Source of the DNA: an uncultured Pelagibacteraceae bacterium
GTDB taxonomy: Bacteria; Pseudomonadota; Alphaproteobacteria; Pelagibacterales; Pelagibacteraceae
Assembly: GCA_902611405.1 (NCBI GenBank)
Contig: CACLZL010000001.1
Location: 124,001-188,000, forward strand
Direction: 5' to 3'
Length of the DNA stretch: 64,000 bases
The first letter of the stretch is position 1, and each line of letters starts with the position of its first letter. Below are positions 1 through 64,000 of this stretch, in pieces. The position numbers and the translations under genes are program-made. The notes below the pieces were generated by a model, which saw only the letters and a program-made list of their open reading frames with translations, ran no database searches and had not been told where the DNA came from.

Positions 1-43
1 TGTTAGAAAAATTAAATTTCCTAATAATAAAAATTCTTATTAA

Positions 44-655
44 TTAAAAGTATTTTTTAAATTCTTCATTAATATTCAATATTTCAAGATCAACTAATCC
101 ACCAATTACTAATTGTAGACCAACAATTAGGATAAATACTAATCCGATATAAGCTATCCAAATATGTTTTTGAATATAATTAGCCATATATGTAGCTAAA
201 GCACCAGTCAGCACAACTGACAACATAAGACCAAATATCATAAATCCAAAATATCCTTTTGCTGCTGCAACTACACCAATGACATTATCAAAACTAATCA
301 TGATATCTGCAAACAAAACTTTTCCAATACTACTAATATATGAAGGCTCTTTACCTTTTTTAGTAGTGGGTTTTACTTTTTTAATGTCTAATAAATCTTT
401 CCTTAAATCATTAACAATCCAAATTAATAATAGACCACCTAAAATTTTTATAAAATAAAATTCAAATAAAAAAGTTGCAAAAATTGCAAAAAAGATTTTA
501 AAAACAAAGGCCCCAATTACACCCCAAAGAATTATTTGTTTTCTATTTTTTGGAACAAAATTTGAAGCTATAGATCCAACTATAACTGCGTTGTCTGCTG
601 TTAATATAATTGTGATAAAAATTATATTGGTTAAAATTATGAGCTCTTCAATCAA
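44..655 (-). CDS. TerC family integral membrane protein
   Basis: Multi-TM protein with TerC-like 'LTADNAVIVGSIAS' and 'ADIMISFDNVIGV' motifs. Confidence 0.8.
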   Translation of the reverse strand: MIEELIILTNIIFITIILTADNAVIVGSIASNFVPKNRKQIILWGVIGAFVFKIFFAIFATFLFEFYFIKILGGLLLIWIVNDLRKDLLDIKKVKPTTKKGKEPSYISSIGKVLFADIMISFDNVIGVVAAAKGYFGFMIFGLMLSVVLTGALATYMANYIQKHIWIAYIGLVFILIVGLQLVIGGLVDLEILNINEEFKKYF

Positions 656-766
656 GGTATCATTATAATAGTATAATCTAGCAAATTTTCAATGAGACCA
701 TAATGATAATTTTATTGATTTACTCTTTTAGAGATAATTAAATGTTAATTTATAAAAGGAGGATAG

Positions 767-1738
767 ATGAAATTATTCAAATTATTTATATCTATAATTA
801 CTTCAGTTTTATTATTTGCTAACGTTTCTTTAGCTGAGAAATGGGATATGGCACTAGCTTATGGTGCAGGTAACTTTCATTCTGCTAATGCAACAGAATT
901 TGCAAAGAATGTAACTGAAAAAAGTGGTGGAAAACTAACAATTGTTACTCACCCAGGTGGTTCGTTATTTAAAGGTGGTGAAATTTTCAGAGCCGTAAGA
1001 ACAGGTCAAGCACCTATCGGTGAAAGATTTATGTCAGCTCTTGGAAAAGAAGATCCTTTATATGAAATTGACTCATTGCCTTTCTTAGCAACTACATATG
1101 ATGATGCTATGAAATTATATGAAGCTTCAAAACCATATATTGTTAAGAGTCTTGATGAAAAAGGATTGGTATTTCTTTATGCAGTGCCATGGCCTGCACA
1201 AGGACTTTACAGTAAAAAGCAAATTAAAAAAGTTGGTGATCTAAATGGATTAAAATTTAGAGCATACAACTCAGCAACAATTAGAATTGCAGAGTTAACA
1301 GGAATGGCACCAACTAAAATTGAAGCAGCTGAAATTAGCCAAGCATTTTCTACAGGTGCTGTCGAAAGTATGATTACTTCACCAACAACTGGTAAAAATA
1401 GTAAGATTTGGGAAAATGGTGTTAAATATTTTTATGATATTGCAGCATGGTTTCCAAAAAATATGATCATAGCTAACAAAGCCGCTTGGAATAAACTTGA
1501 TAAAGCAACTCAAGATTTAGTAATGAACCAAGCAGCAATTGCTGAAGAAAAGGGTTGGGAATTATCCAAACAAGGTAATACTGGAGACAAGAAAGCTTTA
1601 GCAGATGCTGGAATGGAAGTAGGCGAAGTCAATTCAGCTTTGAAAAAACATTTTGAAAAAGTTGGAGCAACAATGTCTGAAGAGTGGAAAGCAAAAGCTG
1701 GAGACAGAGGTGCTGCAGTTTTATCTGCTTACAAATAA
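767..1738 (+). CDS. TRAP transporter substrate-binding protein (DctP family)
   Basis: Signal peptide; DctP-like fold motifs (GGEIFRAVRTGQAPIGE, LNGLKFRAYNSAT); followed by DctQ and DctM. Confidence 0.88.
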   Translation: MKLFKLFISIITSVLLFANVSLAEKWDMALAYGAGNFHSANATEFAKNVTEKSGGKLTIVTHPGGSLFKGGEIFRAVRTGQAPIGERFMSALGKEDPLYEIDSLPFLATTYDDAMKLYEASKPYIVKSLDEKGLVFLYAVPWPAQGLYSKKQIKKVGDLNGLKFRAYNSATIRIAELTGMAPTKIEAAEISQAFSTGAVESMITSPTTGKNSKIWENGVKYFYDIAAWFPKNMIIANKAAWNKLDKATQDLVMNQAAIAEEKGWELSKQGNTGDKKALADAGMEVGEVNSALKKHFEKVGATMSEEWKAKAGDRGAAVLSAYK

Positions 1739-1751
1739 ATAGTCTTAAAAA

Positions 1752-1780
1752 AAAGGCCAACTTGTAGTAAGTTGGCCTTT
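1752..1780 (+). terminator. Rho-independent-type hairpin between TRAP SBP and permease genes
   Basis: Perfect 12-bp stem AAAGGCCAACTT / AAGTTGGCCTTT with 5-nt loop followed by T-run. Confidence 0.8.
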
Positions 1781-1787
1781 TTACTAA

Positions 1788-2276
1788 ATGTTTCAATCAA
1801 TAAATAATAATCTAAATAAACTTTACAAATTTTCAGGGTATTTAGCTGCTTTTTTTTTAATACTTGTTGCAGTTTTTATTTTAATTGGAATTTCCTCAAG
1901 AATTTTTGGTTTTTACATAAGAGGTTTAGCTGAATACTCAGGCTACTGCATGGCTGCAGCCTCTTTTTTTGCTTTAGCATTTACTTTTGTTGAGGGTGGA
2001 CATATTCGAATTACTCTTTTTTTAGAAAAAGCCTCTGCGTCTTATAAGAGATTTTTAGAAATATGGTGTCTGATCGTAGCAACAATTTTTTCAGGTTATT
2101 TGTCTTTTTACTTATGGAAAATGTTATTAATCTCTTATGATTTTCAAGAGAGAAGTGAAGGTGCAGATGAGATCTTAATTTGGATACCTCAAACTAGTGT
2201 TGCTATCGGATCTTTAATTTTTTTTATAGCTGTTTTACATAAATTTATTTTAACAATTTTAAGTAAGAATGACTGA
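1788..2276 (+). CDS. TRAP transporter small permease (DctQ)
   Basis: Four-TM small protein between DctP and DctM genes; overlaps DctM start. Confidence 0.85.
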   Translation: MFQSINNNLNKLYKFSGYLAAFFLILVAVFILIGISSRIFGFYIRGLAEYSGYCMAAASFFALAFTFVEGGHIRITLFLEKASASYKRFLEIWCLIVATIFSGYLSFYLWKMLLISYDFQERSEGADEILIWIPQTSVAIGSLIFFIAVLHKFILTILSKND

Positions 2277-3579
2277 AATATTTCTCATAATATTTTTTAT
2301 AAGTGTACTTTTATTCTTTCTTGGATCTGGCATCTGGGTAGCGATAAGCATGATAGGAGTTTCAACAATTGGGATGATGTTATTTACTTCAAGACCAGTT
2401 GGGGATGCCATGGCAACTACGATATGGGGAACCTCGTCATCATGGACATTAACAGCTTTACCATTATTTGTTTGGATGGGTGAAATATTATTTAGGACCA
2501 AGTTATCCGAAAATTTATTTGCTGGACTATCACCATGGATGCAAAAATTACCTGGTGGATTAATTCATGTAAATGTTGTTGGTTGTGCACTTTTTGCTGC
2601 AATTTCTGGCTCTTCTGCTGCAACTGTTGCAACAGTAGGTAAGATGTCTATCCCGGAACTAAGAAAAAGAAAATATCCAGAAAAAATTTTGTTAGGTAGT
2701 CTAGCAGGCTCAGGAACTTTAGGACTTCTTATTCCTCCTTCAATAATATTAATAATTTATGGAGTGACTGTTCAAGAGTCTATAGCAAAGCTATTTATTG
2801 CAGGAATTATTCCAGGGATAATGATTGCACTTATATTTATGTCTTACGTGATCATCTGGTCTTTAATAAATAAAAAAAGCATGCCAAAGTATGTAGAAAA
2901 TTTTTCCTTTTTTGAAAAAATAAAAAAATCTAAACAATTATTACCTGTAATTATTTTAATTTCAGCTGTGATTGGATCAATATACACTGGAGTTGCAACA
3001 GCAACTGAGGCTGCTTCTTTAGGTGTAGTAGGGGCTTTAATTTTATCTTACTTTCAAAAGAGCTTAACCATTGAAACATTTAAACAATCTTTATTAGGAG
3101 CAACTAAAACATCTTGTATGATTGCTTTTATTTTAGCTGGTTCCACATTTTTATCATTAGCTATGGGATTTACCGGTCTTCCAAGAAACCTAGCTATATG
3201 GATACAAAACATGGAATTATCTCCTTATGTATTAATTTTTGTTTTAATGATTTTCTATATTATTCTTGGAATGTTTCTTGATGGAATTTCAGCAGTAGTA
3301 CTCACAATGGCAATCATTGAACCAATGATTAGACAAGCTGGTTTTGATATGATTTGGTTTGGAATATTTTTAGTTATTGTAGTTGAGATGGCTCAAATCA
3401 CACCACCTGTAGGATTTAATTTGTTTGTTTTGCAAGGAATGGCTAACAAAGATATGGGATTTATTGCAAGAAGTGCTTTTCCATTATTTTTATTAATGAT
3501 ACTTGCAGTAATACTTGTCGTTATTTTCCCTGAAATTGCATTATGGATGCCTCAACAAATGGTTCAAAATATTAATTAA
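2269..3579 (+). CDS. TRAP transporter large permease (DctM)
   Basis: DctM motifs 'AAISGSSAATVATVGKMSIPELRKRKYPEKILLGSLAGSGTLGLLIPPSIILIIYG'. Confidence 0.93.
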   Translation: MTEIFLIIFFISVLLFFLGSGIWVAISMIGVSTIGMMLFTSRPVGDAMATTIWGTSSSWTLTALPLFVWMGEILFRTKLSENLFAGLSPWMQKLPGGLIHVNVVGCALFAAISGSSAATVATVGKMSIPELRKRKYPEKILLGSLAGSGTLGLLIPPSIILIIYGVTVQESIAKLFIAGIIPGIMIALIFMSYVIIWSLINKKSMPKYVENFSFFEKIKKSKQLLPVIILISAVIGSIYTGVATATEAASLGVVGALILSYFQKSLTIETFKQSLLGATKTSCMIAFILAGSTFLSLAMGFTGLPRNLAIWIQNMELSPYVLIFVLMIFYIILGMFLDGISAVVLTMAIIEPMIRQAGFDMIWFGIFLVIVVEMAQITPPVGFNLFVLQGMANKDMGFIARSAFPLFLLMILAVILVVIFPEIALWMPQQMVQNIN

Positions 3580-4061
3580 TATTTTGATTTTTTTGTCCCA
3601 TCAATAATTTGTTTCAATTCTTTATATTCTTCACAATTACAGTTTTCTAATATTTTTAATCTTTCTTTGGCTAAATCTAATCTGTTTGTTGCAACATACA
3701 ATTCACCTAAATACTCATTTATCCCAATATGGTTTGGTTCAATCGCCAAACCTTGTAGATAATATTTTTCACCATTTTCATAATCACCAAGTTTTCGAGT
3801 AGTGAACCCTAGATAATTTAAAGTATCAGCTTGATTAGGTTTCTTAGAATTTGATTTTAAAAGTAATTTTTGAGCTTTAGCATATCTTTTTTTTGCTTTC
3901 TCAAGTTTACCTTTTGCTTCATATTTTTTTGCCCACTTTATTGACTCAACTGCTTTTGCATAATCTGTTTTTACTTTTGCTGGTTTAGGATCTGATCCTG
4001 CTGAAAATGAGTTTGTAGCAAATAATGTTAAGCAAACAATTATAAATAGTTTTTTAATCAT
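3576..4061 (-). CDS. Secreted/periplasmic TPR-repeat protein
   Basis: Signal peptide and TPR-like repeats ('NYLGFTTRKLGDYENGEKYYLQGLAIEPNHIGINEYLGELY'). Confidence 0.7.
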   Translation of the reverse strand: MIKKLFIIVCLTLFATNSFSAGSDPKPAKVKTDYAKAVESIKWAKKYEAKGKLEKAKKRYAKAQKLLLKSNSKKPNQADTLNYLGFTTRKLGDYENGEKYYLQGLAIEPNHIGINEYLGELYVATNRLDLAKERLKILENCNCEEYKELKQIIDGTKKSKY

Positions 4062-4833
4062 TTTTAAATTTCTCCATTTTATTCAAAGGTTTTAATTGCA
4101 GCCCATTTTCTATTAAATTTTCTCTTATTGATTTTGCAGTAGACAATGAACTTTCGTTATCCCCATGTATGCACACAGAGTCTATTTCACAAGGTATCTG
4201 CTTTCCACTGTGACAATTAAGTGACTGATTTTTAACCATATTTAATACGTGTTTTTTAGCTTCTTCTGGATCAGTAATAAGAGCATGTGGTTTTTTTCTA
4301 GAAACCAAATTGCCATCATCTTCGTAATTTCTGTCAGCAAATATTTCACAAGCTATTCGCATGTTTAGTTTTTTGGCTGCTTCTTCCATTTTAGATCCAG
4401 TAGGAACCAAATAAATTAAATCTTTACTTATCTCGTTTATAGCTTTTGCTAAAGTAGTAGCTAAATCTATATCCTCACAAGCCATATTATTTAAAGCACC
4501 GTGTGGTTTTATGTGAGTAACATTCTCTCCATGATCTTGAGCTATTTTTTGAAGAATTTCATATTGATCAATAATCAATTGCCTTACCTCATTAGGTTGA
4601 AGATTCATTCTTTGCCTTCCAAAATTTTCAGGGTCATTAAATGACGGATGCGCTCCAATACTAACACCATTTTTTTTTGAAATTTGAACTACTTGATTCA
4701 TCGACTCACTATCACCTGCATGATAACCACATGCGACATTTGCAGAATTAACTATTTCCAGTAAATCTGGATCATACTTATTTGAATGATGTTTTGATTT
4801 TTCACCTAAATCGCAATTTATATTAATTTCCAT
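4054..4833 (-). CDS. pxpA: 5-oxoprolinase subunit A (LamB/YcsF family); start likely the internal Met (MEININCDLGE) rather than 4857
   Basis: 'MEININCDLGEKS', 'ANVACGYHAGD', 'VSIGAHPSFND', 'HIKPHGALNN' are YcsF hallmarks. Confidence 0.88.
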   Translation of the reverse strand: MEININCDLGEKSKHHSNKYDPDLLEIVNSANVACGYHAGDSESMNQVVQISKKNGVSIGAHPSFNDPENFGRQRMNLQPNEVRQLIIDQYEILQKIAQDHGENVTHIKPHGALNNMACEDIDLATTLAKAINEISKDLIYLVPTGSKMEEAAKKLNMRIACEIFADRNYEDDGNLVSRKKPHALITDPEEAKKHVLNMVKNQSLNCHSGKQIPCEIDSVCIHGDNESSLSTAKSIRENLIENGLQLKPLNKMEKFKND

Positions 4834-4841
4834 AGTCTCTA

Positions 4842-4857
4842 ATGTTAAGTATAACAT
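4842..4857. promoter_or_regulatory. Candidate operator palindrome ATGTTA-AGTA-TAACAT between divergent pxpA and pxpB
   Basis: 6+4+6 inverted repeat in the 27-bp gap between start codons. Confidence 0.3.
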
Positions 4858-4860
4858 GAC

Positions 4861-5535
4861 ATGATAAAAAATATATTAAATCTTGGTGACGCAGCTTTGT
4901 ACTGTGATTTTGGTAATGAAGTAAATAAATCAATTAATTCACAAGTTATAAAATATTTTAAAACTATTAAAGAAAAAAAATTTGAAGGGATAAATAATTT
5001 AACACCTTCTTATAATAAATTAATTATTTCTTATGATCTAAAAAAAACAAATTTTAAAGAAGTAAAAAATTATGTTGAAAATATAAATGCTGAAGACTCA
5101 ATAGATATAAATTCTAAAAAATTAGAAATACCAGTTTGTTGTCATGAAAATTTCTCAATGGATATTAAAAGATTGGAAAAAATATTAAAATTAAGTAGAG
5201 AAAAAATTTTAGAGAATTTTTTAAATAAGGAATATTTTTGTTACATGACAGGGTTTATTGCTGGCATGCCCTTTCTTGGTGACTTAGATGAGAATATGCG
5301 AGCTCAACGTTTAGAAACCCCAAGAGTAAAAGTGCCCAAGGGATCTGTTGCATTAACTGAGCAATTTGCAAACATTTATACATTTGAAAGTCCAGGTGGA
5401 TGGAATATTTTGGGAAATACTCCTTTAGATGTTTTTGATAGTTCAAAAGAAGACAAACCAAACCTAATTAATCCAGGAGATATAGTAGTTTTCAAGGAAA
5501 TTACTTTAGATCAGTATAAAAGTTATAATGAGTAG
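4861..5535 (+). CDS. pxpB: 5-oxoprolinase subunit B (allophanate hydrolase subunit 1 family)
   Basis: 'YFCYMTGFIAGMPFLGDLD', 'TPRVKVPKGSVALTEQFANIYTFESPGGWNILGNTP'. Confidence 0.9.
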   Translation: MIKNILNLGDAALYCDFGNEVNKSINSQVIKYFKTIKEKKFEGINNLTPSYNKLIISYDLKKTNFKEVKNYVENINAEDSIDINSKKLEIPVCCHENFSMDIKRLEKILKLSREKILENFLNKEYFCYMTGFIAGMPFLGDLDENMRAQRLETPRVKVPKGSVALTEQFANIYTFESPGGWNILGNTPLDVFDSSKEDKPNLINPGDIVVFKEITLDQYKSYNE

Positions 5536-6472
5536 CAATTATTTAGAAATAATTAGACCTGGAATTAATACCACCTTTCAAGATAAAGGCAGGGATCATC
5601 TTTATCATATTGGCATACCATTTAGTGGTGCTATGGATAATAGAAATTATCTTATAGCTAATAAACTTGTTTATAACAATTTAGACTCTGCAGTCATAGA
5701 GTTTGCATATCAAGGTCCTCATATAAAATATTCCGGAGAAAAAATTAATTGTGCCATCACTGGAGATGTAATTTTTTCAATTAAAAAAAAAGATACTGAA
5801 ATTGAGGGTAAATGTTACGAAAGTTATCAAATTGAAAATGGAGATGAGATAAATATCATATCTACAAATAAATCAGTTTATGGATATTTAGCATTAGGTG
5901 GAGAGTTCGATTTAAAATTTCAATGGAATAGTTGTTCTATAAATACGAAAGCAAATATTGGATCTAATGATGGAAAAAAATTAGATGTAGGGCAAAGAAT
6001 TAATTTAAAAAAAATAAATTCAAATAAGGATATTAAAAAAACAAATTACATTAATACCAAAATAGAAAACATAAGGGTGATCAAAGGTACTAATTTTGAT
6101 TACTTTTCTGAAGAAGGTAAAAAAATATTTTATGAAAAGGAATTCACAGTATCCAAACTTTCAGACAGAATGGGTATGAGACTAGAGGGACCTAAAATTG
6201 ATAATATTGTGAATACCAACATAAAATCAGAGGGTTTGATTAAAGGTGTAATCCAAGTACCGGCAGACGGAAATCCAATTATAATGCTTTCAGATCATGG
6301 TACTATTGGTGGTTATCCAAAAATTGGAGTTGTGGCTAGTGTCGATTATGACCGATTAGTACAGATGTCTCCTGGTTCAAAAATAAAATTTAAAGAGATT
6401 AATTTATCTGATGCAGAGACTTTATTTAAGTTATATGAAATGGAAACTCAAAATTTACTATCACAAATTTAA
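5528..6472 (+). CDS. pxpC: 5-oxoprolinase subunit C (biotin-dependent carboxyltransferase-like family)
   Basis: 'VIRPG..TTFQDKGR', 'SDRMGMRLEG', 'EGLIKGVIQVPADGNPIIMLSDHGTIGGYPKIG'. Confidence 0.9.
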   Translation: MSSNYLEIIRPGINTTFQDKGRDHLYHIGIPFSGAMDNRNYLIANKLVYNNLDSAVIEFAYQGPHIKYSGEKINCAITGDVIFSIKKKDTEIEGKCYESYQIENGDEINIISTNKSVYGYLALGGEFDLKFQWNSCSINTKANIGSNDGKKLDVGQRINLKKINSNKDIKKTNYINTKIENIRVIKGTNFDYFSEEGKKIFYEKEFTVSKLSDRMGMRLEGPKIDNIVNTNIKSEGLIKGVIQVPADGNPIIMLSDHGTIGGYPKIGVVASVDYDRLVQMSPGSKIKFKEINLSDAETLFKLYEMETQNLLSQI

Positions 6473-7344
6473 TGAATTTTTTATCAAAAATACCAGGTCC
6501 TTTTTTAGTTTTTTTAGGAGCCTGTGCATTAAGTTTTGGAGGTTTAATTGTTAAGTCTTTCGATGGATCTACACTTTGGCAAATATTATTTTGGAGATCA
6601 CTTTTCTTTATTGGAGTAATTTCAATATTTTTAATATTTACTTACAAAGGAAAAGTTTTCAGTGCTCTTTATAAATCTGGAATTCCAGGTTTATTTGGTG
6701 GAATAATATTATCTATTGGATTTGCCAGCTATGTATTTGCTATGTATGAAACAACAGTAGCTAATGCTAATTTTATAATACAAACCCAAGCTTTGTTTTT
6801 AGCAATTTTTGGTTATGTTTTTTTAAAAGAAAAAATTTCAAAAATTACATTAACTTGTATTATTACAGCAGTAGCAGGTATCATTTTAATGTTGGGAAGT
6901 TCACTAACACCAGGTCAAATGACTGGAAACTTAGTTGCATTCATTATGCCGATATCGTTTGCAATCTTAATTTTAATTGTCAGAAAATACCCAAAAGTCG
7001 ACATGATACCTTTACAACTGGTTGCTGGAATTTTTGCAACACTAATAGGTTTGCTTATGTCACCGAGTATTTTAGTTTCAACAAATGATATTTTTTTAGG
7101 TTTTATTGCAGGATTTTTTCAAGTTGGACTTGGATTTATACTTATAACAATTGGAGCAAGATCAACACCTTCAGCATTTGTTGGAATCATTATGTTAACT
7201 GAAGCTGTTCTAGGACCCATGTGGGCATGGATGTTTGCAAACGAAAATCCGCCACTTACTGTACTTTTTGGTGGAGCCGTAGTTATAACAGCAGTAGTTA
7301 TACAGTTTTTGTCTCCATTACTTGTCAAAAAGATAGCTAAATAA
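6472..7344 (+). CDS. DMT-superfamily EamA transporter
   Basis: Ten-TM EamA pattern, two repeated halves. Confidence 0.82.
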   Translation: MNFLSKIPGPFLVFLGACALSFGGLIVKSFDGSTLWQILFWRSLFFIGVISIFLIFTYKGKVFSALYKSGIPGLFGGIILSIGFASYVFAMYETTVANANFIIQTQALFLAIFGYVFLKEKISKITLTCIITAVAGIILMLGSSLTPGQMTGNLVAFIMPISFAILILIVRKYPKVDMIPLQLVAGIFATLIGLLMSPSILVSTNDIFLGFIAGFFQVGLGFILITIGARSTPSAFVGIIMLTEAVLGPMWAWMFANENPPLTVLFGGAVVITAVVIQFLSPLLVKKIAK

Positions 7345-7382
7345 ATTTCACATAAACATTTTAAATGTGCTATAAATTCATA

Positions 7383-7525
7383 TACGGGAGAGACTACTTT
7401 TGTAGCGCCGAAGGAGCAACCACCCCGGAAACTCTCAGGCAAAAGGACCGTACATATTAACTCTGGAAAGAGAATTATTCTCGCCGAAGGAGCAAATCTC
7501 TCAGGCACCAAGACAGAGGGGGCAC
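7383..7525 (+). ncRNA. Tandem glycine riboswitch upstream of gcvT
   Basis: Two aptamer cores (GCGCCGAAGGAGCAA...AACTCTCAGGCAAAAGGACCG and CTCGCCGAAGGAGCAAATCTCTCAGGCACCAAGACAGAG); P1 pairings TACGG/CCGTA (7383-7387/7448-7452) and CTCTG/CAGAG (7461-7465/7514-7518). Confidence 0.95.
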
Positions 7526-7537
7526 AGAAGAGTTAAT

Positions 7538-8641
7538 ATGGAAATAAAAAAAACATCGTTAAATAAACTTCATCAAAATAATAACGCTAAGTTTGTTGAA
7601 TTCGCTGGTTATGAAATGCCCATTCAGTATAGCAAAGGTATTATTGAAGAACATAAATTCACAAGATCACATTCTGGAATATTTGATGTATCTCATATGG
7701 GTCAATTATTTATATATGGTGACGAAAGTTTAACAGAAGAATTAGAAAAGATTTTTCCATTAGATTTAAAAAATTTAAAACAAAACTGCTCTAAGTATAG
7801 TTTTTTAATGAATGAAGATGCTGGAATTTATGATGATTTAATTATTACCAAAATTAAGGAGGGGTATTTAATTATTCTAAATGCTGCATGCAAAGATAAA
7901 GATTTTGAAATTTTATCGAATTTACTAGGTTCAAAATTTAAAATGAATTTAGACAACAATAGATCTTTGATAGCAATTCAAGGACCTAAGTCTGTTGAAA
8001 TTTTAAACTCAGTTATAAATGGGGTTGATCAATTAAATTTTATGACAGGAAATTGGTTCGATTCTGATAATCAAAGATTATTTGTGACAAGATCAGGTTA
8101 TACAGGGGAAGATGGATTTGAAATTTCAATTTCTAACGAAAAAGCTGAAAAATTTGTTGAAAATTTAATAGGAAAGGGAGCACAACTTATAGGACTTGGG
8201 GCAAGAGATACCTTGAGATTAGAAGCTGGATTATGTTTATATGGTCACGAATTAGATATTAATAAAACACCAGTTGAGGCAAACCTTAGATGGGCAATCT
8301 CAAAATCTAGATTATCAAATGGAGGTTTTATTGGATCGAAAAAAATTATGAACCAAATGCAAGATGGAGCAAAGCAAATAAGAGTAGGGATTAAGCCCGA
8401 AGGTAGATTGATTGCAAGAGAAAAAACAAAGATATTTAATGATACAGATAAACAAATTGGTGAGATAACTAGTGGTACGTTTGGACCAAGTGTAAATGGC
8501 CCTATAGCAATGGGTTATGTTGATAAAGAGTTTTCAAAAGTTGATACTAAAATTTTGCTTGAGGTAAGAGGGAAAAAACATCCAGCAAGTGTTTGTGGAT
8601 TACCATTTTATAAAAAAAATTATGTGAAAGGAGTAAATTAA
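7538..8641 (+). CDS. gcvT: Glycine cleavage system aminomethyltransferase T
   Basis: GcvT motifs ([31 protein letters not shown]), downstream of glycine riboswitch, followed by gcvH/gcvP. Confidence 0.96.
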
Positions 8642-9021
8642 TGACTGAAGTAAAATTTTCTAAAGAACATGAGTGGATTACTTTAGAGGGAGATGTAGCC
8701 ACAATAGGAATTACAAAACATGCAACAGAAATGCTTGGAGATATAGTCTTTGCAGAACTTCCTGAAAAAGGATCTAATGTTGAAAAAGATGGTACTGCGG
8801 GAGTAGTAGAGTCTACGAAAGCTGCTAGTGATGTTTATACTCCAGTTAGTGGTGAAGTGGTAGATACCAATCAGTCTATAGTGGATGATCCTGCCAAAAT
8901 CAATGAGGACCCTGAAGGTGGTGCATGGTTTTTTAAATTGAAAATTAAAGACACATCTGAGCTAGATACTTTAATGAACAAAGAAGAATACGATAAATTT
9001 GCAAAGGAGACATCAAGCTAA
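8641..9021 (+). CDS. gcvH: Glycine cleavage system H protein
   Basis: 'FSKEHEWI', lipoyl site '[18 protein letters not shown]'. Confidence 0.97.
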
Positions 9022-11891
9022 TGTTACATAATTCACAAAAAGATTTTATTAGAAGACACATAGGTCCATCTGAGAAGGACCAAGAAAAAATGCTTAAAGA
9101 TCTTAACTTTAAGTCATTAGATGAATTTATTAATAGCACCATTCCAGAAAAAATTCAGTTTAAGGGTGAATTAAATATCGGTGAACCAAACTCAGAATAT
9201 GAAGCTTTAAGAAAATTAAAAGCAATTTCAAAAAAAAACCAAATTTACTCAAATTTTATAGGCATGGGTTATTATGGGACCTACACACCATACGTAATTT
9301 TAAGAAATATATTAGAAAATCCTGGATGGTATACATCATACACACCTTATCAGCCTGAAGTAGCTCAAGGTAGATTAGAGATGCTATTAAACTTTCAACA
9401 GATGATTGTTGATTTTACTGGAATGGATATAGCAAACGCGTCTTTACTTGACGAGGGAACAGCAGCTGCCGAAGCTATGGGTTTAAGTCATAGACTTAAT
9501 AAAAGTGACAGCAATTTAGTTTTTGTTTCAGAGAATTGCCACCCACAAACAATTGACGTTATTCAAACTAGAGCAGAGCCAATGGGTCTTAAAGTCCTTG
9601 TTGGTGATGAGAATAAAGTTTTAGAGCAGTTAAAAGAAGATATTGTTTGTGGAGTTTTACAATATCCAGGAACTTTAGGTGATATTAAAGATCCTAGTGA
9701 GGCCATAAGTAAAATTCATAAAAAAAATGGAAAAGCAATTTTAGTTTGCGATCTCCTTGCGCTTTCTATGCTAAAAGCACCAAGAGAACTTGGTGCTGAT
9801 ATTGCAGTCGGTAGCTCCCAAAGGTTCGGTATTCCAATGGGTTATGGAGGACCTCATGCAGCCTTTTTTGCAACAAAAGATGAATATAAACGATCTATGC
9901 CAGGTAGGATTGTTGGGGTTTCTGTGGATAGGCATGGAAACCAGGCCTATAGATTGTCATTACAAACTAGAGAGCAACACATTAGAAGAGACAAAGCTAC
10001 AAGTAACATTTGTACTGCTCAAGCCTTGCTAGCGATTGTTTCAGCAGCATATGCAATTTATCACGGTCCTGATGGAATTAAAAGTATTTCAGAAAGAGTA
10101 TCTCAACTAGCAAAAAATTTTGCAGATAAAATAAAACAATCTGGATATGAATTATACTCAGATTATTTTTTTGATACTGTAACTATTATTACCAAAGAAA
10201 AGACTGATCAGATTTTCAAAAATGCTTTAGATCAAAAAGTTAATATTAGAAAAGTAAATTCAGAAATGTTGTCTGTTTCTTTCGATGAGAGAAAAAATGT
10301 TTACAGAGTAAATCAACTATTAAAAATTTTTAATGCTGCCGAGTCTATTAAAAAAGAAGATCCTACTGTCAGTTTACCAAATATACCAAAAAATTTATTA
10401 AGAACTTCAAAATATTTGGAACACCCTGTTTTTAATTCATATCACTCAGAGACAGAAATGCTTAGATACCTTAAAAAGTTAGAGGATAAGGATATAGCTC
10501 TTAACAGAACAATGATCGCTCTAGGTTCATGTACTATGAAATTAAATGCTACTGCGGAAATGATACCTATTTCGTGGAGAGAATTGGCTGAGCCCCACCC
10601 ATTCGTACCTGTCGAACAGATGGAGGGATATAGAGAAATGTTCACAGATCTTAAAAATTGGTTAAGATCTATTACCGGTTTTTCTGGTGTTTCACTTCAG
10701 CCAAATGCGGGGGCCCAAGGAGAGTATGCTGGCTTAATGGTAATAAGAAAGTATCATTTAGATAGAGGGGATGAAAATAGAAATATATGTTTAATTCCAA
10801 GCTCAGCACATGGAACTAATCCAGCAAGTGCACAGATGGTTGGAATGAAAGTTGTAGTTGTTGACTGTGATAAAGAGGGAAATGTTGATTTTGAGGATTT
10901 AAAGAAAAAAGCAGAATTGCATTCAGACAATCTTGGTGCTTTAATGGTAACTTACCCATCAACCCATGGTGTATTTGAGGAAAAAATTAAAGATATATGT
11001 GAAGTAATTCATGAACATGGTGGTCAAGTTTATATGGATGGAGCAAACCTAAACGCACTTGTTGGAGTTGCGAAACCAGGAAATTTTGGTCCTGATGTTT
11101 GTCATATAAATTTGCATAAAACATTTTGCATTCCACATGGTGGAGGAGGACCTGGAATGGGACCTATCGCATGTAAAAGACATTTACAAGTTTATCTGCC
11201 TAATCATCCAGTCGTAAAAGATTGTGGACCTGCAAGTGGAATAGGTGCCGTTTCAGCAGCTCCTTGGGGAAGCTCAAGTATTTTATCAATTTCTTGGATG
11301 TACATTAAGATGATGGGATCCGAAGGTGTAAAACTTGCAACACAAATTGCAATCCTAAATGCAAATTACATAGCAAATAGATTAAAAGACCATTACCCAA
11401 TTCTTTATAAAGGTTCAAATGGTAATGTTGCTCATGAGTGTATTATTGATATTAGATCAATTAAAAGCGAAACAGGTATTTCAGAAGAAGATATAGCTAA
11501 AAGATTAATTGATTATGGATTTCATGCGCCAACAATGTCATGGCCAGTTGCTGGAACAATGATGATTGAACCAACAGAGAGTGAGAGTTTATCTGAACTG
11601 GATAGATTTTGTGACACATTGATTAGCATTAAAGAGGAAATAGATATGGTTAAGTCCGGTAAGTTTGACAAAGTAGATAACCCTATTAAAAATGCACCTC
11701 ACACCGATATTGAATTAGCTTCAGATGAATGGAATCATAAATATTCAAGAGAGCAAGCTGCATATCCTGCAAAATTCTTAAAAGCAAATAAATTTTGGCC
11801 TCCAGTTGCAAGAGTTGACAACGTGTATGGAGATAAAAATATTTTTTGTACTTGTCCAAGTATGGATGAGTTTAAAGAAGATGCAGCATAA
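9021..11891 (+). CDS. gcvP: Glycine dehydrogenase (decarboxylating), P protein
   Basis: Full-length 956 aa; 'RRHIGPS', 'YTPYQPEVAQGRLE', PLP site 'CHINLHKTFCIPHGGGGPGMGP'. Confidence 0.97.
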   Translation: MLHNSQKDFIRRHIGPSEKDQEKMLKDLNFKSLDEFINSTIPEKIQFKGELNIGEPNSEYEALRKLKAISKKNQIYSNFIGMGYYGTYTPYVILRNILENPGWYTSYTPYQPEVAQGRLEMLLNFQQMIVDFTGMDIANASLLDEGTAAAEAMGLSHRLNKSDSNLVFVSENCHPQTIDVIQTRAEPMGLKVLVGDENKVLEQLKEDIVCGVLQYPGTLGDIKDPSEAISKIHKKNGKAILVCDLLALSMLKAPRELGADIAVGSSQRFGIPMGYGGPHAAFFATKDEYKRSMPGRIVGVSVDRHGNQAYRLSLQTREQHIRRDKATSNICTAQALLAIVSAAYAIYHGPDGIKSISERVSQLAKNFADKIKQSGYELYSDYFFDTVTIITKEKTDQIFKNALDQKVNIRKVNSEMLSVSFDERKNVYRVNQLLKIFNAAESIKKEDPTVSLPNIPKNLLRTSKYLEHPVFNSYHSETEMLRYLKKLEDKDIALNRTMIALGSCTMKLNATAEMIPISWRELAEPHPFVPVEQMEGYREMFTDLKNWLRSITGFSGVSLQPNAGAQGEYAGLMVIRKYHLDRGDENRNICLIPSSAHGTNPASAQMVGMKVVVVDCDKEGNVDFEDLKKKAELHSDNLGALMVTYPSTHGVFEEKIKDICEVIHEHGGQVYMDGANLNALVGVAKPGNFGPDVCHINLHKTFCIPHGGGGPGMGPIACKRHLQVYLPNHPVVKDCGPASGIGAVSAAPWGSSSILSISWMYIKMMGSEGVKLATQIAILNANYIANRLKDHYPILYKGSNGNVAHECIIDIRSIKSETGISEEDIAKRLIDYGFHAPTMSWPVAGTMMIEPTESESLSELDRFCDTLISIKEEIDMVKSGKFDKVDNPIKNAPHTDIELASDEWNHKYSREQAAYPAKFLKANKFWPPVARVDNVYGDKNIFCTCPSMDEFKEDAA

Positions 11892-11897
11892 TAATTA

Positions 11898-13136
11898 ATG
11901 AAAATTGCTGTCGTTGGGTCAGGTATTTCTGGACTAAGTGCTGCTTATTATTTATCTAAAAAACATCATGTAGATCTTTTCGAAAGAGAAGACCATTTTG
12001 GTGGACATTCTCATACTATAGATTTGTTTTTTGATGAAAAAAAAGTATCAGTTGATATTGGCTTTATTGTTTTTAATTTTCAAACTTATCCAAATTTAAT
12101 TAATTTTTTTAAGGAAAATGATATTCAAATTGAAAAAAGCAACATGTCTTTTTCAGTTTCAGTAGATAATACGAAATTTGAATATTGTGGAAAAGGATTG
12201 AGTGGGATTTTCTGCAATAAATCAAATCTATTTAACACTGATTTCTTAAAAATGTTTTTTGATATAATTAAATTTTATAAAAAAAGTGATCAAGCAATCA
12301 TATCCAATGACAAAATTACCTTAGGTGAATATTTAAAAATTAATAAATTATCCAAAACATTTGTTGATTATCATATAATACCAATGGTATCTGCAATTTG
12401 GTCTATGCCTCCTTATGAAGCAAGCAAAATGCCAATTAGTTTTTTTCTTAGATTTTTCCAAAATCATGGTTTGTTTAAATTGAAAAATAGACCACAGTGG
12501 TACACAGTAACCAATAGAAGCAGAACCTATGTTAGTAAAATAATTTCACAATTAAGTGGGGAACATTATAAAAATTATAAAGTTACAAAAATAAAAAGAA
12601 AAATGTCAGGACTAGATTTATATTACGGTGGAGAAAGTGAATTTTTTGATTACGACAAGGTTATTTTGGCAACACATGCTGATGAAGCCTTAGAGATAAT
12701 AGAAAATCCAACTGAGGATGAGAGAAATATTCTTTCGAATTTTAGCTACAAAGAAAATATAGCTTACATACATACAGATCAGCGTGCCATGCCAAAAAAT
12801 AAAAAGGCTTGGTCTTCTTGGAATTCATCAATAGATGACAAGAATTTAGAGAAAAATTCAATAACCTACTGGTTAAATTTATTGCAAAATTTAAAGTGTG
12901 ATGAAAATATTTTCTTAACACTAAATCCTTACTTCAATATTGATGAGAAAAAAATATTGAAAAAAGTAAAATTTACACATCCATATTACGATCAAAAAGC
13001 ATTAGATGCTCAATCAGAGCTTATTAAAATACAAAATCAAAAAGATTTACTTTTTTGTGGCAGTTATTTTGGTTACGGATTTCATGAAGATGGAATAAAA
13101 TCATCTCTTGAAATGCTGAAAAACCTTAATGATTAG
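11898..13136 (+). CDS. NAD/FAD-dependent amine-oxidase-like protein (CFA-cluster type)
   Basis: N-terminal 'KIAVVGSGISGLSAAYYLSKKHHVDLFEREDHFGGHSHT'; adjacent to DUF1365 and CFA synthase. Confidence 0.85.
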   Translation: MKIAVVGSGISGLSAAYYLSKKHHVDLFEREDHFGGHSHTIDLFFDEKKVSVDIGFIVFNFQTYPNLINFFKENDIQIEKSNMSFSVSVDNTKFEYCGKGLSGIFCNKSNLFNTDFLKMFFDIIKFYKKSDQAIISNDKITLGEYLKINKLSKTFVDYHIIPMVSAIWSMPPYEASKMPISFFLRFFQNHGLFKLKNRPQWYTVTNRSRTYVSKIISQLSGEHYKNYKVTKIKRKMSGLDLYYGGESEFFDYDKVILATHADEALEIIENPTEDERNILSNFSYKENIAYIHTDQRAMPKNKKAWSSWNSSIDDKNLEKNSITYWLNLLQNLKCDENIFLTLNPYFNIDEKKILKKVKFTHPYYDQKALDAQSELIKIQNQKDLLFCGSYFGYGFHEDGIKSSLEMLKNLND

Positions 13137-13893
13137 TTCTTGTATATATAATGGAAACGTAATCCATAAGAGATTTAAACCAAAAGAACATTTTTTTAAA
13201 TATAAAGTATTTTCACTTTTCATTGATCTATCAGAGTTAAATGAGCTTAATAATAAATTAAAATTTTTTTCATTAAATAAATTTAATCTTATTAGTTTTT
13301 ACGAAAAAGATCATGGTGACCGTGATGGTTCATCTCTTTTTGAGTGGGTAAAAAAAAATCTAATTAGTAACGAAATCACAACAGATAATATAAAAGTTAA
13401 ACTTTTATGCTATCCAAGAATATTTGGTTATGTTTTTAATCCACTAAGTATTTTTTTTGTATACGATAATAATGATAATTTAATTTCTATATTATATGAG
13501 GTTAAAAATACATTTGGTGAGCAACACACATATGTTTTTAAAGTTGAGGGACAAAATAAATTAATTCAAAATAATTGCTCAAAAAAATTTCATGTTTCAC
13601 CATTCATTGAAATGGATTGTAATTATTTTTTTAGGATATTGAATCCAGAGCAGAAGTTATCAGTTGTAATTGATCAATATGATAAAGAAGGAAAAATTCT
13701 TTTTGCATCTCAAGATGGTGAAAGATCTGCTTTGACAAGTAAAAACTTAATGAATTCTTATCTTAAACACCCTTTAATGACATTTAAAATTATCTCTGCG
13801 ATACATTTTGAAGCGTTTAAATTGTGGTTTAAAGGAATTAAATTAATTAAGAAAAAATTTAAAATTAAAAATAATATAACAGTAGAAAATTAA
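13129..13893 (+). CDS. DUF1365 family protein
   Basis: 'YNGNVIHKRFKPKEHFFKYKVFSLFIDL', 'PRIFGYVFNPLSIFFVYD', 'EVKNTFGEQHTYVF'. Confidence 0.88.
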   Translation: MISSCIYNGNVIHKRFKPKEHFFKYKVFSLFIDLSELNELNNKLKFFSLNKFNLISFYEKDHGDRDGSSLFEWVKKNLISNEITTDNIKVKLLCYPRIFGYVFNPLSIFFVYDNNDNLISILYEVKNTFGEQHTYVFKVEGQNKLIQNNCSKKFHVSPFIEMDCNYFFRILNPEQKLSVVIDQYDKEGKILFASQDGERSALTSKNLMNSYLKHPLMTFKIISAIHFEAFKLWFKGIKLIKKKFKIKNNITVEN

Positions 13894-15071
13894 TGTTTTT
13901 AAATAACACTGCAGATAAATTAGTTTTTAAATTTCTTAATAAAATAAATTATGGTTATCTAGAGCTTACTACACATGACGGAAAAGTTTTAAAGTTTGGA
14001 AATCCAAATGAAAAATTGCATGCAAATATTTCAATCAAAAAACCAGATTTTAATTATAATTTAATTAGAGGTGGTAGTATTGGATTTGCTGAGAGCTACA
14101 TGAGAGGTGAATTTGAAACTAATAATTTATCAAATTTAATCGAATTAACTGCAAGAAATATAGAAGTAATACATAAATTCTCAGGCCTTCTTGATTTTCC
14201 AATAATTAATTTTTTAAAAAATAAAATTATTAAAAATACAAAAAGTAGAAGTAAAGAAAATATTGCTAGACATTATGATCTAGGTAATGATTTTTTTTCT
14301 CTTTGGTTAGACGACACACTTACATACTCTAGCGCTATTTTTGATGATAAATCAAAAAATCTATCTGATGCTCAAAACAACAAATATCAAAAATTAATTG
14401 ATCTAATTAAACCAAATAATGGTGACAAAATTTTAGAAATAGGATGTGGTTGGGGAGGTTTTGCCGAGTATCTAGGTAAAAAATACGATGTTAAACTAGA
14501 CTGTATTACAATATCAAAAAAACAATTTGAATACGCAAAAGAAAGAATTTTTAATTGTGGTTTAAACGAAAAAGTAAATATTGAAATAAAAGATTACAGA
14601 GATCTTAAAGGCAAATACAATTCTATTGCTTCTATAGAGATGATTGAGGCAGTTGGTCAAAATTATTTAGAGGGTTATTTTAAAACTATTAAAAATAACT
14701 TATCTGATGGTGGCAAAGCAGCTATTCAAGCAATTACTATCGATGATAGGTTATTTGATAGATATAAAAACAAACAAGATTTTATTCAAAAATATATTTT
14801 TCCAGGTGGTTTTTTGCCAAATAAAAATAGCATTAATCGATACGTTTCTGACAACGGTTTAACTGTTAATTCATATATTTCTTACGCTGATCATTATGCA
14901 AATACATTGGCTATATGGAGAAATGAGTTTTTAAAAAAATGGGATTTAATAAAAAATCAAGGTTTTGACTCAACATTTAAAAGAATGTGGGAGTTTTACC
15001 TTTCTTATTGTGAAGCGGGATTTAAGTCAAAAAATATAGATCTAATTCAGTTTTCAATGCAAAATAAATAA
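13893..15071 (+). CDS. Cyclopropane-fatty-acyl-phospholipid synthase family methyltransferase
   Basis: 'ARHYDLGNDFFSLWLDDTLTYSSAIF', SAM motif 'ILEIGCGWGGFAEY', 'IEMIEAVGQNYLEGYF'. Confidence 0.92.
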   Translation: MFLNNTADKLVFKFLNKINYGYLELTTHDGKVLKFGNPNEKLHANISIKKPDFNYNLIRGGSIGFAESYMRGEFETNNLSNLIELTARNIEVIHKFSGLLDFPIINFLKNKIIKNTKSRSKENIARHYDLGNDFFSLWLDDTLTYSSAIFDDKSKNLSDAQNNKYQKLIDLIKPNNGDKILEIGCGWGGFAEYLGKKYDVKLDCITISKKQFEYAKERIFNCGLNEKVNIEIKDYRDLKGKYNSIASIEMIEAVGQNYLEGYFKTIKNNLSDGGKAAIQAITIDDRLFDRYKNKQDFIQKYIFPGGFLPNKNSINRYVSDNGLTVNSYISYADHYANTLAIWRNEFLKKWDLIKNQGFDSTFKRMWEFYLSYCEAGFKSKNIDLIQFSMQNK

Positions 15072-15075
15072 AATA

Positions 15076-15636
15076 ATGGAGATATTTATGCGACATATAA
15101 AAATTATTAAGCCAATTTCGTTGATAATTTTATTATTCTTAATTACAAGTTGCTCGAATAATAGCGCTATGAAACCAGAAGATTTTAAAAATAAAGAACC
15201 AAGATTAATCATTGAAGAATATTTATCTGGAAATGTAAAGGCTTGGGGTGTTTTACAAAATAGATCAGGAAAAGTTACAAGACAATTTTCTGCAGACTTA
15301 AATGGAACTTGGGATGGAAAGCAGCTAATTCTTAAAGAAAAATTTAATTGGGATGATGGTGAAGTTCAAGACCGAGAATGGAAAATAAATAAAATTGATG
15401 AAAACAATTATGAAGGGACAGCAGGTGATGTTGTTGGTAAAGCGAAAGGTTATTCTTATGGACCTGCTTTTAAATTTGAATATGTTTTATTAGTTCCGGT
15501 CAAAGGTAAAGAGATAAAAATCACTTTTGATGATTGGATTTTTAAACAAGATGATAGAGTTGCAATAAATAGAGCAACTATGACAAAGTTTGGTTTTAAA
15601 GTAGCAGAATTAACAGTTGTATTTGTAAAAGATTAA
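15076..15636 (+). CDS. DUF3833-like lipoprotein
   Basis: Lipobox-like 'LLFLITSCS'; 'GVLQNRSGKVTRQFSADLNGTWDG...LKEKFNWDDGEVQDREWKI'. Confidence 0.8.
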   Translation: MEIFMRHIKIIKPISLIILLFLITSCSNNSAMKPEDFKNKEPRLIIEEYLSGNVKAWGVLQNRSGKVTRQFSADLNGTWDGKQLILKEKFNWDDGEVQDREWKINKIDENNYEGTAGDVVGKAKGYSYGPAFKFEYVLLVPVKGKEIKITFDDWIFKQDDRVAINRATMTKFGFKVAELTVVFVKD

Positions 15637-16395
15637 CTATTTTTTTTGATATTTTGTGAGTTTTCCAACTAATCCAAAATAAATTTTACTTGGTAAAAAA
15701 CTAAGCAGCTTTAATGTTATTGTAAGTGATTTTGGAAAATGTATTTCAAATATATTTTTGTTTACTAAACCTTCAAAAATTTGATCTGCTGCATACTCAG
15801 GTGTTTTTAAAAAAGGCATTTTAAAATCATTTTTATCTGTCATTGGAGTTTTAATAAAACCAGGAGACACTAAACAAACACGTACATTGTATCTTTTAAA
15901 ATCAAAGTACAAACTTTCAGCTAAGTTATTTAATGCCGACTTTGATGGTCCATATCCAGTTGAATTAGGTAATCCTCTATATCCCGCAATTGATGACACA
16001 ATAGTTATTATTCCTTTTTTTTTATCTCTAAAGTACTGTTCAACAGCTTTAATACAATTAACTGTTCCAAAAAAATTTACCTTAAATACGTCTTCCATTT
16101 GCTCGACATCTATTTCTTTCTCTTTTTTTGGATCCCATGTTCCTGTTGAAAAAAAACAAATATCTATATTTTCAAATTTGTTTTTAATTTCATTAAATAC
16201 TTCTTTACACTTTTCTTTGTCAGTCACATCTAAAGGAAAACCTGAAATATTTTCATAAGAATTTGAAAGCTCATTCAATAATTCAGCTCGTCTTGCAGAT
16301 ATAGCAACGTTCCATCCCATGGCTGCAAACTTAATTGCTAAAGCTTTACCAATGCCAGTACTTCCTCCAGTAATCCAAATAGTTTTTTTACTCAT
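15637..16395 (-). CDS. Short-chain dehydrogenase/reductase
   Basis: 'IWITGGSTGIGKALA', 'SSIAGYRGLPNSTGYGPSKSAL'. Confidence 0.88.
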   Translation of the reverse strand: MSKKTIWITGGSTGIGKALAIKFAAMGWNVAISARRAELLNELSNSYENISGFPLDVTDKEKCKEVFNEIKNKFENIDICFFSTGTWDPKKEKEIDVEQMEDVFKVNFFGTVNCIKAVEQYFRDKKKGIITIVSSIAGYRGLPNSTGYGPSKSALNNLAESLYFDFKRYNVRVCLVSPGFIKTPMTDKNDFKMPFLKTPEYAADQIFEGLVNKNIFEIHFPKSLTITLKLLSFLPSKIYFGLVGKLTKYQKK

Positions 16396-16403
16396 TTTTT
16401 GTT

Positions 16404-16886
16404 ATGTATATATTTAATATGCTTAAAAACAAATTTTTAACATTTCTGTTGTTTCTTGCTATTACATTCTCTGCCTCATTCATTGGAGGTTTGTCTACAA
16501 TTACATTTAAAGAACCTTGGTACTCACTATTAAATAAACCAACTTTTAATCCTCCAGATTGGATATTTGGTCCTGTCTGGACATCTCTTTATTTAATGAT
16601 GACTTTCTCTATATGGCTTTATTGGCATACTAAAAATAGAGATATGAATACTGTTTATATTTACTTCATTCATTTAATTTTCAATACAACTTGGAGTGTA
16701 GTTTTTTTTGTTTTTCACAATATGGTCTTGGCTTTATTAGTTTTAATCATTCTAATAGCATTGATAATTAACTTAATTTTAAGGTTTAAACGCGTCAAGA
16801 TGTTGAGCGCCTACTTAATGATTCCATATTTACTTTGGTGTAGCTTTGCACTAATTCTGAATACAAGCTTAATTATGTTAAATTAG
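16404..16886 (+). CDS. TspO/MBR family tryptophan-rich sensory protein
   Basis: 'PWYSLLNKPTFNPPDWIFGPVWTSLYLMM' plus five TM segments. Confidence 0.9.
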   Translation: MYIFNMLKNKFLTFLLFLAITFSASFIGGLSTITFKEPWYSLLNKPTFNPPDWIFGPVWTSLYLMMTFSIWLYWHTKNRDMNTVYIYFIHLIFNTTWSVVFFVFHNMVLALLVLIILIALIINLILRFKRVKMLSAYLMIPYLLWCSFALILNTSLIMLN

Positions 16887-16888
16887 AT

Positions 16889-17992
16889 ATGGATGATGTT
16901 GTAGTAATTGGTGGTGGAATAATAGGGGCGGCAACTGCTTATTTTTTATCCAAAGAAGGTAGAAAAGTAAAAGTCATTGAAAGAGATCCTACTTATAAAA
17001 CAGCTTCATTCCCATTATCTCTAGGAGGTTTTAGAAGACAATTTTTCCAAAAAGAAAATATTTTATTAGGAAAATTTGCAAGAGAATTTATTTTTCAAAT
17101 ACCAGAATTATTAAAAACAGAAAAAAATCCTAATCCAACAGCTAGTATGGTAACCAATGGATATCTTTTAATGTTTGGCCCTGAACATGCTGAAGAGCAA
17201 TATAGAGCATTAGAAAACCATAAAGATTGTGATGCAGGAACAAAAAATATTAAAGGCTCAGAATTATCAAAAGTTTTTCCTTATGTTAATAGTGAGGGAA
17301 TTGAAACAGCAACCTATACAGATAACCAAAGCGAAGGATGGATTGATCCATTTATGTTTCATAGCGCTCTTAAAAGTAAAGCTATAGAGCTTGGAGCAGA
17401 ATTTATTAAGGGTGAAGTAAAAAGTATTTCTGAAATAAATGCCAAAACAATTGTTTCTGCGGCTGGTTGTTGGACAAAAGAATTGTTAGAGGATATTCCT
17501 GTTGTTCCTCAAAAGCATACCGTGTTTAGAGTAAAATGCCCAACATATATAAAAGAGATGCCACTAAGTGGAGATTTAACAACGGGTGTTTATTGGAGAC
17601 CAGAAGGAGGAGAATATTTAGCAGGCTCACCTATTTCTGTATTCGACGCAGAAGATTTAGAACCAGCCTGGAATGACTTTGAAGAATTAGTCTGGCCAGC
17701 TCTAGCTAAACGAATACCTGCTTTTGAGGAATTAAAGTTAACTGGTGGATGGGCAGGTTACTATGATTGTAATAGATTGGATAATAATGCAGTAGTTGGT
17801 AAACATCCAAAATATGAGAATGTATACATGGCATCTGGGTTTACCGGACGAGGCTTAATGCAGGCACCAGGTATCGGTAGGGCCTTAACTGAATTAATCA
17901 CAACAGGATCATACCAGACAATTGATATAAGTGATTTTGCAGTTGAAAGAGTTTTGGGTAAATCAGCTAGGCCAGAGCCTTACGTTTTATAA
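16889..17992 (+). CDS. FAD-dependent oxidoreductase (DAO family)
   Basis: 'DDVVVIGGGIIGAATAYFLSKEG', C-terminal 'YMASGFTGRGLMQAPGIGRALTELI'. Confidence 0.85.
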   Translation: MDDVVVIGGGIIGAATAYFLSKEGRKVKVIERDPTYKTASFPLSLGGFRRQFFQKENILLGKFAREFIFQIPELLKTEKNPNPTASMVTNGYLLMFGPEHAEEQYRALENHKDCDAGTKNIKGSELSKVFPYVNSEGIETATYTDNQSEGWIDPFMFHSALKSKAIELGAEFIKGEVKSISEINAKTIVSAAGCWTKELLEDIPVVPQKHTVFRVKCPTYIKEMPLSGDLTTGVYWRPEGGEYLAGSPISVFDAEDLEPAWNDFEELVWPALAKRIPAFEELKLTGGWAGYYDCNRLDNNAVVGKHPKYENVYMASGFTGRGLMQAPGIGRALTELITTGSYQTIDISDFAVERVLGKSARPEPYVL

Positions 17993-17994
17993 TT

Positions 17995-19440
17995 TCAAGT
18001 TCCACAAAAAGTTTGATATTTTTCATTGTTTGATGGAGCAGGCGTTTGATATTCCTGAATATTATTTTGATTGTCGTAAGGATTTTTTAAAATAGCTAAT
18101 AATTTTTTCATTTTATCTAAACTTCCTTTGTCTGCTTCAGCTAAGGCTTCCTCTACTTTATGATTTCTAGGAATAACAGTTGGATTATTTTTTTTCATAA
18201 GTTTGATTTGTTTTTCCTTATTTGAATTATTTAACTCAGATCTTTTTTTCCATTCATTTTTCCAATTGATAAATTCAACATTTTTGTAAACTTCATCAGA
18301 ATTAATACCCATTAAATGACAAAAAGTATTTGTGTAATCTGCTTTATTTTTTTCCATCCAATTAAACAAATCATTAATTAATTTTTTATCATTTTTTTCC
18401 TCACCAAATAGACCAAGCTTATCTCTGATCATATTTAACCACTTATCTTCATAAATATTTTGAAAATTATCTATTAAATCTGTTGCTAATTTAATTGCGG
18501 TATTCTCATCTTTATCAATTAGAGGGATCAAACATTCAGCAAATCTTGCTAAATTCCACTTTGTAATTGGTGGTTGATTAGAAAAAGCATATCTTCCAAA
18601 TTTATCGATTGAGCTAAATACAGTTTTTGGATCATAATGATCCATAAATGCACAAGGACCGTAATCAATAGTTTCACCTGAAATTGCCATATTATCAGTA
18701 TTCATAACCCCATGAATAAATCCAACACGCATCCAGTTAATTACTAGCTGGCATTGCTTTTCCATTACGAGATTTAACAAGTCTAATGCTTTTGAATTTG
18801 ATTTTTTAATTTCTGGATAATGTCTGTTTATTGTGTAGTCGACTAAAGTATTTAAATTTTCAGTGTTTTGAGTTGCAGCAATATACTGAAATGTTCCAAC
18901 TCTAAGATGACTTGATGCAACTCTTGTTAATATAGCACCCTGTAAAAGATTTTCTCTTACAACTTTTTCTCCTGTTTTAACTACAGCAAGACTTCTAGTA
19001 GTTGGAATATTTAATGAATGTATTGCTTCACTGATAATATATTCTCTAAGCATAGGTCCAAGTGCAGCTCTTCCATCACCACCCCTAGAAAAAGAAGTTC
19101 TTCCTGAACCTTTAAACTGAATATCAAAGCGATTGTCATTGTTAACTAAATGCTCACCCAATAAAACTGCTCTACCATCTCCTAACATAGTAAAGTGTCC
19201 AAATTGATGACCTGCATACGCTTGCGCAATGGTATTAGTTTCTTCCGGTATGGAGTTTCCAGAAAATATTTCTGCTAATTTTTTTTTGTCTGTTCTTGAA
19301 AAATCTAAATTTAAAGTAGACGCTAGTTCCTCATTTAAAATTACTAATTCAGGATCATGAACAGGAGTTGGTTTAATATTTTCTTTAAAAGTATTTGATA
19401 ACTTTGAATATGTATTATCAAAATGCCAACCAATGGTCAT
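17995..19440 (-). CDS. selO: Protein adenylyltransferase SelO (YdiU/UPF0061)
   Basis: 'YAGHQFGHFTMLGDGRAVLLGE', 'FDIQFKGSGRTSFSRGGDGRAALGPMLREYIISEAIHSLNIPTTRSLAVV', 'HGVMNTDNMAISGETIDYGPCAFMD'. Confidence 0.94.
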   Translation of the reverse strand: MTIGWHFDNTYSKLSNTFKENIKPTPVHDPELVILNEELASTLNLDFSRTDKKKLAEIFSGNSIPEETNTIAQAYAGHQFGHFTMLGDGRAVLLGEHLVNNDNRFDIQFKGSGRTSFSRGGDGRAALGPMLREYIISEAIHSLNIPTTRSLAVVKTGEKVVRENLLQGAILTRVASSHLRVGTFQYIAATQNTENLNTLVDYTINRHYPEIKKSNSKALDLLNLVMEKQCQLVINWMRVGFIHGVMNTDNMAISGETIDYGPCAFMDHYDPKTVFSSIDKFGRYAFSNQPPITKWNLARFAECLIPLIDKDENTAIKLATDLIDNFQNIYEDKWLNMIRDKLGLFGEEKNDKKLINDLFNWMEKNKADYTNTFCHLMGINSDEVYKNVEFINWKNEWKKRSELNNSNKEKQIKLMKKNNPTVIPRNHKVEEALAEADKGSLDKMKKLLAILKNPYDNQNNIQEYQTPAPSNNEKYQTFCGT

Positions 19441-19445
19441 TTTAA

Positions 19446-22214
19446 TTAACTAACTTCAGCTTGATTTTCTTTTGGTTTAACTTCTGTTTTAAATTGATTA
19501 GAAATTTTTTGTACTTCAACAGAAGATACTTTGTATTCTGCACACATTGTTTCTTCATCTTTACCATGACCTGTAACCATATTAACCATATGCTCTGGGA
19601 AATGGAACGTAGTAAACACAATTCCTTCTTTAACTTTATCTGTAACCTCAACTTTAAGTGCAACCTCACCTCTACCTGAATAAAGTCTTCCAATATCACC
19701 AGTATTTAGATCTCTATGAGCCGCATCTTTAGGATGAATTAATAAAACATCTTCATCAACAATATTTATATTTTTTGTTCTTCTTGTCATTGTTGCTGCG
19801 TTGTAATGTTGTAAAACTCTACTAGTTGTTAAAATCAAAGGGTAGTCTTTTTGATTAGCTTCTATTTCTGATGATTCTTTCCAATCAAAGTTTTTTAGTC
19901 TGCCTTTACCCAATTTAAATGTTTCTGTATGTAAAATTTTTGTATCAGTTCCATCTTCTTGTACTGGCCATTGTAATCCAAATTTTCCAAGTCTCTCTCT
20001 AGTAACTCCCTTAAAGAAAGGAACGATATCAGCAATTTCTGCAAGAACTTGATCTGCATCATAAGTTGGCTGATCAAATCCTAATTTCTGCATCATCTCA
20101 GTTACAATTAATCCATCAGGTTTAGTACCTGGTAGAGGAGGTACAGCTCTGTTCACTCTTTGAATTCTTCTCTCAGTGTTTGTAAAAGTTCCATCTTTTT
20201 CTAAGAAAGTAGTACCTGGCAGAACAACAGTTGCTAATTTTGCCGTTTCACTCATAAATATTTCTTGAACAACTAAAAGTTCTAAAGAATTCATAGCTTC
20301 AATTACATGTGCGCTGTTAGGATCTGTTTGAACAATATCTTCTCCAATGATCCATAAACCTTTTAATTCCTTGTTTATTGCAGCTTCAAACATCTGAGGA
20401 ATTTTTAATCCTGGCTTAGTTGGATGAGTTACTCCATATTTTTCTGTGTAGAATTCTTGATGTTTTTCATCAGCTACAGGAAAATATCCAGCACCTTGGT
20501 GTGGTTGACAACCCATATCTGCTGCACCTTGAACATTGTTTTGACCTCTTAAAGGATTAACCCCGACACCTTTTCGTCCAATGTTTCCAGTAATCATTGC
20601 TAGATCTGCAATTAACATTACAGTTTTAGATCCTTGTTCGTGTTCAGTAACTCCTAAACCATGGAACTCCATTGAATTTCTTGCAGTAGCATATGCTATT
20701 GCTGCTTCTTTAACTAATTGTTTATCTACACCAGCTACTTTTGCTAAATGATCAACATCTTGTCTTTCAATTTCTTTTAAGAAATTATCAAAACCTTCAG
20801 TTCTATCTCTAACAAAATCTGCATTATAAAGTTTTGATTTGATAATAAAGTGCAACATCATATTTAGAACTGCAACATTAGTTCCTGGTCTTAGTTTAAT
20901 ATGATAATCAGCAAGTTTCGCAAGTTCAGTTGTAACTGGATCAAGTACAATTAATTTTTTACCTTTCATAACTTGTTGCTTTATTTTTGCACCTGTTACA
21001 GGATGAGCATTTGTTGGATTAGCTCCAATTACCAAAAATAAATCAGCATGATAAATATCTTCTGTGGAGTTAGTTGCTGCCCCAGTCCCAAAAGTTTGTT
21101 GCATTCCCCAAGCTGTTGGTGAATGACAAATTCTTGCACAACAATCTACACTGTTAGTTCCCACAGCAGCTCTAATCATTTTTTGAAAAACATAATTTTC
21201 TTCATTCGTACATCTTGCAGAAGAAATTCCAGCAAAGGCATCTGGACCATTATCTTTTGTAATTCTGTTCATTTCTTTTTTTATAAAATCATAAGCTTCA
21301 TCCCACGAAGCTTCTTCAAACTTTCCATTTCTTTTAATTAAAGGTGTTTTTAATCTGTCTGGATGATCATAAAAACTAAATGCATATCTTCCTTTAATAC
21401 ATGTATGACCTGCATTTACCTCTGTTTGTTTTGGAGTATCTATTGCAACAACTTTATCATCTTTTATTGATGCTTCTAAATTACATCCAACACCACAGTA
21501 TGAACAAGTTGTTCTAACTTTTTTATCTACAGCTGCAGATTTAGATTGAAATACATCTGAGATAGCATCTGTTGGACATGTATGAGCACATGCTCCACAA
21601 GATACACATGAACTATCTCCAAACATCATATCATTGTCAGTTGTTATTCTAGATTCAAAACCTCGTCCGCTCATTGTTAGCACAAACGAACCTTGAATTT
21701 CATCACAAGCCCTGACACATCTTCCACAATTAATACAATTGTCTAAGTTCATTCTCATGTAATCATGAGAAGTATCTCTTGGAATTCCTTTATGTTGCTT
21801 AGGACTATTATATCTGTGATCAGCAACCCCTAGGTCGTTTGCTACTGTTTGTAATTCACAATTATTATTTACCTCACAAGTATCACATTCCATTGGATGG
21901 TCTGTTAAAACTAATTCAACAATATTTTTTCTTAGACTTGTTAAAGCTTCATTTGAAGTAAAGATATGTTGGTTTTCAGCAACTGGAGTATGACAAGATG
22001 CGACCACTCTTGTTGGACCATCTTTTTCTAAAGCAACTTCTACAGAGCAAACTCTGCAAGCACCATAAGGAGCTAGGTTTGGATCATCACATAAAGTAGG
22101 TACTTTTTTTTCACCTACATAGCTTTTTACAAATTTTAAAATAGATGTGTGTTTAGCACCAATTTCGTATGGTTTTCCATCAATATAAGCAATTTTTCTT
22201 TTTTCTGAGCTCAT
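19446..22214 (-). CDS. NAD-dependent formate dehydrogenase, molybdopterin alpha subunit (Cys form)
   Basis: N-terminal 2Fe-2S and 4Fe-4S domains, 'TTCSYCGVGCNLEA', 'CARICHSPTAWGMQQTFGTGAATN', 'GVNPLRGQNNVQGAADMG'. Confidence 0.94.
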   Translation of the reverse strand: MSSEKRKIAYIDGKPYEIGAKHTSILKFVKSYVGEKKVPTLCDDPNLAPYGACRVCSVEVALEKDGPTRVVASCHTPVAENQHIFTSNEALTSLRKNIVELVLTDHPMECDTCEVNNNCELQTVANDLGVADHRYNSPKQHKGIPRDTSHDYMRMNLDNCINCGRCVRACDEIQGSFVLTMSGRGFESRITTDNDMMFGDSSCVSCGACAHTCPTDAISDVFQSKSAAVDKKVRTTCSYCGVGCNLEASIKDDKVVAIDTPKQTEVNAGHTCIKGRYAFSFYDHPDRLKTPLIKRNGKFEEASWDEAYDFIKKEMNRITKDNGPDAFAGISSARCTNEENYVFQKMIRAAVGTNSVDCCARICHSPTAWGMQQTFGTGAATNSTEDIYHADLFLVIGANPTNAHPVTGAKIKQQVMKGKKLIVLDPVTTELAKLADYHIKLRPGTNVAVLNMMLHFIIKSKLYNADFVRDRTEGFDNFLKEIERQDVDHLAKVAGVDKQLVKEAAIAYATARNSMEFHGLGVTEHEQGSKTVMLIADLAMITGNIGRKGVGVNPLRGQNNVQGAADMGCQPHQGAGYFPVADEKHQEFYTEKYGVTHPTKPGLKIPQMFEAAINKELKGLWIIGEDIVQTDPNSAHVIEAMNSLELLVVQEIFMSETAKLATVVLPGTTFLEKDGTFTNTERRIQRVNRAVPPLPGTKPDGLIVTEMMQKLGFDQPTYDADQVLAEIADIVPFFKGVTRERLGKFGLQWPVQEDGTDTKILHTETFKLGKGRLKNFDWKESSEIEANQKDYPLILTTSRVLQHYNAATMTRRTKNINIVDEDVLLIHPKDAAHRDLNTGDIGRLYSGRGEVALKVEVTDKVKEGIVFTTFHFPEHMVNMVTGHGKDEETMCAEYKVSSVEVQKISNQFKTEVKPKENQAEVS

Positions 22215-23869
22215 TAATTATCTTTCACCATATCATTTTTCATTTCATCGCCAAAGTATTTTAGAATGTTCTGAATTGGAGTTGGGATTGCTCCACAAAG
22301 AGCACATAGGCATCCTTTTTGCATAGTAACCAACAATTCTTCTAGTAATTTTAATGGAATTTTAGCCGTTTTCTTCTTAGCTTGATCAAACATCTCTTTA
22401 CCTCTGTAAGATCCAAGTCTTCCTGGGAAACATTTCCCGCACGATTCTTCAGCTGAGAATTCAAACAAATGATGAATGTATTCAGCCATTGGAAAATCTT
22501 TTGGAATACTAACTACACTTGCGTGACCCAACATAAAACCTTTTGATGTGAACTCTTGAAAATCTAAATTTAAATTTTCTATTTCACTTAAAGGAACAAC
22601 CCCACCTAATGGTCCTCCTATTTGGAAAGCTTTAACAGGTTCTTTGTATCCACCACCAATTTCATTAAATATTTTTTTCATTGGTGTACCCATATCAATT
22701 TCATAAACACCTGGGTTGTTAAAGAAACTATCCAAACAAACTAATTTTGTTCCAGCTGATTTTTTATTTCCAACTGAAGAAAATTTTTCTGATCCATTTA
22801 ACAAAATTCCAGTTGCAGCAGCCAATGTTTCAACATTATTAACCACAGTTGGTTTTTTATATAACCCTTCGGTAACAGGGAAGGGAGGTCTTACATCTAC
22901 TTCAGCTCTTCTTCCTTCAATAGAAGCTATCAAAGCTGTTTCTTCTCCACAAATATAAGCACCTTGTCCTATACAAATTCCAAGATCAAAAGAAAAATCG
23001 GTTCCTAAAATATTTTCACCTAGTAAATTTAATTTTTTAAGTTCATTGATGCAGCCATTAATTGCTTCAATAGATTTAGGATATTCACCTCTAATGTATA
23101 AAACTCCTTCATTACTTCCTATCACATAACCACAAATTACCATTCCAAAAATAACTTTTAAAGGTTGATCCTCTAATAAGTATCTGTCTGAGAAAGCACC
23201 AGAGTCACCTTCGTCTGCATTACAGATAACATATTTTTTTTCTCCTTTTGCTTTACTACAAAAATCCCATTTCATTCCTGTAGGAAATCCCGCACCACCT
23301 CTTCCTGTTAAATTAGAATCTAAAAGTGATTTAACAATTTCTTTTTTATCAGTTTTTAAAAATTTATTTAATTGATCTTTAAATTGGTCAGTTGATGAAA
23401 GTTTATCATCCATTAAGAAACTTGTTGTTGCAAAACTTTTTGAGAAAAATTTCTCTTGTTTAATCTCTTCACCTTTAATTATTTGGTCAATTTTTTCTAT
23501 ATCCTTCCCAGCATAATTTTCTCCATCATAATGGAATGCATGGTTTTCATAACAATGTCCTAAGCAAAACATTTCTCCAACTTTATCGTCACCAAGTTTT
23601 TCTTTTAAAGTGTCTTTTAACTTCTCTTGTGTGCCAGCACACATACATGCGCTTCCATTACAAACAAAAGCTTTCTTTTCTCTATGAGATGGTCTTAAAA
23701 ATTCATAAAATGATTCAGCTCCATGAAGTGTTGAAACCCCAAGGTTATGCTTTTTAGCAATTTCCTTAATATCCTGCGGTTTTTCGCTTAATGTATTTTC
23801 TGAAATTTGCTTAAATAAATTGTCTTTTAAGCCAATTCTACCAGATAAATTACTTATGTTTTTTGACAC
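22214..23869 (-). CDS. Formate dehydrogenase beta/gamma fusion (NuoE-like + NuoF-like flavoprotein)
   Basis: N-term thioredoxin-like 2Fe-2S domain plus 'GRGGAGFPTGMKWDF', 'CNADEGDSGAFSDRYLLE', 'SCGKCFPGR'. Confidence 0.92.
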   Translation of the reverse strand: MSKNISNLSGRIGLKDNLFKQISENTLSEKPQDIKEIAKKHNLGVSTLHGAESFYEFLRPSHREKKAFVCNGSACMCAGTQEKLKDTLKEKLGDDKVGEMFCLGHCYENHAFHYDGENYAGKDIEKIDQIIKGEEIKQEKFFSKSFATTSFLMDDKLSSTDQFKDQLNKFLKTDKKEIVKSLLDSNLTGRGGAGFPTGMKWDFCSKAKGEKKYVICNADEGDSGAFSDRYLLEDQPLKVIFGMVICGYVIGSNEGVLYIRGEYPKSIEAINGCINELKKLNLLGENILGTDFSFDLGICIGQGAYICGEETALIASIEGRRAEVDVRPPFPVTEGLYKKPTVVNNVETLAAATGILLNGSEKFSSVGNKKSAGTKLVCLDSFFNNPGVYEIDMGTPMKKIFNEIGGGYKEPVKAFQIGGPLGGVVPLSEIENLNLDFQEFTSKGFMLGHASVVSIPKDFPMAEYIHHLFEFSAEESCGKCFPGRLGSYRGKEMFDQAKKKTAKIPLKLLEELLVTMQKGCLCALCGAIPTPIQNILKYFGDEMKNDMVKDN

Positions 23870-23890
23870 AAATACCCTTTTCTTTATTAT

Positions 23891-24730
23891 TTATTTCACA
23901 ATAACTTTTTTGTTATTTGTGTAAATATTAAAACTATCCCTCTTTACGAAACCTATAAGGGTAATGTCAAATTTATTCGCTAAATCTATAGCAAGACTTG
24001 TTGGCGCACCAACACCAATCATTATGCCAACATCTGTCATTAAAACCTTTTGAACTAGCTCAAAATTAAGTCTTCCAGAGCATGTGATAAATTGAGATTT
24101 CGGATCAAGTTTACCATTTTTTAAAGTGCAACCAATAAGTTTATCTAAAGCATTGTGTCTTCCTACATCTTCTCTTAGATCTATCAGTTCCCCACTAGAA
24201 TTAAAGAGACCACTTGCATGGATACCACCTGTTTTGCTGAACTCCGATTGAGCTTCTCTTAAAGCATCAGGAGATTTAACAATAATATCTTTTGAAATTT
24301 TTGGTTCAGAGGCGTGAGTTTTATTTTTTTTTACAATCTCAAGTGCATCTAATGAAGATTTTCCACATACACCACAGGAAGAATTGGTTAAAAAATCTCT
24401 TTTTATTTTCGCTATATTAACATTTTCTGAATTTATTAAAGTTGCTAAGATTTTATTTTGAATGTTGTATTGGCCAACTTTTTCACCATAACTTTCAACA
24501 GAAGCAATATCTTCTAAAGATGTAATAATTTGTTCATTAAACAAAAAACCTATTACCAAGTCTTCATCATGACCTGGTGTTCTCATTGTGATAGATAAAT
24601 TTTGATTAATCCATTTATCTTCTGATTTATATTTTAGAGAAATTTCAAGAGGCTCTTCAATGGATATTAAATCTTCGGTATCACTAAAATTTTTTGAAGA
24701 AAATTTTGTAACTTTATATTTTGAATTCAT
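23891..24730 (-). CDS. fdhD: Formate dehydrogenase accessory sulfurtransferase
   Basis: 'MRTPGHDEDLVIGFLFNEQII', 'TNSSCGVCGKSSLDAL', 'REDVGRHNALDKLIG'. Confidence 0.93.
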   Translation of the reverse strand: MNSKYKVTKFSSKNFSDTEDLISIEEPLEISLKYKSEDKWINQNLSITMRTPGHDEDLVIGFLFNEQIITSLEDIASVESYGEKVGQYNIQNKILATLINSENVNIAKIKRDFLTNSSCGVCGKSSLDALEIVKKNKTHASEPKISKDIIVKSPDALREAQSEFSKTGGIHASGLFNSSGELIDLREDVGRHNALDKLIGCTLKNGKLDPKSQFITCSGRLNFELVQKVLMTDVGIMIGVGAPTSLAIDLANKFDITLIGFVKRDSFNIYTNNKKVIVK

Positions 24731-24734
24731 TAAA

Positions 24735-25211
24735 TTATTTTAAAGGATAATTTTTTTTCAAAAGATATTTGTTAACAATAATTGCCAATAATAAAATAAT
24801 AATACATCCAAAAATTATTGGATTAATTAGATAATCGTAAGAGGCACTACCTATAATTACCATTATAGGATTTCCGCCAGCTGGTGGATGGACAACATTC
24901 AATAATATCATTAAAAATACTCCGATACCAACTGCAGCTGCAATATTGATATAAATAGGTAGTGGAATAAAATGAACAAAAATCACACCAACTAAAGCTG
25001 TTACCAGATGTCCAAAAAAAACATTTTTTGGTTGAGCGAATGGGCTTTCAGGAAAACCAAATAACAAAACCATCGAAGATCCAAAAGACCCTGCTATAAA
25101 ATAGCCAAGAGTACTTTTGTAAGTAAGTACTGTTAATACACCAATTGTTAACGCTGAAAAAAATCCAGCAATTAATGCTTTTTGCAAAATAGGTTTTGAA
25201 ATATTAATCAT
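24735..25211 (-). CDS. HPP family membrane protein
   Basis: 'FGSSMVLLFGFPESPFAQPKNVFFGHL', 'NVVHPPAGGNPIMVIIG' HPP motif. Confidence 0.85.
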   Translation of the reverse strand: MINISKPILQKALIAGFFSALTIGVLTVLTYKSTLGYFIAGSFGSSMVLLFGFPESPFAQPKNVFFGHLVTALVGVIFVHFIPLPIYINIAAAVGIGVFLMILLNVVHPPAGGNPIMVIIGSASYDYLINPIIFGCIIILLLAIIVNKYLLKKNYPLK

Positions 25212-25610
25212 TTAAATTTTTAAAGCTTTTGCAATTGCTCTTAAGGGTAATAACAAACATTCTTTCCTGGAGAGGTTTTTTTTATCAAAAATTTCCATAA
25301 AATCCTTCCAATGTTTCTCTAAAGTTATTTTAACGTCATCAAACAATTGCTCTCCAATTACAATAAATCCTTTAATTTCTTCTATCTTTTTTTCTTTTAT
25401 TTTTCTTGATAGTAAACTAACTGAAGCCTGACAATAAATACATGATTTACACTGATAAGCCATGTCTTTTACAACTTCATCTTTAACAATTAAGCTTATT
25501 TCCATTTCATCTCCACATAATGGATTTTTGTGTTTAGTTTTATGAGTGTAGTTTTCAAGAACTTTGTTGTTTTCTGTATGTGAGGCAATTTCTAAAATTC
25601 TTAAGTCCAT
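25212..25610 (-). CDS. NifU/IscU-like iron-sulfur scaffold family protein
   Basis: 'NPLCGDEMEISLIVKDEVVKDMAYQCKSCIYCQASVSLLS' resembles IscU/SufU core. Confidence 0.72.
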   Translation of the reverse strand: MDLRILEIASHTENNKVLENYTHKTKHKNPLCGDEMEISLIVKDEVVKDMAYQCKSCIYCQASVSLLSRKIKEKKIEEIKGFIVIGEQLFDDVKITLEKHWKDFMEIFDKKNLSRKECLLLPLRAIAKALKI

Positions 25611-25653
25611 TTAATTTCTTTAATTCAAGTTTGAATGTTTTATATTTTGATTA

Positions 25654-26256
25654 ATGGATCATAACAATATTTTAGGCACAGTGCTAGCAGGCGGAAAGTC
25701 ACAAAGATTTGGTGAAGATAAATCACAAGTGTCCTTAGCAAACAAGCTATTAATAGATTATGTATTGTCGGAAATAATTGATCAATTTAAAGAGATTTTG
25801 ATTGTCTCAAATAATTCGATAAATTTTCAAAGTTCAGAAAAAATAACTAAAATTGAAGACTATAAAAAAGGACTTGGTCCTTTATGTGGGGTTTTATCTG
25901 CCATGAAATGGATCAAAACAAATAAAAGAGATTACCAGTGGATAGCAACCTTCCCTGTGGATACTCCTTTTTTTAAGAAACAAATACTAAAAGATTTCAT
26001 TAAAAATATTAATTTTAAAGATAGTGATTTATTTTTTATTAAATCGAATAATACAAGACATAATATTTTTGGCTTATGGTCAATAAAATTACTAGATAGG
26101 TTAGAAAAGGACTTAAATGACGGAGAAAGAAAAGTAGAGTTATGGGCAAATAATGTTGGAGTTAAAATAATTAATATGGAGTTTCCAAATAATGATCCTT
26201 TCTTTAATATAAATACAAAAGAGGATTTAGAAAAAGCTAAAGAAATATTGAAATGA
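25654..26256 (+). CDS. mobA: Molybdenum cofactor guanylyltransferase
   Basis: 'GTVLAGGKSQRFGEDKSQV', 'LGPLCGVLSAMKW', 'FPVDTPFF'. Confidence 0.88.
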   Translation: MDHNNILGTVLAGGKSQRFGEDKSQVSLANKLLIDYVLSEIIDQFKEILIVSNNSINFQSSEKITKIEDYKKGLGPLCGVLSAMKWIKTNKRDYQWIATFPVDTPFFKKQILKDFIKNINFKDSDLFFIKSNNTRHNIFGLWSIKLLDRLEKDLNDGERKVELWANNVGVKIINMEFPNNDPFFNINTKEDLEKAKEILK

Positions 26257-27506
26257 TTAGTTACGAACAATCTAAGAAAATATTAAAAAAAGCAAAAATT
26301 AAAATTAAAGATGAAAAAGTTAATAGTATTAAATCCTTAAATAGAGTTGTTTCTAGCAATGTTTATTCTAATATAAATTATCCAACAGGAGATAATGCTG
26401 CTTTTGATGGATATGCAATTAATTCAAAAGATACAAATCAAATTAAAAAAAATTCCCAAAAACAATTCAAGATAATTGGCTCAATTGCTGCTGGCTCTAA
26501 ACCATTAAAGAAAAAAATTAAAAAATTTGATGCAATAGAGATAATGACAGGAGGGATTATTCCAAGAGGGTTTGATACAATAATTCCTATAGAACAAATA
26601 ATTTTTGCGCCTAATAAAAATAATAAAAAATATATTTTAATTGATCAAAAAATAAAAAAATTTAATCATGTAAGGTTTAAAGGCTCAGATTTTAAAAAAG
26701 GTGAGGTTGTAATAAAAAAAAATACTATTGTTCAGCCAAACCATATTTTAGCTTTTAAAAGTTTAGGTATTAAACAAATTAAAGTTAAAAAAAAGATTAA
26801 TATATTATTTTTTTCAACTGGAAACGAAATATCAAACAAAGACAATATCCCAATTTGGAAAGTAAGAAATTCTAACACACACTATATTAATAACTTAAAT
26901 CAAAATTTTCTATTTAATTTTAAAAGCGGAAGTATATTAAGAGATAATCATCAAAATATTTTTAAACAAAAAATAAATAATTTAATTAAATCTAAAGATG
27001 ATATTATTATTACGTCAGGTGCAGTGTCTGCAGGTAAATTTGATTTTATACCTGATGTTGTTAAAAAATTTAAGTTATCAAACTATTTCAAAAGTGCTGC
27101 AATAAGGCCAGGAAAACCAATAATGTTTGCAAAAATTAAAGGGAAAGAAAAGGCAATATTTGGACTTCCTGGAAATCCGATCTCGTCAGCCGCATGTTTT
27201 AGATTTTTTGTAATTCCATATATTTTAAATGCTTTAGGATTATCAGAAGAAAAATCAATTAAAGCTAATTTGATGAACAGTTTTAATAAAAAAAAGAATT
27301 TCACAAGATTTGTAAAGAGTCAATTAAGCACAACTAAAAATGGAAAATTAAATGTTGAAATTTTAAAAGGTCAGGAATCTTTTAGAATTAAATCATTTGT
27401 AAAATCAAATATTTGGGTTTTGTTACCAGCAGGTAAATCAAAATTTATAAAAGGAGATATCGTTGATTGTTTTTTCCCCAATCTTTCAAATCAAAATTTA
27501 GTTTAG
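26253..27506 (+). CDS. moeA: Molybdopterin molybdenumtransferase
   Basis: 'NYPTGDNAAFDGYAINS', 'IMTGGIIPRGFDTIIPIEQ', 'FSTGNEIS', 'IFGLPGNPISS'; overlaps mobA by 4 bp. Confidence 0.9.
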   Translation: MISYEQSKKILKKAKIKIKDEKVNSIKSLNRVVSSNVYSNINYPTGDNAAFDGYAINSKDTNQIKKNSQKQFKIIGSIAAGSKPLKKKIKKFDAIEIMTGGIIPRGFDTIIPIEQIIFAPNKNNKKYILIDQKIKKFNHVRFKGSDFKKGEVVIKKNTIVQPNHILAFKSLGIKQIKVKKKINILFFSTGNEISNKDNIPIWKVRNSNTHYINNLNQNFLFNFKSGSILRDNHQNIFKQKINNLIKSKDDIIITSGAVSAGKFDFIPDVVKKFKLSNYFKSAAIRPGKPIMFAKIKGKEKAIFGLPGNPISSAACFRFFVIPYILNALGLSEEKSIKANLMNSFNKKKNFTRFVKSQLSTTKNGKLNVEILKGQESFRIKSFVKSNIWVLLPAGKSKFIKGDIVDCFFPNLSNQNLV

Positions 27507-27555
27507 AAACGTATTTTTGTTGTAGAAAATTCTATTTACAATTAGATTTCTGAAT

Positions 27556-28461
27556 ATGTTAGAGTTGAGAAATCCAAGAATAGCCATTCCAGTTGTGCTT
27601 TTTGCTGGTCTATTATGGTCGTTTGGCCCATTAGTAGTTCGATATATGGATAATCCTCAATTTGTACCTTGGCAGTATATTTTTGGCAGAGGTTTAACAA
27701 TTTTTATCTTATTAAATCTTTATTTATTTTTTGAGGAAGGAAAAAATTTTTACAAAAACTATTATAAAATAGGTTTATCTGGAGTAATCGGTGGATCTGG
27801 ATTGGGGATCGCTATGATTACATTCATTTATTCAATTACAAATACTAGTGCAGCAGTTACTTTGCTTTGTTTAGCAGCAATGCCTTTTTTTACAGCATTA
27901 TTGGCATTTTTATTTTTAAGAGAAAAAATTTCTCTCAATGTTTGGATATCAATAATAATTGCAACTGTTGGTATCATTATTATGGCACTTGGAAACACTG
28001 GTGAAAAATCATTAATTGGTTTCGTGTTTGGTTTAACTTCTTCAATTGGTTTCTCAGTTTTTTCTGTAACGCTTAGATGGAGAAAAGAAACACCAAAATT
28101 CACAACGGTAGCTTTTGCTGGTTTCTTTTGTTTTGTTTTTGCAACAATTATGATTTTATCAAACAACTTAGTTTTCTTTTCATCTAGCTATAACGGAGCT
28201 TTATTTTCTTTGCATGGGACACTAGTTTGTTTTGGATTAATTTTATATTCAATTGGATCTAAAGCGATACCAGCAGCAGAATTGACTTTATTATCTTTAA
28301 CTGAAGTTGTAGGTGGAATTTTTTGGGTTTGGTTACCTTTATTTGGCATTAATGAAGTGCCATCCACAAATACTATAATTGGTGGTTTTTTTCTTTTTGT
28401 ATCTATATTCTATTACAGTTTAATAATGAGATGGAACAAAAGATATATAGCATTAAATTAA
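27556..28461 (+). CDS. DMT-superfamily EamA transporter
   Basis: Ten-TM EamA pattern. Confidence 0.82.
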   Translation: MLELRNPRIAIPVVLFAGLLWSFGPLVVRYMDNPQFVPWQYIFGRGLTIFILLNLYLFFEEGKNFYKNYYKIGLSGVIGGSGLGIAMITFIYSITNTSAAVTLLCLAAMPFFTALLAFLFLREKISLNVWISIIIATVGIIIMALGNTGEKSLIGFVFGLTSSIGFSVFSVTLRWRKETPKFTTVAFAGFFCFVFATIMILSNNLVFFSSSYNGALFSLHGTLVCFGLILYSIGSKAIPAAELTLLSLTEVVGGIFWVWLPLFGINEVPSTNTIIGGFFLFVSIFYYSLIMRWNKRYIALN

Positions 28462-28462
28462 T

Positions 28463-29680
28463 ATGGAACGACCAGATTTTTTTGAACTTAAAAACGGTGA
28501 AAAAGTAAAATTACCTTTTACAGATAAAGAATATAATGATCGAGTAAGCAAACTTAGATTAGTGATGGACCAAAATGGTTTCGATATGGTTATCTTAACC
28601 TCAATGCATAACGTTGCATATTACACAGGTTTTATTTATTGCTCTTTTGGTAGACCATACGGATGTGTGATCACTCAAAATAAAATCTCAACAATTTCAG
28701 CCAACATTGATGCAAGCCAACCATGGCGTAGATCTCATTGTGATAACGTAATTTATACTGATTGGAAAAGAGATAATTTTTTAAGAGCCATTGTTTCAAT
28801 AATTGGAAGGGATGAGCCTCCAAAAAATATTGGAATTGAAAATGATCATGTAACATTAGATATGCGAGAAAAAATAGGTTCTATTTTTACTTTCTCAGTA
28901 TTTAGCGATGTTTCAAAAGATTTAATGAAACTTAGAATGATTAAATCGAACGAAGAAATTGAGATCATTAGAAATGGTGCAAGAATTGCAGACATTGGTG
29001 GTGAAGAAATAGTTAAAAATATAAGAGAAGATAATACGGAGATCGAAGTAGCAATTACAGCTAGAGATAGAATGGAAAGAGAGATTGTTAAAAGCTATCC
29101 TGGTGCTGAGTATATGGATACTTGGGTATGGTTTCAATCGGGTATCAATACAGATGGAGCTCACAATCCAAAGACTAATAGAAAATTAGTTAAAGGAGAT
29201 ATTTTATCTTTAAATACTTTTCCAATGATCTCAGGATACTACACTGCACTAGAGAGAACTTTATTTTTAGATCATGCCGATGATGCTTCTCTTAAAGCTT
29301 GGGAGGCAAATGTTAAAGTTCATAAAAGAGGATTAGAATTAATTAAACCAGGTGTTAAATGTTCAGATATTTGTCATGAGCTAAATGAATTATTTGCCGA
29401 GCTTGGTTATCTTCAGTATCGAACATTTGGTTACGGACATTCATTTGGTATGCTCTCTCATTTTTACGGAAGAGAAGCTGGTTTAGAATTAAGAGAAGAT
29501 ATTGATACTGTTCTTGAAGAAAATATGGTGGTGTCTATGGAGCCAATGATCATGATCCCAGAAGGTAATCCTGGTGCAGGTGGATATAGAGAACATGATA
29601 TTTTGGTAATAGGCAAAGATGGAGTAGAAAATATTACAAAATTTCCTTTTGGCCCTGAGCATAATATTATAAAAAACTAA
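28463..29680 (+). CDS. M24 family peptidase / creatinase-Xaa-Pro aminopeptidase-like protein
   Basis: Creatinase N-domain 'GFDMVILTSMHNVAYYTGFIYCSFGRPYG' and M24 C-domain 'TFGYGHSFGMLSHFYGREAGLELRED..VLEENMVVSMEPMI'. Confidence 0.85.
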   Translation: MERPDFFELKNGEKVKLPFTDKEYNDRVSKLRLVMDQNGFDMVILTSMHNVAYYTGFIYCSFGRPYGCVITQNKISTISANIDASQPWRRSHCDNVIYTDWKRDNFLRAIVSIIGRDEPPKNIGIENDHVTLDMREKIGSIFTFSVFSDVSKDLMKLRMIKSNEEIEIIRNGARIADIGGEEIVKNIREDNTEIEVAITARDRMEREIVKSYPGAEYMDTWVWFQSGINTDGAHNPKTNRKLVKGDILSLNTFPMISGYYTALERTLFLDHADDASLKAWEANVKVHKRGLELIKPGVKCSDICHELNELFAELGYLQYRTFGYGHSFGMLSHFYGREAGLELREDIDTVLEENMVVSMEPMIMIPEGNPGAGGYREHDILVIGKDGVENITKFPFGPEHNIIKN

Positions 29681-29685
29681 TCTTT

Positions 29686-30801
29686 ATGAGCGAGAATAAA
29701 ACTATTGTTAATAGTTGGAATGAGTGGGATCCGTTAAAACATGTAATTGTTGGCAGAGCGGATGGTACTTGTATACCAGCACCAGAACCAGCATTAGATG
29801 CAAAAGTTCCAGAAGACAGTGATATGCGAGGTCAGTTTGGACCAAGAACAAAAGACACAGTCGATAAAGCAAATCAACTTTTAGATGATTTTTCTAATAT
29901 GCTTGAAAAAAGAGGCATTAAAGTTGATCGACCCACACCAATAGATTTTAATCAAAAAACATCCACTCCAGATTGGGAAGCCGAAACAATGTTTGGTTGC
30001 ATGCCTCCAAGAGATGTTTTGTTAACAGTAGGCAATGAAATTTTAGAAGCAACAATGAGTTACCGATGTCGTTGGTTTGAATATTTATGTTACCGACCAC
30101 TTTTAAAAGATTATTATAATCAAGATCCAAATATGAGTCACGAGTCTGCTCCAAAACCAAGATTAACTGATGCAGATTATAGAAAGGACTATTTATCAGA
30201 TAAAATTGGTGTTCAAAAAAGATTAGAGTGGACTGAAAAAAAATATTTTGTAACTACTGAAGAAGAGCCATTGTTTGATGCAGCGGATGTATTAAGATTT
30301 GGTAAAGATTTAGTTGTTCAACATGGTTTTACAACAAATTTAAAAGGAATTGATTGGCTAAAGAGACATTATAAAGATCACAGAGTTCATGCAGTAAATT
30401 TTCCAGGAGATCCTTATCCAATTCATATTGATGCAACTTTTACCCCAATTAAAGAGGGTTTAATTATCAATAACCCACAAAGAAGACTTCCTAAGGAACA
30501 AAGAAAATTATTTGAAGACAATGGTTGGGAAATCGTAGACAGCGCACAGCCAGCACATAACGAACCACCACCATTATGTTATTCATCAACTTGGCTATCA
30601 ATGAATGTTTTAGTTTTAGATCCTAAAACTGTATGTGTCGAAAAAAGTGAAAAATACCAAGCTGAACAATTAGATAAATTAGGAATGGAAGTTATACCAG
30701 TAGAACTTAGAGATGCCTACGCTTTTGGTGGAGGTTTACATTGTTGTACTGCAGATGTTTACCGAGAGGGTGAACTTAAAGATTACTTTCCGAAACAATA
30801 A
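29686..30801 (+). CDS. Glycine amidinotransferase-like (L-arginine:glycine amidinotransferase family)
   Basis: 'NSWNEWDPLKHVIVGRADG', 'FPGDPYPIHIDATFTPI', catalytic Cys region 'FGGGLHCCTADVYREG'. Confidence 0.85.
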   Translation: MSENKTIVNSWNEWDPLKHVIVGRADGTCIPAPEPALDAKVPEDSDMRGQFGPRTKDTVDKANQLLDDFSNMLEKRGIKVDRPTPIDFNQKTSTPDWEAETMFGCMPPRDVLLTVGNEILEATMSYRCRWFEYLCYRPLLKDYYNQDPNMSHESAPKPRLTDADYRKDYLSDKIGVQKRLEWTEKKYFVTTEEEPLFDAADVLRFGKDLVVQHGFTTNLKGIDWLKRHYKDHRVHAVNFPGDPYPIHIDATFTPIKEGLIINNPQRRLPKEQRKLFEDNGWEIVDSAQPAHNEPPPLCYSSTWLSMNVLVLDPKTVCVEKSEKYQAEQLDKLGMEVIPVELRDAYAFGGGLHCCTADVYREGELKDYFPKQ

Positions 30802-30803
30802 TT

Positions 30804-31853
30804 ATGGCAAAAATTAAAATAAAAAGAGAGCGAGTTAAATTCGCTTCTGATAATGTTGCTGGTGCTTGTCCCGAGGTATTAGATGCAATTTTAAAAGCCA
30901 ATGAAGGGGATAGCACACCTTATGGGAATGACCCAATATCAACTGAATTACAAGATAAGTTTTCAAAAATCTTTGAAAAGGAAGTAATTGTTTTTCCAAC
31001 TGCCTCAGGTACTGCAGCTAATGCTTTAGCTTTATCAACTATGACACCTTCTTATGGAAATATTTATTGTCATAAGATGTCCCATATCAATACTGATGAA
31101 TGCGGTGCACCTGAATTTTATACAGGGGGTGGAAAGTTGATTCCTTTAAATGGGGTAATGGGAAAAATAACTGCAGAGGAGTTGGATCAATCGATAGGTG
31201 GAAAAGGGATTGTTCATCATACCCAGCCTTCATCAGTCAGTATCACTCAAGTGTGTGAAACAGGGGAAGTTTATCAATTAGATGAAATCAAAAAAATTGC
31301 AGAAGTTACCCATAAGCATAACTTAAATTTACATATGGATGGCGCTAGGTTTGCTAATGCATTGGTATCTTTAGATGTAACTCCTGCTGAAATGACATGG
31401 AAATCCGGGGTTGATGTATTGTCATTTGGAGCAACTAAAAATGGATGTTTAGCAGCTGAAGCAATTATATTTTTTAAGAAAGAATTAGTAGGAGATATTG
31501 CATTTTTAATGAAAAGAGCGGGGCATTTATTATCAAAAATGCGTTTTGTTTCTGCTCAACTCGATGCATACATTTCAAATGATGTTTGGTTGAGGAACGC
31601 AAAGCACGCTAATGCAATGGGTAAAAAATTAAGTGAAGGGTTAAGTAAGCATAATGATATTGAAATTGCTTATCCAACGGAAGCAAATGAAGTATTTGCA
31701 AAATTTTCAAGAGAAAAAATAGAACATCTTAATTCTGAAGGTTATAAAATGAATGAAGAAGAATTAGATGGAAAAGCGGTAAGATTAGTTGCTGCTTGGA
31801 ATACTAAAGATAGTGATGTTGATGAATTGTTAAATACAATTAAAGCTAACTAG
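30804..31853 (+). CDS. Low-specificity threonine aldolase / beta-eliminating lyase
   Basis: 'FASDNVAGACPEVLDAI', 'LNLHMDGARFANALVSL', PLP-Lys 'VDVLSFGATKNGCLAAEAI'. Confidence 0.88.
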   Translation: MAKIKIKRERVKFASDNVAGACPEVLDAILKANEGDSTPYGNDPISTELQDKFSKIFEKEVIVFPTASGTAANALALSTMTPSYGNIYCHKMSHINTDECGAPEFYTGGGKLIPLNGVMGKITAEELDQSIGGKGIVHHTQPSSVSITQVCETGEVYQLDEIKKIAEVTHKHNLNLHMDGARFANALVSLDVTPAEMTWKSGVDVLSFGATKNGCLAAEAIIFFKKELVGDIAFLMKRAGHLLSKMRFVSAQLDAYISNDVWLRNAKHANAMGKKLSEGLSKHNDIEIAYPTEANEVFAKFSREKIEHLNSEGYKMNEEELDGKAVRLVAAWNTKDSDVDELLNTIKAN

Positions 31854-32073
31854 GATTTTCTTTTAAAAACTCAATATATTTTATCACTTCATCATATTGT
31901 TCGTCAGGAATATCCTTGTAACTTGCATTGAATTTGCTTTTTACACATATAGCAACATGAGCGTAGGGGTTTCTTCCTTTAGGGTGATTTGGATGGTCCG
32001 GTAATTGCCCCACCAAATAATCGCCAGCTTCCTGAATAATTTTCCAGAGTTTCTGCGAGTTTTCTGGCGTCAT
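31846..32073 (-). CDS. Small ORF resembling phage antirepressor C-terminal-type domain
   Basis: 75 aa; 'NPYAHVAICVKSKFNASYKDIPDEQYDEVIKYIEFLK' recalls ORF6C/P22-antirepressor C-terminal domains by eye; overlaps threonine aldolase 3' end by 8 bp. Confidence 0.5.
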   Translation of the reverse strand: MTPENSQKLWKIIQEAGDYLVGQLPDHPNHPKGRNPYAHVAICVKSKFNASYKDIPDEQYDEVIKYIEFLKENPS

Positions 32074-32103
32074 AACTACTCAAACTTTGTTTTATCTCTA
32101 ATT

Positions 32104-32125
32104 TGCCTAGTCTGGTGCCTAGTTT
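32104..32125. repeat. TGCCTAGT x2 (12-nt period) including left copy of 11-bp repeat GTGCCTAGTTT (32115-32125)
   Basis: Exact copy of GTGCCTAGTTT at 36819-36829. Confidence 0.6.
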
Positions 32126-34617
32126 TTGGCAATTAAAGTTTCTTTTTTAATTACAGTATCGAATAAACCAATATCTTTCCCTTTATGCTTATACACACCA
32201 GTATAAGACAAGCTGGAGTCCTCATACCTTTTAAATTTATATACTGCATCATTCATTAAACTTGAATTAAATACATTAAGACTAACTAATAATTCAAAAT
32301 CTTTTACAGATATTCCAGTAACTTTTTTGAACAAATTTGGCTCTAATTCAGTTATTACATCTTTTAACCTTCTTTCTCTAAAATCAGTCAGATACATAAA
32401 AATAGGAATTCGTGTGGAAAATTTTATTAATTTTTCTTGTATCTGCTTTCTTAAACTTCTGTATTCTCTTTCTTCATCTGAAAGTTTTTTCTTTTCCTTA
32501 TTTGTAAGCTCAGTTTTATTCGCTTTTTCCTTAGTTTTTTTTATTGAGTCTGATCTATTTATTATTGTTTCAATATCTTTATTTAAGTTTCTAAAACCTT
32601 CAATATTCATCAAAGCTGCCATAGCTTTTTTATTGCTCATAAGTTTTGAAAGAGTTTTATTATCTACGTTAACTAATAATGCGCTTTCCCATCTTCTAGC
32701 TAATAAAGTTGCTGAAGTACCACTCATTGAAATATCCAATATACCAGCTGCATCCATTACTTTCATAGAGCTACCATCATAAGCAAGAACTGGTAAAAAT
32801 TTTGTAAATTCCTCAACTTTTTCCTCTGCACTCTTGTCTTCCGTAGATAATCTACAGCTATAATCTGAAATTTGTTTTAGTGCTCGATCTGGTGCAAAAT
32901 CAAAAATATAACATTTTTCTTTTATAATTTGTTTCTTGTTAGGAGATAAATTATCAGGGTTATGAATTTCCCAAGGAGATTGAACCCTAAATGCTGCTTG
33001 AAAATAAGTCTCAGGACTTGATAAATTTCTAAGCATAAAAATTCCTGACCATGGTTTGACTGTTACTCCAGTTGTCAGTTTTCCACATGATAGAGTTATT
33101 GTCTTAGATTTAAGAGGTTCATCCATTGCCAACTGAACTGGTTTCAAAGCTTTAACCCCTATACCTGCATTTTTGCCTGCTGCTACAATAATTTTGTAAT
33201 CATTGTAAAAAGTGTTTTGTCTTTCCATTAGTAAATTTTTCATAGCATAGCAAGACGCAATGGTTGGCAAAAACCAGAAAGTATGATTCAAATATTTTAA
33301 AAGTCTTGAATCATAAAATGGTAATGGTGGTTTTTTTCCTCCAAGCTTTAAATTATCTTTGGTGGTTTCAAGATAAGAGCCTCTAATTAAATCTAACCAT
33401 TTTTGGACATCATTTTTATATAAAAAAGATGCTTTATCTTTTTCACCTTCAGCAGAAAAAAATGTATTTAAATCAAATTCATCGTATTCTTTATTCATTG
33501 CTATTTCTCTAATGGAGTCAGGTAGTTGATAAGTCATAAGTATCATTTTTGGCAAGGCAGCATAAGGGTTACTATTTCCTTTCCAATTAATCTTAGCACT
33601 TTGCTCATCCGTATAAGTCCAATTAAAAATCTGTTCTTCTATAAATTCACCTGACTCAATTGCTCTAAAAGGTGTTCCAGATAGGTATAAATAATGATCT
33701 GTAGTTATAGGAAGAATATCTTCATTAAAATATTTAATTCCAGCTCCTTCATGAAAATTTAATTCTTCGGTACTTTCTGACTCAAATAGATCTTTAGCGT
33801 TTTCTCTCCAAGCACCATAGTGATACTCGTCAAAAATAACACAATCCCAATTTATTTCATGAACCCACTCATTTTTCGGTTTAATTCCACCTGCTTTATT
33901 TTTTCCTAAAAAATCTTGAAAAGAACCAAAACAAACAATTGGTTTTTTTGTTTTTATTTTTTTTTTGGTAGCATTTGTTTTACTTATAAATTCCCAACCA
34001 TCAAAATCTGTATGAGTTAGTAGATCTTGTTCCCAAGCATTTTCTACGGCAGGCTTAAAAGTTAAAACTAATATTTTTTTCCAATTCATTTTAAGAGCTA
34101 ATTGGTAAGCAGTAAAAGTTTTTCCAAATCTCATTTTAGCATTCCATAGAAAGTGTGGAGTTTTAGATGGCTCATCTTTTTTAAAGGAGTCAAAATATTT
34201 TTTTGTTTTATTAATTGCCTCTATTTGTTCAGGTCGCATTTTAAAAGATAAACTTCTTCCAAATTCTAAATTTCCACCAGATTGCAAAAATCTAATTGAT
34301 GACTTAACATCTTGAACAGTACATCTAAACCATTCTCCTGCTAAATTCAAAAATCCCTTATTTTTTAAAATCTTGTGAATTTCTATATCTGTAAATGTTG
34401 ATCCATCATTTTTGACAGCTGACTCATCTATCAAGATTTCATAAGGAGCATCACCTGGTCTTAAAGTTGGATATTGTTGTCTAACCCTTTGTTTAACATC
34501 TTGAGTAGTGTAGCCAATTTTTAACAAACCTCTGTACTGAGGGTTTAAATCTTTGTAGGCATAAATTCTTGGAGAAATGTCTTTAATAACATTATTAAAA
34601 TATTTTTCACTCATCAA
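32119..34617 (-). CDS. GIY-YIG/T5orf172-like nuclease domain fused to SF2 (DEAD/DEAH-like) helicase; restriction-type protein
   Basis: N-term 'IYAYKDLNPQYRGLLKIGYTTQDVKQRVRQQYP...AGEWFRC'; helicase motifs 'NAKMRFGKTFTAYQLA', 'VIFDEYHYG', 'YLSGTPFRAI', 'YFQAAFRVQSPW'. Confidence 0.82.
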   Translation of the reverse strand: MMSEKYFNNVIKDISPRIYAYKDLNPQYRGLLKIGYTTQDVKQRVRQQYPTLRPGDAPYEILIDESAVKNDGSTFTDIEIHKILKNKGFLNLAGEWFRCTVQDVKSSIRFLQSGGNLEFGRSLSFKMRPEQIEAINKTKKYFDSFKKDEPSKTPHFLWNAKMRFGKTFTAYQLALKMNWKKILVLTFKPAVENAWEQDLLTHTDFDGWEFISKTNATKKKIKTKKPIVCFGSFQDFLGKNKAGGIKPKNEWVHEINWDCVIFDEYHYGAWRENAKDLFESESTEELNFHEGAGIKYFNEDILPITTDHYLYLSGTPFRAIESGEFIEEQIFNWTYTDEQSAKINWKGNSNPYAALPKMILMTYQLPDSIREIAMNKEYDEFDLNTFFSAEGEKDKASFLYKNDVQKWLDLIRGSYLETTKDNLKLGGKKPPLPFYDSRLLKYLNHTFWFLPTIASCYAMKNLLMERQNTFYNDYKIIVAAGKNAGIGVKALKPVQLAMDEPLKSKTITLSCGKLTTGVTVKPWSGIFMLRNLSSPETYFQAAFRVQSPWEIHNPDNLSPNKKQIIKEKCYIFDFAPDRALKQISDYSCRLSTEDKSAEEKVEEFTKFLPVLAYDGSSMKVMDAAGILDISMSGTSATLLARRWESALLVNVDNKTLSKLMSNKKAMAALMNIEGFRNLNKDIETIINRSDSIKKTKEKANKTELTNKEKKKLSDEEREYRSLRKQIQEKLIKFSTRIPIFMYLTDFRERRLKDVITELEPNLFKKVTGISVKDFELLVSLNVFNSSLMNDAVYKFKRYEDSSLSYTGVYKHKGKDIGLFDTVIKKETLIAKN

Positions 34618-36121
34618 AATTTTTTATTAATTCTTCAATAATAGAGATCTCATTACTATCTAATTTAAAGTTCTTAAATAATTCTTTATCTTTAATTTCT
34701 TTCTCAAAATCTACCTGTGGTACGAAACAAAATTTTTCTCTTGAAATATCTTGAGATGTAAGAGCTTGAAATAACATAAATCTTACAAACCTTGTTTTTA
34801 AATATGTTGATAGATTCTTTGCTTGCTTGAAGGTTTTAAAACTACCTGCTACAAGATAACTTTGAGTGCAAATAGTGTTTGGTTTTATAATTTCTATTTT
34901 TGAGAAAACTCTTCTTTTTCCACTTTTGTCTGCCTGTCCCGCATGTTCTGATGTAGCTTTTGAGAATATAACTTTATAGAGATCAATTAAGTCTCTTCCC
35001 GAGGTTACATTATCTTTATTTGTATAAGTTAATCCCTTACTTGTATAAACTTCAACATCATTTTTACCTGGTTTATCTTTATCCCAAAAATTAGTATGTA
35101 AACCAAACGGAGTTTGTGGACCTACAATCTCTGATAACATTTTTCCGGATTTATTATTTTTAATAACTTTATCAATAATTTTATCCGCATCATTATATCT
35201 TGTAAAAATATGTCTTTTAGCCAAGTTACGCATTGTAGTACTTTCATTTCCGTTCTGCATGCTAGTAAATTTGCAATCGCCGTTATAGTTTTTGTCCCAC
35301 AAAAAATACATTGCACCACCAGCAACTTCTACTCCGTTAAAACAATCTCTTGAGTCAGGATAATCTACCATTTCTTTAATTCTTTTATCTTTCAACATTT
35401 TATCTCTGAAACCATCTATACCCCTTCCACCAGTGAACCATCGTGAGGGAATTATCATTGAAACGTAAGAAGGTTTAAGGCTTATTGCCATTTCAACAAA
35501 TTTATGAAAGATTAAAATTGCGTAATTCTTTTTTTCGACACCAACATTTAATTGATAGGGAGGATTTCCAATTATTACGTCAAATTTCATTTGATTTTCT
35601 TTGAATAAATTATTCTGATGAATAAATTGATACGCATAACTTTCATATTTGTTACCTCTGCCTAATATTCGCTTGTTTGCACCACAGTATATACAAACTT
35701 CATCTTTCCAGATATGTTTATCTTCATCATATCTAATATTTCCTTCTTCGTTGTTAAAAATTGATGCGATAGAATATTTATTTTTGGCGTTTTTTGAACA
35801 GTACAAAGATCTTCTAGCAATCAAAGATGTTAACTCGGTTGTAGCAATTCCAAATACTTGATTCTTTAAAATATGATTTATTCTTTTTTCCAGATTGGGG
35901 ATTTCCTTTTCTAAGCCCAAGATGAGTCTTTTAGTAATTTCTCTTAAAAAAACTCCAGATTTAGTACATGGATCAAGAAATTTAGAATTTTTATTTTTCC
36001 ATAAAGACTTAGGTAGCTTATCTAGCATAGAATTAGCTAAAGTGGGTGATGTAAATACTTCATCACTGCTAAGATTAGCAATACAATTAAGAACATCTGG
36101 ATTATAATTTACATTAAACAT
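34607..36121 (-). CDS. N6-adenine DNA methyltransferase (Eco57I-like) catalytic subunit
   Basis: 'FLDPCTKSGVFLREITKRL', catalytic 'FDVIIGNPPYQLNV'; overlaps the helicase gene by 11 bp. Confidence 0.85.
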   Translation of the reverse strand: MFNVNYNPDVLNCIANLSSDEVFTSPTLANSMLDKLPKSLWKNKNSKFLDPCTKSGVFLREITKRLILGLEKEIPNLEKRINHILKNQVFGIATTELTSLIARRSLYCSKNAKNKYSIASIFNNEEGNIRYDEDKHIWKDEVCIYCGANKRILGRGNKYESYAYQFIHQNNLFKENQMKFDVIIGNPPYQLNVGVEKKNYAILIFHKFVEMAISLKPSYVSMIIPSRWFTGGRGIDGFRDKMLKDKRIKEMVDYPDSRDCFNGVEVAGGAMYFLWDKNYNGDCKFTSMQNGNESTTMRNLAKRHIFTRYNDADKIIDKVIKNNKSGKMLSEIVGPQTPFGLHTNFWDKDKPGKNDVEVYTSKGLTYTNKDNVTSGRDLIDLYKVIFSKATSEHAGQADKSGKRRVFSKIEIIKPNTICTQSYLVAGSFKTFKQAKNLSTYLKTRFVRFMLFQALTSQDISREKFCFVPQVDFEKEIKDKELFKNFKLDSNEISIIEELIKNFDE

Positions 36122-36755
36122 TTTCTATTTCTGTATAAATAATTGGTTCAAAAACTTTTATTGGAGGTGGAATAATAACCTCTTCACCTTTTTCAGAGAA
36201 TAACGTGTCTTCTTCATATGGTCTATAAGATAGTAGGTCAGCAAGTGTATAATCTGATCTTTGGACCAAACTACCTTTTACAAAACTCCACTCAGAAAAT
36301 ATAATAGGTTTTTTTTTATTAGGTTCTGTTAAAGTTAAAGCATCTCCCCAGAGTATATTTCTTGAGATTATATATTTAATTGAAGATAAAAACTTGGAAT
36401 TAGACGTAGAAAAAAATTTTTTTTCGTATATATCCTTGAAATGTTTAAAAAGTCTTTCCCTGCAACTTAGCACATTATCTTTTAGTATCTCTACACCATA
36501 TAAGCTACTTATAACTTGAAAAGAATATCTCTCATACTCTATTTGACTATTGCTATATTTTTTTTTTACAATCTCTAACTTTCGTTCTAAAACTTTTATA
36601 AGAAAATTTCCATCACCACATGCTGGCTCTAAAAACCTTGATTCTAAACGCTCTGTTTCATCTTTTACAAGATTAAGCATAGACTCAACTTCTTTTGGGT
36701 TGGTAAATACTTCTCCAAAATCTTTAATTCTGTTTTTATTTTTTTTTTCTGACAC
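36114..36755 (-). CDS. N6-adenine DNA methyltransferase-like small subunit (SAM motif, no NPPY seen)
   Basis: 'DFGEVFTNPKEVESMLNLV...SRFLEPACGDGNFLIKVLERKL'; translation lacks D/N-PPY; overlaps next gene by 8 bp. Confidence 0.72.
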   Translation of the reverse strand: MSEKKNKNRIKDFGEVFTNPKEVESMLNLVKDETERLESRFLEPACGDGNFLIKVLERKLEIVKKKYSNSQIEYERYSFQVISSLYGVEILKDNVLSCRERLFKHFKDIYEKKFFSTSNSKFLSSIKYIISRNILWGDALTLTEPNKKKPIIFSEWSFVKGSLVQRSDYTLADLLSYRPYEEDTLFSEKGEEVIIPPPIKVFEPIIYTEIENV

Positions 36756-36818
36756 AATTTAATTTAACAAAAAGTTAAAAATTTAACCATTTGTTTTAAT
36801 TTTAATTTGTGTTATTTA

Positions 36819-36829
36819 GTGCCTAGTTT
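36819..36829. repeat. Right copy of 11-bp direct repeat GTGCCTAGTTT
   Basis: Exact copy of 32115-32125, ~65 bp upstream of first MTase-like start codon. Confidence 0.6.
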
Positions 36830-36941
36830 GCTCCTTTAATTAATGATCTAACTTGAAAACATAAATTAAACAATTTTGAAGCAAAATTTAAACATAAGAT
36901 AAAGACGAGAAAAAAAGTATGAATATTATTAATCTAAATAC

Positions 36942-37409
36942 TTATCTAAAAAATAAACTTTTTCTAATATCTATAATTTCTCTGATTTGTTTGTCTTTAA
37001 TAGCATTCCAAGAAACAAATAAAGTACATAATTGATATAAGGCAAATATCTCGTTTTTTTGATTTTGAGATAAATCACTATCTGCCTCTACATAGTTTTC
37101 AAAATAAGAAATATTATTTCTCGCACAATTTAAATAATATTTACAAGCATCTGTTACTGTAGCCGTTGACCACCAGTTTGAATCTCTTAAAAGAGCAGAT
37201 ATTTCTTGGTAGAAAGAACTTGTTTCAGAAATAGCCAAATCCTTTTGAACATTTTCTGAAAATTGATCTAATTCAAATTGAATTAAAGCTAATATCTTTT
37301 TTTCGCTACTTCTCTTTACAAGTAGTTCAATGACGTTTTTATACGACATTGATTGGATTTTATTCCAATTATCAAAAAAATCGTTTGGTGCTTTATTTGA
37401 ATCTCCCAT
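36942..37409 (-). CDS. Hypothetical protein
   Basis: 155-aa uninterrupted ORF, mixed helical composition, no family recognised. Confidence 0.55.
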   Translation of the reverse strand: MGDSNKAPNDFFDNWNKIQSMSYKNVIELLVKRSSEKKILALIQFELDQFSENVQKDLAISETSSFYQEISALLRDSNWWSTATVTDACKYYLNCARNNISYFENYVEADSDLSQNQKNEIFALYQLCTLFVSWNAIKDKQIREIIDIRKSLFFR

Positions 37410-37445
37410 TTCTAACTATTTAAGCGACATAAACATAGACACTAA

Positions 37446-38129
37446 TTATTTATTTAAAAAATTAGCCTCAAAAGCAATATTTAAAAAAGACCTAATATTC
37501 TCTAAGGAATTAATTTTGGATTGATTGATTTCTCCATTTTCTTTTATTTTAGGAATTAATTTAAAAATATCATTAATAATATTCTTTCTTGTTTCTTGAA
37601 CTACTTCTTTAATTTTTGATACTCCTAAATTTAAACAACATTCCTCAAAGATTATATGTGTTAAAAAAGATATCGAATAAGTTTGAGCGATTAAAGCACC
37701 ATTAGAAAAATCTTTTTCTTGAGAAATGCCTGATTTAGAAATGATTGGGTCATAAAGAATCAAATATTTTAAGTAGTTATTTAAATTATTCTCAGTCAGA
37801 TTAGTAAAAGGCAAATATCTCATATTACTTAGATCTTGAGGATCAGGATAAAGTATAATTGGAAACAACGAGGTTGCTGTTAAAACCTCATTAAATATAA
37901 TATTTTTAGTTGTTTTAATCTGGTGGGTTAAATCTTTACTTTTAGTAATTTGTAAAGAGTAATTTTTAACAATTTTTATAATTTCTTTTGCTTTAATTTT
38001 ATCAGGATCATTTTGAATCCAGCTATACATTGGATCGTGTAATCTTTCATCTAGCTCTTCAAGATTTAAATTTTTAAACTTATTTATTGTTTCTTTACAA
38101 ATTTGAAAAATAAAATCTTGATCCAACAT
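37446..38129 (-). CDS. Hypothetical protein
   Basis: 227-aa ORF, no family recognised; same strand as R-M-like operon. Confidence 0.6.
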   Translation of the reverse strand: MLDQDFIFQICKETINKFKNLNLEELDERLHDPMYSWIQNDPDKIKAKEIIKIVKNYSLQITKSKDLTHQIKTTKNIIFNEVLTATSLFPIILYPDPQDLSNMRYLPFTNLTENNLNNYLKYLILYDPIISKSGISQEKDFSNGALIAQTYSISFLTHIIFEECCLNLGVSKIKEVVQETRKNIINDIFKLIPKIKENGEINQSKINSLENIRSFLNIAFEANFLNK

Positions 38130-38156
38130 TTTAAAATTTACACATTTTATTAAGTC

Positions 38157-38312
38157 TTAGTCATCATCAAGAATATTTTTATGATCAACTCTACCTTTAT
38201 GGGCAATTAAAACTAAATAGTCATATAAAAAAGTATTTTTTATGAACTCTTTTTCTTTTGATGAAAGTTTGTTAATTCTTTCAAGTTCTTTTTGAGCACT
38301 TTTTGAGTTCAT
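38157..38312 (-). CDS. Small hypothetical protein (51 aa, MNSKSAQKELERINKLSSKEKEFIKNTFLYDYLVLIAHKGRVDHKNILDDD)
   Basis: Manually translated from the gap between ORF-track entries; ATG to TAA intact. Confidence 0.4.
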   Translation of the reverse strand: MNSKSAQKELERINKLSSKEKEFIKNTFLYDYLVLIAHKGRVDHKNILDDD

Positions 38313-38342
38313 AGAATAAATTATAATAAATTAATTGTAATA

Positions 38343-39413
38343 TCAAGGTAACCAAGAATTATATAAAGGATTATCTTTATTGATTGGAAGTTTAATATTC
38401 TTATTTTGTCTAGAAGAGTCATACACAGCAGTTACAAATTCTAGTGATTTTCTAGCATCTGATAAATTTACCTCATCACTAGGAGATCCATCTAGTTTGT
38501 TTGCAATTTCTTCAAACATACCTGCATACCATGATTTTGGTTCTTTTACTTTTGATAGTACTTCATCTATTTGAGCTTGAGTTATAGGAGCTCTTGGTAA
38601 AAAGTCCCATTCATCATCAGCTGGACTATATGGCTTATCTGGTGATGCGCCAGACTCAGCTGTTAATCCTTCAAAACAAAATCGAAGTCTACTAGTATCA
38701 TTTGCTGCACCCAATGTAATTGAACTTGTCACTAATGTGCCGTTTTCCATTTCAATAGAAAGGGCAGCACAATCCTCAACTTCAATATCATTTACTCTAG
38801 TCGTTAATTTTGCAAAAACATTTGAAACAGGACCTAGGATCATACTAATTAAATCATGAATATGAATAGAGTGACTTAAAATAGCCCCACCTTGTTCACC
38901 TTCCCAAGTTCCTCTCCAAGGTTTTGAATAGTAATCTTTTCCTCTATTCCAATGAGTTTCTAAAGAAGCAACCAATGGTTTGCCTGCTAAACCAGATTTA
39001 ATTAATGCTTTTATTTTTGAAAATCCTAGACCATATCGATATTGAAATACTGGAAAAATAACTTTACCAGTTTCTTTGCTGATTTTTTCTAATTCATCTA
39101 CTTCTTTAAGACTTGAGACTAAAGGTTTTTCACAAATTACATGCTTTCCAGCCTTCATGGCTTTTTTACAAGCAGAAAAATGTAAATGAGGTGGCAGACA
39201 AATATCAATGATATCAATTTCTTTAACTTTTAATACATCGTCAAAATTTAGAGAAACTTTTGTCTCAGTATTTGATTGTAATATTTTATCAATAGCTTCC
39301 CTAGTTAAACCGCATAATGTGTGAACATTAAATCTCTCAGATACTTTTTGAAAATCTTCAAAATGTTTTGCCCCTATATTGGTTCCTATTATTGCAACTT
39401 GATATTTTTTCAT
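38343..39413 (-). CDS. Gfo/Idh/MocA family oxidoreductase
   Basis: 'QVAIIGTNIGAKHFEDF', 'IDICLPPHLHFSACKKAMKAGKHVICEKPL'. Confidence 0.88.
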   Translation of the reverse strand: MKKYQVAIIGTNIGAKHFEDFQKVSERFNVHTLCGLTREAIDKILQSNTETKVSLNFDDVLKVKEIDIIDICLPPHLHFSACKKAMKAGKHVICEKPLVSSLKEVDELEKISKETGKVIFPVFQYRYGLGFSKIKALIKSGLAGKPLVASLETHWNRGKDYYSKPWRGTWEGEQGGAILSHSIHIHDLISMILGPVSNVFAKLTTRVNDIEVEDCAALSIEMENGTLVTSSITLGAANDTSRLRFCFEGLTAESGASPDKPYSPADDEWDFLPRAPITQAQIDEVLSKVKEPKSWYAGMFEEIANKLDGSPSDEVNLSDARKSLEFVTAVYDSSRQNKNIKLPINKDNPLYNSWLP

Positions 39414-40420
39414 TTTTTTTCAGCTTGCTCTTGAGCTTTGATAGCAAGTTCCATTGAAAGATAAGTAAGTTCTTGAGGACATGCAGTATCTGTTCTGTTT
39501 AAAACATCATTAATTAAATTATTAAAGTAGGGTAGTTTAACATTAGAGCAATCGATGTATTTCACTTCATCATTATTTGCTAAAAATAAATGATTACCTT
39601 TTTTTGATTTTGCTAAATCAGTATATTTTCTTATTTCAATAAAACCTTTGTCTCCAAGTATTAACAATCTGCCATCCCCCCAGGTTGGAAGGGCATCTGG
39701 AGTAAACCAATCTAGGCGAATATAACCATGCCCACCATTACCAGTAAGGTTCACTTCACCAAAATCTTGAAAACCAGGCGTATCTTTCTTTGTCGTATTT
39801 TCTACTAATGAATGGTTGATTTTTGCCTGATTTGAATTCGTAAAAACCAAAAATTGATGAATTTGGTGAGAACCAATATCGGTAATGATTCCTCCATAAC
39901 TTTGACGATTATAAAACCAATCAGGTCTTTCATAGTTTCCTTGTCTATGGGGACCAGTTCCAATCGTTTGTTTTACTTTTCCTATTTTATTCTCATTTAC
40001 TAATTCTTCAGCTTTAGCAACTGCAGCAACGTGAAATCTCTCTGAAAAATTTACTGACCATATTTTTCCAGTTTCTTTTACTGTTTTTTTGATCTGATTT
40101 AATTGATCAAGGGTAGTGCAACCCGGTTTATCTACCATAACATCTTTACCAGCTTTTAAAGCATCTATTGAATGACCAGCTCTATCTACAGGAATTGAAG
40201 ATATTAAAATCATATCAATTGATGAGTCATTTAATATCTCTTTTTTATTTTCTTTTCTTTTAATATTTGGATATTTAGAATTAAATTCTTTTAGAGTTAA
40301 TGGATTACCCTCAGTCCAAAAATATTCACACGTACATCCTTCTTTTAACATCTCACCCAACATGTCAAAGATATGACCATGATCGATACCTATTACTCCA
40401 AGATTAATAGTCTTTTTCAT
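39410..40420 (-). CDS. Gfo/Idh/MocA family oxidoreductase
   Basis: 'NLGVIGIDHGHIFDM', 'HSIDALKAGKDVMVDKPGCTTL'. Confidence 0.87.
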   Translation of the reverse strand: MKKTINLGVIGIDHGHIFDMLGEMLKEGCTCEYFWTEGNPLTLKEFNSKYPNIKRKENKKEILNDSSIDMILISSIPVDRAGHSIDALKAGKDVMVDKPGCTTLDQLNQIKKTVKETGKIWSVNFSERFHVAAVAKAEELVNENKIGKVKQTIGTGPHRQGNYERPDWFYNRQSYGGIITDIGSHQIHQFLVFTNSNQAKINHSLVENTTKKDTPGFQDFGEVNLTGNGGHGYIRLDWFTPDALPTWGDGRLLILGDKGFIEIRKYTDLAKSKKGNHLFLANNDEVKYIDCSNVKLPYFNNLINDVLNRTDTACPQELTYLSMELAIKAQEQAEKK

Positions 40421-40424
40421 CTAG

Positions 40425-41249
40425 TTAATAAGTTCCTTTTCTATCTGAACCTCTGTAAAATATTTCTTGCAAATATTTATTTTCTCTTATTCTCAAGGAT
40501 TTACCTGCTTCACTCATAAACGAATTAGTACGACCAATTACCTCGTGATAATGAAGCTCATCTTTTCCTCTAGCAATTTGAACACTGTTTTTACCTAAGG
40601 TTTGTTTTACATTCGTACCTATATAGCTTTGGATAACAAAACCAATTCTTCTATCATTACTTTTGTTTATACCTGAGCCGTGAACTATTCTTGGATGGTG
40701 TAAAGACATTTGACCTGCTTTAAGTTCTATAGATTTAATTTCATTTTCTGGAACTCCTTCTACCGTTTGGCCACGTGTTAATAGATTTCCTTCGTTAAAT
40801 TTTTGGTTATGATCTCTTAGTTCTCTATGAGATTTCGGCCACATTCTCATACAACCATTTTTATTATTGGAATCTGTGATTGCTATCCATGCAGTAACCC
40901 AATTGTGAGGTTCCAATCCGATATATTTTGCATCTTGGTGATAGCTTACAAATTCCTCTTGTTTAGGATTTTTTATAAATAAAGTAGTACTGCAAACTAA
41001 AATATTTTTTCCAATAATACTTTCAACAGCATCAAGAATTTTTGAATTATGAACAATTGCATCAAGTTTAGGAGAGATTAAATGAACATTATATCTACCA
41101 GATTTATCAATTTCATTAGGTATTTCTTTTTCTATCAACTCTATTTCATTTTTTGCTGCTAAAGCTTCTTCTTTAGTCAAAACATCTAAAGGAGCAACAT
41201 ATCCTTCTTCATTGTACTGTTTAAGTTGATTTGAATTAAGATAAGTCAT
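40425..41249 (-). CDS. Phytanoyl-CoA dioxygenase (PhyH) family protein
   Basis: 'QYNEEGYVAPLDVLTKEE', Fe-binding 'SYHQDAKYIGL' and 'LHHPRIVHGSGINKSNDRRIGFVIQ'. Confidence 0.88.
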   Translation of the reverse strand: MTYLNSNQLKQYNEEGYVAPLDVLTKEEALAAKNEIELIEKEIPNEIDKSGRYNVHLISPKLDAIVHNSKILDAVESIIGKNILVCSTTLFIKNPKQEEFVSYHQDAKYIGLEPHNWVTAWIAITDSNNKNGCMRMWPKSHRELRDHNQKFNEGNLLTRGQTVEGVPENEIKSIELKAGQMSLHHPRIVHGSGINKSNDRRIGFVIQSYIGTNVKQTLGKNSVQIARGKDELHYHEVIGRTNSFMSEAGKSLRIRENKYLQEIFYRGSDRKGTY

Positions 41250-41267
41250 ATTATTTTTAAAGATTAT

Positions 41268-42056
41268 ATGAGTGCAATTATTACTTCAATACATAACTGT
41301 CCTGTTAAATCTATTTCATTTCAAAACATTGAGAAGTGTAAAATTAATAAAAATATTGGAATAGTTGGGGATAGAGTTTTTGCTTTTTCTCAAAATCTTG
41401 ATTTGGATCAATCTAAAGAATTTGAAAAAAATCCCAAAGCAAGGAAAGGAAAATGGAATAAAATTGTAACACTTAAAAATACTCCAGTGTTTAATAAGTA
41501 TAATTTTTCAAATGAGGAAAATAAGTTAACTTTAACACTTAAAGATAAAGAAATTATTACTATTAATATTAATAACTTTGATGAAAGAGACGATCTTGTA
41601 AAAAAATTAATTGAATTAGAGGGTTCTTTAAAAAATGATATTAGACTTATGAGAAATGATGAGTACCCTTTTTATGATACTTCCATATCTAATAAATCAG
41701 TGTTTAACAATTCAATTTCTCTTATAAATATAAATAGTGTTAGAGATTTTGAAAATAAAATTGATAGAAAAATTGAAATGTCAACATTTAGAGGGAATTT
41801 GTATTTTGATGGGATGGAGGCCTGGGAAGAAAGAAATTGGATTGGTAAAACTCTAAAAATTAATAATGTCTTGTTTAAAGTAGAAAAAAATATTCCAAGA
41901 TGTGTTGCTATTAACTTAAAACCTAAAACAGATGATAATTCTTTTAATTTACTTAAAATTTTAAAACAAACTTACGATCATTATGAGATGGGTGTTTATT
42001 TGACACCCGAAAATGACGGTGAAATAAATTTATCAGAAAAAATCCTTATAAAATAA
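41268..42056 (+). CDS. MOSC domain-containing protein
   Basis: 'ITSIHNCPVKSISFQ', 'GIVGDRVFAF', 'STFRGNLYFDGMEAWEERNWIGKTLKI', 'IPRCVAINLKP'. Confidence 0.85.
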   Translation: MSAIITSIHNCPVKSISFQNIEKCKINKNIGIVGDRVFAFSQNLDLDQSKEFEKNPKARKGKWNKIVTLKNTPVFNKYNFSNEENKLTLTLKDKEIITININNFDERDDLVKKLIELEGSLKNDIRLMRNDEYPFYDTSISNKSVFNNSISLININSVRDFENKIDRKIEMSTFRGNLYFDGMEAWEERNWIGKTLKINNVLFKVEKNIPRCVAINLKPKTDDNSFNLLKILKQTYDHYEMGVYLTPENDGEINLSEKILIK

Positions 42057-42153
42057 ATATTAAACAACTTAAGATTGAAATTTTTTTTCAGTCTGGCTGT
42101 ACACTTGTAATCTTATCTGCTTAACTTTATCTAAACATAATAAGGGAGATATC

Positions 42154-42999
42154 ATGAGAAAAATATATAAAACATTAACTGTTTTGTTTGTTCTTCTGTT
42201 TAGTATTTCGACTGTTAATGCAAAGACGTTAACTGAAAGACTTGCAGATGGTCACAAATTAAGATTAGGTTTTGGTACTGCTGTGCCATGGGCATATGCT
42301 GGAGATAATGGTGAGGCATTAGGTTTCGTGAACATGATTGCATTAACTGTTTTAGAAGAAATGGGTATTACTGAGCATGAAACTAAGGTATTTGAATGGT
42401 CAGGCCTTATCCCAGGAATAAACGCTGATAGATCAGATATGATTACTGGAGGTATGTACATTCTAAAAAGCAGATGTGCGAATATTGATTTTTCAGATCC
42501 AATTGGAGTATTTGGAGATGCGATGTTAGTTCCAAAAGGTAATCCTAAAGGAATTAATAATTATGCAGATGTAATAAGAACAGGAGCTAAACTTGTAACT
42601 GGAACTGGTTTTAATACTGTAGAGGCAGCAAAAAAAGCTGGTGTTCCAGATAGTCAAATGCTTTTAGTAGAAGGTGAAGTTGGTATTTTAGCAGCGATGA
42701 AAGCTGGAAGAGCAGATGCTGCTGTTCAAACTTTCTTTGGTGCAAAAGAGCATGAGGAAAAAACTGGTGGAGCATTTGAAGTAACTGATCCTAAATTAAT
42801 GCCTAAAGAGACTGTAAATGTTGTTGGTATTGGTTTTAGAAAAAGTGATAGCAAGTTCAGAGAAGCTTTCAATGTAGCTCTAGCTAAAGTTTTAGCTAAC
42901 CCTGGAAAAATGTTAGAAAGAGCTGGTAAGTATGGCTATGATAAAGCTCAACTACCACCACCTGACATGACTACTGAGTGGGCTTGCTCAACTAAATAA
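42154..42999 (+). CDS. ABC transporter substrate-binding protein, polar amino acid / ectoine EhuB-like
   Basis: Signal peptide; family-3 SBP pattern; followed by two HAAT permeases and ATPase; resemblance to EhuB by eye. Confidence 0.75.
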   Translation: MRKIYKTLTVLFVLLFSISTVNAKTLTERLADGHKLRLGFGTAVPWAYAGDNGEALGFVNMIALTVLEEMGITEHETKVFEWSGLIPGINADRSDMITGGMYILKSRCANIDFSDPIGVFGDAMLVPKGNPKGINNYADVIRTGAKLVTGTGFNTVEAAKKAGVPDSQMLLVEGEVGILAAMKAGRADAAVQTFFGAKEHEEKTGGAFEVTDPKLMPKETVNVVGIGFRKSDSKFREAFNVALAKVLANPGKMLERAGKYGYDKAQLPPPDMTTEWACSTK

Positions 43000-43018
43000 T
43001 TTACATAATTTAAAGACT

Positions 43019-43048
43019 AAACCAGGCATCTTAAATGTTGCCTGGTTT
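43019..43048 (+). terminator. Hairpin after ABC SBP gene
   Basis: Perfect 10-bp stem AAACCAGGCA / TGCCTGGTTT, 10-nt loop, then T-rich. Confidence 0.75.
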
Positions 43049-43070
43049 TTAAAATCTAAAGGAAAATACT

Positions 43071-43742
43071 TTGACATATTTTGAATTTTTGAACGAGCAT
43101 GGCATTACCCTATTATTAGGAACAGTAACTACAATAAAAGTTCTTGTTTGTTCTATGATTCTATATGTGATTATTTCTATGATTTTTGGTTTGATGAGAC
43201 TTTCTAAAAATTTAGCTATACAAGGGATTGCAACGGTATATATAGAATTTTTTAGAGGAACTTCTTTATTAGTTCAATTATTTTGGGCCTATTATGTATT
43301 ACCTTTTTTTGGAATATCACTAGAAGCTTTTACAGCTGGAGTAGTAGCTCTAGGTTTGAATTTTGGTGCATATGGTGCAGAAATTGTAAGGGCGGGAATT
43401 CTTGCGGTGCCGAAAGGACAATGGGAGGCAGCACATGCTTTAAATTTTACTCCAGCAAAAAGAATTAAAAGAATTATTATTCCGCAAATATTTCCAATAA
43501 TTTTACCACCCGCTGCAAATTTAACTGTAGAATTATTAAAAGCTACAGCATTGGTTGCATTAGTGACAGTTGTCGATTTAACTTTTGAAGCAAAACAAAT
43601 TAACTCTATTACATGGTTATCAGCACAGTGTTTTGGAACAGCATTACTGATTTACTATATTATTGCTAGATTTGCATTAGTTCCATTTTTAAGATGGTTA
43701 GAAGTATTAGCAGCTAGAAAGGTTGGAAAGGAGAGAATTTAG
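43071..43742 (+). CDS. Polar amino acid ABC transporter permease (EhuC-like)
   Basis: 'YIEFFRGTSLLVQLFWAYYVLP', 'AEIVRAGILAVPKGQWEAAHALNF'; TTG start. Confidence 0.85.
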   Translation: MTYFEFLNEHGITLLLGTVTTIKVLVCSMILYVIISMIFGLMRLSKNLAIQGIATVYIEFFRGTSLLVQLFWAYYVLPFFGISLEAFTAGVVALGLNFGAYGAEIVRAGILAVPKGQWEAAHALNFTPAKRIKRIIIPQIFPIILPPAANLTVELLKATALVALVTVVDLTFEAKQINSITWLSAQCFGTALLIYYIIARFALVPFLRWLEVLAARKVGKERI

Positions 43743-43745
43743 ATT

Positions 43746-44423
43746 ATGGAAATGGGGTGGAGATGGGATTTTACAATAGAAATTTTGCCACAAATGGCAA
43801 TAGCAACTTTAAACACTATTCTTGCTGCTGGTGTGGGTTATGCAATTGCTTTGGTTGTTGGATTATTTTTTTTACTAGGCCAAAGAACACCGTTTAAAAT
43901 TGTTAACTGGTTAAATAGAGAAATAGTAGAATTTATAAGATCTACACCTCTTCTAATTCAATTATTTTTTGTTTATTTCGTACTACCACAATTTGGCATT
44001 ACATTATCAGCGTGGGTATGTGGAATGATTACAATCGGTCTTCATTTTGGAACTTATTTATCCGAAGTTTACAGAGGGGCGCTGGAAGGAGTTTCAAAAA
44101 CACAATGGGAGGCTTGTAGAGCTCTTAATTTTTCTACAATTTATACTTATAGAAGAATTGTCTTACCACAAGCATTTCCAATAGCTATACCGGGAATGGG
44201 GAATTACTTGGTCGGAATTTTTAAAGATACCCCATTACTATCTACTATTGGCGTAGCAGAATTATTTCATGCAGCTACAGCTGTAGGTGGCTACAATTAT
44301 AGATATTTAGAACCATATACTATAGTTGGAATAATATTTTTAACATTATCTATTCCAGCAGCAATGTGGGTAAGAAAATTAGAAAATGATGTTAATAAAG
44401 CACAAGGTAAAATAAAAAAATAA
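43746..44423 (+). CDS. Polar amino acid ABC transporter permease (EhuD-like)
   Basis: 'IVEFIRSTPLLIQLFFVYFVLP', 'SEVYRGALEGVSKTQWEACRALNF'. Confidence 0.85.
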   Translation: MEMGWRWDFTIEILPQMAIATLNTILAAGVGYAIALVVGLFFLLGQRTPFKIVNWLNREIVEFIRSTPLLIQLFFVYFVLPQFGITLSAWVCGMITIGLHFGTYLSEVYRGALEGVSKTQWEACRALNFSTIYTYRRIVLPQAFPIAIPGMGNYLVGIFKDTPLLSTIGVAELFHAATAVGGYNYRYLEPYTIVGIIFLTLSIPAAMWVRKLENDVNKAQGKIKK

Positions 44424-44426
44424 ATT

Positions 44427-45215
44427 ATGAAAAATGCATTAGATGAAATAATTGTTCAATTTGATCAAGTAACAAAACAATATGGTGATTTAGTAGTTTT
44501 AGATAAATTAAATTTAGATATTAAAAAAAATGAAATGGTCTCAATTATTGGACCATCTGGATCTGGTAAAACTACAGTTCTAAGAGTTTTGATGACTTTA
44601 GAAAAAATAAATGGGGGAGTTATAAATTTAGACGGTGAGCCATTAACTCATATGAATGAAAATGGTAATCTAATTGAAGCAAATGAAAAATATTTAAGGG
44701 AAAGACGTTCCAAAATTGGAATGGTTTTTCAACAATTTAACTTATTTCCTCATATGACTGCTTTACAAAATTGCATAGAAGCACCAATTGAAGTTTTGGG
44801 TCTTAAAAAAGAAGAAGCTGAAGAAAGAGCTCTTGATTTACTTGAGTTAGTAGGGCTTACAGATAAAAAAGATCAGCACCCAAGTAGACTTTCTGGAGGG
44901 CAGCAACAAAGAGTAGCTATAGCAAGAGCACTTGCTATGAGACCTAAAGTTATGCTTTTAGATGAGATAACTTCTGCGCTTGATCCCGAGGTTGTTGGAG
45001 AGGTTTTAAATGTTATACGTTCTCTCAATAAAGAGCACAACTTAACCATGATTATGGTGACCCATCAGATGGGATTTGCTCGTGAAATTTCAGACAGAGT
45101 TTGTTTTTTTAATGAGGGTAAAATATTTGAGGAAGGTCCGCCAGAAAAATTATTTGGAGATCCACAAAATGAGAGAACTAAACAGTTTCTTCATGCAGTT
45201 CTGGACTCTCATTAA
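44427..45215 (+). CDS. Polar amino acid ABC transporter ATP-binding protein (EhuA-like)
   Basis: Walker A 'GPSGSGKTT', signature '[16 protein letters not shown]', Walker B '[14 protein letters not shown]'. Confidence 0.93.
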
Positions 45216-45229
45216 TCTTAAACTTTAAT

Positions 45230-46543
45230 TTATTTATAATTTTGATCGGTTTCTATCGTTGTAGAGTTTTCTTCCAATGTAGCTGGGGTATCAGGATCTA
45301 ATTCTAACCCAGCTGGTGTAATTGTTGCTGGAACTGGTGTAAATGTTGAGTCAGGATTTTCAACAGTATCTCTTACTTTCATTCTATACAAACCAAATCC
45401 ACCAATGATCGCATGAGCAATAATTAAAAAAATAAATAAACCATTTATCCCATACCATTCCATAAATATAGAACATAAAATAGGACCACTAATTGCTCCA
45501 ACGCCAAAAATAAACTGCAAACCACCGCCTGCAGCTACGAATTTTGATTTAGGAACAAAGTCATTTGTATGGGCAAGATTTAGTGAAAATAATGGAAGAC
45601 ATAAACTAGAATAGAGTCCTACAGAAATAAAAAATATAATTTTTCTAAAGCTAAATTCATCCATGTAATAAATATTTTGAATAGGATCATTAGAAGTTAA
45701 AATTGAAATTAAAGCTAAAAAAGAACTTCCAAAAGTTGTTACTACAATTACTTTTCTTCTATCAAAAGTATCTGAAAAATAACCGATTGGACCTTGACCA
45801 ATCACTCCAGCAATTGTCGAGATAAATAAAAGTATCGACGTTTCAGTTAAAGTTAATTTTGCAAGAGTTGCATAAACAGATATTAAAGAAAAGAATGCTG
45901 CATGAATAATACCAGTAAAGAATGAACTGAGTGAACCAAGAGGAGAAATATTATATAATTCTTTAATACTTATTGTTTCTATCTTTTTAAATTTTGGAGC
46001 AGGTCTTTTAGTTAATAAAATTGGGACTAGAGCCACTGAAAGTAAAATTGAAACTAAAATAAATGGTTCATAATCATCAGGTTTACTAACGTTAAGTAGC
46101 AACATGCCTATGGCTAAACCAAAGTAAATTACCATCATATAAGCAGATAGTAGTTGTCCTCTGTTTTTATTTGTAGCTCTATCATTTAACCAACTTTCCG
46201 TAACTACATAACAACTAACTAAACTTATACCTGTTATAAATCTACTAATTGTCCACATAAATGGATTTACATAAACTACAGCAACTAAAGCACTTAAAGA
46301 AGCAAGTGACGCAAATGCAGCAAATACTCTTATATGACCAACTTTTGAAACAAAATTAGGCGTAGTTCTTGAACCCACAAAGTAACCGATAAAGTATCCA
46401 GACATGAAAATACCAGTTGTAAAAACACTAAAATCTTCAAGCACTGATCTAATACCCATAACTTGCATTTGCAATCCATGAGCAATCATCATTACCCCTA
46501 TCCCTATAAATAGAGCCCAAGACTTTTTTACTTCTCTTTGCAT
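45230..46543 (-). CDS. MFS transporter
   Basis: 12-TM pattern, 'GYFIGYFVGSRTTPNFVSKVGHIRVF', 'GYFSDTFDRRKVIV'. Confidence 0.85.
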   Translation of the reverse strand: MQREVKKSWALFIGIGVMMIAHGLQMQVMGIRSVLEDFSVFTTGIFMSGYFIGYFVGSRTTPNFVSKVGHIRVFAAFASLASLSALVAVVYVNPFMWTISRFITGISLVSCYVVTESWLNDRATNKNRGQLLSAYMMVIYFGLAIGMLLLNVSKPDDYEPFILVSILLSVALVPILLTKRPAPKFKKIETISIKELYNISPLGSLSSFFTGIIHAAFFSLISVYATLAKLTLTETSILLFISTIAGVIGQGPIGYFSDTFDRRKVIVVTTFGSSFLALISILTSNDPIQNIYYMDEFSFRKIIFFISVGLYSSLCLPLFSLNLAHTNDFVPKSKFVAAGGGLQFIFGVGAISGPILCSIFMEWYGINGLFIFLIIAHAIIGGFGLYRMKVRDTVENPDSTFTPVPATITPAGLELDPDTPATLEENSTTIETDQNYK

Positions 46544-46574
46544 ATTTTGTTTTTAAATTTTAATAATTTTTTGG

Positions 46575-47450
46575 CTAAGTAGTTTTGGTTTGTGTTTTTT
46601 TTATGGCCAGTAAAGAATGAATTGCTATCGTGGTAATGATAACTATACCCCCATAGATGGTCTCGTTAGAAGGCTGTTCTTTGATAACCATCCAGACCCA
46701 TATCGGTCCAAGGATAGTTTCTAGGAGAAAAAATAGATTAACTTCAGCTGCTGTAATAAATCTTGGTGCTATAGTGACTAAAACAAATGGTATAGCTACA
46801 CACATCACACACATTAAAGGTATATAAAAAAGATCATTTCCCACCAATGCAAAGTCTTTAACGAAGAAAAAGGCAAATATTGCAACACACGATTTTCCAA
46901 TTACAGCAGCAGGCACTAAATCGTTAGATTTTGCATATCTTGCAATGTTTGCATTACAGGCTAATCCAAAAGAAGTTATTAAACCAAAAAAATCTCCATA
47001 AAAATTACCAAGACTTAAAGAGTCGTAAAAAATATAAACACAAGCAATAAAGGTAATTATAATAGCAATCCAAGTCCTATTATCCGGTTTTTCTTTTAAG
47101 AAAATAGCTCCTAATATTGCTGATAGCATTGGTGCAAGAGCTACCATTAATAAAGTATTTGCTACATTGGTATTTTGTATTGAGATAATAAAAGTAATAT
47201 TGCAAATAGAAAAACTAATTACATAAAAAATACCTGGGTAACCAATTTTCAACAAAGCTTTTAAGAAATTATTTTTATAAAAAAAAAGAAGACCAATTAG
47301 AACTACGACAAATGGTATTGCACCTCTGTAAAAAAGCATTCCCCAAGTATCAATATTTGATAATCTGATTAGTAAAGAGTCTGGAGTTATAAACATAACT
47401 CCTATAAAGGCCATCAATGAACCTTTTTTTTGATTACTTAAATCATTCAC
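46575..47450 (-). CDS. DMT-superfamily EamA transporter
   Basis: Ten-TM EamA pattern. Confidence 0.8.
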   Translation of the reverse strand: MNDLSNQKKGSLMAFIGVMFITPDSLLIRLSNIDTWGMLFYRGAIPFVVVLIGLLFFYKNNFLKALLKIGYPGIFYVISFSICNITFIISIQNTNVANTLLMVALAPMLSAILGAIFLKEKPDNRTWIAIIITFIACVYIFYDSLSLGNFYGDFFGLITSFGLACNANIARYAKSNDLVPAAVIGKSCVAIFAFFFVKDFALVGNDLFYIPLMCVMCVAIPFVLVTIAPRFITAAEVNLFFLLETILGPIWVWMVIKEQPSNETIYGGIVIITTIAIHSLLAIKKTQTKTT

Positions 47451-48373
47451 GCCTTAAGTTCTTTCCAAAAAGTTTTAGCTAAATTTATCCCTGATAGATC
47501 ATAAAGTGTTTTGATTCCAGTTGGAGATGTAACATTTATGTCTCCATTAAGTTTTTGATCTATAAAATCAATTCCTGCAAAAAAAATATTTTCTTTCATT
47601 AAATCTTTTGCAATTAGTTTTGAAACCTTATTTTCTTTACTTGTTAATCTGATATTAGTTGGTTTTGCTCCTTTACTCATATTGCTTAAAATCGAACCTT
47701 TTTTTGGTACTCTTGAAATTGCACCACATACTTTTCCATTAATAATAAAGACTCTTTTATCTCCTTTACTTATTCTAGGAAGAAATTGCTGACACATGAT
47801 ATGATCATTTTTTTTTATAAATTTATTAATTAATTTTGAATTAAATTTAGTTAGTAAATGAATATCATTTCCACTGAAACTATGAATGGGCTTTAAAATT
47901 ACTTTTTTGTTTTTTTTGAAAAATTTTTTTATTTCATCCATATTTTGAGTAAAAATAGTAGCAGGCATATATTTTTGATATTTAGATGAATACAATTTTT
48001 CAGAAATATTCCTAATTGAGGTGGGGTTATTAATTATTTTAACTTTTCTCTTAATTTTATCCAAAATATATGTTGTTGAAATATACTCAAGATTAAAAGG
48101 TGGATCTTGGCGAATAAGAAGAAATTTACATTTTGTTAAATCTAAATTTTGTTTTTTTAAGATTTTATAGAATTTTTTTTGTCTATAGTTAAATTTAATG
48201 AAAAAACCCTTGGCTATAACTTTTGAATTAACAACTGATAAGTTTTTTGGATCATAATAAAAAATTTTATATTTTTTATTCTGAATTTCGTTTGCTAAAA
48301 ATACACTTGTATCCGTTAAAGGATTTAGTTTAGAAGGATAGTTTCCTTGAATAGCAACAATTTTATTTATCAT
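47447..48373 (-). CDS. gshB: Glutathione synthetase
   Basis: 'FLLIRQDPPFNLEYISTTYILD', 'VILKPIHSFSGNDIHLL', 'FAGIDFIDQKLNGDINVTSPTGIKTL'. Confidence 0.88.
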   Translation of the reverse strand: MINKIVAIQGNYPSKLNPLTDTSVFLANEIQNKKYKIFYYDPKNLSVVNSKVIAKGFFIKFNYRQKKFYKILKKQNLDLTKCKFLLIRQDPPFNLEYISTTYILDKIKRKVKIINNPTSIRNISEKLYSSKYQKYMPATIFTQNMDEIKKFFKKNKKVILKPIHSFSGNDIHLLTKFNSKLINKFIKKNDHIMCQQFLPRISKGDKRVFIINGKVCGAISRVPKKGSILSNMSKGAKPTNIRLTSKENKVSKLIAKDLMKENIFFAGIDFIDQKLNGDINVTSPTGIKTLYDLSGINLAKTFWKELKA

Positions 48374-49658
48374 ACAATTCGTCTAAATTCTCATTTTTTG
48401 AAAATTTACTAATCATATGATCTGCGTTTGTTGTCTTATTATCAATTACTTTTTGTAGATGGTTTAGAAATATAGTTTCGTTATTACCTTTTTTACTTAA
48501 AACATCTCTATTGTCTAATCCTTTTCTTGAAAGATCTAAAAGCGTAGATGACCAATAAAGAAGATCTTTGCCCATTAATTGAGTATTAAATCCCTTTTGT
48601 GGTGCTTCTAGATAAGCGTTAATTATTTTATCTTTATCCCATGTTTTAATTAGTTCATGAACTTCATCTAAATTTCCATAAAGCATACCTATATTAAAAG
48701 CTGGTCCAGAACATAAACAATCCCAACCACAGGTATCCATTGATCTCAATTCAATATATTTTTTAACTCTGTTTTCAGTAAATATCGTACTTAAGTGAGT
48801 TGTTAAGTCTGTTTCGGTTGGAAGTCTTTTTTCAATCTCTCGAATATTTCCTTCCATAAAATCTTTAAAAATATATTTTTTGCCTGAAATATATTGATTT
48901 TTATTTTGTATAAATAAAATAGGAAATTTAATTACAAAATCAGCATATTTTTCAAAATTCATATTTTCGAAAAATAATTTAGGTAATCCACCTCTAGAAG
49001 TACTTTGCCATACTTTAGATCTATAAGATAAATAGTTACTATTTTTTTTCTCCACAATTGAGGAATTAGCAAACAAAGCAATTGCAATTGGAACAATTGA
49101 GTTTGCTACTCTAAACTTTTTAACAAAATCTTCCTCTGAGCTAAAATCTATATTTAACTGTGTGCCACATGTTCGATACATCATATCTAAACTAAGCTCA
49201 CCACCTAAAGGCATATCCTTGGTCATCAATTTATATCGTTGTTTAGGATTATTGGGGATTTCATTTAATTTAGATATTGGATCAAATCCTGCACTTACAA
49301 TTTTTATATCTAATTTTTTGGTAACTTGTTTTAATTCAAACAAATAATCTTGTGACTCTGCACAAGCTTCATGCATATGATTTAATTTATCTCCTGATAA
49401 TTCTATTTGATTGCCTGGTTCAAGGGTTATATTTTTACCACCTTTATTTAGACCAATTATATTTTCTTTTTCAAAAACTGGATTCCAGCCAAATTCAAGT
49501 AAGGCTGTAAACATTTCTTTTATTTTTGGATAATCAACTCTCTTGTTGTCTAATTTATTAAACAGAAACTTTTCATGCTCTATACCAATTTTAAAATTTT
49601 TGGACTCTTTAATACCTGATTTAAAATAATTAATAATTTTTTCTTTTGAATCAATCAT
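48363..49658 (-). CDS. gshA: Glutamate-cysteine ligase (plant/alphaproteobacterial type)
   Basis: 'KIGIEHEKFLFN', 'ITLEPGNQIELSG', 'MMYRTCGTQLNIDFSSEEDF', 'YIELRSMDTCGWDCLCSGPAF'. Confidence 0.9.
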   Translation of the reverse strand: MIDSKEKIINYFKSGIKESKNFKIGIEHEKFLFNKLDNKRVDYPKIKEMFTALLEFGWNPVFEKENIIGLNKGGKNITLEPGNQIELSGDKLNHMHEACAESQDYLFELKQVTKKLDIKIVSAGFDPISKLNEIPNNPKQRYKLMTKDMPLGGELSLDMMYRTCGTQLNIDFSSEEDFVKKFRVANSIVPIAIALFANSSIVEKKNSNYLSYRSKVWQSTSRGGLPKLFFENMNFEKYADFVIKFPILFIQNKNQYISGKKYIFKDFMEGNIREIEKRLPTETDLTTHLSTIFTENRVKKYIELRSMDTCGWDCLCSGPAFNIGMLYGNLDEVHELIKTWDKDKIINAYLEAPQKGFNTQLMGKDLLYWSSTLLDLSRKGLDNRDVLSKKGNNETIFLNHLQKVIDNKTTNADHMISKFSKNENLDELYDK

Positions 49659-49687
49659 TCGCTGTAAATAGTGATTTATATCTAAAT

Positions 49688-50245
49688 TTAAAGATAATAA
49701 TAAGGCTCTTTTGCGAATATTTTTTTAACTAATGGCTTAAAATCATCCAATGACATATTTTTATAATCAGGATCAAAAGAGCATTGGTCATATTTTTCAC
49801 AAAAATCTATAGTATCTTGATAGTATTTGTGATCTTTAAATTTATCTCTTACATTTCTATCACCACCTAAATGATGAGCGCTGTAGTAAGTTTGAAAAAG
49901 ACCATGATGTAGAATGATCCAATAGGTTCTATCCGAAACATAAGGTCTTAGTATGGATGCTGCATATTGAGAATGATTCATTGGTGCTAGATCATCTCCA
50001 ATATCATGTAGTAATGTTGCAACAACCATTTCATCACTTTCTTTATTTTTAAAAGCTCTTGTTGCAGCTTGTAATGAATGTTCTAGTCTAGTAACTTTGT
50101 AACCTTCTAAAGTCGTAGTTTGTTTAGATAAATAACTTAAAATTCTCTCAGCTGTTTGTCTCTCAAATTTTTTTTCAAATTTTTCAAGAAGTTCATAATC
50201 TTCTTTAGTGCCGTTTTTCATTTCAGTAAAATTTACCGTTTTCAT
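49688..50245 (-). CDS. HD-domain metalloprotein (phosphohydrolase or PhnZ-like oxygenase superfamily)
   Basis: 'LEHSLQAATRA', 'VATLLHDIGDDLAPMNH', 'HHGLFQTYYSAHHLGG'. Confidence 0.75.
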   Translation of the reverse strand: MKTVNFTEMKNGTKEDYELLEKFEKKFERQTAERILSYLSKQTTTLEGYKVTRLEHSLQAATRAFKNKESDEMVVATLLHDIGDDLAPMNHSQYAASILRPYVSDRTYWIILHHGLFQTYYSAHHLGGDRNVRDKFKDHKYYQDTIDFCEKYDQCSFDPDYKNMSLDDFKPLVKKIFAKEPYYYL

Positions 50246-50248
50246 AAT

Positions 50249-51730
50249 TTAATTATTTGATCCAGTACTTAATAAAGATAATTGAGTTATTTTATTATCT
50301 CCTAATTCATCTACTAATTTGACAGGATATTCACCAGTAAAATAATGGTCTGTTAATTGAGGATAAGCTTCATTTCTTTTTTCAAAACCAATAGCTTTAT
50401 ATAATCCTTGGATTGATAAAAATCTTAAAGATTTAGCTCCAATATATTCACATATTTCATCATTATTTTTATTTGCTGCTAACAACTCTTTTTTAGTTGG
50501 TGTGTCTACACCATAGAAATCTGGATATCTTATTTCAGGGCATGCAATTTTAACATGAACTTCTTTTGCACCCGCGTCGTAAAGCATTTTAACAATTTTG
50601 TAAGATGTTGTTCCTCGAACAAGAGAGTCATCAATAAGAATTATTTTTTTATTTTTAATTGTTGTTTGATTAGCATTTAATTTTAATTTTACACCCAAGC
50701 TTCTAATTTTCTGGCTTGGTTCGATGAAAGTTCTTCCAACATAATGATTTCTAATTAATCCATGTTCAAAATTCATCTTTAATTCTTGAGCAAAACCCAT
50801 AGCAGCAGCATTTCCAGAATCTGGTACTGGAACCACTATATCTGCGTCTGTATCATTTTCTTTTGCAAGCTCTCTTCCAATATTTTTTCTGTGTTCATAT
50901 GCTGTTTTACCTCCAATTAGACTATCTGGTCTTGAAAAATAAATATACTCAAATACACAAGGCCTTACTTTTTTTGCAGGGAATGGTTTAATACTTTTCA
51001 TTTTATTATTTTCAATTAAAACTATCTCACCATTTTCAACTTCTCTCATAAATTTTGCACCAATAATGTCAAATGCACAAGTTTCTGATGCTAAGACATA
51101 ACTATTACCAAGCTTACCAATAACAAGAGGTCTAATTCCATAGGGATCTCTAACTCCGATTAATGAGTTCTGTGTCAACATAACTAGAGCATAACCACCT
51201 TGAATTTGAAAAATTGCATCAATTACTTTGTCAATAGTTTTTGATCTTTTTGATTTAGCAATTAACTGAACAATAGTTTCAGTATCTGAAGTTGTGTAAA
51301 AGATAGCTCCATTTTGGACTAGCTTATTTCTCAAATATATTGAATTAGTGAGATTTCCATTATGTGCAACTCCAATTCCACCTGCGTTGGTGTCAGCAAA
51401 AAAGGGCTGAATATTTCTTAATATATTGTTTCCTGTAGTGCTGTATCTATTATGGCCAATTGCATAATTTCCCTTAAGATTATTAAGCACTTTTTCTTTG
51501 TTGAAATTATCACCAACTAAACCAAATCTTTTTTCCGAATAATATTTTTCTCCATCAAAAGTAACTATTCCACAACCTTCTTGACCTCTATGTTGTAGAG
51601 CATGCAGACCAAGTGCAGTCAGAGCTGACGCATCTTTGTTATTGCTTATACCAAAAACACCACATTCTTCTTTTAATCTAGGATTATAATTCTGTAATTT
51701 TTTCTTTAGATTCTTGATATGTTTTTTCAT
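50249..51730 (-). CDS. purF: Amidophosphoribosyltransferase
   Basis: Cys after propeptide 'EE|CGVFGI', 'GLHALQHRGQEGCGIVTFDG', 'ILIDDSLVRGTTSYKIVKML'. Confidence 0.95.
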   Translation of the reverse strand: MKKHIKNLKKKLQNYNPRLKEECGVFGISNNKDASALTALGLHALQHRGQEGCGIVTFDGEKYYSEKRFGLVGDNFNKEKVLNNLKGNYAIGHNRYSTTGNNILRNIQPFFADTNAGGIGVAHNGNLTNSIYLRNKLVQNGAIFYTTSDTETIVQLIAKSKRSKTIDKVIDAIFQIQGGYALVMLTQNSLIGVRDPYGIRPLVIGKLGNSYVLASETCAFDIIGAKFMREVENGEIVLIENNKMKSIKPFPAKKVRPCVFEYIYFSRPDSLIGGKTAYEHRKNIGRELAKENDTDADIVVPVPDSGNAAAMGFAQELKMNFEHGLIRNHYVGRTFIEPSQKIRSLGVKLKLNANQTTIKNKKIILIDDSLVRGTTSYKIVKMLYDAGAKEVHVKIACPEIRYPDFYGVDTPTKKELLAANKNNDEICEYIGAKSLRFLSIQGLYKAIGFEKRNEAYPQLTDHYFTGEYPVKLVDELGDNKITQLSLLSTGSNN

Positions 51731-52229
51731 TAGGAAATTCTTTTATCAGATAACTACTACCTTTTTCTAAATATGGAAAGATGTATGATTTGTCAAAATT
51801 TATTGGCCATTTATCATAATTATATACGATATGAACACCTGAAAAGATACAAACAGAAATAATGTAAGCTCTTATAAAACCAAAAAAGAATCCAAATGTA
51901 GTATCCAAGCCACCGATTCCCGTGTATTTGACTGCTTTACTGATTCCTTTATTAACTAATAAAACTAAAAAGATAACAACCACAAATATTACTATTCCCA
52001 AAACAACATCGAGCACATACTCATTATCAATTATATCTTTTACATATGGTTTAATTTTTGGAAACAGAATTAGTGTAATTATGTATGCCAGCAACCATTT
52101 AGCCATTGAAAGAATACTTAAAATGAAACCTTTTTTATAACAATTAATCAAAGATAGAATTGTTAAAATTAAATATATTAAATCAATTATTGATGTTGCT
52201 TTATAAAAATCTTTAATGATTTCTAACAT
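51684..52229 (-). CDS. cvpA: CvpA family protein
   Basis: Membrane protein upstream of purF; 'GFILSILSMAKWLLAYIITL', 'GGLDTTFGFFFGFIRAYII'. Confidence 0.85.
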   Translation of the reverse strand: MLEIIKDFYKATSIIDLIYLILTILSLINCYKKGFILSILSMAKWLLAYIITLILFPKIKPYVKDIIDNEYVLDVVLGIVIFVVVIFLVLLVNKGISKAVKYTGIGGLDTTFGFFFGFIRAYIISVCIFSGVHIVYNYDKWPINFDKSYIFPYLEKGSSYLIKEFPNEKTYQESKEKITEL

Positions 52230-54628
52230 TAAGATGATTTGCCAAAAGGTTTAATAATGCAGATTAATGCAGGTAAGAGAGTCAATACTGATATCATAGC
52301 CAACAACATAGCTAGTCCAGTAAAAACACCAAAATAAATTGTTGGAATAAATTTTGACAACACTAAAATTGAAAATCCAAAAACAATCGTAATTGAAGTG
52401 TTTAGTATAGCTACTCCAACGGTTGAATGACACCTTTTTAATGTCTTGTTGTAATCTTTTATTTTATAGAATTCTTCTTTAAATCTGTAAATATAGTGAA
52501 TACTATTATCTACTGCAATTCCTATTGTAATTGCTGCAATAGTTATAGTCATCATATCCAAAGGTATTCCTAACAATCCAATTATTCCTAGTATAAAAAA
52601 AGCAGCAATAAAATTTGGCACAACACCAATTAATGAAAGCTTAATATTTCTAAATAGGATTATGAACATTGAAAATATTCCAATCATAACTAATCCCAAT
52701 GTTAAAATTTGAGATTTAAACAAGCTTTGCAATAAATTATTAAATAATATTAATACACCTGCTAATTTATAATCATTTTCTTCTAAACCAAATTTATCTT
52801 TCAAATCAAAATTGATTTTGTTAATCAAATCATTTCTTCTTAAATTTTCCTGAGAATCTATTATTCTTAAACTAATTCTAGCTTCATTATCTTTGATTGA
52901 AAGATAGGGATCAATGATTTCAGTTTTAATACTCTCAGGAATTTTGGAGTAAAGCACTCCCATTTCTAAAGTTCCTAAAGGCTTGTTGTTATTTAATTGA
53001 GTAGCAACTTCAATAATAGATGAAAAAGATAGAACTTTTCCAATTTCAGGTAAGCTATCAAGGTAATTGTGAACAGAAGTTATCAAATCAATTTTATCTT
53101 TGGTAAACCAATATTTTTCATCATTATTCTCTTCTTCTTCATCACCCCAATCATCAAACTCATCATCTTCTTTAGATTTTTTTACTTTTTCTTTCTTTGG
53201 AAACTTTATAATAACCTCCAAAGGAGTGGTTCCACCTAGTTCTTCATCTATAAGCTTCATACCCTTATAAATTTCAGTATTCTTATTAAAGTAATTTATA
53301 AAACTATTTTCAACTTCAAGCTTACTTATTCCAACAATACTGAATATTATAATTATTCCTGTTACTAAGAAGATTGAGTTTTTATTATTAAGAGAAATCA
53401 GACTAAGTAAATTTGTAATTTTTGATTTCTGTTCTCTTTTAACTGAAATATTATTTGTGGGTGCAAAGTTTAAAAGGGTAGGTAGCAAAGTAAATGTAAT
53501 AATAAATGATGTAATTAATCCAAAAGTCATCATCCAACCAAAATCAATAATTGGTTTTATTTCACTAAAAATAAGAGATAAGAATGCAAAAATTGTTGTC
53601 AAGACAGTATAAAGTATTGGCCAAAACATTTTTGAAGTAGTTAAGGAAATAATTTCAAAATTATTTTTTAATGGAAAATCTTTTTTAAGCTGAAGAAATC
53701 TAGTACTCATGTGAATATTCATTGCCATTGTTAAAATCAACATAAGTGCAATAAAATTTGATGAGATTACTGTAACCTTCCATCCAAGTAATCCAAGTAA
53801 CCCCATCATAATTATTACAGAAAAAAGACAACTACTTATAGGAACTATAATCCAAAGAAGGTTTCTAAAAACAAACCATAAAGTAGCAATTATAAATAAT
53901 AGAACCCCCAAACCAAAAACTATTATATCACTTTTGATAAAAGTCATCATATCATCAGCAATCATTGGTATTCCTCCAAGATAAATTTTTCCAACATCAC
54001 CATAACTTTGGATAACTTGTCTTATTTCTAAAATATTCTGATGGTTTTGTTTCTTGATTTGATCTTTAATTAGTTCAATTTCTTCTTTTGATTTATTTTC
54101 TACATTTTCTAATTTCTCAAACTGTTTAATGTTAACAATAATTCCACTAGTTTTACCGTCTTCACTAATTACAAAATTTCTAAAAACAGGACTATTTAAA
54201 ATTTCTTTAAAGCCTCGATTTCTATCAACATCTTCATCTTTTAATGTTTTGAAGTTGTTCAGTCTTTCTTGTAGAGGAGTATCTGAATTGTTTAGAAGTG
54301 GAATATCTAGTAATGTAATTACACTATGGACCCAGTCTAGGCTTTGAATTTTATATTTTAAACTTAATAAATTATTAATTGATGAGTCAGTTACCATTCC
54401 CTCATTGGGAGTATAAGTAAGAATTAAAAATTCTTTACTTCCATATCTTTCAGATATTTCTTTCAGATATGCTAAATCTGGATCACCCTCTATCAATAGA
54501 GTTTCTGACGAAGCATCTAATCTAAAATTTTTTGAATAGTAACCAAAACTTAAAATAGCAATAATTAACAACACAAATATTGCTTTAGGATTTTTAAGGA
54601 TAACGTTTTGATAAAAATGAGCTATCAT
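52229..54628 (-). CDS. RND/MMPL superfamily exporter
   Basis: Two 6-TM blocks with large soluble loops; 'ITIAAITIGIAVDNSIHYIYRFKEEF'. Confidence 0.88.
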   Translation of the reverse strand: MIAHFYQNVILKNPKAIFVLLIIAILSFGYYSKNFRLDASSETLLIEGDPDLAYLKEISERYGSKEFLILTYTPNEGMVTDSSINNLLSLKYKIQSLDWVHSVITLLDIPLLNNSDTPLQERLNNFKTLKDEDVDRNRGFKEILNSPVFRNFVISEDGKTSGIIVNIKQFEKLENVENKSKEEIELIKDQIKKQNHQNILEIRQVIQSYGDVGKIYLGGIPMIADDMMTFIKSDIIVFGLGVLLFIIATLWFVFRNLLWIIVPISSCLFSVIIMMGLLGLLGWKVTVISSNFIALMLILTMAMNIHMSTRFLQLKKDFPLKNNFEIISLTTSKMFWPILYTVLTTIFAFLSLIFSEIKPIIDFGWMMTFGLITSFIITFTLLPTLLNFAPTNNISVKREQKSKITNLLSLISLNNKNSIFLVTGIIIIFSIVGISKLEVENSFINYFNKNTEIYKGMKLIDEELGGTTPLEVIIKFPKKEKVKKSKEDDEFDDWGDEEEENNDEKYWFTKDKIDLITSVHNYLDSLPEIGKVLSFSSIIEVATQLNNNKPLGTLEMGVLYSKIPESIKTEIIDPYLSIKDNEARISLRIIDSQENLRRNDLINKINFDLKDKFGLEENDYKLAGVLILFNNLLQSLFKSQILTLGLVMIGIFSMFIILFRNIKLSLIGVVPNFIAAFFILGIIGLLGIPLDMMTITIAAITIGIAVDNSIHYIYRFKEEFYKIKDYNKTLKRCHSTVGVAILNTSITIVFGFSILVLSKFIPTIYFGVFTGLAMLLAMISVLTLLPALICIIKPFGKSS

Positions 54629-54649
54629 TCAAGCTCTTTATATTGGAAT

Positions 54650-56089
54650 TTAACTTAATTGAGTATCCTTAAATTTTGTAAATCTTTCCTCAAATTCAAG
54701 AGTTACATTACCAATAGGACCATGTCTTTGTTTTCCAATTATAATTTGAGCTAAATGAGCAACTTCATTCATTTTTGCCTGCCACTCAGCATGCTCAACT
54801 GTTGCCTCTCTTGGTTCTTTTCTTGAAAGATAATATCCTTCTCTATAAACAAACATTACAACGTCGGCATCTTGTTCAATAGAACCTGATTCTCTCAAGT
54901 CTGATAATTGAGGTTTGTGATCATCTCTTTGTTCTACTTGTCTAGATAATTGAGAAAGAGCTACAACAGGTACAGAAAGTTCTTTAGCGATAGCTTTAAG
55001 ACCTTGTGTTATTTGAGAAATTTCTTGTACTCGTCCATCTCTATTGTTTAGAGAGCCACGCATTAATTGAATATAATCTACCAAAATCATATCAAGACCA
55101 TGAAGTCTTTTTATTCTTCTTGCTCTATTACTTAATGCAGCAACACTGATAGCGGGTGTTTCATCTATATAAAGTGGGAGATCAGCAATATCTTTTGACG
55201 TTTCTATAAATTTATCAAATTGATCGTCAGTTATTCTTCCTCTTCTAATGAAGTCCGAACTTATTCTAGCTTGCTCAGAAATTATCCTTGTGGATAACTG
55301 TTCAGAAGACATTTCAAGTGAAAAAAATGCTATGGTTGATTGTTTTCCACTATCTTGTAATTTTTTAGCAGCATTATAAGCAATATTAGTTGCAAGCGAA
55401 GTTTTACCCATCGATGGACGACCCGCAATAATAATTAAATCTGATTGATGTAATCCACCTAGTTTATTATCTAAATCTGTTAAGCCTGTCGGAACTCCTA
55501 CTATGCCTTCTTCATTTTTAAAAGCAGCTTGAGCCATTTCTATTGTTTGCTTCATAGCATCATCAAATTTTACCAAAGAAGTGTTAGAAGAACCTTTTTC
55601 AGCTAAATCAAATAAAAGTTTTTCGGTATCTTCAATGATAGATTGACCGTCTTTATCTAGGTCCGTTATTTTTGCATTATCTGCTGCTTGTTCAGAAATT
55701 TTTATAAGCTCACGTCTTACAAACATATCGTAAATAATTTTGGCATACTCAATTGCCTGTCTTACAGATGTAGAGAATTTAGTAATTTTAACTAAATATT
55801 CCGAAACATTAATATCATCTTTTTCATTTTTAAAATAATTTTTTAAAGTTATTGGATTTGCAAGCATCCCTTTAAAAATCATACTTCTTATTGCATTAAA
55901 AATTTTTTGATGCATTGGATCAAAAAATTTATCACCAAAAGTAGCTTGAATTTCAGGATCTAAAATAAGACTTATTTCATCATATATTTCATTATTTACT
56001 AAAAGAGATCCAATGACAGCCTGTTCTGCTTCAATATTATTTGGTAATTCTTTGATTTGATCTTTTACAATACTTAGGTTGTTTTCCAT
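54650..56089 (-). CDS. dnaB: Replicative DNA helicase
   Basis: 'LPNNIEAEQAVIGSLL', 'LIIIAGRPSMGKTSLATNIAYNAA', 'FFSLEMSSEQL', 'SDLRESGSIEQDADVVMFVYR'. Confidence 0.97.
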   Translation of the reverse strand: MENNLSIVKDQIKELPNNIEAEQAVIGSLLVNNEIYDEISLILDPEIQATFGDKFFDPMHQKIFNAIRSMIFKGMLANPITLKNYFKNEKDDINVSEYLVKITKFSTSVRQAIEYAKIIYDMFVRRELIKISEQAADNAKITDLDKDGQSIIEDTEKLLFDLAEKGSSNTSLVKFDDAMKQTIEMAQAAFKNEEGIVGVPTGLTDLDNKLGGLHQSDLIIIAGRPSMGKTSLATNIAYNAAKKLQDSGKQSTIAFFSLEMSSEQLSTRIISEQARISSDFIRRGRITDDQFDKFIETSKDIADLPLYIDETPAISVAALSNRARRIKRLHGLDMILVDYIQLMRGSLNNRDGRVQEISQITQGLKAIAKELSVPVVALSQLSRQVEQRDDHKPQLSDLRESGSIEQDADVVMFVYREGYYLSRKEPREATVEHAEWQAKMNEVAHLAQIIIGKQRHGPIGNVTLEFEERFTKFKDTQLS

Positions 56090-56158
56090 TAAAAATAATT
56101 TACATGAAAACGGATTGAATTAAATTGTAAATTGGTGCTGGGGAAAAGACTGTATAAT

Positions 56159-56617
56159 TTATTGAATTGTATCAGCTGATGAAACATTCATAGTAATTTC
56201 AGCGTCAACTTCAGAGTGTAAAGAAATTTTAACTTTAAATTTTCCTAATGCTTTTATTTCTTCAACTGGTTGTATCATTGAGGGCTTGATATCAATTTTA
56301 TTTTCTTGTTGAATAAGTTTGGAAATTTCAGTTGGTTTAACAGACCCATATAATTCATTATTTTCTGTACTTAGTTTTTTAACTAAATATTCTTTGCCAT
56401 TTATTTGTTCAGCAATTTGAGAGGCTTCTTTTTTCTTTTCGTTATCTTTTTTTGATAACTCAGCTTTCATTTTTTCAACTTCTTTTATATTTTCTTTTGA
56501 TGCATAAAGAGCTTTTTTATTAGCTATTAAAAAGTTTCTTGCAAAGCCTCTTTTGACATCTATCACCTCACCAATAGATCCAATTCTTTTCACGTTTTCT
56601 AATAAAATTACTTTCAT
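56159..56617 (-). CDS. rplI: 50S ribosomal protein L9
   Basis: 'MKVILLENVKRIGSIGEVIDVKRGFARNFLIANKKAL'. Confidence 0.96.
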   Translation of the reverse strand: MKVILLENVKRIGSIGEVIDVKRGFARNFLIANKKALYASKENIKEVEKMKAELSKKDNEKKKEASQIAEQINGKEYLVKKLSTENNELYGSVKPTEISKLIQQENKIDIKPSMIQPVEEIKALGKFKVKISLHSEVDAEITMNVSSADTIQ

Positions 56618-56618
56618 T

Positions 56619-56891
56619 TTATAATAGCGCTAAGTTTCTTGCTCTTTTGATTGAAAGAGAGAGTTCTCTTTGTTTCTTTTGTGACACATTTGTAATTCTT
56701 GAAGGTAAAATTTTACCATTTTCAGAAACATACTTTTTCAAGAGTTTAATATTTTTATAATCTACTTCGGGAGCACCTTTTACTGATAAAGGACAAGTTT
56801 TTTTAAATTTATATTTATTTGGTTGAAAAATACTTAATTTTGCAAAGTTACTTTGCTTACCTTTTTTATTTCCACTTTGTCTTTTCGGCAT
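56619..56891 (-). CDS. rpsR: 30S ribosomal protein S18
   Basis: '[48 protein letters not shown]'. Confidence 0.96.
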
Positions 56892-57244
56892 TAGTTTTTA
56901 GTACTTTCTTTTTTTTCACTATCTTCTTTTTTTCCAAAATAGTTTGTTTCCAAATCGAATTTTTTTACCCTGACTGTTAAATATCTAAGTAACTTTTTAT
57001 CAATTGCCTCGTTTTTCTCTAATTCTTCAATTACATTACCTTTACCTTTTATCTTAAAATGTATGTAACTTCCTTTTTTATTCTTTTTGATAAGATAAGA
57101 TAAGTTTAATAGTCCCCAATTCTCAGTTTTAACAATTTCACCCTCATTTTTTTCAACAATTTTTGAATATTTTTCTGTAAGTTGCTTTAATTCACTCGGT
57201 GAAGTATCTTGCCTGGCAATAATAGTATGTTCGTATAAATTCAT
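56891..57244 (-). CDS. rpsF: 30S ribosomal protein S6
   Basis: '[19 protein letters not shown]', '[24 protein letters not shown]'. Confidence 0.95.
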
Positions 57245-57331
57245 TTAAGTTCTTTAATAAAAAATGAGGATATACTATTATAAAAGTTCAATTACAATAG
57301 TTAAAAAGGCAAAAATATTAGTTTTTTTTAT

Positions 57332-58258
57332 ATGTTTTCAGTAATATTTCCAGGTCAAGGATCTCAAATGGTAGGCATGGGAAAAGAGTTATATGAAAAA
57401 TTCGATATAGTTAAAAGTGTTTTTAAAGAGGCAGATGATACTTTAAATTTTTCTATTTCTAAGCTTATTCTAGAGGGACCAAAAGAAGAGTTAGATTTAA
57501 CAGCTAATACACAACCAGCAATATTTTTAATTAGCTATTCAATATTTAATTTGGTGATAAAGGAATTTAACATAGACTTAAATAAAGCAAAATATTTTGC
57601 AGGACACTCTTTGGGTGAATATTCAGCTCTATCATGTGCAAGATATCTGGATTTTTCAGATACTCTAAAAATATTAAGAGTCAGAGGAGACGCTATGCAA
57701 AACGCTGTTCCAAAAGGAGAAGGGGGAATGGTTGCCGTATTAGGAGCGACAGTTGAAGTAATTGAAAAAATTTTAAAAGAAAATGAAGAAGTTTTTAAAG
57801 TACAAATTGCAAATGATAATTCTGAGGGACAAATTGTTTTAAGTGGAAATACAGAAGATTTAGACAAGTTAATTCAATATTTAAAGGAAAACTCAATAAA
57901 AAATATTAAACTTCCAGTTAGCGCACCCTTTCACTGTGATTTGATGAATAATGCTACAAAAATTATGAGAGCAGAGTTAAATAAAATGAATTTTAAAAAT
58001 GGACAAAATAAATTAATTTCAAATGTGACTGCAAACGAAATTGAAAATCCAGAAGAGCTTAAAAATCTGCTAATTAAGCAAATAGAAAACAGAGTTAGGT
58101 GGAGAGAAAGTGTGATTAATATGATAGAAAATGGCGTAAATCATTTTATAGAAATAGGACCAGGGAAAGTTTTGTCAGGTTTGGTAAAAAGAATTAATAG
58201 AGATGTTAAAATTGACACAATTAATAGTCAAAGTGATATAGAGAGTCTAAATATATGA
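57332..58258 (+). CDS. fabD: Malonyl-CoA:ACP transacylase
   Basis: 'FPGQGSQMVGMGKEL', 'AGHSLGEYSALSCA', 'LPVSAPFHCDLM'. Confidence 0.96.
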   Translation: MFSVIFPGQGSQMVGMGKELYEKFDIVKSVFKEADDTLNFSISKLILEGPKEELDLTANTQPAIFLISYSIFNLVIKEFNIDLNKAKYFAGHSLGEYSALSCARYLDFSDTLKILRVRGDAMQNAVPKGEGGMVAVLGATVEVIEKILKENEEVFKVQIANDNSEGQIVLSGNTEDLDKLIQYLKENSIKNIKLPVSAPFHCDLMNNATKIMRAELNKMNFKNGQNKLISNVTANEIENPEELKNLLIKQIENRVRWRESVINMIENGVNHFIEIGPGKVLSGLVKRINRDVKIDTINSQSDIESLNI

Positions 58259-58992
58259 CAGATTTAAAAGGCAAAAATATTATTGTTACAGGTGCTTCAG
58301 GCGGGATTGGAAATTCAATAATTGAAAAATTATATCAATCAGGAGCAAATATTCTAGCCTCAGGTACAAGAATAGAAAAACTTGATGAGCTTAAAAATAA
58401 ATATGAAAATATTAAAATACTTAAGTTTGACATTTCGCAAAGTGATAAAGTTGAAGAATTTATAGAAAAAGCCACAATAGACTTGGGTGGAAATTTAGAT
58501 TGTGTAATTAATAACGCAGGAATTACTCAAGATAATTTAGCGATAAGGATGAGTTTAGAAGAATGGCAAAAAGTGATTGATGTAAATTTGACCTCAACTT
58601 TCTTAATGAGTAAATCTGCGATAAAAAAAATGCTTAAAAATAAATCTGGTAAGATTGTAAATATTACATCTGTTGTAGGTCATACAGGAAATCTAGGTCA
58701 GGCTAATTACACTGCATCTAAAGCAGGAATAATTGCTATGTCAAAGAGTTTGGCAATTGAATATGCTAAGAAAAATATAAATATAAATTGTATCTCACCA
58801 GGCTTTATTAAAACAGCTATGACAAACAAATTAGATGATAAATTTAAAGATGCTATAATATCAAAAATTCCATCAGGACGTCTAGGAGAGCCAGATGATA
58901 TTGCAAATGCAGTGTTTTTTTTATGCTCAAGCCAATCAGATTATATAAATGGTGAAACCTTGCATGTTAATGGAGGCATGTATATGGCTTGA
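58255..58992 (+). CDS. fabG: 3-oxoacyl-ACP reductase
   Basis: 'VTGASGGIGNSIIEKL', 'NNAGITQDNLAIRM', 'YTASKAGIIAMSKSLA'. Confidence 0.95.
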   Translation: MTDLKGKNIIVTGASGGIGNSIIEKLYQSGANILASGTRIEKLDELKNKYENIKILKFDISQSDKVEEFIEKATIDLGGNLDCVINNAGITQDNLAIRMSLEEWQKVIDVNLTSTFLMSKSAIKKMLKNKSGKIVNITSVVGHTGNLGQANYTASKAGIIAMSKSLAIEYAKKNININCISPGFIKTAMTNKLDDKFKDAIISKIPSGRLGEPDDIANAVFFLCSSQSDYINGETLHVNGGMYMA

Positions 58993-59040
58993 CAAAATAG
59001 GTTTTTAAACTATTAAGAATTTATAACAAAAAGGATCAAT

Positions 59041-59280
59041 ATGTCAGATGATGTTTCAAGCAAAGTAAAAAAAATTGTAGCTGATCACTTAGGTATCGAC
59101 GAAGCAAAAGTTACTGAAGAATCAAGTTTTATAGATGATTTGGGTGCAGATAGTTTAGATACAGTTGAATTAGTAATGGCCTTTGAAGAAGAATTTGGAT
59201 CTGAAATTTCAGACAGTGAAGCTGAGAAAATTTTAACTGTTGGCGATGCAGTTAAATTCATCGAAGGAAAAGCAAACTAG
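59041..59280 (+). CDS. acpP: Acyl carrier protein
   Basis: '[24 protein letters not shown]'. Confidence 0.98.
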
Positions 59281-59288
59281 AAAGTTAA

Positions 59289-59921
59289 ATGCCATCAGAA
59301 AAAGATGGGATAATGATAATATTATCCTCTCCTTCAGGAGCAGGCAAAACCACACTAGTTAAAAAATTGTCTCAACAAGACAATTTTGAAATCTCAATAT
59401 CACATACAACTAGGCAACCTAGGCTAAACGAAAATCAAGATGAAGATTATTTTTTTGTTAGCGAGTCAGAGTTTAAAAGATTAATTCAAAATGAGGAATT
59501 CCTGGAATACGCAAAAGTTTTTAATAACTTTTATGGTACAACAAGAACACCTGTTATAGACAGGTTAAATAAAGGTAAAAATGTTCTGTTTGATATTGAT
59601 TGGCAAGGAGCTGATCAAATCAAGAATAAAAAAATGGATTATAAATTAATAACTTTTTTTATACTTCCTCCAAGCAAAGAAGTTTTATATGAAAGATTAT
59701 CTAAACGACACATTAAAGATAAACTAATAGCCAAAGAAAGAATGAAACAATTTGAAAGAGATGTCCTACATTGGATAAATTATGATTATGTAGTTATAAA
59801 TAACGATTTAAATGAATGTTACTTAAAAATTACAAATTTGATTGACGCTGAAAAAAATAGTGGATCAAAAGATTATGATTTAGAATATATAAGAACGCAT
59901 GTAGATAAACTAACTTCATAA
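59289..59921 (+). CDS. gmk: Guanylate kinase
   Basis: '[17 protein letters not shown]', '[22 protein letters not shown]', '[12 protein letters not shown]'. Confidence 0.96.
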
Positions 59922-60695
59922 GTTTTCATATTCATGCACTAGTTTGTAATATGTCTCAAAATCTATGTTCTGTGGCCTCAGATTTAAATCAATTTTTAAT
60001 TTTTCTAAAATCCTTTCATCTCCATTAAATAGTTTATGGTAAGGTTTTTTTAACATTTTTCTTCTTTGATTAAAAAAAATTCTTGTTATTTTTTCTAAAT
60101 TTTTTGGATCTTTAATTTTTATAAAATTTTCTTTTGGATACAAAAATAACAAGGTACTATTTATTTTTGGTTTTGGAGAAAAAGAATCAGGTTTAATATC
60201 ACATATCTTTTTAATATTAAGTTTCCAGTTACAAATAATTGATAGTCTACCATAATTAGGAGTATTAAATTTAGCAATTATTCTATCAGCAACTTCCTTT
60301 TGAAACATCAAGACTAGACAATCAAACCAAAAGTTATCTTTTAGATTAATTATCCATTTACTAAGGATTTCTGTTGAAATATTGTAAGGCAAATTACCAT
60401 AAACAGTTACTTTTTCTTTAAAAAAATTACTTTCATCAATTTTTAAAATATCTTGATTAATAATTGTTAGCTTATTATTAAATTTTTTTTTAAGATAAAT
60501 TGCAAGTTCGTTATCTTTTTCAATTACAAAAAATTTTTTTGGTTTTTTTTTAATTATATATGATGTTAGATTTCCAGTACCTGGTCCAATTTCAAGAATT
60601 ATTTTATTTTCTATATTAGTAGCATTTACTATTTTGTTTAAAATATTTTTATCAATTAAAAAATTTTGACCTAAACTTTTCTTAGCTTTAATCAA
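59916..60695 (-). CDS. ksgA: 16S rRNA (adenine1518/1519-N6)-dimethyltransferase
   Basis: '[11 protein letters not shown]', '[12 protein letters not shown]', '[11 protein letters not shown]'. Confidence 0.96.
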
Positions 60696-61657
60696 TTTTT
60701 ATCCAAAAATTCTATTGCCTTAATTAAACTTAGTGGATTTGAAACGTTTTTTCCTATCATTTTTTCATTAGGACCGTGGTCGGGTGAGACTCTTTTAAAT
60801 GGTAATCCTAAGGTAATATTTATTGCATCATATTCAAATAATGTTTTTATAGGAGTTAAAACCTGATCATGATACATTCCAATTATTACATCAAATTTTT
60901 TTCTGTTATTTTTTAAAAATAAAGTATCTGCAGGAAATGGTCCAGAAATCTTATAATTTATACTTTTTAGACTTTTTATTAAAGGTTTCAAAATTTTATC
61001 ATCTTCGTTGAATTTTTTTACACTTTCACAATGTGGATTAAGTCCTGCAACACCAATTCTTGGCTTAATTTTTAAAAATTTTTTGTAAAAATTATTCACT
61101 AATTTTATTTTCTCAGTCAACACTTTTTTATTTATTTTACTCGCTACATATTTTAGCGGCAAATGAGTTGTTATAGGACATACAGATAGTTTTTTATTGT
61201 ATATCAACATTGCAACTTCTTTTGTATTAAATTTATATGCAAGATATTCTGTAATACCTAAAAATTTTTTATTTAAAAAATTTTTTTTGGATATAGGACC
61301 ATTTAACAATTTGTCAGTTAACCCAATATTAATTAATTTAAATGCTTCTTTAAAACATTTTTCTATATATGATTTTGATTTATGAGATATTTTTTTTGAT
61401 TTTTTTGAAATATTATAATCAATATTAATTATATTAATTGAATTATTGTTTAAATTAAATCTTTTGTAAAAATCTTTATTTAATGCTTTTATTTTTTTTT
61501 TAAATTTAAATTTTTTCATATTGATTTTTAATAATTTAAGAGATCCAATTAAAATTATCGGACTAACAAATTTTTTTTTTTTTAAACTTTTAAAAAAAAT
61601 TTCAAAAAAAATACTATTGGGTTCACCTGCTAATATTAATATTGGTTTACGTTTCAT
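60692..61657 (-). CDS. pdxA: 4-hydroxythreonine-4-phosphate dehydrogenase
   Basis: 'GLNPHCES', 'GPFPADTLF', 'IIGMYHDQVLTPIKTL', 'VSPDHGPN'. Confidence 0.9.
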   Translation of the reverse strand: MKRKPILILAGEPNSIFFEIFFKSLKKKKFVSPIILIGSLKLLKINMKKFKFKKKIKALNKDFYKRFNLNNNSINIINIDYNISKKSKKISHKSKSYIEKCFKEAFKLINIGLTDKLLNGPISKKNFLNKKFLGITEYLAYKFNTKEVAMLIYNKKLSVCPITTHLPLKYVASKINKKVLTEKIKLVNNFYKKFLKIKPRIGVAGLNPHCESVKKFNEDDKILKPLIKSLKSINYKISGPFPADTLFLKNNRKKFDVIIGMYHDQVLTPIKTLFEYDAINITLGLPFKRVSPDHGPNEKMIGKNVSNPLSLIKAIEFLDKN

Positions 61658-62573
61658 TTATTTGAATATCTTTTTTAATTTTATTAAAATATATAATTGA
61701 TAATTGATTTAATTGCTCATTAGTTTTTTCATCAATTATTAATTTGAGAGCTTTGTTTAAGTTTAATTTTTCATTTGTTTTTCTTTTATCTTGGATTTTT
61801 AAAACCAGAAAGCCACCAGGTATTATTATTGGTTCAGTTAATTCACCAATTTTAGTATCTTCTATTTTATTCATAATTTTTGGATTTAATGATGTTTTTT
61901 TAATCCATCCAAGCTTTCCTCCTTTGTTAACAGAATCTGAAATACTGTGAATCAGAACTGCATTTTCAAAACCCTTAAGTTCTATATCCTTTTTTATCTT
62001 TTCAATTTTTTCAATAAGATTTTCTTTTTTTTGAACATTAAAAACAATTTCAAAAAGTAAATATTCTGTTTGAAAAATATTTTTATTTAATTCCGATTTT
62101 ATTTTTTCTTCATCAATTTTTACATCTTTTAAAAATTTTTTTATTATCAATCGATTCCATAAAGCTTCAACTTTTATTTTAGCTTTAATTGTACTTAAAT
62201 TTAGATCATTTATTTCAATATACTGAATAAATTCTTCATAGGAAGAAAATCCAATTTTTTTTGAGTAATTTGAAATAATTTTTTTTAAGTTCTGATCATC
62301 TATATCTATGCTTTTAAAATTTTTTTTTATTTCAATTTTTTTTATTTTTTCCCTTATCAGAGAATTTTTTGAAATTTCGTAGGCTTTTTCTTTTTCAATT
62401 TTTTTAAAATTTTCATTAAGTAAACTCAAGTATTTAATCTCATTATATATATCTATCGTTGTTATAATTTCGTTATCAACTTTAGCTAAAATTTTATTTT
62501 CAATTGCATTTAAATTGCTAATAAAAAAAAATAGGTAAATTATAATGGCAATATTAATAGATCTTATTTTCAT
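61647..62573 (-). CDS. surA: SurA-like periplasmic peptidyl-prolyl isomerase / chaperone
   Basis: N-term signal anchor, SurA-N-like helices, parvulin-like 'SDSVNKGGKLGWIKKTSLNPKIMNKIEDTKIGELTEPIIIPGGFLVLKIQDKR'; between pdxA and lptD-like gene. Confidence 0.82.
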   Translation of the reverse strand: MKIRSINIAIIIYLFFFISNLNAIENKILAKVDNEIITTIDIYNEIKYLSLLNENFKKIEKEKAYEISKNSLIREKIKKIEIKKNFKSIDIDDQNLKKIISNYSKKIGFSSYEEFIQYIEINDLNLSTIKAKIKVEALWNRLIIKKFLKDVKIDEEKIKSELNKNIFQTEYLLFEIVFNVQKKENLIEKIEKIKKDIELKGFENAVLIHSISDSVNKGGKLGWIKKTSLNPKIMNKIEDTKIGELTEPIIIPGGFLVLKIQDKRKTNEKLNLNKALKLIIDEKTNEQLNQLSIIYFNKIKKDIQINET

Positions 62574-64000
62574 CTATCTATCTTATGCTCATATGTTGTT
62601 AGAGGTATCAATGTAAGAGTAAAAAATAAGTTTTCTGATGGTTTTAGGTCTCTATCTTGGTAGTATGTTTTTTTATATTTTATACCAGCGGTCAAGCAAT
62701 CATTTTTATATTCATAAACAAGATCGTAATATTCAGTAAGATTAAGTTTTCTATTTCTTCTAGTATTAAATGATAAGTAATTATTTTCATCTATTTCATA
62801 TCTTGTTCTATTTTCTATTACATTTGCATCTCCTATTTCTCCACTTTCTTCAATAAAGTTAAATGACGTTAAGAGATTATTAACAGAGATATTAGCTTGA
62901 ACTTCGTTATACTCAAATGAATTTAAATCATTATCTATAGAGAAATTATAATTTAAATTTAAATAATCAAAGTAGTTGGATGAGATTGAACCAAATAAAT
63001 TAGAATTTTTTCTATTTAATGTACTTACTTTTGGTAATAGATTTTCTTCTTTATCTCTAAAAACTGTTGCCATTTTAAATTCAAAAAATTTATTTATATC
63101 ATCCAGGTCTTCTGTTCTATAATCTATACCTAAAGTTAATGACCTACCCGATTCAAATGAATCATCTAATCCTAACCTGTTATTTGAAAAAATATTACTT
63201 ATATTAATTTTTCTTTCAGAGGATGAGTAATTCTTCATATCACTTGGATTAAACCTAAATGATAATTTTGGTGTTAAAAAATTTTTATTAGAATTATTCT
63301 CTTTTATTAATGGTAAAGAGGATGTAATTTCAAAATCACTCATTAATTCAACTTGAGGACTTGTTTTGTATTCAGTATCATTTTTACCAATTGAGTTAAG
63401 ATTTTTTAAATTTATGTTAAAATTATTCTTGAAGCCCGAGTCAGTAATTATGTCAAAACCTCTATAAGTAAAATCATTAGTAACTTTTGATCTTAAGTTA
63501 TTTGTATTTTTTAGTTCGTTTGTACCGTTAGACATAAAATTAATTGATCCATTTACGAAATTAGTTGATAAGGTTTTGCTTAAATTATAATATGGTAAAA
63601 CATAATGATAACGATCATTATTTGTTAACTGTAAATTTTCATAGGCATGGAACCCACCACTTAAATCAAAATTTTCGTGATTTAATTCTAATTTTAATTC
63701 ACTATTAAGAACATCAAAATTTTCCGGTCTTATATAACTTTCTGTAATGTAAGTATCAAAAACTTTTAAATACGTGTCATTGGATGTTTTTTCAAAATTT
63801 ATTGTCAATTTACTTGACTCAAATTCACTTAAATTTAGGTCTAAATCGTAATTTCCAAAAAAATGACTTATGTTATTTTTTTCGTTAGTTTCTGTTGACG
63901 TGTAACTTCTTGTATAAGCAATATCTGCTATTAGATTTGAGTCTTTATTTATTTTTCTAAATTCGGTTTGAAACATTTGAACGTTTTTGTCAAAAATTGT
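62570..64000 (-). CDS. lptD: LPS-assembly protein LptD-like, C-terminal part (gene continues beyond window)
   Basis: Beta-barrel-like strands, 'FNTRRNRKLNLTEYYDLVYEYKNDCLTAGIKYKKTYYQDRDLKPSENLFFTLTLIPL'; position next to surA. Track start at 63976 is probably an internal Met. Confidence 0.82.
   Translation of the reverse strand, partial: TIFDKNVQMFQTEFRKINKDSNLIADIAYTRSYTSTETNEKNNISHFFGNYDLDLNLSEFESSKLTINFEKTSNDTYLKVFDTYITESYIRPENFDVLNSELKLELNHENFDLSGGFHAYENLQLTNNDRYHYVLPYYNLSKTLSTNFVNGSINFMSNGTNELKNTNNLRSKVTNDFTYRGFDIITDSGFKNNFNINLKNLNSIGKNDTEYKTSPQVELMSDFEITSSLPLIKENNSNKNFLTPKLSFRFNPSDMKNYSSSERKINISNIFSNNRLGLDDSFESGRSLTLGIDYRTEDLDDINKFFEFKMATVFRDKEENLLPKVSTLNRKNSNLFGSISSNYFDYLNLNYNFSIDNDLNSFEYNEVQANISVNNLLTSFNFIEESGEIGDANVIENRTRYEIDENNYLSFNTRRNRKLNLTEYYDLVYEYKNDCLTAGIKYKKTYYQDRDLKPSENLFFTLTLIPLTTYEHKIDR

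What the first reader, a model, noticed from the sequence alone, without database searches (positions are those of the whole stretch)
32115..36829. Three-gene restriction-modification-like cassette exactly bracketed by an 11-bp direct repeat
Three overlapping minus-strand genes (36114-36755, 34607-36121, 32119-34617; overlaps 8 and 11 bp) encode an MTase-like small subunit, an NPPY-containing adenine MTase and a GIY-YIG/SF2-helicase fusion. The 11-mer GTGCCTAGTTT occurs at 32115-32125, overlapping the last gene's stop codon, and again at 36819-36829, ~65 bp upstream of the first gene. A third partial copy (TGCCTAGT) lies 12 bp outside the left one. Seen: repeats and gene order. Inference: the module is a discrete mobile defence cassette, unusual in an otherwise streamlined genome.
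Basis: partly seen in the sequence, partly recalled or inferred. Interest (0 to 1): 0.72.

Follow-up and report, generated by a model that had tools for sequence, protein, structure and literature searches.

The report
Restriction-enzyme cassette hitchhiking in ocean bacteria

Summary
In detail: three overlapping minus-strand genes (a GIY-YIG/SF2 helicase-nuclease and two methyltransferase subunits) lie between two copies of GTGCCTAGTTT, which occurs nowhere else in this 1.22-Mb SAR11 genome. The 11-mer is not a target-site duplication. Empty relatives lack it, and their breakpoints lie outside it. It is a cassette-specific repeat ("X") in the arms of a tyrosine-recombinase attachment site. 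The site's core is the 5' end of a conserved 75-aa gene immediately left of the module. Across Pelagibacter this gene is a hotspot. I mapped 53 intervals between successive core copies, in arrays of up to three, holding varied cargo and no integrase. Of 50 cassettes with readable X at both ends, 42 match exactly (3.8 expected). Three circular ~9-kb viral contigs carry this attP (core flanked by X on both sides) beside a 571-581-aa integrase, plus a primase, a resolvase and a terminase-small-subunit-like gene, but no capsid. A relative is integrated at the same gene in a SAR11 single-cell genome. Best reading: the module is an integrase-less hitchhiker cassette of satellite-like elements. The window's left end is clear; its right end is decayed. 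Movement in trans by a satellite integrase is inferred.

The parts
31846..32073 (-). 75-aa conserved gene that is the integration target; its 5' end is the att core
   Evidence: Present in many congeners; full or partial matches to this query in 98 of 151 genomes. Its 5' ~59 bp recurs 0.8-8.6 kb away in cassette-bearing genomes
32015..32073 (.). attL core: 5' end of the 75-aa gene; 32053-32073 resembles the satellite attP (encodes MTPENSQ) rather than the native start (MNKENAS)
   Evidence: Match to G058 stops at 32052; next bases resemble L076 attP and the G088 attL
32078..32125 (.). Left arm of the att site: TTGTTTTATCTC followed by TGCCTAGT (32104-32111), CTGG and TGCCTAGT (32116-32123)
   Evidence: HMM of left ends from other genomes hits 32078-32124, E=4.3e-8; the right-end HMM hits 32083-32137, E=5.9e-5
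32115..32125 (+). First 11-mer copy (X); holds the stop codon (TAG) of the helicase-nuclease gene
32119..34617 (-). 832-aa T5orf172 (GIY-YIG-type) nuclease plus SF2 helicase, restriction subunit
   Evidence: Pfam T5orf172 8.8e-10, ResIII 2e-9; PADLOC IIG model N-terminal part 6.4e-33; motifs conserved in homologues
34607..36121 (-). 504-aa Eco57I-type adenine methyltransferase (DP..KSG, GNPPY)
   Evidence: Pfam Eco57I 6.7e-34; PADLOC IIG model C-terminal part 5.6e-37; motifs invariant in 3 genomes
36114..36755 (-). 213-aa methyltransferase-like subunit with SAM motif FLEPACGxGNFL, no NPPY
   Evidence: PADLOC MTase_II 7.7e-13; motif invariant in homologues
36790..36829 (.). Decayed right arm: one intact X (36820-36827), first X copy degraded
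   Evidence: Exact 11-mer; rest not significant; right-end HMM gives only E=3.2 at 36817-36846
36930..37409 (-). Native right flank with a 155-aa ORF (36942-37409); not cassette cargo
   Evidence: Directly follows the 75-aa gene start in G058, and the truncated core copy in G088 and G122

Best explanation
The three-gene R-M operon is the cargo of an integrase-less integrative cassette inserted at the 5' end of a conserved 75-aa gene in a SAR11 (Pelagibacter) genome. The cassette ends mimic the attP of a family of ~9-kb circular, satellite-like elements: the gene's 5' end is the core, flanked on each side by a pair of short, family-specific direct repeats X that look like integrase arm-binding sites. 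A satellite integrase with matching X specificity, acting in trans, would recombine the cassette's attP with the 5' end of the gene. This gives the gene a new start and promoter from the cassette and leaves the old 5' end as a truncated copy at the far end, where the next cassette can insert. Shown: the anatomy, the hotspot, the arrays, X matching at both ends, the lack of integrases in the cassettes, the satellite attP, and a satellite relative integrated at the same gene. Inferred: X as arm-binding sites, movement in trans, packaging by a helper phage, and active restriction. In the window the right core copy has been lost, so this copy is probably fixed now.
For: The 5' end of the 75-aa gene recurs at 0.8-8.6 kb intervals with full att ends in dozens of congeners. 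42 of 50 cassettes have identical X at both ends (expected 3.8, maximum 13 in 20,000 permutations). The window's exact X pair is at both ends of a different R-M-type (Eco57I) cassette in G065, where the 11-mer also occurs exactly twice in the genome and only at those ends. The window's left end fits the left-end HMM at E=4.3e-8. L076, L077 and L090 are circular (terminal repeats 29, 81, 98 bp) and carry this core flanked by X pairs beside a tyrosine integrase. G158 (AG-430-A09) has a related element integrated beside the same threonine-aldolase/75-aa gene pair. No integrase or Xer match in 53 cassettes. No integrase match in G000. Empty sites exist.
Against: The window's right end is only an 11-mer; the conserved right-end segment, the TAGTGTG repeats and the truncated core copy are absent. 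No satellite with the window's X was found: 23 viral contigs with the pattern are all unrelated. Cassettes share a right-end segment (GCTTAAA...TTTAAGC) not seen at the attP of the three satellites, so they may be a lineage with its own, unseen helper. No excision or transfer has been observed. 8 of 50 cassettes have mismatched X. Empty sites in a few relatives could also be losses.
Confidence: 0.77

Rival explanations
1. A decayed satellite: an autonomous ~9-kb element integrated here, then lost its integrase and replication genes while keeping its ends and the R-M cargo (a CIME made by deletion in place).
For: Same core and X arms as autonomous elements; the right end is decayed; the G158 element sits at the same site.
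Against: 53 intervals of 0.8-8.6 kb carry no integrase remnant detectable by tblastn or HMM, and share a right-end segment not seen at the satellite attP; this favours a distinct cassette lineage over independent decays.
Confidence: 0.15
2. One reading: a transposon-like island that inserted at a GTGCCTAGTTT target and duplicated it at its exact ends.
For: The 11-mer is unique in the genome and lies at both sides.
Against: Empty relatives lack the 11-mer; the breakpoints lie outside both copies; the left side has two tandem copies; in other cassettes X varies and matches within the cassette, not the target; no transposase.
Confidence: 0.03
3. Cargo at this locus is exchanged by ordinary homologous recombination between flanking genes, and the att-like ends are relics with no present role.
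For: SAR11 recombines extensively (established knowledge); the mapped cassettes share flanks; the window's right end is decayed.
Against: Gene 5' ends and start codons are swapped at the core, X pairs match at both ends, and extrachromosomal circles with the same attP exist.
Confidence: 0.05

Closest known systems
CIMEs (cis-mobilizable elements) with tandem accretion (PMC5704250)
   Same: att-flanked, no integrase, tandem arrays at one target gene
   Different: CIMEs are described as decayed ICE/IMEs; here many 0.8-8.6 kb cassettes share specialised ends, and the related autonomous element is satellite-like
Marine phage satellites: PICMI (PMC10803314), VEIMEs and tycheposons (named in PMC11389934)
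   Same: Small element with tyrosine integrase and AEP/DUF5906 primase, no capsid genes, fixed integration site, defence cargo
   Different: Different host group, target gene and integrase; the window element itself has none of these genes; PICMIs sit at fis and were never found more than once per genome
dusA-specific genomic islands (PMC4482086)
   Same: Insertion in the 5' end of a gene, island supplies a new 5' end
   Different: Those islands encode their integrase; target is dusA/dusB
Integron cassettes / CALIN (PMC11389934)
   Same: Arrays of cargo cassettes lacking an integrase, presumably mobilised in trans
   Different: No IntI and no sign of attC; the site is a gene 5' end with X arm pairs
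Type IIG R-M (PADLOC PDLC03626)
   Same: Helicase and Eco57I methylase halves align to one 1359-aa model (149-803 and 863-1352)
   Different: Split into two chains, T5orf172 nuclease at the N-terminus, extra 213-aa methyltransferase-like subunit

Membership tests
CIME / integrase-less att-flanked element | attL present | tested here: met
   Core plus X arms at 32015-32125, E=4.3e-8
CIME / integrase-less att-flanked element | attR present | tested here: inconclusive
   Window keeps only the X 11-mer; complete in most mapped relatives
CIME / integrase-less att-flanked element | No integration or transfer genes inside | tested here: met
   Three R-M genes only; no integrase in 53 related cassettes
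CIME / integrase-less att-flanked element | Derived from an autonomous ICE/IME by decay | tested here: inconclusive
   Related autonomous element is satellite-like, not an ICE/IME, and its attP lacks the cassette right-end segment
Phage satellite (the circular elements L076/L077/L090) | Integrase, primase/helicase and no structural genes | tested here: met
   L090: PHROG integrase 6e-26, primase 1.8e-24, RusA 1.4e-11, terminase small subunit 1.7e-5; no capsid or tail hit among the proteins tested
Phage satellite (the circular elements L076/L077/L090) | Mobilised or packaged by a helper phage | not testable with these tools
   Needs infection experiments or virion sequencing
Phage satellite: the window cassette itself | Own integrase and replication genes | tested here: not met
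Integron cassette | IntI integrase in the genome | tested here: not met
   No integrase match in G000; genome 88% complete
Integron cassette | attC site (folded single-strand site) | not tested
   attC folding was not modelled; the ends seen are a gene 5' core plus X arms
Target-site-duplicating transposon | Empty site carries one copy of the repeat, breakpoints at the repeat | tested here: not met
Type IIG R-M | Nuclease and methyltransferase in one polypeptide | tested here: not met
   Two chains plus a third subunit, order kept in G128 and G212
Type IIG R-M | Catalytic motifs intact | tested here: met
   KIGYT..EWF, KMRFGKT, DEYH, SGTPF, FLDP..KSG, GNPPY conserved

The most novel reading that the evidence does not exclude
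SAR11 bacteria carry an integron-like cassette system at one chromosomal gene: integrase-less cargo cassettes captured and shuffled in trans by the integrases of small phage satellites, with short variable arm repeats (X) acting as an address that assigns each cassette to its helper.
Probability: 0.4. Interest if true: 0.87.

Novelty: new variant of a known kind. Interest (0 to 1): 0.7.

Why it matters
SAR11 is among the most abundant bacteria in the ocean and is usually described as streamlined and poor in mobile elements. A common hotspot with dozens of small cassettes carrying R-M systems, other defence-like genes, transporters and secreted proteins, tied to a satellite-like integrase, would give a concrete route for gene flow in this group. 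It also makes a testable prediction: cassettes and helpers sharing the same X should recombine, and others should not.

Tried and rejected
Target-site duplication (rejected). tRNA-targeted island for the window (no tRNA in the window). A chromosomal integrase in the host (none matched in G000; the ~325-aa recombinase in many congeners has no link to the locus). Autonomous satellite with the window's X in viral contigs (23 pattern hits, all unrelated). Homology of the window's right arm beyond the 11-mer (not significant). Named phages with this integrase (none). Solved structures by sequence for the three R-M proteins (none at E<=0.01). The R-M homologues in G128 and G212 lie at other loci without convincing cassette ends, so the operon also moves by other routes. 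Seven paper searches found no report of this SAR11 hotspot; subscription papers, including the primary VEIME and tycheposon papers, could not be read.

Full report
WHAT IS THERE. The window is part of a 1.22-Mb, 88%-complete genome. Relatives of it found in GTDB are Pelagibacteraceae (SAR11) single-cell genomes. The three ORFs, their overlaps and the two copies of GTGCCTAGTTT are as reported. The 11-mer occurs only twice in the whole genome. A third TGCCTAGT lies at 32104-32111. The stop codon of the last gene (TAG) falls inside the second X copy of the left arm.

THE HOTSPOT. The small gene at 31846-32073 is the key. A search with 30804-32110 matched 98 of 151 congeners, and in many of them a second match to only the gene's 5' end (about window 32009-32099) appeared kilobases away. 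Reading those loci shows one anatomy. From left to right: the intact 75-aa gene on the minus strand; about 25 bp; TTGTTTTATCTC; an 8-bp repeat X, a spacer, X again; cargo; TTGATTTATCTC; X, spacer, X; a conserved segment with GCTTAAA...TTTAAGC; three to four TAGTGTG repeats; then a fresh, truncated copy of the gene's 5' ~59 bp, which is followed by the next cassette or by native sequence. Arrays of up to three cassettes occur. Right ends were found in 89 of 399 Pelagibacter genomes at E<=1e-3.

X IS CASSETTE-SPECIFIC. Over 60 loci from congeners, 50 cassettes had readable X at both ends. In 42 the variable bases match exactly, against 3.8 expected and at most 13 in 20,000 permutations (a first set of 18 gave 14 versus 1.3). 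The window's left end is a clear member (HMM E=4.3e-8). Its right end keeps one exact X, but the flanking sequence is no better than shuffled and the truncated core copy is missing, so this end is decayed. The window's X also brackets a different cassette in G065 (L039). That cassette encodes a 1033-aa Eco57I-type R-M protein, and in G065 too the 11-mer occurs twice in the genome, only at the cassette's ends.

EMPTY SITES. In G058 (93-96% identical flanks) the gene start is followed after 32 bp by window 36942, so bases 32053-36941 are missing there. G070, G082 and G012 also lack the att arms, and none of these genomes has the 11-mer. The window's codons 2-7 (TPENSQ) differ from the native start (NKENAS) and resemble the L076 attP and the G088 attL, as expected if the element supplied the new 5' end. 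The same logic is described for dusA islands (PMC4482086). The ORF at 36942-37409 is native flank.

THE RELATED AUTONOMOUS ELEMENT. Viral contig L076 carries the core flanked by X pairs next to a 581-aa tyrosine recombinase. L077 and L090 have integrases 62-66% identical to it. All three are circular by terminal repeats (29, 81 and 98 bp). L090 encodes a PHROG integrase, primase, RusA-like resolvase and terminase-small-subunit-like protein, with no capsid or tail hit among the proteins tested. X differs among the three (ACTCGAA, ACTATATC/ACTATAGC, ACTAGATC) and each type also occurs in cassettes. On the integrase side the X repeats overlap the start of the integrase gene. A relative with the same type of integrase is integrated beside the same threonine-aldolase/75-aa gene pair in AG-430-A09 (G158). 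More distant integrases (25-33% identical) in G120, G167, G201 and L091 adjoin tRNA-Leu or tRNA-Ser-like sequence and show X-like repeats of their own (read by eye, no statistics). None of 53 cassette intervals contains a match to these integrases or to the host's Xer-like recombinase, and G000 has no integrase match.

THE CARGO. The R-M operon is intact. The 832-aa protein has T5orf172 and ResIII domains, the 504-aa protein an Eco57I methylase domain, and the 213-aa protein a SAM-binding motif only. The two large proteins align to the two halves of one PADLOC type IIG model. The same three-gene order recurs at other loci in G128 and G212 (46-67% identity). The helicase-methylase pair also occurs in an alphaproteobacterium of another family (G588). 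Motifs are conserved. It is therefore a split, three-subunit variant of a IIG-like system. Restriction activity is inferred, not shown. Other cassettes carry an EcoRI-type methylase with a GmrSD/HNH protein, Z1/ResIII, HATPase and sigma-region-4 proteins, a DctP transporter protein, an SDR enzyme and small MKKLLGIV-type secreted proteins.

MECHANISM AND STATUS. Shown: hotspot, arrays, att anatomy, X matching, satellite attP, a satellite relative at the site, and absence of integrases. Inferred: X are integrase arm-binding sites; a satellite integrase moves cassettes in trans; helper phages package them. The main weak points are the decayed right end in this copy, the lack of a satellite with this X, and the cassette-only right-end segment.

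NOVELTY. The parts resemble CIMEs with accretion (PMC5704250), marine satellites such as PICMIs with defence cargo (PMC10803314), CALIN-like trans-mobilised cassettes (PMC11389934) and 5'-end gene targeting (PMC4482086). The combination in SAR11 was not found in the searchable literature, but that library lacks subscription papers. I rate it a new variant of a known kind.

Noticed in passing
L086-L088 (G120, G167, G201) and L091: Related integrases beside tRNA-Leu or tRNA-Ser-like fragments, with their own X-like tandem repeats next to the integrase start; the arm-repeat architecture may be general to this integrase family.
   Followed up: partly
L167 (G152:C26) 2630-11268: The largest interval, 8.6 kb, holds two caspase-like (peptidase C14-like) proteins, one with MORN-like repeats, a sigma-like protein and a trypsin-like protease, judged by eye; possible defence or signalling system.
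   Followed up: no
L049 (G148:C4) and G348:C7, G274:C5: Cassette-type right-end or core sequence at a second locus, in G148 near the pst/phoU genes: an apparently cargo-free site outside the main hotspot.
   Followed up: no
window 37446-38129: 227-aa ORF of no known family, absent from the otherwise matching region of G058; a second small indel next to the hotspot.
   Followed up: no
L036 (G129:C16) 6888-13735: Cassette carrying a TRAP-type transporter operon and a hydantoinase-like gene, so cargo is not only defence.
   Followed up: partly
L034, L037, L038, L043, L045 cassettes: Many 1-2 kb cassettes encode secreted proteins beginning MKKLLGIV/L, and some left ends keep a stub of the same signal-peptide start.
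   Followed up: no
L096 and L097 (G128, G212): The same three-gene R-M operon sits in other islands with further defence-like genes; some neighbours in L096 resemble hotspot cargo (e.g. the MFEWIKKKI protein, similar to one in L043).
   Followed up: partly
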